Virus record (IMG/VR): IMGVR_UViG_3300023181_000090
Location: 1-20,456 of that record
DNA: 20,456 bases
From: a virus
Strand: one strand, 5' to 3'
Part shown: piece after piece, positions 1 to 20,456 of the stretch
Position numbering within the stretch: the stretch's first letter is position 1
Layout: the number at the start of each line of letters is the position of its first letter
Notes under the pieces: generated by a model
The model's input: the letters and a program-made list of their open reading frames with translations, nothing else
Told to the model about the DNA's origin: nothing
Database searches by the model: none
Program-made: the position numbers and the translations under genes

Positions 1-60
1 TTCTTTTTTTTTTTCAATATCCTGTGCACTTTTAAAAATTGGTGGTCTTCCTGCTGACAT
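1..60 (-). CDS. Probable terminase small subunit (DNA-packaging), N-terminus only
   Basis: Twenty codons of a minus-strand gene that runs off the left edge, starting with ATG at 60 and reading MSAGRPPIFKSAQDIEKKKE. The opening 'GRPP.(F/Y)K(S/T)...(I/L)..K' followed by a charged helix is the usual start of small terminase/DNA-packaging proteins in Bacteroidota phages, where this end forms a DNA-binding helix-turn-helix. Only the N-terminus is visible, so the family call rests on this signature. It would place packaging genes just outside the window. It follows the 126-residue gene by a 22-base gap. An unrelated gene with a similar N-terminus is possible. Confidence 0.5.
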   Translation of the reverse strand, partial: MSAGRPPIFKSAQDIEKKKE

Positions 61-82
61 ATTCAAATATAGCCAATTAAAA

Positions 83-463
83 TCAAATCCAAACTTGGAG
101 CATTGAGGTAATTTTTAGGTCTTTGAAAGTGTCCTGATATTCCTCTAATGTATACTTTCCATAACCAGGCACGTAGCATATACCATCGTAATAAACGCAC
201 ACTTCCCAAAAAGATGACACATTAAATATTTTTGATCTCATTAAGCACGGATGCTCGGTTTTCGGGTCAAACTTAATAAACCGATGATTACAGCTGAATC
301 CAAGCACATTAAAAATATTAATAAAATCCTTAGCCCTCCAGCCTCCTTCTTTATCAACTTGCACCGATAGTAATTGGTCAAGCGTATACCCGGTACACAT
401 TGCGACTAACCGAGTGCAATAGTAATACGGATTGTTGACGAACTCGATTTCTATTTTTTGCAT
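83..463 (-). CDS. Unknown protein resembling a degenerate C39-like cysteine peptidase
   Basis: 126 residues, no signal peptide. Near the N-terminus is 'YYYCTRLVAMCTG' (Cys16), which recalls the Cys-x-x-x-A-x-x-x-L-T-G helix of C39-like peptidases. Near the C-terminus is 'FWEVCVYYDGICYVPGYG', which recalls their 'HW.VYYDG..YDP..G' strand, with Phe where the catalytic His would sit. Small proteins with this layout are common in Bacteroidota phages, and some have lost the active site. I infer a C39-like fold, probably without ordinary protease chemistry. The call rests on motif resemblance only. It lies 15 bases downstream of the next minus-strand gene and is probably co-transcribed with it. Confidence 0.4.
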   Translation of the reverse strand: MQKIEIEFVNNPYYYCTRLVAMCTGYTLDQLLSVQVDKEGGWRAKDFINIFNVLGFSCNHRFIKFDPKTEHPCLMRSKIFNVSSFWEVCVYYDGICYVPGYGKYTLEEYQDTFKDLKITSMLQVWI

Positions 464-478
464 TTTATTTTTTCACAC

Positions 479-727
479 TTAAGCCTCATCCGGTATGATT
501 TTAAAAGATACACATCCGTTCGTGATTATGGCATCATAAGTAGGCAAAGCCTCCCCTTCATTCAACTCTCTAAAGCGAGGGCATATGCAATAATAAACAA
601 CATAATCATACATTGGATTGTCCTCTATAAATCGAGGTATCAGATACCCAAAAACTTCAAAAACATAATCTGATGTTCCGTCAAGGAAACTACGAAGTAT
701 TTTTATTTTGCCTTTTCTGTTTTTCAT
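479..727 (-). CDS. Hypothetical phage protein, 82 residues
   Basis: Not recognised. A basic N-terminus (MKNRKGKIKILRSF) is followed by an aromatic-rich segment with many Tyr/Phe residues and two cysteines (YYCIC). No membrane segment is clear. It is the first gene downstream of the tRNA terminator and a 195-base non-coding stretch, and is followed closely by the C39-like gene. The three genes at the left edge (727, 463, 60) probably form one unit leading into the packaging genes. Confidence 0.6.
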   Translation of the reverse strand: MKNRKGKIKILRSFLDGTSDYVFEVFGYLIPRFIEDNPMYDYVVYYCICPRFRELNEGEALPTYDAIITNGCVSFKIIPDEA

Positions 728-857
728 GATTTATGATTTTTAAATTAATTAGGGGTGCCTTGCTACTAAACTTTGATTTCAAAATATACACCGCTGTCCG
801 TTTTTGTTTTTATTAAGACACTCAAACAGCATTGTGTCAGCTACGTATTTAGCACGC

Positions 858-925
858 TATACTTTCAGAATCTTACTCGTCATCGCTCATGATTAAGGCT
901 CATGTATATTTATACTTTCAAAAAT
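858..925. repeat. Two short direct repeats in the 728-952 non-coding stretch
   Basis: The 225-base gap between the 727 gene and the tRNA holds two near copies of 'tatactttca(g/a)a', at about 858 and 914. On the minus strand they read TGAAAGTATA, twice, about 51 bases apart. They lie upstream of the 727-to-60 unit and could be binding sites or promoter elements. The rest of the gap shows no convincing open reading frame. I see no clear TTG-N20-TAnnTTTG promoter in it. Confidence 0.35.
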
Positions 926-950
926 CCAAACACCCCTCTCCGGGTTTGCA
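923..950 (-). terminator. Terminator after the tRNA gene
   Basis: On the minus strand CAAACCC, a six-base loop and GGG(T)GTTTG form a GC-rich stem with one bulged base, followed by GATTTTTG. It begins immediately downstream of the tRNA 3' end, as expected for a tRNA transcript terminator. Confidence 0.6.
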
Positions 951-952
951 TG

Positions 953-1027
953 TGTAAAGAGCGAGGTTCGAACTCACAGCCTCAATGCCTGAAAACATTG
1001 CGCTCTATCCGGTTGAGCCACCTTCAC
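953..1027 (-). tRNA. Phage tRNA with 8-base anticodon loop (identity uncertain)
   Basis: A full cloverleaf folds by eye on the minus strand. The acceptor is GTGAAGG/TCTTTAC (two G-U pairs), the D-stem GCTC/GAGC with a nine-base loop containing GG, the variable loop AGGCT, and the T-stem GTGAG/CTCGC with the invariant TTCGAAC loop. The discriminator is A and CCA is not encoded. The anticodon stem CAATG/CATTG closes an eight-base loop, TTTTCAGG, instead of seven. Depending on which T is U33, the anticodon is TTC (Glu), TCA (opal/UGA reader) or a four-base TTCA. The alignment U33-UUC-A37 resembles normal tRNA-Glu with one extra base. The 75-base total and intact invariant bases argue against a pseudogene. 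Confidence 0.85.
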
Positions 1028-1386
1028 ATTTTTTAAATTTGTTAGGTGTCAACACATCGGGCACTACCCCTCCCGTGACTCCTTTTAACGATAAGCGAGC
1101 TTACTTGTTAGCTTAGTAGGCTACTGAAACTACTTGCTCCGTTCCCCCTTCCAACTAGGGTCTGCTCCTTCCAAATTTTTAAATCAACGGGTCATCGCTT
1201 TCACTAATCTTTACGACCCGTTGTTACGGTCACCACGCACGTTAAACGCTACTGCCATATTCAGAGAAATTACCACAAAACCCCGAATCGGTAGCTATCC
1301 AATGTCGGGGCGTTGTAGTTCTTTGTTTTTGTTTCAATACAATTATACGAAATATGCAGATAGAAAATTGCAACAATGCAGTTACA
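1028..1386 (-). ncRNA. Candidate structured non-coding RNA upstream of the tRNA
   Basis: A 359-base stretch without a credible gene, richer in G+C than its surroundings and full of stems. Hairpin 1 (1281-1310) pairs CCCCGA+ATCGG with CCAAT+TCGGGG around one bulge and a seven-base loop. Hairpin 2 (1185-1223) is a perfect nine-base stem CAACGGGTC/GACCCGTTG with a 21-base loop. Hairpin 3 (1044-1083) stacks AGG, GTCA and CGGG against CCCG, TGAC and CCT. The minus strand has two TTGGAAGG copies near 1172 and 1152. The strand is inferred from the flanking minus-strand genes and tRNA. Large ornate RNAs next to tRNA genes (GOLLD, ROOL) are known from phages, but I do not recognise this as either. Hairpin 1, followed by GTTTTGT, could instead be a terminator for the 1605-1387 gene. 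Confidence 0.45.
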
Positions 1387-1605
1387 TTAAGGAGTCAATA
1401 TTTCGACATCTAGTATGGAATCTTTGTCAACTACGGCAACGATTGAGATATGTTTAACAGTCGCTCGCCTGGCACACTTCTTTCGTGTTTCGGCGGCGAC
1501 CTGTAAGGCATATTGCTTCATCAAATCTACCAAACCATCTCTAGTTATCGCTTTGCCTCCGAATTCAGTTGCTTCGTCTAATATTTGTTTAGCAGTCTTC
1601 TTCAT
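1387..1605 (-). CDS. Hypothetical phage protein, 72 residues
   Basis: Not recognised. The N-terminal half is an amphipathic helix-rich segment starting MKKTAKQILDEATEFGG, then 'LVDLMKQYALQVAAETRKKCARRA'. The C-terminal third is beta-like. No signal or membrane segment. It begins 12 bases after the stop of the 36-residue membrane peptide and is the last gene before the structured non-coding stretch. Confidence 0.6.
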   Translation of the reverse strand: MKKTAKQILDEATEFGGKAITRDGLVDLMKQYALQVAAETRKKCARRATVKHISIVAVVDKDSILDVEILTP

Positions 1606-1617
1606 AATTTTAATTTA

Positions 1618-1728
1618 TCAACTATTTTTTAAAGACGACATTAACATTAACAATGTGCCAACTAACGCTAATACGTATCCAATCATTGACAGTAAAAATC
1701 CAATTTCGTTTAAGTTATTTTTACTCAT
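1618..1728 (-). CDS. Small single-pass membrane peptide, 36 residues
   Basis: ATG at 1728-1726, stop TGA at 1620-1618. The product starts MSKNNLNEIG and continues with one hydrophobic helix (about residues 11-33, GFLLSMIGYVLALVG then TLLMLM) and a short polar tail. The ATGA overlap with the stop of the gene above it indicates translational coupling and supports a real gene despite its size. Function unknown. Confidence 0.55.
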   Translation of the reverse strand: MSKNNLNEIGFLLSMIGYVLALVGTLLMLMSSLKNS

Positions 1729-1907
1729 GATTTCTTGTTTATTTCCAACGCTTGCGCAATTGTGTATTGAAAATTAGTATGATCTTTTCCAAAGAAACCG
1801 CCACCGAATTTGTTTAAATAATCGAATATTCTTGGATGCACCCAATGTGTACTAGAGTAATACTGATACCATCCTTTGCTTTTTAACTCTAAAATTTCTT
1901 TATTCAT
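1725..1907 (-). CDS. Hypothetical phage protein, 60 residues
   Basis: Not recognised. The reading frame is open from an ATG at 1913, but the third residue (ATG at 1907, MNKEILELKSKGWY) is the better start. It makes an ATGA overlap with the upstream stop and places a GGAGG sequence about eight bases ahead. The middle is rich in Tyr/Trp/His (WYQYYSSTHWVHPRIFDYL). The stop overlaps the next start by four bases. Confidence 0.55.
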   Translation of the reverse strand: MNKEILELKSKGWYQYYSSTHWVHPRIFDYLNKFGGGFFGKDHTNFQYTIAQALEINKKS

Positions 1908-2098
1908 TGCCATTCCTCCCTAAAACATTGTGTCGGCGTAAATCCGTCTTTAAAATATTTAAATGCTTCTTCATCGTTTATTTTAACTTCTTCGGGCAAG
2001 CAGTTTGTTTTATCACAAACCACCTGTTTTAATTCAGATAGCCATTCGACAAACTTTTGCCCCCTGTCAGCTAATGATCCTTTTTTTAATCCTTCCAT
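1904..2098 (-). CDS. Hypothetical phage protein, 64 residues
   Basis: Not recognised. Acidic and helical, starting MEGLKKGSLADRGQKFVEWLSEL, with two cysteines (C28, C33) and a third near the end. No membrane segment. Its start overlaps the end of the 57-residue gene by 13 bases and its stop overlaps the next start (ATGA at 1907), so it sits in a coupled chain. Confidence 0.55.
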   Translation of the reverse strand: MEGLKKGSLADRGQKFVEWLSELKQVVCDKTNCLPEEVKINDEEAFKYFKDGFTPTQCFREEWQ

Positions 2099-2259
2099 CC
2101 GAACTGCAATTTAAAGTGTTCAACAATCTGTTTAGCCTGAGATTCGTTTATGAAAATATCTTTACCTTCAATAATGGCGGTGTCAAATACTTCGATTTGT
2201 ATTTCAAAATCATCATCAATATCTGAAATTTGTAATTGTTCGTTTCTAAGTGTTAGCAT
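2086..2259 (-). CDS. Hypothetical phage protein, 57 residues
   Basis: ATG at 2259-2257, stop TAA at 2088-2086. The product starts MLTLRNEQLQISDIDDDFEI and ends in HFKLQFGWKD, acidic in the first half. It fills what would otherwise be a 150-base gap. It overlaps the gene above by seven bases (TGCTAA over ATGCTA) and the gene below by 13, which supports it. Function unknown. Confidence 0.55.
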   Translation of the reverse strand: MLTLRNEQLQISDIDDDFEIQIEVFDTAIIEGKDIFINESQAKQIVEHFKLQFGWKD

Positions 2260-2486
2260 TTCGGTGAGGTTATTTTGGTTAGCACTAGTTTAAGGTCGAG
2301 GGCTGAGCGTTTGAGTGCGCCTGATTGATTACAATTTGCACATTCATATGTCTGATAAACAGACCGTCCTTCAATAACGTCGTAAGTGCTATAAGTTGCT
2401 GATTCAGCGCAAACAATTGCATCTTCAAGCCTTTTAACGAACCTTTCGTTCTCGGCTTTAATTTCTAAGAGTGTTTCTAGTTTCAT
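2253..2486 (-). CDS. Hypothetical phage protein with a CxxC motif, 77 residues
   Basis: Not recognised. The N-terminal helix (MKLETLLEIKAENERFVKRL) is probably coiled-coil. It is followed by Cys26, a CANC pair at about residues 49-52 and a C-terminal Cys. A single CxxC is not enough for a full zinc ribbon unless the protein dimerises or uses the other cysteines. It lies 10 bases after the gene above in the same minus-strand chain. Confidence 0.55.
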   Translation of the reverse strand: MKLETLLEIKAENERFVKRLEDAIVCAESATYSTYDVIEGRSVYQTYECANCNQSGALKRSALDLKLVLTKITSPKC

Positions 2487-2496
2487 AGCTTAAATA

Positions 2497-2775
2497 TTAC
2501 AGATAACCAAAAGCCGTAGCACAAATTTCACCTATATCCACAAGGTCTGTTTCTTGCTCATTATCATCATCACCTTCGCCGTAGATTTCGGCTAATTTAT
2601 TGTCCAAAGTATCCCATTTGTTAGCTTTGGTTTTTAATTCACTGTACTCTTCCTGTGTTATTTCCATTTTATTGTTGTTTAATTTTTCGCATTTACGTTG
2701 TGAGCATTGAAAGTCGCACCAAGTCACACAGTTGTTTTTAACAAAATCCATTGCTTCATTGGCTAAATCTTCCAT
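2497..2775 (-). CDS. Hypothetical cysteine-bearing acidic protein, 92 residues
   Basis: Not recognised. An N-terminal cysteine cluster (C16, C20, C24, C29 within NNCVTWCDFQCSQRKC) could bind a metal. The rest is acidic, with a run GEGDDDNEQE. An internal ATG at 2667 (MEITQEEYSELKTKANKW) resembles the start of many small phage proteins, so the true start may be there, losing the cysteine cluster. It is separated from the helicase-loader gene by 62 bases in which I see no gene. Confidence 0.5.
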   Translation of the reverse strand: MEDLANEAMDFVKNNCVTWCDFQCSQRKCEKLNNNKMEITQEEYSELKTKANKWDTLDNKLAEIYGEGDDDNEQETDLVDIGEICATAFGYL

Positions 2776-2837
2776 TTTGTTTTTTTATTTTAAATCTACA
2801 ATTTACGTTTCGGTTTTATCGCTTGTTAACGAAGATG

Positions 2838-3668
2838 TTACTTACGCCTGTCCTTTGCCGAAGAATCGAATGTAAGCACATTGAACATTTCTCTAGTCCT
2901 ACTCCTTATTCTCTGCCCATAGTGTTGTTCGATTTCATCACCTATAATGTTTGTAGTCACATGAAAATTACCAATCAATCCATTGTCGTAGATTTTATAG
3001 AAAACATCCTGCATAACATTAACCTTATTGCCGTAGTTAGTTTTGTTGTCTTCAGTGCCCAAATCATCAAAACATCTGCCTATTTCTGCTATTCCGTAAT
3101 TTTGTTCCGGAAACACTTTTTTCATTTCCGAATATTTATAGAGGGAGCTTGCGCCGTCAATTGCGTAGTCGTCCGCAATAACTCTACATGGAGAAATCGC
3201 AAAAGGTCGGAATGAATTAATTGCAAACATTTTCATGAGCGTAGTTTTTCCGCAACCCACCGCACCATATAGCATTATTCCTTTTTCAAGTGAAAAATTT
3301 TCACCTTGCATTTCAAAAGCTGGGTCACCCGAAAAATACATGCAAAGTATTTCAAATATTTCTTCATTGTCTTTGTCAATAACGTATTTAGGGTATTTAG
3401 CCAAAATAGCCGATTTAAGCGTTTCAAAATTAAACTTGGGATATTTCCTTGGCTCGTTTAATTTTTGCAAATAGGCAATCTCTTTTAGCCTCGCATCCTT
3501 AATTCCTTTAGCCTTATGAATAGCCAGAGCAACAATTTCCGCTTCTTCTTCTGGGCCTAAAGTTATATGGTCATAATTTGCTTTTAATTCTTTAAAGTTT
3601 GCCAAAATCTTTGCGTCCTGTTGAGTTATTATTTGACCTAATTCCTGGGGTTTGTGCTGATGTTCCAT
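2838..3668 (-). CDS. DnaC-like helicase loader, AAA+ ATPase
   Basis: 276 residues, cytoplasmic. The Walker A motif GAVGCGKT is at residues 135-142, the Walker B motif CFDDLG at about 199-204, sensor 1 VTTN at 237-240 and an arginine-rich 'RIRSRTRE' at 253-260 where the arginine finger is expected. The first 110 residues are helical, like the helicase-binding region of DnaC/DnaI loaders. Family knowledge: such proteins load a replicative helicase at the phage origin. The start overlaps the upstream initiator gene by 77 bases, and no other in-frame ATG occurs before residue 110, so the overlap looks real. The pairing with a DUF4373-type initiator is typical of Bacteroidota prophages. No helicase gene is visible, so the host helicase is the likely client. 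Confidence 0.85.
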   Translation of the reverse strand: MEHQHKPQELGQIITQQDAKILANFKELKANYDHITLGPEEEAEIVALAIHKAKGIKDARLKEIAYLQKLNEPRKYPKFNFETLKSAILAKYPKYVIDKDNEEIFEILCMYFSGDPAFEMQGENFSLEKGIMLYGAVGCGKTTLMKMFAINSFRPFAISPCRVIADDYAIDGASSLYKYSEMKKVFPEQNYGIAEIGRCFDDLGTEDNKTNYGNKVNVMQDVFYKIYDNGLIGNFHVTTNIIGDEIEQHYGQRIRSRTREMFNVLTFDSSAKDRRK

Positions 3669-4404
3669 TTTTTGAGTTTAAATATTTTTTATATTCTTCT
3701 TCCGTATTGCCGAAAACTATTCCCTGATAGTTTCCTGATATTGATTTTTCAGCAAGAATTATAGCGTAATCTTCGGGGTATGCCATTACTTGCTTGAGAC
3801 ACTTGTTAATTGCTGATTGTGGCTTTTTAGCCCATATCGGCAAGCTGTTTAATTCTAGCCAAACGTTTTTAAATCCGGTTCCAAAATCACAAGAATTTAC
3901 CTCGAAGCTTATCTTACATTTTTCTTTTATTTTATCTTCTTTTATTTCCTTTTCTTTTCTTTGTGGTTTTACGGGTACTTCACTTGGTAGTTTAGATAGT
4001 TTACGTACCCCTAAACTATCTAAAAGTGTAAGTAAACTATCAAAAGTTACACATTCGTTATTTCTTTTTTTGTAAGCATCTTGTATGCTGTCTACAAAAT
4101 CCTGACACCAAATCACCTGATTTTCTTTCCATAATTCGGCATTAAACTTTCCCAATTCAGAAAGATCAGATATGATTTTTAGAAGAATTTCCTTGCTGAC
4201 TTTACACTTTGCGCTTAAGAACATAAGTGTCATATTTTTTGACAAATCAAGATAATGAAAATCAGCCTTAGCCAATTCCTTAAGAATTTTAACGAACGTA
4301 GCAAAACCATCATTACCATAAGTTTCTTCTATGTAATGCATTTTTTTTCCGTCATCACAGTAAAAAGGGAAATAATCTACGGTATTTCTTTCAGGTCTAG
4401 CCAT
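3592..4404 (-). CDS. Phage replication initiator, DUF4373/Lin1244-like N-terminus
   Basis: 270 residues. The N-terminal 90 or so, 'MARPERNTVDYFPFYCDDGKKMHYIEE' style opening followed by 'GFATFVKILKEL' and 'LMFLSAKCKVSKEILLKII', match the DUF4373/Lin1244 winged-helix domain found at the start of phage replication proteins. A lysine-rich linker (about residues 148-166) leads to a C-terminal domain with 'LPIWAKKPQSAINKCLKQVMAYPEDYAIILAEK'. Inferred role: it binds the phage origin and recruits the loader encoded next. The last 25 residues are coded by DNA shared with the loader start. It begins two bases after the stop of the 113-residue gene. Confidence 0.8.
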   Translation of the reverse strand: MARPERNTVDYFPFYCDDGKKMHYIEETYGNDGFATFVKILKELAKADFHYLDLSKNMTLMFLSAKCKVSKEILLKIISDLSELGKFNAELWKENQVIWCQDFVDSIQDAYKKRNNECVTFDSLLTLLDSLGVRKLSKLPSEVPVKPQRKEKEIKEDKIKEKCKISFEVNSCDFGTGFKNVWLELNSLPIWAKKPQSAINKCLKQVMAYPEDYAIILAEKSISGNYQGIVFGNTEEEYKKYLNSKNGTSAQTPGIRSNNNSTGRKDFGKL

Positions 4405-4406
4405 TA

Positions 4407-4748
4407 TCAGACCTCGCTTTCATTTAATGGAGTAAAATTGGATATGGCAGTTTGTATATCAGGATGACGAACGCTTATATTACCTTCTCGTCCTTGACGT
4501 TTAAAAATGTCAACACCCAAATATCTAAAGGATATTGGGGATACGGTCGCTCTAATACAGTAGTGATGTGCCAACAAAACCAATCTAGTTAGATCGTTTC
4601 CGTCAAATGTAGAAAAACCACCATACGGATGTTTAACCTGAAATCCATTTCCGAACGGATGAATTTTACCAGGAATATGATGTTCGCCTCTGTAAAATTC
4701 ACTGAAAAAATCTGTAGCTTCTTCAATTGTAAGATGTTTATAAGTCAT
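4407..4748 (-). CDS. Hypothetical phage protein, 113 residues
   Basis: Not recognised. It opens MTYKHLTIEEATDFFSEFY, with a Gly/His/Phe-rich stretch in the middle (HIPGKIHPFGNGF then KHPYGGFSTFDGNDL). No membrane segment or clear motif. It lies 10 bases below the YopX gene and two bases above the initiator gene, so the three are probably co-transcribed. Confidence 0.6.
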   Translation of the reverse strand: MTYKHLTIEEATDFFSEFYRGEHHIPGKIHPFGNGFQVKHPYGGFSTFDGNDLTRLVLLAHHYCIRATVSPISFRYLGVDIFKRQGREGNISVRHPDIQTAISNFTPLNESEV

Positions 4749-4758
4749 AACTATAGTT

Positions 4759-5178
4759 TTATTTTAAAAGTTCATGGTTTTGGTGGATGTTGCCGATGAC
4801 AATCATTTTTGACACAGTTTTGGGATTGAATGAAGGTGTGTAGCCCCCGCATACCGAGCCAATACAGTGCATTCTACTAATGCTGTACCCTATATTATAA
4901 TCGCTGTTAGCATCCCCGTCATGAAAAAAAACCTCAAAGCAATTGAAATTTATATTTTCCCAATCGTCCACAGCGGGGATTCTTAATATATCCCCCTCGT
5001 AAATTTCAGTCCCGTTTTTGTCTTTTAATCCGGTGAACTGCATTACCTCTAATCCTTCAATACCTCCAGATGAAACATCTAAAAAACCTGTTAATGAATA
5101 CCACCTGTCTTGAGATAAAGAACCATAATACATGTTTTTAAATTGTCCATCCCAAGCTCTGAATTTAATTTCTCTCAT
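4759..5178 (-). CDS. YopX family protein
   Basis: 139 residues. The opening MREIKFRAWDG, then 'QFTGLKDKNGTEIYEGDIL' in the middle and 'VIGNIHQNHELL' at the end, are the signature blocks of the YopX family, which is widespread in phages of Firmicutes and Bacteroidota. Its biochemical role is unknown. The frame is open from an ATG at 5190, but the family start is the ATG at 5178. The longer start would begin at the end of the U-run of the terminator hairpin just upstream, giving the gene almost no untranslated spacer. That layout suggests control by attenuation. Confidence 0.85.
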   Translation of the reverse strand: MREIKFRAWDGQFKNMYYGSLSQDRWYSLTGFLDVSSGGIEGLEVMQFTGLKDKNGTEIYEGDILRIPAVDDWENINFNCFEVFFHDGDANSDYNIGYSISRMHCIGSVCGGYTPSFNPKTVSKMIVIGNIHQNHELLK

Positions 5179-5190
5179 AATTTTAAGCAT

Positions 5191-5240
5191 AAAAAAACCT
5201 CATTGGCGTTCGAGGTTGCGGGCTCTACTGACCAATGAGG
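5191..5240 (-). terminator. Terminator or attenuator hairpin ahead of the YopX gene
   Basis: On the minus strand CCTCATTGG (5240-5232) pairs perfectly with CCAATGAGG (5206-5198) around a 25-base loop and is followed by seven U's (5197-5191). The loop holds CGAGGTTGCGG (plus-strand sense, 5211-5221), which can pair with the leader segment at 5263-5273 in 10 of 11 positions, counting one G-U. That would make a long-range or pseudoknot interaction. The element ends 13 bases before the YopX start. Confidence 0.75.
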
Positions 5241-5332
5241 AATTTAAAAAGATTTGATACGGCCGCAACTCCGTTTTTTATGTAACGCTAATATACGAAA
5301 TATCTATGTAAATACATTTTGTAACCTTAAAA
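5241..5332 (-). promoter_or_regulatory. Leader region with promoter-like box
   Basis: Non-coding bases between the 5333-5599 gene and the hairpin. At 5292-5303 the minus strand reads ATATTTCGTATA, the same 12 bases as at 1344-1355 in the other large minus-strand non-coding stretch. It resembles a diverged Bacteroidota -7 box, but I find no TTG at the right distance. Just upstream is ATGTA-AA-TACAT (5306-5317), a small inverted repeat. A transcript starting here would be a short leader or small RNA ending at the hairpin. Confidence 0.35.
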
Positions 5333-5599
5333 TTACTGTTCTTCGAATATCCTGTATTTAGAAAGAATGTCGAATATTGCCTTCCTTGTTTTGAAAACCC
5401 AAAAATCGCTACCATCTACAATCACCTGTCTAACGTATAGCTCTCCAATTTGTATATGCCATTTATTGTCTTTTGAATGTTGAATTTCCTTCATTTCTTC
5501 TTCTAAAAGACCTGAAATTTCGCAATCAAAATACTGACTACCATCGTCGAAGTGTGTTTTTTTTGCTTTTTGTTCTGTTTGTCCCAGTGTTATTGCCAT
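5333..5599 (-). CDS. Hypothetical phage protein, 88 residues
   Basis: Not recognised. An acidic middle with a helix (SGLLEEEMKEIQHSKDN) is followed by alternating hydrophobic strands (WHIQIGELYVRQVIVDGSDFWVF). No membrane segment or metal motif. It is the last gene of the chain running from 9186 and is followed by a leader and the terminator at 5191-5240. Confidence 0.6.
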   Translation of the reverse strand: MAITLGQTEQKAKKTHFDDGSQYFDCEISGLLEEEMKEIQHSKDNKWHIQIGELYVRQVIVDGSDFWVFKTRKAIFDILSKYRIFEEQ

Positions 5600-5610
5600 G
5601 ACTATAATTT

Positions 5611-5835
5611 TTATGTTATTTTTTCAATCCAAGCTGAATCAACATAATTATGATACGTTGATATTTTAACGGCAATTCCTGTTTGAGAGGCTCCGTCCGC
5701 AAGTTTTATATCTTCAATTGTAGCAATTTTTCCTCCTATTTTACCTCCCCACCGAGGGGATAATAATACTTTCTCTCCTATTTCCAGGTCTACAACATGA
5801 GTAACATGAGGGCTGTTTTCTAGTTTAAACTTCAT
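5611..5835 (-). CDS. Small beta-rich protein, possibly SH3-like barrel, 74 residues
   Basis: 'EIGEKVLLSPRWGGKIGGKIATIEDI' followed by 'GIAVKI' and a closing 'WIEKI' gives the strand-loop-strand pattern of a small SH3/KOW-like barrel, but this is pattern inference, not a recognised family. The start shares one base with the preceding stop (TAATG), so translation is likely coupled to the basic protein upstream. Confidence 0.55.
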   Translation of the reverse strand: MKFKLENSPHVTHVVDLEIGEKVLLSPRWGGKIGGKIATIEDIKLADGASQTGIAVKISTYHNYVDSAWIEKIT

Positions 5836-6269
5836 TATAATATCCCAAACTTCCTCCTTAAAGCGTCAATGTCATATCCAGGCTTCACGTCCACCCAAGT
5901 CTTATTGTTTAGCTTAACCCTAACTAACGTCGGGTCAGCTGCTTTGATTTTAGGCTTAGTTTCTTGCTTAAACATATCCGGTTTCGGTGGTTTAACCTCT
6001 TTGATTTCTTCGGGTGTTCTTTTTAAAGCTTTCTGCATGGGTGCTAGTTTAGGTTTTTTTACTTTTGTTACGCCAAATCTGTAGTTCTCCGGCTTGGTTT
6101 TGTTCTTTCTTCTGGCATATTCCCTCGAACTGGAACGGTGGTATTCTTTACGCTGTTCCTCGGTCTTGGGTTCTTTGAATGGCAGGGGGTTTAAAGCCCT
6201 GTATTCAGCTCTTTTACGCTGGGAGTACAATCGCATGCGTAACTTTGTTTCTTCACTTAGCTGGCTCAT
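5835..6269 (-). CDS. Highly basic hypothetical protein, 144 residues
   Basis: Not recognised. It is very rich in Lys/Arg, opening MSQLSEETKLRMRLYSQRKRAEY, then an Arg/Ser patch (HRSSSREYARRKNK), a proline/lysine-rich low-complexity middle (about residues 70-108) and a short folded-looking end (VRVKLNNKTWVDVKPGYDID). It probably binds nucleic acid. Its place directly downstream of the sliding-clamp gene suggests a replication-associated role, but nothing proves it. It starts two bases after the 32-residue gene. Confidence 0.6.
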   Translation of the reverse strand: MSQLSEETKLRMRLYSQRKRAEYRALNPLPFKEPKTEEQRKEYHRSSSREYARRKNKTKPENYRFGVTKVKKPKLAPMQKALKRTPEEIKEVKPPKPDMFKQETKPKIKAADPTLVRVKLNNKTWVDVKPGYDIDALRRKFGIL

Positions 6270-6271
6270 AA

Positions 6272-6370
6272 TTAATCATCAAAATTCATTAATAATTGAC
6301 CCTTGACATCCTGCTGAACGATTGGCGTTTCAGATAAGATGTCCCGAATCCATAGTTCGTATTCCGTCAT
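6272..6370 (-). CDS. Tiny hypothetical protein, 32 residues
   Basis: ATG at 6370, stop TAA at 6274-6272. The product opens MTEYELWIRDILSETPIVQQ and ends in LLMNFDD, acidic. It fits between the clamp stop (two bases before its ATG) and the next start (two bases after its stop), the spacing seen throughout this operon. Placing it just after the clamp gene leaves open a clamp-related role, but no motif supports that. Confidence 0.45.
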   Translation of the reverse strand: MTEYELWIRDILSETPIVQQDVKGQLLMNFDD

Positions 6371-6372
6371 TA

Positions 6373-7503
6373 TTAATCTAATAACATTAATGGCATGGCT
6401 AGGAACAAATTGTTTTTGTCAAATTCACCTTCTTCTCTGATAACCGCAGCTTTATTTTTCTGTTCGAAATCAAAATGAGCCATTGGTGTTTCTATCTTAG
6501 AAAGAATATCAATCACGTTGTCCCCGTTCAGCATAATTCTGAAATCATCTCCGGTGTAATCGCAATTCACTTCTTCAAAAGCACTTTCCTGATAGTCTGT
6601 GTTTTCAGAACTGATTTTTAATTTACCTGATTGAATATCCAGCAACAGAGAAGAAACGACGGCTCCTGAGAATAAAGAAACACGCTTAACCGCTTTTATC
6701 ATTTCGGAGCAGTTTACCGTTAGCGTTTTGTTTGTGTTAGGATAAGCCGACGTATGTTGGGGATAAACTTCATCCATCAGTTGAACTGTCATTTCGGTGT
6801 TTTCATCCAAAACAAAAGACAGGTTTTTCTTTCCGTACAGCAAATTGATTTCTCCTTTCGGATTGATTGATTTAAGCACCTCCATACTGTTTTTGCTGAC
6901 CAATGAGCGATTGATATTAACTGTGTTTTCAAACACGTTATTTACAGCCATTACACGAACATCACAGCCGACAATATTGATTCCATTGCCCGAATCGATC
7001 AGCATATATTTGAAACCTTCTTTGGTGATATTCGGATCAATTGAAAACAATGTTTTTTCCAGTGCAGACTTAAAAAGTTCCGCATCAATAAAATATCCTA
7101 CTTCTCCTTCTACGGTAGGCATTGTCGGGAAGTCCCTGCCTTGTTCGCCTGAAATACTGTATTTACCTGAATTGGAAATGATCGTGATTTTTAAAGCGTC
7201 CGGAAATTTTGGGTTTACATTTGGGATAACAGCCACGTCAAATGTCAGCGGCTGATCGGCTAATTCTTTTATTAGAGATAACAACTTTTTTGAATCGATA
7301 CATATATCCATGTCTTTGGCTTCTTCGATCAGATCGATTGCCCGGCAAATGAATATTTCCATATTAGAACCAATGACTGTGCATTCTTTTCCGGTTATCT
7401 TAAACCTGTAGTTGTCCAAAATCGGAATAACCGATTTTCCTATTGCCTTGCCTGTGATTGATAGCGCTTCTAATAAAGCGTTTCTTTGTACGATGAACTT
7501 CAT
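6373..7503 (-). CDS. dnaN: DNA polymerase III sliding clamp (beta subunit)
   Basis: 376 residues starting MKFIVQRNALLEALSITGKAI. The open frame extends 32 codons further up, but that part is arginine-rich, overlaps the gene before it and does not belong to the family. The chosen start overlaps the previous stop (TAATG). The three-domain clamp pattern is visible: 'VIPILDNYRFKI', 'ISNSGKYSISGEQGRDFPTMP', 'SALEKTLFSI', 'VRVMAVNN' and a C-terminal 'GDNVIDILSKI' and 'LFLAMPLMLLD'. Length matches bacterial DnaN (about 366-380). It forms the ring that tethers DNA polymerase. No polymerase is seen here, so the phage may redirect the host enzyme. Confidence 0.9.
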   Translation of the reverse strand: MKFIVQRNALLEALSITGKAIGKSVIPILDNYRFKITGKECTVIGSNMEIFICRAIDLIEEAKDMDICIDSKKLLSLIKELADQPLTFDVAVIPNVNPKFPDALKITIISNSGKYSISGEQGRDFPTMPTVEGEVGYFIDAELFKSALEKTLFSIDPNITKEGFKYMLIDSGNGINIVGCDVRVMAVNNVFENTVNINRSLVSKNSMEVLKSINPKGEINLLYGKKNLSFVLDENTEMTVQLMDEVYPQHTSAYPNTNKTLTVNCSEMIKAVKRVSLFSGAVVSSLLLDIQSGKLKISSENTDYQESAFEEVNCDYTGDDFRIMLNGDNVIDILSKIETPMAHFDFEQKNKAAVIREEGEFDKNNLFLAMPLMLLD

Positions 7504-7724
7504 TATACGATTGTTGATTGGAGTGAGAAATGATAAACAGTACAAAGCACGTAAACATATTCGTTGCCAACTGCGTGCTTTAAGTCTTTTTGAGGACAAT
7601 TGATCTGCATTAAATCAATGTCTACAGGGTAAGGGATTTTGGAAGCTATTGCCTTAGCACGTTGCAGCTGGCGGTCGTCTAAAGTCCTTACCGGAATAGG
7701 TACATATATTTTTTGATTTACCAT
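7503..7724 (-). CDS. Hypothetical phage protein, 73 residues
   Basis: Not recognised. It opens MVNQKIYVPIPVRTLDDRQLQRAK, with 'IASKIPYPVDIDLMQINCPQ' in the middle. No membrane segment or clear motif. Its stop shares bases with the clamp start (TAATG) and its start overlaps the previous gene by seven bases, so it is co-translated with dnaN. Confidence 0.55.
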   Translation of the reverse strand: MVNQKIYVPIPVRTLDDRQLQRAKAIASKIPYPVDIDLMQINCPQKDLKHAVGNEYVYVLCTVYHFSLQSTIV

Positions 7725-7942
7725 GACACTCGGTATTGAATGTATTCAGTTATTTTAGTTCTCTCTACCTTGAAACCTTGATCTTGCAACATTTCAATTG
7801 TTTGTTCGTTCGGATTAAAAATCATCACGTAACGCTGTGTGCTAAACTTCGCTTGAAGTTGTCGCATTTCTTTTACCGCTTTTCGGTAGCCTGCTGAAGC
7901 GGTTAATTCAACCATGATTTCAGCCATTAATTGTTTTGCCAT
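7718..7942 (-). CDS. Hypothetical phage protein, 74 residues
   Basis: Not recognised. An N-terminal helix with a basic face (YRKAVKEMRQLQAKF) is followed by a strand-loop-strand-like end (RYVMIFNPNEQTIEMLQDQGF). It begins at the last base of the DnaA-like gene (TAATG) and overlaps the next by seven bases, inside the DnaA-like/dnaN operon. Confidence 0.55.
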   Translation of the reverse strand: MAKQLMAEIMVELTASAGYRKAVKEMRQLQAKFSTQRYVMIFNPNEQTIEMLQDQGFKVERTKITEYIQYRVSW

Positions 7943-8301
7943 TATAAATTTGATTTAATTGTTTCTACTTTTCTTTTATACTTTCGGTCGAAAGTCATTC
8001 CGTTTTTAACGACCTCAATACTCGACAGGATAGTTGAATGGTCACGATTAAACTGTTTTCCTATTTGTTGCAATGTAACACCGGCCACCATTTCACGAAT
8101 GAGGTAAATAGCAATATGCCTAGCTTCTTTGATGTGCATTTTACGTTGAGGGCTAGTTATCTCTTCGTAGCTTACGTTTAAAAATGAACAAACTGAACAT
8201 ACAACGTCGTTGGCGGTATATTCTTTTGCTCCATTTAAAAATGCCTCTTGTTTAGCGAATGGCATTCCTACGAAGATTTGCGCACTAAGATAGTTCTTCA
8301 T
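7942..8301 (-). CDS. Stand-alone DnaA domain IV-like DNA-binding protein
   Basis: 119 residues. The C-terminal two thirds match DnaA domain IV: 'HIKEARHIAIYLIREMVAGVTLQQIGKQF' then NRDHSTILSS (DHST at residues 87-90), the conserved helix-turn-helix and signature loop that reads DnaA boxes. The AAA+ ATPase part of DnaA is absent. Residues 1-50 are unrelated. Family knowledge: isolated DnaA_C proteins occur in phages and may bind the origin or compete with host DnaA. It overlaps the gene above by 17 bases and is co-transcribed with a sliding clamp, which mirrors the bacterial dnaA-dnaN order. Confidence 0.85.
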   Translation of the reverse strand: MKNYLSAQIFVGMPFAKQEAFLNGAKEYTANDVVCSVCSFLNVSYEEITSPQRKMHIKEARHIAIYLIREMVAGVTLQQIGKQFNRDHSTILSSIEVVKNGMTFDRKYKRKVETIKSNL

Positions 8302-8509
8302 CCTCTAGTCGTTTAACTGTTAAAATCCCCTTGCCTAACTTGAGCGACCAACGCATGTGTTCGTACTTTGGATTCTTTCCCATGTTGGTGCGTGCCCTTC
8401 TGATTACGTCGTAATCGCCTGACGCCGTTTCGAAGTATTGACCCGGTGTGATCGTGGTCATTTTAGTTTGATGTTTCCGGTTTAATTCCGGCTTGAATTT
8501 GATTTTCAT
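8285..8509 (-). CDS. Hypothetical phage protein, 74 residues
   Basis: Not recognised. Basic N-terminus (MKIKFKPELNRKHQTK), then 'MTTITPGQYFETASGDYDVIRRAR'. An internal ATG at residue 17 is a possible alternative start. The start used here falls one base after the upstream stop. 'GDYDVIRRART' followed by a basic, Trp-containing end could suit nucleic-acid binding, but this is speculation. Confidence 0.5.
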   Translation of the reverse strand: MKIKFKPELNRKHQTKMTTITPGQYFETASGDYDVIRRARTNMGKNPKYEHMRWSLKLGKGILTVKRLEDEELS

Positions 8510-8510
8510 G

Positions 8511-9059
8511 TTAATATAATCCTAAGTTTACTTTTATTTTGCCATTAACAGCAAGTGACGGGTTCATTGACATCGCAATAAGCCTAGCTGTACCCTCAAT
8601 ACAAACATATGGTCCAATTTTATCAACCGCCAACAGTGTTATTCCCTCAAGTTCAGCTGAACCAGCCTCTATGTCAGAAAGAATATTGTTTATTTTTCCG
8701 TTGAACCTAAGTCCGTTTGCAATTAAATCTCCCGCATCTGTAATCAGGAAAGAACTATCGGTTAGGTTTTCCCAAACAGGAAGTTGCAGCGTGTAGACTA
8801 AATTCAAATCGCACATACCAATTTCAAGTTCCGCCTTGTACCAGTTTACGTATTCAGAAATTGAACTAACCAACCCATCTTTTACGTCTAAAACCGCAGA
8901 GACCGCAGCATTCTTGATAGATTCACTGTCAGAGCTTAATCCCATTATGGTCATTTCTCTTTCAATGTCGTTTACTGGCGTGTAAAATTCAGAGTTAACC
9001 TCTCCAACAGCCCACGAGTGAAGGACAGTTTTTCTGTCCGTTTTTTCAAGTAGCTTCAT
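8511..9059 (-). CDS. Hypothetical phage protein with ParB-like 'EG.(A)RL' motif, 182 residues
   Basis: The start is the ATG at 9059 (MKLLEKTDRKTVLHSW), which falls one base after the stop of the 41-residue gene. A longer frame from 9095 would lie inside that gene. Near the C-terminus 'YVCIEGTARLIAMSMNP' (residues 151-167) recalls the 'EGH.RL.A' block of ParB/Srx-like domains, and 'LLAVDKIGPY' precedes it. The match is short, so the fold is a guess. No membrane segment. It leads into the DnaA-like/dnaN operon. Confidence 0.55.
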   Translation of the reverse strand: MKLLEKTDRKTVLHSWAVGEVNSEFYTPVNDIEREMTIMGLSSDSESIKNAAVSAVLDVKDGLVSSISEYVNWYKAELEIGMCDLNLVYTLQLPVWENLTDSSFLITDAGDLIANGLRFNGKINNILSDIEAGSAELEGITLLAVDKIGPYVCIEGTARLIAMSMNPSLAVNGKIKVNLGLY

Positions 9060-9060
9060 A

Positions 9061-9186
9061 TTATTTATTTTTTGAACTACGTAAAACCATCGCATTAAAC
9101 TTGATTGATTCAGGAGTTACTTTACCGATCAATTTAACCATTGCTTGTTTGCTGTTGATGTTTTTGTGGATTTGTAAGTTTTTCAT
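9061..9186 (-). CDS. Small basic protein, 41 residues, first gene of the clamp operon
   Basis: ATG at 9186, stop TAA at 9063-9061. The product opens MKNLQIHKNINSKQAMVKLI and ends VLRSSKNK, strongly basic. It is supported by a good promoter about 22 bases upstream and by one-base spacing to the next gene. Function unknown. It could be a small DNA- or RNA-binding regulator. Confidence 0.6.
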   Translation of the reverse strand: MKNLQIHKNINSKQAMVKLIGKVTPESIKFNAMVLRSSKNK

Positions 9187-9210
9187 AATATTTGTTTTTG
9201 TTTGATGATG

Positions 9211-9240
9211 TAAAGGTAGTTATTTATCCGGATAAAACAA
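9211..9240 (-). promoter_or_regulatory. Promoter of the DnaA-like/dnaN operon with a palindromic operator
   Basis: On the minus strand TTG (9240-9238), 19 bases, then TACCTTTA (9218-9211), close to the Bacteroidota consensus TTG-N19/20-TAnnTTTG. A transcript would start near 9204-9208, about 20 bases before the ATG at 9186. Inside the spacer is a perfect 14-base palindrome, TTTATCC/GGATAAA (9223-9236), in the position of a repressor site. Confidence 0.6.
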
Positions 9241-9284
9241 GAGGCGAGTGAAAATAATTGCAATTATTTTTGCAACATTGGCGT

Positions 9285-9315
9285 TACATAAAAAGCCCGT
9301 CGTTAAACGGGCTTT
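9285..9315 (-). terminator. Terminator after the exonuclease gene
   Basis: On the minus strand AAAGCCCGT (9315-9307), a six-base loop and ACGGGCTTT (9300-9292) form a perfect nine-base stem running into a T-rich tail (TTTTTATG). It begins three bases after the exonuclease stop and separates that unit from the next promoter. Confidence 0.85.
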
Positions 9316-9318
9316 GAA

Positions 9319-10002
9319 TTATAGATTTTTAATGTATTGCCGTATCAAGTCAATACGTTCATAAACAGGAACAATAGATTCTTTGTCCCTATCCAAAGAG
9401 AATCTTTTTATTCGAAGATCAATTTTGATATTGCTGTACGTCATTTCTGCTTTCACTTCGTCGTATAAATCAGCTTCCAAGTCGTCCATTTCCATTTCTC
9501 TAGCCCTTGCCCATGCTTCGTTCATCACTAGGCGTTCAGGAGCATCTAAAAGCGCATAGACTAACCCAAATTTAGGTTTATCCCATAATTCCAAATAACC
9601 TTGTCCCTGATATCCATATCCGTCAATTGGTATTTCGGTGTGAAATAAAGGAAAAGTGTCTTGTGACCAGCTATTTTTAATATCTTCTATTGAGTCGGGT
9701 AACACAACATCAGCTTCGCCCGTTAAATATCCATTGGTCTTTCTCTCTGTATTTTTTTCGACCTTACCCCATCCGTAGTAATCCGCAGCAAGCTTTATCG
9801 CTTCTGTCTCGCAATAATTTCCTTTAGATGTATATTTCGATCTAAAATTAGTTTTACGCCCGTAGAACTCAGGCAATGACTTGATCCATTTATGGACGTA
9901 CGACATGCATGTTACAGAAAGCAGGTCACTTTTCTTTTTTGGATTGGTCATTATCGATCCGATTCCTGAACAATTACACTCAAACTCCTTGCTTAACTGC
10001 AT
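9319..10002 (-). CDS. PD-(D/E)XK exonuclease (YqaJ/lambda-exo-like)
   Basis: 227 residues. 'KGNYCETEAIKLA' (residues 60-72) supplies the conserved Glu helix. 'GEADVVLPDSIEDIKNSW' (95-112) gives the core with Asp98 and Asp107-Ile-Lys109. 'YQGQGYLELW' (131-140) fits the Q-x-x-x-Y motif of the lambda-exo/Cas4 branch. Family role: chews 5' ends of double-stranded DNA for recombination. The gene just upstream is the usual slot for an annealing or ssDNA-binding partner. It is followed directly by a strong terminator. The start overlaps the upstream gene by 23 bases. Confidence 0.75.
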   Translation of the reverse strand: MQLSKEFECNCSGIGSIMTNPKKKSDLLSVTCMSYVHKWIKSLPEFYGRKTNFRSKYTSKGNYCETEAIKLAADYYGWGKVEKNTERKTNGYLTGEADVVLPDSIEDIKNSWSQDTFPLFHTEIPIDGYGYQGQGYLELWDKPKFGLVYALLDAPERLVMNEAWARAREMEMDDLEADLYDEVKAEMTYSNIKIDLRIKRFSLDRDKESIVPVYERIDLIRQYIKNL

Positions 10003-10498
10003 CCTGTATTAAAATTAAGTTGTCATCAGATAGATTATACGCACTACGAATTGTAGTTAATGCTTGATCTAGTGTTGTTTTTCCTTCCCTCACACCGTCG
10101 ATTGCTTTCTGCCAATTCTTATTTGTAGGAAGAAATTCCGGCAAAGGCGCCTTTTCAAAAACTGGCGCAACGTCTTTCACTCGCAACGCCTCCATGTTTT
10201 CGCCAAATGCTCTAATTTTAACAACATACAATGTGAGATAAAGTCCTATCCAATCTTCAACAAAAGGACTTCCTGCAACTTTTGTGATTGCTTTTGCGTT
10301 TATGCTATTAACAATCATTGGTTTTTGTCCTTCCAAATGCAAGACTAAACCTTGGTTTTTCTCAGCATTTTTTAGCTCTTCTTTTTTTACTCCAGTAATT
10401 TTGACTACTAGTTCGATTGTTTTACCATCCTCCGGCATCAATTCGAATGCCCCGATGTAATTTACATCTCGTAATTTTTTGTAGTGAGTCTTTTCCAT
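9980..10498 (-). CDS. Phage protein of the recombination unit, unknown function
   Basis: 172 residues. The first 100 are beta-rich, with 'YIGAFELMPEDGKTIELVVKITGVKKEEL', 'LVLHLEGQKPMIVNSINAKAITKV' and 'FVEDWIGLYLTLYV', a pattern that could be an OB-like or ssDNA-binding fold. The C-terminal part is helical (NWQKAIDGVREGKTTLDQALTTI). Proteins of this type sit beside YqaJ-like exonucleases in Bacteroidota prophages, so a role in DNA recombination or end protection is inferred. The start lies about seven bases after the tail of a terminator hairpin, and no promoter is evident between them. Confidence 0.6.
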   Translation of the reverse strand: MEKTHYKKLRDVNYIGAFELMPEDGKTIELVVKITGVKKEELKNAEKNQGLVLHLEGQKPMIVNSINAKAITKVAGSPFVEDWIGLYLTLYVVKIRAFGENMEALRVKDVAPVFEKAPLPEFLPTNKNWQKAIDGVREGKTTLDQALTTIRSAYNLSDDNLILIQDAVKQGV

Positions 10499-10504
10499 TT
10501 TTTA

Positions 10505-10535
10505 TAAAAATAAAGCAACCCAAAATCAGGTTGCT
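10505..10535 (-). terminator. Terminator between the 10579-12536 operon and the exonuclease unit
   Basis: On the minus strand AGCAACC (10535-10529), an eight-base loop and GGTTGCT (10520-10514) are followed by TTATTTTTAT. The tail almost touches the start codon at 10498. Expression of the exonuclease unit may therefore depend on read-through or on a start site inside the hairpin leader. Confidence 0.75.
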
Positions 10536-10578
10536 AGTGTAAATTTAAGGGTAATAAGCTTGCTGTTTTGTAACGATG

Positions 10579-11205
10579 TTATTGCAGAGATTTGTACGCT
10601 TCGTAAATAGCCTCTATTTCTTTTGCTGATATTGTTACTTCTTGTACTAGTGGTAGCCTAGACTTATTTACTTCAATCGTGGCTTTGTTCTTGAAAACTC
10701 GAATAGGAATGTCTGTGTTCTCACCTATTACTATTTCAGTAGGTTTGTTTTCTTTTTCAATCCAGGCTTCGGCAGCTTCACGGGTGCTGAAAATTTTATA
10801 TGTTGAAGGGGTGCTTATTGCCGGAAAATCATTATCTCCCTCGCATGTGCCCGAATCATCGCTAAAAACAAAACATTCGCAGTGATACAAATCTAGCCGC
10901 CATTGTTTTAGTCCACCTAAATATTTCACTCCCCAAGCTTCATCACCCGAATACAGCCTTACGACATCTTCACTAAGAATGATGAACTTTTTTATATTTT
11001 CTAAGTACGCTACAAAATCTACAATAGAAATTTCTTCGCCCTGGTATCCATTTGAAAACCAAAAACCACCCTTATTTCTATGACCAAACTGATCTAAACG
11101 TGGATTGTCGTAGGGCTGGCATTCGACTCCATACGCTTTGCAGATCGCAATAATTTTGTCTGCCTGCTTTTCATCGTTCACGATGATATGGTCTTGTTTT
11201 TTCAT
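10579..11205 (-). CDS. Hypothetical phage protein, 208 residues
   Basis: Not recognised. It starts MKKQDHIIVNDEKQADKIIAI. The central part has 'WGVKYLGGLKQWRLDLYHCECFVFSDDSGTCEGDND' with three cysteines, followed by 'STYKIFSTREAAEAWIEKENKP', which resembles a short helix seen after phage C-terminal domains. The last 45 residues are Val/Ile-rich, with 'EVTISAKEIEAIYEAY' at the end. No membrane segment. Last gene before the terminator at 10505-10535. Confidence 0.6.
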   Translation of the reverse strand: MKKQDHIIVNDEKQADKIIAICKAYGVECQPYDNPRLDQFGHRNKGGFWFSNGYQGEEISIVDFVAYLENIKKFIILSEDVVRLYSGDEAWGVKYLGGLKQWRLDLYHCECFVFSDDSGTCEGDNDFPAISTPSTYKIFSTREAAEAWIEKENKPTEIVIGENTDIPIRVFKNKATIEVNKSRLPLVQEVTISAKEIEAIYEAYKSLQ

Positions 11206-11206
11206 T

Positions 11207-11350
11207 TTATTTTTTATTTAATTGTTCTATATTTACCGTTTTACCGGAGTTAGATATTAGTCCGTACACCGCTAGCGAAAGGATGAACGTTGCACCTACC
11301 GTCATGGTTACGACAAGGAAGCGATGGTATTTTTTATGAGGCTGTTTCAT
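11207..11350 (-). CDS. Small membrane protein, 47 residues
   Basis: ATG at 11350, stop TAA at 11209-11207. The basic start MKQPHKKYHRFLVV leads into one membrane helix (about residues 11-33) and a polar tail. It fills an otherwise empty 130-base gap, overlaps the gene above by 17 bases and ends one base before the next ATG. Function unknown. The N-in, C-out orientation is inferred from the positive N-terminus. Confidence 0.5.
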   Translation of the reverse strand: MKQPHKKYHRFLVVTMTVGATFILSLAVYGLISNSGKTVNIEQLNKK

Positions 11351-11936
11351 TTGACAAAGTGTTAATATCAATAGCTAATCCTGAACCAATAAGACCAAAT
11401 ACATCAAAGTGCCATTCAAAAAGTTTTTCAAACATTTGATATTGTTCAGGTACTCTTTGATGTTTACTGAATTCAATATGCAAAAATGAATAAGAAGGCT
11501 CATTATAACAAAAAGTACCTACTATACTTTGTGCATGATCTAATGAATATTCCAATTTATGCAAACCACCTTTTTGCTCAAGGCTATTAACTATGTAAGC
11601 ATTCTCATTATATCTAAAAAGCTTAATAATAGGTACAAATGTAGATCCACCTATATTTATTTCTTTTGTCAAATCAGACATTGGTCTAAGTATTGGCTTA
11701 TGATAAACACTAGTCAATTCAGTTAATGAATACAATCCATTTTTATCATCATCCCATTTTACACCAACAACGTTAGGAGTGTGCTCGGGAGCAGTCAGTC
11801 TTGACATGGTACCTAAGTCAAATTTATCCCCTGTATGCGTAAAATTTGCGTCAGCCCAGTAACTCACATTGTCAAAGGCGTATCTTAAACCATAAGGTAG
11901 ATATGGCGCAAGGTGCTTAAGTTCCAGCTTATCCAT
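11334..11936 (-). CDS. Hypothetical phage protein, 200 residues
   Basis: The start is the ATG at 11936 (MDKLELKHLAPYLPYGLRYAF), with GGAGG seven bases ahead and an eight-base overlap with the upstream stop. The frame is open seven codons further up, but that lies inside the upstream gene. The opening 'L.HLAPYLPYGLR' recurs at the start of many Bacteroidota phage proteins of unknown function. The C-terminus has 'LHIEFSKHQRVPEQYQMFEKLFEWHFDVFGLI', also typical of that group. No catalytic motif is seen. Confidence 0.6.
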   Translation of the reverse strand: MDKLELKHLAPYLPYGLRYAFDNVSYWADANFTHTGDKFDLGTMSRLTAPEHTPNVVGVKWDDDKNGLYSLTELTSVYHKPILRPMSDLTKEINIGGSTFVPIIKLFRYNENAYIVNSLEQKGGLHKLEYSLDHAQSIVGTFCYNEPSYSFLHIEFSKHQRVPEQYQMFEKLFEWHFDVFGLIGSGLAIDINTLSNETAS

Positions 11937-12213
11937 TTGACACCTCCGATTCTGCAATGCGATTTTTTAACAGCGTAATCACATTGTCTATCTGATAATA
12001 GTCGTAAGTTTCATATTGAAAAATATGAACATCATCTACGATGGAATAAATACGAACACACTTTGCGCTCGGTTGATGATAGAAAATAGCCCCCTCAATT
12101 TCCATGGAGTAGGCTAAGCACTGTGCTATTTTAGCTTTAATTTCTGATGAAATTGGCTCGTTTACCAATTCATTTTTAGCAGATACACTGCCGTTTGTTT
12201 CTGATGCGTTCAT
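11929..12213 (-). CDS. Hypothetical phage protein, 94 residues
   Basis: Not recognised. A Ser/Asn/Glu-rich N-terminus of about 25 residues is followed by 'AKIAQCLAYSMEIEGAIFYHQPSAKCVRIYSIVDDVHIFQYETYDYYQIDNVITLLKNRI', Tyr-rich. The 'YQID' style end is like that of small early phage proteins. It lies 11 bases after the stop of the gene above and eight bases overlapping the next start. Confidence 0.55.
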   Translation of the reverse strand: MNASETNGSVSAKNELVNEPISSEIKAKIAQCLAYSMEIEGAIFYHQPSAKCVRIYSIVDDVHIFQYETYDYYQIDNVITLLKNRIAESEVSNG

Positions 12214-12224
12214 TTTATATGATT

Positions 12225-12428
12225 TTAAGGTTGTTCATTTAAAGAATTTATCAAGGCGTCTGCCATTGCTACTGCTTCTTTGGCTATGTTTTTGTGAAAT
12301 CTATTGTGATCTGCGGCAATATAACCTTGCATTGCAACCATAGCGAACTGCTCACGTTTGGTTAATCCTTTTTCATGACGATTATCACTAGCATATCCCG
12401 TTGCCGGTTCATTTCCGTTTGTTTTCAT
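12225..12428 (-). CDS. Conserved small phage protein, 67 residues
   Basis: 'GLTKREQFAMVAMQGYIAADHN' followed by 'IAKEAVAMADALINSLN' is a pattern I recognise from many small Bacteroidota phage proteins of unknown function, often found in early regions. No biochemical role is known to me. It begins three bases after the stop of the 34-residue membrane peptide. Confidence 0.65.
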   Translation of the reverse strand: MKTNGNEPATGYASDNRHEKGLTKREQFAMVAMQGYIAADHNRFHKNIAKEAVAMADALINSLNEQP

Positions 12429-12431
12429 AAG

Positions 12432-12536
12432 TTAAAAGTTTTCGTTGTCTGATTCGATTAGTTGAGCCGACTTGAAGCCGATAGCCATGTTCACTAATGA
12501 TAAGGCCATGAATGAGGTTGCGATGATTGTTAGCAT
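12432..12536 (-). CDS. Small membrane peptide, 34 residues, first gene of the leftward operon
   Basis: ATG at 12536, stop TAA at 12434-12432. The product opens with a hydrophobic stretch, MLTIIATSFMALSLVNMAIG, then a short polar tail ending DNENF. It is the first gene on the minus side of the divergent control region and ends three bases before the next ATG. Function unknown. Confidence 0.5.
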   Translation of the reverse strand: MLTIIATSFMALSLVNMAIGFKSAQLIESDNENF

Positions 12537-12598
12537 AATGTAAGTCGTGTTGTTTAGCACATGACAAGTATCGGAATAATGTTTTATATATGCAAATT

Positions 12599-12641
12599 AA
12601 TAATACAAATTATATTTAATTAATTTACTTCTTGTATTATT
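12599..12641. promoter_or_regulatory. Perfect inverted repeat in the divergent control region
   Basis: AATAATACAA (12599-12608) and TTGTATTATT (12632-12641) are exact reverse complements, 23 bases apart. The right arm contains the TTG (-33) element of the plus-strand promoter. The left arm has a TTG in the equivalent place on the minus strand. A dimeric or tetrameric regulator binding both arms could switch both directions, and the adjacent ribbon-helix-helix gene is the obvious candidate. A smaller repeat, ATCTAT/ATAGAT (12645-12659), covers the plus-strand -7 box. Confidence 0.55.
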
Positions 12642-12662
12642 GATATCTATTATATAGATTTG
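12632..12662 (+). promoter_or_regulatory. Bacteroidota-type promoter, nearly leaderless
   Basis: TTG (12632-12634), 20 bases, then TAGATTTG (12655-12662), an exact match to TAnnTTTG. Counting from the -7 box, transcription should begin at about 12666, within a base or two of the ATG at 12667. The mRNA would be leaderless or nearly so. Confidence 0.75.
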
Positions 12663-12666
12663 CTGA

Positions 12667-12846
12667 ATGGAAAAAACAAACGCAGGCCGACCAATGTCGG
12701 CAGAACCAACAAAGCAAATAAACGTAAGGGTTAGGTTATCTAAGCTTCAAAATCCTAGATTGCAAGAAAAGATAAAATACACTTCTTTTAGTAATTATGT
12801 GAATAGTCTAATTGATAACGACATTATGAATGTTCCTGAAAAATAA
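12667..12846 (+). CDS. Ribbon-helix-helix (Arc/MetJ-like) transcription regulator
   Basis: 59 residues, ATG at 12667, stop TAA at 12844. 'KQINVRVRLSK' (about residues 16-26) is the beta ribbon that reads DNA, followed by two helices ending 'TSFSNYVNSLID', the usual SxxYVxxLI pattern of RHH_1 proteins. RHH dimers bind short inverted or direct repeats. The gene starts at a divergent control region that carries a perfect inverted repeat, so autoregulation and control of both sides is inferred. The first 15 residues, with 'AGRPMSAEPT', look like a flexible arm. It could also be an antitoxin, but no toxin-like gene follows. Confidence 0.7.
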   Translation: MEKTNAGRPMSAEPTKQINVRVRLSKLQNPRLQEKIKYTSFSNYVNSLIDNDIMNVPEK

Positions 12847-12850
12847 TAAT

Positions 12851-12964
12851 ATGATCATTCAAGACGCAATATCAATCGTTTTCGCTTTCGCAATAATCGT
12901 GGCTATACTATACGTTGCCGTTTGCGAGTGGAATTTTAAACATAATAAAAACCGTAAATCTTAA
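12851..12964 (+). CDS. Small membrane peptide, 37 residues
   Basis: ATG at 12851, stop TAA at 12962. One hydrophobic helix (about residues 5-26, AISIVFAFAIIVAILYVAV) is followed by a basic tail (KHNKNRKS). It begins four bases after the regulator stop. Function unknown. Confidence 0.5.
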   Translation: MIIQDAISIVFAFAIIVAILYVAVCEWNFKHNKNRKS

Positions 12965-12968
12965 AACT

Positions 12969-13070
12969 ATGCTAACCGAAAATCAAAAAACAAATGCACT
13001 GTGCGTCATCATATTGGTCGTAATAGTTTGTGTAATGTTCTATTTAGGCGATCACTTTACAAATTACTAG
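12969..13070 (+). CDS. Small membrane peptide, 33 residues
   Basis: ATG at 12969, stop TAG at 13068. A polar start (MLTENQKTNA) leads to a single membrane helix (CVIILVVIVCVMFYLG) and a short end. It starts four bases after the previous stop and ends one base before the next ATG. It is the second consecutive membrane micro-protein of this operon, and the two could act together. Confidence 0.5.
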   Translation: MLTENQKTNALCVIILVVIVCVMFYLGDHFTNY

Positions 13071-13071
13071 G

Positions 13072-13287
13072 ATGGAAAAAGAAACTTACGGAGTTGAGGT
13101 TGGTGATAAGATCACCTGTCACTGGGAGAATTGGGAAGAGGATAAAAACATGAAAGCTACAGGTGTAGTCCATACTGTTGATCATGATGACTCTTTCAGT
13201 AAGGATGTTGCAACATTCAGATTTAAAAATTACAAAGGAACAGAGTGTTGGTTCTGTGGGTGTCCAACTAAAATCGTTAAAGGTTAG
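13072..13287 (+). CDS. Hypothetical beta-rich protein, 71 residues
   Basis: Not recognised. 'VEVGDKITCHWENWEED' followed by 'ATGVVHTVDHDDS' suggests a small SH3-like barrel. It has four cysteines (C16, C59, C62, C64), three of them in the C-terminal 'ECWFCGCPTK', possibly metal-binding. Followed by 49 non-coding bases before the next gene. Confidence 0.55.
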   Translation: MEKETYGVEVGDKITCHWENWEEDKNMKATGVVHTVDHDDSFSKDVATFRFKNYKGTECWFCGCPTKIVKG

Positions 13288-13336
13288 TAATTACTTTCGG
13301 GGTGTATTTTTTAATTAATTATTTAAGAGTTGTATA

Positions 13337-13642
13337 ATGGAAAAATTAGAGTTAATAATATTGGCAAGGCGGTTTTTGAAAATGCATAATATCACTTCTG
13401 AATTATTCGAAATAGACAGTATGGTAGAATTTGCAGAACACCTGATGTCTACGGGGGTTCTTTTAGACGCAAAAGAATACAGCGTTCGATTTCATGATGC
13501 CGTAAAGAGAGTGTATGGTGAGGGTATTGAAGTTGGTAAATTGCTTTCTAACAACCCATTTTCAAGTGCCGGTAAGGAAGTAATGACACTTCAGGAGTGT
13601 AAGGATGAATACGCTAAAACTATAAAAGGATTTAAAGACTGA
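13337..13642 (+). CDS. Hypothetical helical protein, 101 residues
   Basis: Not recognised. Helix-rich, opening MEKLELIILARRFLKMHNI, with 'MTLQECKDEYAKT' near the end, a segment typical of small Bacteroidota phage proteins. It stops at UGA (13640-13642). The same frame stays open through the next gene to 13882, and a hairpin lies eight bases after the stop, so read-through to a protein of about 180 residues is conceivable (see findings). Confidence 0.55.
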   Translation: MEKLELIILARRFLKMHNITSELFEIDSMVEFAEHLMSTGVLLDAKEYSVRFHDAVKRVYGEGIEVGKLLSNNPFSSAGKEVMTLQECKDEYAKTIKGFKD

Positions 13643-13650
13643 GACGCATT

Positions 13651-13670
13651 ATTTACCGCTTCTGGTAAAT
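13651..13670 (+). other. Hairpin just after a UGA stop
   Basis: ATTTACC (13651-13657), a six-base loop and GGTAAAT (13664-13670) form a perfect seven-base stem followed by TTTATTT. It could be a weak intrinsic terminator or a structure that affects reading of the UGA eight bases upstream. Confidence 0.5.
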
Positions 13671-13675
13671 TTTAT

Positions 13676-13882
13676 TTGGAGAAACGTTTAAATGAAGTAG
13701 CCGAAATGTACGCCAATCAATTCAAGTCATCCCTTGCCGGTACGTTTAAGGTAGTCAGTGATGAAGATATTGCGAAAGAAGCTCATAACAGGTCTTATAA
13801 AATGGGAGATCAAGCGAAATTAATGTATACCCAGGGTTTTGAAGATTGTGGGGAATGGTATCGTGAACAATTAACTAAGTAA
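13676..13882 (+). CDS. Hypothetical helical protein, 68 residues (TTG start or read-through)
   Basis: Not recognised. The coding stretch 'EKRLNEVAEMYANQFKSS' followed by 'GFEDCGEWYREQL' resembles small conserved phage proteins ending in an 'A/GEWY.EQ' helix. No ATG is available near the front. The choices are TTG at 13676, ATG at 13706 (MYANQFKSS), or continuation from the gene above through UGA. TTG is used here as the longest conventional start. It is in the same frame as the upstream gene. Confidence 0.5.
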   Translation: MEKRLNEVAEMYANQFKSSLAGTFKVVSDEDIAKEAHNRSYKMGDQAKLMYTQGFEDCGEWYREQLTK

Positions 13883-13883
13883 T

Positions 13884-14141
13884 ATGAATCACACAATAAT
13901 TAAAGGCATCAAGTGTCTGGTTCTACAATGTATGACCGCAACAGTATGCGTTATGGCAATTACAGCATGCTTTCACGAAAGCAAGGTTAAGCCTATGGTC
14001 GATACTGCAACTAAAATAACCGATGATAACTATTTGCGAGACAGCTTAAGGCACGCTAGCATGGAAACTGATATTAAGGCTAGCAAAGAACGTTTTAGGT
14101 TGGAACGGAAGGCTAAAGCGGAAGGAGAAAGAAATGATTAA
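13884..14141 (+). CDS. Small lipoprotein-like membrane protein, 85 residues
   Basis: Basic N-terminus, hydrophobic segment (about residues 11-28) and then 'ITAC' at residues 26-29, which fits a lipobox with Cys29 as the lipidated residue. The remainder is a highly charged helix (KASKERFRLERKAKAEGERND), likely coiled coil. It could be a lipoprotein or simply a single-pass protein. Rz1-type spanins are also small lipoproteins, but the proline-rich region typical of Rz1 is missing and the lysis genes are elsewhere. Overlaps the next gene by eight bases. Confidence 0.55.
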   Translation: MNHTIIKGIKCLVLQCMTATVCVMAITACFHESKVKPMVDTATKITDDNYLRDSLRHASMETDIKASKERFRLERKAKAEGERND

Positions 14142-14577
14142 AGAAATAAAAACCGAAAAGTTTAAAGGCGTTGCCGTGCTTCTTCCAGACGGAACGATTA
14201 AACAAGAATTGCTGTACCACAAATATTCAGACGGTAAAGAGTACCACTTAATTAATTATTCATTTTCGGAATGGAGAACTGGTGGATTTATATTGTGGTA
14301 CAAGGATTTTGGAGGTCGCAAAAACTATCCTAAAAAATACGAATTGCAGTTGATCGGGGTTGTTTCTGTGCTAACAGAGGAACAATGTGCAGATATTGTT
14401 GAATCGTTTATTGATTCAGAAATTGATTATGGAGCATGTCGTATAGAAGAAACATTTGCATTTCAAGATTACACAGATGATGAAAACGCCTTTGATTCAG
14501 CAAAAGAATCATTTCAATCATTAATTCAATCATTAGAATGTGAAGACGGCAATTGGATTATTCTTAAAAAATTGTAA
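14134..14577 (+). CDS. Hypothetical phage protein, 147 residues
   Basis: Not recognised. The first half is beta-rich with many aromatics (YHLINYSFSEWRTGGFILWYKDF). The second half is acidic and helical, ending ECEDGNWIILKKL. Last gene of the rightward early operon, directly followed by a 28-base palindrome and a strong terminator. Confidence 0.55.
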   Translation: MIKEIKTEKFKGVAVLLPDGTIKQELLYHKYSDGKEYHLINYSFSEWRTGGFILWYKDFGGRKNYPKKYELQLIGVVSVLTEEQCADIVESFIDSEIDYGACRIEETFAFQDYTDDENAFDSAKESFQSLIQSLECEDGNWIILKKL

Positions 14578-14603
14578 TTATGGTTAATAGATTAACCATA
14601 ATT
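14576..14603. repeat. 28-base near-perfect palindrome at the end of the early operon
   Basis: AATTATGGTTAAT and ATTAACCATAATT are exact reverse complements separated by AG. The tight two-base spacer suits a protein-binding site better than an RNA hairpin. It overlaps the stop codon at 14575-14577. An 11-base half-site, ATTAACCATAA, recurs at 17534-17544 just ahead of terD. Confidence 0.6.
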
Positions 14604-14622
14604 TATTATGAATAATTCACAT

Positions 14623-14658
14623 AAAAAAGCCGACATAATTGTTTATGTCGGCTTTTTT
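14623..14658. terminator. Strong bidirectional terminator between convergent genes
   Basis: AAAAAAGCCGACATAA (14623-14638) pairs perfectly with TTATGTCGGCTTTTTT (14643-14658), a 16-base stem with a four-base loop. Read from either side it ends in six U's, and it lies between the rightward operon ending at 14577 and the leftward gene ending at 14678. Confidence 0.9.
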
Positions 14659-14677
14659 ACAGTAGTGAATAAATTTT

Positions 14678-14881
14678 TTATTGTTCATTGTAGTTTTCCG
14701 GATCAATGTTTTGTGACGAAAAGAAGTCGTCCAACATCCGGTCGAGTTCAATCATCAGCCTTAAGCCTTGACGAGGATCGTTTTTATAAGCTTTTTTAGC
14801 TCTTTCCAAGTGTTCAAAAAGCATTTCAACAGCGTTACGACTATCGAGCGACATGTTGTATTTTTTAAAGAACTTATCCAT
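14678..14881 (-). CDS. Small helical protein, 67 residues
   Basis: Not recognised. Almost wholly helical by eye: MDKFFKKYNMSLDSRNAVEML, then 'LERAKKAYKNDPRQGLRLMIELDRMLDDFF' and an acidic tail. No membrane segment. It starts three bases after the stop of the Ala/Pro-rich protein gene, so the two are probably made together, perhaps as partners. Confidence 0.6.
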   Translation of the reverse strand: MDKFFKKYNMSLDSRNAVEMLFEHLERAKKAYKNDPRQGLRLMIELDRMLDDFFSSQNIDPENYNEQ

Positions 14882-14884
14882 GAC

Positions 14885-15820
14885 CTATGAATTAACTTTT
14901 GTGTTGGCAAGATTGGAGGTAAGGGGGCTAGAGGCAACACTCCCGCTTCCAATGTTAATTAAACTGTTCGTGTTACGGTTCAGCTGATCCGCAAGACTGT
15001 TCAACGTGGTAGCAAGGAATCCGGTTTGAGCCTGGAATTGTGCCGCTACTTGTTGTTGAGTTTGCAGGTTGGTTTGGGTAACATTGATTTCGATCTCTCT
15101 CTGATCCCTGTTCCTTCTTTCAGCAGCTAATTCATCACGAAGACCGTTGATAGTGTTCGTGTTGATTAAAGACCTGGTTGCTTCACCGTCCGAAAGAACA
15201 AGCGCACGTAAAGCACAGAACTGTTCAGAGTTGGCTACCTGGAATGTTGCCGCCTGATCTTTGATTGACTGCGTATTGTTCATTCCTGCGATAATTGACG
15301 CCATCGCACTACGAATAGCTTCTTTCTCGCCCTCTCCGATTCTGGTGCCTAAAGTGGTAAATTGATTGTTAAAACCAATGGTTTGATTTAACTCCGCCAG
15401 GAGTGCGTCGGTAAACTGGCCGTTCAGTCCGATTGTCTGTCCCTGCATTGCACTTAGCACATCAGTCTTTACCGACTCTACTAAAGGCAGTACGTTCGCT
15501 GCGTTTTGCAATGTAACAACCTTACTGGCAACATCGCCAGCCAAAAGACCTGCTACAGGTGCGACTTCTGCGGCTACAGGCGCCACGCCTCCATAAGCGC
15601 CAAATCCACGGCCGCCAAGTACTGATGCCAAAACCAATGCGCTAACCAGTCCGTCGCCCCCTAACCCAAGTCCGCCACCAACGACAGGAGCTATAGGTGT
15701 AGCGACGGGAGCGGCATAAGGTGCGATTGCCGGGGCGACTGCCGGCGAATATCCTGCTGGAGCAACCATAGTCGGGGCGATAATAGGGCTAAAAACGGCT
15801 TTTTCTGCTTCGATTCCCAT
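14885..15820 (-). CDS. Ala/Pro/Gly-rich coiled-coil protein, possibly virion-associated
   Basis: 311 residues. Residues 10-60 are Ala/Pro/Val-rich (SPAVAPAIAPYAAPVATPIAP). Then comes a Gly-rich hydrophobic patch (GLVSALVLASVLGGRGFGAYGG). From about residue 130 there is a long helical region with two near repeats, 'QTIGLNGQFT' and 'QTIGFNNQFT', an 'ALRALVLSDGEATRSLI' block and a probable coiled coil to about residue 250. The C-terminus is Asn/Ser-rich. I have seen this layout in unassigned structural-type proteins of phages, but cannot name a family. Its position beside the lysis cassette fits a late or virion-associated role. Upstream is an AT-rich region shared with the XRE gene. Confidence 0.55.
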   Translation of the reverse strand: MGIEAEKAVFSPIIAPTMVAPAGYSPAVAPAIAPYAAPVATPIAPVVGGGLGLGGDGLVSALVLASVLGGRGFGAYGGVAPVAAEVAPVAGLLAGDVASKVVTLQNAANVLPLVESVKTDVLSAMQGQTIGLNGQFTDALLAELNQTIGFNNQFTTLGTRIGEGEKEAIRSAMASIIAGMNNTQSIKDQAATFQVANSEQFCALRALVLSDGEATRSLINTNTINGLRDELAAERRNRDQREIEINVTQTNLQTQQQVAAQFQAQTGFLATTLNSLADQLNRNTNSLINIGSGSVASSPLTSNLANTKVNS

Positions 15821-15880
15821 GATATATTTTGTTTAAGTGAAATATAAATTTCAGTTATAATAAAATGTATCATGTAACAA

Positions 15881-15912
15881 AATATTACTACTTATTTTTA
15901 AGTAGTAATATT
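15881..15912. promoter_or_regulatory. 14-bp inverted repeat upstream of the XRE regulator
   Basis: AATATTACTACTTA and TAAGTAGTAATATT are exact reverse complements separated by TTTT, ending seven bases before the ATG at 15920. This is the expected place and form for an autoregulatory operator, and it lies between divergent genes. As RNA it would form a 14-bp stem covering the ribosome-binding region. On the minus strand TTG-N20-TAACTGAA (starting near 15879) is a weak promoter candidate for the 15820 gene. Confidence 0.6.
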
Positions 15913-15919
15913 ACACAAC

Positions 15920-16165
15920 ATGGAAGAAATCGACTTAAAGGAAGTTTCTGATATATTGGCGATTCGTATAATTGATATTGGCAATATCATCCGGAAAAAA
16001 AGAATTCAAGCTGGAATCACACAGCAAACATTAGCCTTTTACATATTGAACGACAAAGGCATGATTAGCAACATAGAAAGAGGGGCTTGTAATAACATCA
16101 CTATTTATACGCTGATTAAAATAGCGAAAGTCCTAGATATGGATATCAAAGAATTAATCACTTAG
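15920..16165 (+). CDS. XRE-family helix-turn-helix regulator
   Basis: 81 residues. 'IGNIIRKKRIQAGITQQTLAFYILNDKGMISNIERG' (about residues 20-55) is a Cro/C1-type helix-turn-helix, followed by the usual closing helix 'TLIKIAKVLDMDIKEL'. No second domain, so it is a small Cro-like or host-type regulator. It starts just after a 14-bp inverted repeat and converges on the spanin gene, overlapping its 3' end by eight bases. It may govern the switch between the Ala/Pro-rich gene and itself, or control the nearby lysis genes. Confidence 0.8.
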   Translation: MEEIDLKEVSDILAIRIIDIGNIIRKKRIQAGITQQTLAFYILNDKGMISNIERGACNNITIYTLIKIAKVLDMDIKELIT

Positions 16166-16655
16166 TCCATGGCTTAAGCCAAAACGCAAGCCCAACAATA
16201 AGAACAATTCCTATCATCCAAAATTGACCGTTTCGATTGCTCGTCACGGTTTTTGTTTTATTTAAGGTTTTTGTAATCGTCTTTACGTTGTTCTTTATCT
16301 TAAGCTTTTCTAGTAAGCGATTATACGTCGTTTTAACGGTCTTTCTTTTTTCATAGCTGTTATCTGTCGCCTTTCCAGTTTTAGTCGTTTCCTCGACCTT
16401 TGTTGCCCTACCTTGGTCGTCTAAGTACGTAGTCTTAGTCGTTTCTGTGGTTTCGTTAACCTTTGCCGTTTGGCTGAACGCATCGTCTTGTGAGGTTAAG
16501 CCGGATTCCGATTGCTTGGTTTGGTTTAAGTCGGTGCTCGAAATATTTTGATTCTCCGTGGTTTGTTTGTTGGCATTCACTTTACGTGTTCCGCAGCCGA
16601 TTGGAACCAAAGCGATAAGGCAGTACATGACAAGCCTAATTAGTTTTTCCTTCAT
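16158..16655 (-). CDS. Probable unimolecular spanin (lysis protein)
   Basis: 165 residues. A signal peptide with lipobox PIGC (Cys21) predicts an outer-membrane lipoprotein. A single hydrophobic helix at the very C-terminus (about residues 145-160, FWMIGIVLIVGLAFWL) predicts an inner-membrane anchor. The long Thr/Lys/Glu-rich segment between them would span the periplasm. This is the layout of u-spanins such as T1 gp11, which fuse the two membranes at the end of lysis. It is the third gene of a cassette with endolysin and holin candidates, overlapping the holin gene by 20 bases. Sequence identity to known spanins is not expected, so the call is architectural. Confidence 0.7.
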   Translation of the reverse strand: MKEKLIRLVMYCLIALVPIGCGTRKVNANKQTTENQNISSTDLNQTKQSESGLTSQDDAFSQTAKVNETTETTKTTYLDDQGRATKVEETTKTGKATDNSYEKRKTVKTTYNRLLEKLKIKNNVKTITKTLNKTKTVTSNRNGQFWMIGIVLIVGLAFWLKPWTK

Positions 16656-16935
16656 CTTTCGTTTGAGTTATGTTGATGTCTCCACTGGTCGTTGTTGCTG
16701 GAGGGGTAGTTGAGTTCATTGTGTTGGCCATACTTTGGATAGTTTCATCTTTAGCAGAACTACTTTTGCTTCCTCCAAAATAGAATGTTGCTGTTAACAA
16801 GGCTATGTCCAATATTCGGTTATTTATACCCTCGGTTAGATGCCCGAACTCAAGTAGCGAACCAACACCAATAACCACCACAAAGGCTAAAATCGCCTGT
16901 GTTTTAGTCGAATGTATGAAGTCTAATATTTTCAT
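16636..16935 (-). CDS. Putative holin
   Basis: 99 residues with two hydrophobic helices (about 13-30 and 40-54) joined by a short loop, and a long Ser/Thr/Asp/Lys-rich tail. The segment 'ATFYFGGSKSSSAKDETI' after the second helix is a pattern common in holin-type proteins of Bacteroidota phages. It lies between the endolysin (four-base ATGA overlap) and the spanin. Family role: it forms lesions in the inner membrane that release the endolysin. The topology suits a class II holin. Confidence 0.65.
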   Translation of the reverse strand: MKILDFIHSTKTQAILAFVVVIGVGSLLEFGHLTEGINNRILDIALLTATFYFGGSKSSSAKDETIQSMANTMNSTTPPATTTSGDINITQTKDEGKTN

Positions 16936-17435
16936 ATATTTAAGAAAGAATCACCAGGAATGAAGTCCTTCATTTTATATTTATATTGAAGTTGCTTTAA
17001 ATTGTATCCAAGAGTTTTTTGAAAATGCGGATAATCTTTAAATGATTTCCAGTCACCGCCCCATTCCCATCCCTCTTCCTTAAAACATTTAACGACTAAT
17101 TTCCAATTGGCATCTACGACCCAACTCATTTTCCCGTTCACTAAATTCACAAAATCTAATGCTAATTTATAGTTATGAATAGACTGACCGCCTTTTGCGT
17201 TAGAAACTTTTTCATCTGATTCATCAATCCTTCCGTCTCCATCATTGTCTTTTCCGTCAAACGGCTGATTATAGAGTGCATCCGAGCGCTCAAAACTCCT
17301 ATAAACCTCCGTAATATAGGGATGAACACCTACTGGTGTAATTTTACACGCTTTAGCGTAGGCTCTTATTGCACTATCCCTGACGGCCGGGTGTAATTCG
17401 TTTAGCCTTTTAATTGATACTGCGTCCGTTGCCAT
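16932..17435 (-). CDS. Endolysin, M15 zinc peptidase with EF-hand-like loop
   Basis: 167 residues, no signal peptide, so export needs the holin. 'ITEVYRSFERSDALY' and 'GGQSIHNYKLALDF' (His87, Asp94) with 'YPHF' (His137) give the SxHxxxxAxDF...H zinc site of M15/VanY-type peptidases. The Trp-rich 'GWEWGGDW' carries the likely catalytic acid. Such phage enzymes cut the L-Ala-D-Glu or D-Ala cross-link region of peptidoglycan. Residues 60-75 (DGKDNDGDGRIDESDE) form an EF-hand-like calcium loop (D63, D65, D67, G68, I70, D74) between the two halves of the active site. First gene of the lysis cassette, behind its own promoter. Confidence 0.85.
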   Translation of the reverse strand: MATDAVSIKRLNELHPAVRDSAIRAYAKACKITPVGVHPYITEVYRSFERSDALYNQPFDGKDNDGDGRIDESDEKVSNAKGGQSIHNYKLALDFVNLVNGKMSWVVDANWKLVVKCFKEEGWEWGGDWKSFKDYPHFQKTLGYNLKQLQYKYKMKDFIPGDSFLNI

Positions 17436-17457
17436 TTATTTCATTTTTAAGCTATTA

Positions 17458-17488
17458 CAAATGTAATGTCTCTGTTACATATTAGCAA
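17458..17488 (-). promoter_or_regulatory. Promoter of the lysis cassette
   Basis: On the minus strand TTG (17488-17486), 20 bases, then TACATTTG (17465-17458), an exact TAnnTTTG match. The predicted start is near 17454, giving a leader of about 20 bases before the ATG at 17435. The -7 box lies inside a small palindrome, ATTACA-AA-TGTAAT (17455-17468 on the plus strand), which may be an operator. Confidence 0.7.
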
Positions 17489-17555
17489 GTTTAAAATATC
17501 CTACTTACATTCGGTCATTATTTAATCATAACAATTAACCATAAAACGGAAAACA

Positions 17556-18113
17556 ATGGAATTGAATTTAGAAAAAGGTCAAAGGGTTGACCTGAAAAAA
17601 GAAGCACCCGGATTAACAGTAGCTATTATTGGTCTTGGTTGGGACGTCAACGCCGGAAATAGTGGCTCATTCGATTTGGACGCTTTTGCATTTTTACTGA
17701 AAGGCGGAAAATTAACATCTACTGCTGATGTGATTTTCTTTGGGAACAAAACAGCTCAAGGCGTAACCCATATGGGGGATAACCTAACGGGTGCTGGCGA
17801 TGGGGATGACGAGCAAATTAAAATTGATTTAGCCGCTGTTGATGCCGCTGTTGATGAAATTCTGATTGGTGTTAACATTTATCAAGCAGTCACAAAGCGT
17901 CAAAACTTTGGCATGGTCAACAACTCCTTCATTCGCTTGGTGGATAGTGTAACTGGCGCTGAAATCCTTAAGTACGACCTAACCGAAGAGAGTTCTATCA
18001 ATACTGGGTTTATTTTGGGAAAACTTTACAGGAAAGACGGAGAATTCAGATTCCAGGCAGTAGGAGAAGGGCTTAATGGCGACATTAACCAAATCGCTGA
18101 TAAATACAAGTAA
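17556..18113 (+). CDS. terD: TerD-family calcium-binding stress protein
   Basis: 185 residues. The TerD domain covers nearly the whole protein: 'LTVAIIGLGWDVN' (GLGWD at 26-30), 'FDLDAFAFLL' (39-48) and the acidic calcium loop GDNLTGAGDGDDE (74-86). 'FGMVNNSFIRLVD' and 'YDLTEESSINTGFILGKLYRKDGEFRFQAVGEG' complete it. TerD proteins bind Ca2+ and belong to ter operons linked to tellurite resistance, phage inhibition and envelope stress. Their exact biochemical role is unsettled. It is the first gene of a rightward unit beside phage lysis genes. A 9-bp hairpin follows the stop. A half-site of the 14576 palindrome lies 12 bases ahead of its start. Confidence 0.92.
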   Translation: MELNLEKGQRVDLKKEAPGLTVAIIGLGWDVNAGNSGSFDLDAFAFLLKGGKLTSTADVIFFGNKTAQGVTHMGDNLTGAGDGDDEQIKIDLAAVDAAVDEILIGVNIYQAVTKRQNFGMVNNSFIRLVDSVTGAEILKYDLTEESSINTGFILGKLYRKDGEFRFQAVGEGLNGDINQIADKYK

Positions 18114-18137
18114 AATACACACACAATTATAAACCAA

Positions 18138-18166
18138 AACAAGGCGGGTTAATTCTCGCCTTGTTT
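18138..18166 (+). terminator. Weak terminator or attenuator after terD
   Basis: AACAAGGCG (18138-18146) pairs perfectly with CGCCTTGTT (18157-18165) around a ten-base loop. The tail TTGTAAAATTT is poor in U's, so read-through into the following genes is likely. It may set a higher level for terD than for the downstream enzymes. Confidence 0.6.
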
Positions 18167-18181
18167 GTAAAATTTAAAGTT

Positions 18182-18328
18182 ATGATATTCACTTTCGCAG
18201 TATTAGTTTTAGGCATTTGGATTGAGAGTAAATTCTCTCCAGGGTTCAGTTTTGAAAATAGCACTGTTTATTTTCACTACACCAAGTCAAAAGGGGCAAG
18301 GAATAAGACCAAATTATTCAGCTACTAA
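18182..18328 (+). CDS. Small membrane-anchored peptide, 48 residues
   Basis: ATG at 18182, stop TAA at 18326-18328. A hydrophobic N-terminus (MIFTFAVLVLGIWI) is followed by a basic, aromatic tail ending KTKLFSY. Its stop shares one base with the next ATG (TAATG), so translation is coupled to the HAD gene, which supports a real gene. I know of no ter family of this size. It may be specific to this locus. Confidence 0.5.
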   Translation: MIFTFAVLVLGIWIESKFSPGFSFENSTVYFHYTKSKGARNKTKLFSY

Positions 18329-19032
18329 TGATTAAGCATTATTCATTTGATTTATGGCTTACACTCATAAAATCAAACCCGACCTTCAAGGAAGAACGGG
18401 CTATGTACTTTCACAAAAAATACAATCCTTTCAAAAGATCGTTGGCTGATATCAAAGACATCATTCGTAATGTTGATTTGTGCTGTAATTCAACGAACGA
18501 AATCGTTGGAAAAAACATCGATGCTTTAGAAATGTATTGCATGGTGCTATATCAAATCGGAAATGACTTGTCTGACTTCTCATCGACTAAAATTAATGAG
18601 ATTTACAGCGACATTGAGGTAATTTTCTTTAGATACAAACCGACGCTGTTCGATGAAAATACCTTATGTACCTTATCTGCTTTGCACAACCAAGGCTCAA
18701 CACTTTCTATTTTGTCTAATACCGGGTTTATAAAAGGGAAGACACTTAAACAATTCATTCAGACAAGCGACTTAAGTCAGATTCCGTTTAATTTTATGCT
18801 GTTTTCTGATGAAGTAGGCCTATCCAAACCTAATCCGATTTTTTTTGACAGAATACAGCATCATTTACCGATTAACGTATTCAAAAACCACATCCTGCAT
18901 GTTGGAGATAATCCGAATGCAGACGGAAAAGGTGCTCAAGGCGTCAATATTCCACACTTCATTATAAACAATCCTCAAATTTCACCATTCACTATTAATC
19001 ATTTATTAGATGAAACGCTATTCCCTGCATAA
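18328..19032 (+). CDS. HAD-superfamily protein of the ter module
   Basis: 234 residues. HAD motifs are visible: motif I 'HYSFDLWLTL' with nucleophile Asp8, motif II 'SILSNTG' (Ser130), motif III Lys167 in 'GLSKPNPIFF', and motif IV 'HVGDNPNADG' (Asp194, Asp199). The second Asp of motif I, used for acid-base chemistry in phosphatases, is Trp10, so ordinary phosphatase activity is in doubt. A helical cap lies between motifs I and II. HAD proteins accompany phosphoribosyltransferases in the enzyme arm of many ter clusters. Coupled to the genes on both sides. Confidence 0.8.
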   Translation: MIKHYSFDLWLTLIKSNPTFKEERAMYFHKKYNPFKRSLADIKDIIRNVDLCCNSTNEIVGKNIDALEMYCMVLYQIGNDLSDFSSTKINEIYSDIEVIFFRYKPTLFDENTLCTLSALHNQGSTLSILSNTGFIKGKTLKQFIQTSDLSQIPFNFMLFSDEVGLSKPNPIFFDRIQHHLPINVFKNHILHVGDNPNADGKGAQGVNIPHFIINNPQISPFTINHLLDETLFPA

Positions 19033-19822
19033 AATACATTCGGAAGATAAAATTCCGTTTTCAGCCACAGACTATTCAAAATTTAAGTTCGGGGATAAAG
19101 ACATTGCCAGGGATTTCGGTTACGCACTGGCTGATGGGTACATAAAAGATCGTTTAATGTACATGGACGATTTAAAGATTGTAGTCATATCATCCCCTTA
19201 TTGTTTTATACCAACCGCCACCTTTGCGATGAAAGATTATTTTGTACAAAGGATAAATATGTGGCTCGCTGAAACCGGACACCCGGTAGTAGAAGAAACA
19301 AAGATTCACCGGACAATCACGTATAAAGAAGACTATGGAGCTTTGTCAGCCGAAGAAAGAATTAATTTAATCGGTAAAGATGGGTTTCACATTGACAAAT
19401 CATTTGTAGACGGCAAAATGCTCATGTTTTTAGATGACATTATCATTACAGGAAGCCATGAAAATGTAGTGAAAAGAATGCTGAAGGAATACAAAATTAA
19501 TGCTGCTTTCGAATTCCTGTACTTTGCCGAGCTGGAAAACAAAAGTATTCATCCGAAGATTGAAAATGATTTAAACTTTGCGTTTGTGAAAGATTTGTAC
19601 ACCTTAGATAAGGTCATCAAGAATGAATCATTCCTTTTCAACACGAGGGTGGTTAAGTTCATGCTGAATGCTCCAGCTAGTGAGTTCAGTACATTCATCA
19701 GGTTTCAGAAAGAAGCGTTTCTACAGACGTTTATTCACCTTGCTATCGGCAACTCTTATCACACAATACCGGATTATCATTTCAATTTTACTACACTTAA
19801 AAATTATTTAAAAACATTTTAA
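19010..19822 (+). CDS. PRPP-type phosphoribosyltransferase of the ter module
   Basis: 270 residues. 'KMLMFLDDIIITGSHENVVKRML' (residues 136-158) is the PRPP-binding loop of type I phosphoribosyltransferases, with the two acidic residues (Asp142, Asp143) and TG(S) phosphate grip. Upstream are 'LKIVVISSPYCFIPTATFAMKDYF' and 'HRTITYKEDYGALSAEERINLI'. The C-terminal half is helical and I cannot assign it. Phosphoribosyltransferases of this kind accompany TerD/HAD/ATP-grasp genes in ter systems, where they are predicted to make a nucleoside-like metabolite. The substrate is unknown. The start lies inside the end of the HAD gene (23-base overlap). Confidence 0.75.
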   Translation: MKRYSLHKIHSEDKIPFSATDYSKFKFGDKDIARDFGYALADGYIKDRLMYMDDLKIVVISSPYCFIPTATFAMKDYFVQRINMWLAETGHPVVEETKIHRTITYKEDYGALSAEERINLIGKDGFHIDKSFVDGKMLMFLDDIIITGSHENVVKRMLKEYKINAAFEFLYFAELENKSIHPKIENDLNFAFVKDLYTLDKVIKNESFLFNTRVVKFMLNAPASEFSTFIRFQKEAFLQTFIHLAIGNSYHTIPDYHFNFTTLKNYLKTF

Positions 19823-19832
19823 CTTAAAAATC

Positions 19833-20456
19833 ATGATTGATTTAAACAAGCTCAATACCCGAAAAGAATTCGTTATCGAATTGAAAAAGAACATTGGTTT
19901 AGATGGGCAAAAGGCGCAAGTTGTCTTGGCGCTAGATTATTCCGGCAGCATGAGCCAATTGTACGGCAATGGCTCTGTGCAAAGCCTAGTAGAAAGATTA
20001 ATGCCTATCGCTATGGCGTTTGACGATAACCAAGAGATAGATTTCTATTTATTTGAGAACGGATCAAGGAAAATGAAAGAGAATATCACCTTGTCGAATC
20101 TTGACGGCTACATTCAAAATAAAATAATTGGCAAGTATCAAATGGGAGGGACGTCCTACTCTCCAGTAATTAACGACATTGTAAAAGAGTTTGGAACGGC
20201 TAAAGCTGGCTGGTTTTCAAAATCAGAACCACTAGCTTATCCGGTGTATGTGATATTCATTACGGACGGAGAAAATGCCGATCGTTCTCAAGCCGAGAGA
20301 GCAATTACGGAAGCGAGTAAAACTGGTGTGTTTTTTCAATTTGTAGGCATTGGTGATTCAAGATTTAGTTTTCTGGAAAAACTAGATACGTTAAGCGGCA
20401 GGTTTATTGATAACGCCAATTTCTTTAAAGTCCGTGATTTAGCATCAATGAGTGAT
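19833..20456 (+). CDS. vWA-domain protein of the ter module (TerF/TerY-like), C-terminus cut
   Basis: At least 208 residues, running off the right edge. The MIDAS metal site is complete in the visible part: DYSGS at residues 35-39, the Thr of 'GGTSYSP', and 'FITDGEN'. 'MIDLNKLNTRKEFVIELKKNIGLDG' precedes the domain, as in the vWA proteins of ter operons (TerF/TerY type), which are proposed to assemble with TerD proteins at the membrane. It begins 10 bases after the phosphoribosyltransferase stop. Whether a TerD or other domain follows cannot be seen. Confidence 0.8.
   Translation, partial: MIDLNKLNTRKEFVIELKKNIGLDGQKAQVVLALDYSGSMSQLYGNGSVQSLVERLMPIAMAFDDNQEIDFYLFENGSRKMKENITLSNLDGYIQNKIIGKYQMGGTSYSPVINDIVKEFGTAKAGWFSKSEPLAYPVYVIFITDGENADRSQAERAITEASKTGVFFQFVGIGDSRFSFLEKLDTLSGRFIDNANFFKVRDLASMSD

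What the first reader, a model, noticed from the sequence alone, without database searches (positions are those of the whole stretch)
1028..1386. Possible new structured RNA beside a phage tRNA
About 360 bases without a gene contain three strong, independent hairpins and higher G+C than their surroundings, next to a tRNA. Phages carry large RNAs of unknown role in this setting (GOLLD, ROOL). This one looks different in length and sequence.
Basis: partly seen in the sequence, partly recalled or inferred. Interest (0 to 1): 0.65.

Follow-up and report, generated by a model that had tools for sequence, protein, structure and literature searches.

The report
New structured RNA in unrelated phages
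The gene-free stretch beside this phage's tRNA encodes a roughly 150-nucleotide folded RNA that recurs in five other uncultivated phage contigs, some of them unrelated to this one; 15 of its base pairs show matched changes that preserve the fold, and it is absent from the reference library of RNA families, so it looks like a new class of phage RNA whose job is unknown.

Summary
The RNA is on the minus strand. Its conserved unit is 1031-1182: a closing helix P1, a purine-rich junction (GGAAGGAGCAGA), hairpin P2, a variable hairpin P3 and hairpin P4. Homologues lie in five other IMG/VR contigs (L003, L104, L105, L106, L107), 60-67% identical except L003 (96%). Of 29 pairs, 97% of cells pair and 15 pairs show compensatory double changes, against 2-5 when the partner is slid. 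RNAalifold finds the same fold unaided. A model trained on four members recovers the two held out at E 1e-26 and 1e-20. Rfam 15 has no match. No open frame is conserved. A tRNA sits 3-8 nt behind the module in two of six members. Function is not shown. My best guess is a stable RNA, released by RNase P where a tRNA follows, acting through its conserved junction and loops; a cis-acting leader element is the main rival. Only six members are known.

The parts
1031..1182 (-). Conserved RNA module (~152 nt): P1-closed multi-helix junction; the family-wide unit
   Evidence: cmsearch 152.8 bits; covariation; unsupervised RNAalifold gives the same fold
1172..1178 (-). P1, 5' strand (AAAUUUG), pairs with 1035-1041
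   Evidence: 8 of 9 aligned P1 pairs show double compensatory changes in the family
1035..1041 (-). P1, 3' strand (CAAAUUU)
1145..1171 (-). Invariant junction (GAAGGAGCAGA) plus hairpin P2 (CCCU...GGGG, 1157-1160 with 1145-1148); nearly invariant, so P2 itself has no covariation support
1087..1143 (-). P3: covarying base (1140-1143 with 1087-1090), variable arm, heptaloop CUACUAA at 1113-1119
   Evidence: 3 of 4 base pairs covary; arm pair 1137/1095 G-C becomes U-A in L003; heptaloop YYACUAA in five of six constrained folds
1044..1083 (-).
   Evidence: 4 pairs with double changes, 100% of cells paired; 1075/1053 C-G becomes U-A in L003
952..1027 (-). tRNA with 8-nt anticodon loop (UUUUCAGG), starting 3 nt after the module
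1185..1223 (-). Upstream hairpin (AACGGGUC...GACCCGUU); conserved only in L003; no covariation
1272..1319 (-).
1335..1357 (-). Promoter-like motif GCATATTTCGTATAATTGTATTG, present in L002 and L003; a similar motif stands just upstream of parB on two Flavobacteriaceae plasmids
   Evidence: promoter role inferred
927..948 (-). Terminator-like hairpin CAAACCCGGAGAGGGGTGTTTG followed by GATTTTTG, just behind the tRNA
   Evidence: sequence; terminator role inferred

Best explanation
The stretch 1031-1182 (-) encodes a member of an apparently undescribed family of phage structured RNAs of about 150-165 nt: closing helix P1, invariant purine junction, P2, variable P3, P4, with a probable loop-loop contact between the P3 heptaloop and the P4 (or P2) loop. 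Shown: the fold, its conservation in unrelated phage contigs, and its absence from Rfam. Inferred: it is transcribed on the minus strand from a promoter near 1335-1357; where a tRNA follows, RNase P cuts at the tRNA 5' end and frees the RNA with P1 nearly flush at its 3' end; the product is a stable RNA that acts as RNA, through the invariant junction and loops, on a phage or host partner. Identity as a real new RNA family: about 0.95. A stable RNA acting in trans, with release by RNase P where a tRNA follows: about 0.4.
For: Six contigs; 97.1% of cells pair, 15 of 29 pairs with double changes, covariation 0.559 against 0.145 or less for slid partners and 0.16 for shuffles. Same fold found unaided by RNAalifold. 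Model R2, trained without L105 and L107, finds them at 82 and 104 bits, E 1e-20 and 1e-26, with no other non-training hit in 175 kb. The 3'-block pattern found the same set as the 5'-block pattern plus L107. Two compensatory pairs among the 15 differences between window and L003, P about 0.003 by simulation. tRNA starts 3-8 nt behind the module in window and L107, with different tRNAs, each the only tRNA found in the sequence scanned. Neighbouring genes vary: ahead of the terS/terL region (L003, L107), between terS and terL (L104), among replication genes (L105), no strong terminase hit near by (L106). Single copy in each member contig searched. Most invariant residues lie in the junction and loops, not in P1.
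Against: No transcript has been seen. tRNA adjacency holds in two of six, and L003, 96% identical, has none. In window and L003 the module sits ahead of genes on the same strand, so a cis role cannot be excluded. Six members, two of them near-identical and three (L104, L106, L107) 68-79% alike, are few. Partner and activity are unknown.
Confidence: 0.55

Rival explanations
1. A cis-acting leader or intercistronic element of the late (packaging) operon, for example a put-like processive antitermination RNA that modifies RNA polymerase, or a riboswitch-like regulator.
For: In window, L003, L104 and L107 it lies beside or ahead of terminase genes on the same strand; a promoter-like motif precedes it in window, L002 and L003; strong junction conservation suits binding of a ligand or of the polymerase.
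Against: Position relative to genes is not fixed: upstream of terS, downstream of terS, among replication genes, right behind a stop codon (L104, L105). No terminator or start codon forms part of the conserved fold. L104 and L107 share a terminase lineage (76%), so terminase linkage counts as two independent cases at most.
Confidence: 0.27
2. A processing element: P1 and the junction form a structured 5' leader that guides or protects RNase P or RNase III cleavage of a tRNA-containing transcript; the released tRNA is what matters.
For: P1 ends 3-8 nt from the tRNA in window and L107. Junction text AGCAGACC...AAACGG resembles RNase P CR-II/CR-III as I remember them (a lead only).
Against: Four of six members have no tRNA found there. 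Rfam RNase P models do not match even at E<=10.
Confidence: 0.12
3. A packaging-related RNA or DNA site (pRNA-like, or part of cos/pac).
For: Terminase neighbourhood in four contigs.
Against: Compensatory changes show selection on single-stranded folding, not on a DNA site. L105 carries it among replication genes, and terminase queries did not ring in its 65.8-kb record.
Confidence: 0.08
4. Chance hairpins in a gene-free stretch, no functional RNA.
For: Energy z-scores of the window alone are modest.
Against: Covariation across six contigs and hold-out recovery.
Confidence: 0.02

Closest known systems
GOLLD RNA
   Same: Structured phage or prophage RNA of unknown function, often near tRNAs; env-38 lies by a Met-tRNA (PMC12286853); multi-helix fold with loop-loop contacts
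   Different: Many GOLLD members exceed 800 nt; here the conserved unit is 150-165 nt with a single junction; no Rfam match
ROOL RNA
   Same: Phage-borne, near tRNA islands, function unknown (PMC12286853)
   Different: Much larger and ornate with multiple pseudoknots; no Rfam match; cage assembly not known here
HK022 put RNAs (from memory)
   Same: Phage RNA elements with conserved unpaired bases; possible operon-leader position
   Different: Shorter, two stem-loops, early-operon leaders; here the gene context varies
RNase P RNA specificity domain (from memory)
   Same: Short text resemblance AGCAGACC and AAACGG flanking a variable hairpin
   Different: No match to Rfam RNase P models at E<=10; no catalytic domain seen

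Membership tests
GOLLD | Match to the Rfam covariance model | tested here: not met
   cmscan, no match
GOLLD | Length about 800 nt with a conserved 3' half | tested here: not met
   Family-wide unit is 150-165 nt
GOLLD | Location by phage tRNA(s) | tested here: inconclusive
   2 of 6 members
ROOL | Match to the Rfam covariance model | tested here: not met
ROOL | Multimeric cage | not testable with these tools
   needs cryo-EM or native gel
tmRNA / tRNA | tRNA-like domain within the element | tested here: not met
   ARAGORN and Rfam see only the separate downstream tRNA
RNase P RNA | Match to RNase P covariance models | tested here: not met
   none at E<=10 on L104 and L107
put-like antitermination RNA | Suppresses termination in cis | not testable with these tools
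   needs a reporter
Self-splicing intron | Match to group I/II models; interrupts a gene | tested here: not met
   no Rfam match; intergenic in the members whose flanks were read

The most novel reading that the evidence does not exclude
A new class of trans-acting phage RNA, about 150 nt, spread horizontally among phages of different bacterial phyla, freed by RNase P from tRNA co-transcripts where a tRNA follows, and folding with a P3-P4 kissing contact around an invariant purine junction that binds a conserved host machine such as the ribosome, RNA polymerase or RNase P itself.
Probability: 0.25. Interest if true: 0.85.

Novelty: new variant of a known kind. Interest (0 to 1): 0.66.

Why it matters
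Phages carry folded RNAs beside their tRNAs (GOLLD, ROOL) whose role is a standing open question. This is another, apparently undescribed family, small enough (about 150 nt) for direct chemistry, structure determination and genetics, with a defined fold, an invariant core and a sparse cross-phage distribution that suggests horizontal transfer. It gives a testable covariance model and precise deletion targets.

Tried and rejected
Rfam at permissive thresholds: nothing for the element. tmRNA or intron-bearing tRNA in the window: no. blastn of the element or of other members in cultured phages, plasmids and E. coli: no homologue, only chance or promoter-motif matches. Pattern scan of the upstream hairpin in GTDB contigs: two chance hits in unrelated sequence. 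Sequence and model searches of 395 Bacteroidota genomes: only A+T-rich chance hits and one 25-bit fragment. 80 terminase-related viral loci: model R1 finds nothing outside the family. Closest TerL relative in the cultured-phage collection, MW202545: no module in the 11.3 kb read. RNase P resemblance: remembered text only, not supported by models. P2-loop pairing with the P3 heptaloop: 6 bp in four members, broken in window and L105; the P4 alternative, 5 bp in five members, fits better, but neither is proven. Exact sequence words in open papers: none.

Full report
What is in the window. Genes from about 83 to 12,500 run mostly on the minus strand. The stretch 1028-1386 lies between a 72-aa gene (1387-1605) and a tRNA (952-1027), both minus. 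It has about 45% G+C against 31-39% in most of the surroundings. Energy would not have decided the matter.

First relatives. Two IMG/VR contigs share the locus. L003 has the whole stretch at 96% identity but no tRNA; the next gene follows at once. L002 shares only the first ~130 nt (promoter-like motif and first hairpin), then carries a different sequence that ends in a tRNA-like structure of 198 nt with a 123-nt insert, and then a stretch behind the tRNA about 95% identical to window 735-951. Between window and L003 there are 15 differences over 352 nt. Two pairs of them are compensatory in the predicted fold (1137/1095 and 1075/1053); random placement of the same substitutions gives two or more such pairs in 0.3% of trials. 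When only the presumed transcript is folded the result depends on which sequence supplies the structure (two compensatory pairs from L003, one from window), so this step alone was suggestive, not conclusive.

The family. A pattern taken from the middle of the element (GAAGGAGCAGACCCTAGT) hit three other IMG/VR contigs besides L003 (L104, L105, L106). All carry a 150-165 nt block with the same text in the same order: GGAAGGAGCAGACCCTAGTnGGAnGGGGGA, a variable hairpin, then TAAACGGAGTGGCGG..GGGGTAG..CCC..GTGTCCACACC. A second pattern, made from the 3' block only, returned the same contigs plus L107. Excluding L003, the members are 60-67% identical to the window.

Structure. In alignment A9 the structure named here has 29 pairs: 97.1% of cells pair, 15 pairs show changes on both sides, covariation score 0.559. 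Sliding the partner by 1-3 columns gives 33-49% paired, 2-5 double-changed pairs and scores of 0.03-0.145; 0 of 500 shuffles reach the observed values. RNAalifold, given no structure, returns essentially the same fold. P1 has an almost entirely different sequence in each lineage. P3 base pairs take up to three forms. P4 keeps an A.A mismatch inside a covarying helix. P2 and the inner P4 hairpin never vary, so nothing in the changes speaks for them. A model built from four members without L105 and L107 finds both held-out members at 82 and 104 bits (E 1e-20, 1e-26) and no other non-training hit in 175 kb. Every member has stops in most frames, so a conserved protein is excluded. Five of six members place a heptaloop YYACUAA at the tip of P3, complementary to UAGUG in the P4 loop; in L105 both loops differ. 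I read this as a probable kissing contact, unproven.

Stem 1044-1083 is P4 exactly. Stems 1185-1223 and 1281-1310 lie upstream of the module; they are kept in L003, the latter also in L002, with no covariation because the stems hardly change. They may be a lineage-specific 5' domain or leader.

Context. L107: module 2254-2407, tRNA-Met at 2414, then terS and terL. L104: module between terS and terL. Window and L003: module (and in the window the tRNA), then an 82-aa and a 126-aa gene; in L003 terS and terL follow, and the window ends there. L105: helicase and primase-like genes, directly behind a stop codon. L106: next to a primase/helicase-like gene (by sequence, not scanned), with only a weak terminase hit about 11 kb away. 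In window and in L107 the single tRNA found in the searched sequence begins 3-8 nt after the module. Two independent cases of such closeness are unlikely by chance, but four members have no detectable tRNA there. Hosts: the window's promoter-like motif recurs on Flavobacteriaceae plasmids, which suggests, but does not show, a Bacteroidota host; the L104 and L107 terminases resemble those of Caulobacter phages distantly. The distribution therefore appears to cross host phyla. The module was not found in 80 terminase-related loci, 395 Bacteroidota genomes, cultured phages, plasmids or E. coli genomes. It is rare and probably moves horizontally.

Is it known? Rfam 15 has no match, even at E<=10 on short stretches of two members. 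Open papers do not contain its conserved words. GOLLD and ROOL share the setting, phage-borne near tRNAs with unknown role (PMC12286853), but not length, fold or sequence. I file it as a new RNA family of a known kind of thing, not as a member of either.

How it may work. Shown: a conserved fold under selection, in single copy per contig, in otherwise variable gene neighbourhoods. Inferred: a stable RNA, freed at its 3' side by RNase P where a tRNA follows, acting through the invariant junction and loops. The strongest rival is a cis-acting element of the late operon. Neither can be decided without RNA data.

Noticed in passing
window 952-1027 (-): tRNA with an 8-nt anticodon loop (UUUUCAGG); ARAGORN reads ttca (Glu or UGA-type). 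A possible frameshift or UGA-decoding tRNA.
   Followed up: partly
window 728-951 (-): Second noncoding stretch, about 95% identical to L002:6413-6626 (735-951) but absent in L003; begins with a terminator-like hairpin. May be another RNA or control region.
   Followed up: partly
L002:6213-6410: 198-nt tRNA-like gene: normal acceptor, D and T arms with a 123-nt insert in the anticodon region, at the site where the window has its tRNA.
   Followed up: partly
window 1335-1357; L003:3-19; L011:3001-3034: Motif like CATATTTCGTATAATTG ahead of the element, of a YopX-type gene in L003 and of parB on two Flavobacteriaceae plasmids: probably a shared promoter.
   Followed up: partly
window 14578-14661: Very strong hairpin (z about -8 to -9 on both strands) with a T-run, probably a bidirectional terminator.
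   Followed up: no
window 17556-20456 (+): TerD, HAD hydrolase, ComF-like PRTase and TerF-type vWA genes at the end of the window, opposite in strand to most phage genes.
   Followed up: no
L104:3433-5247: Terminase large-subunit gene with an in-frame insert looking like an intein, seen as two separate matches to the L107 terminase.
   Followed up: no
L003:3820-4437: HNH-like (homing-type) endonuclease gene, judged by sequence only, just upstream of the RNA element; absent at that place in the window.
   Followed up: no
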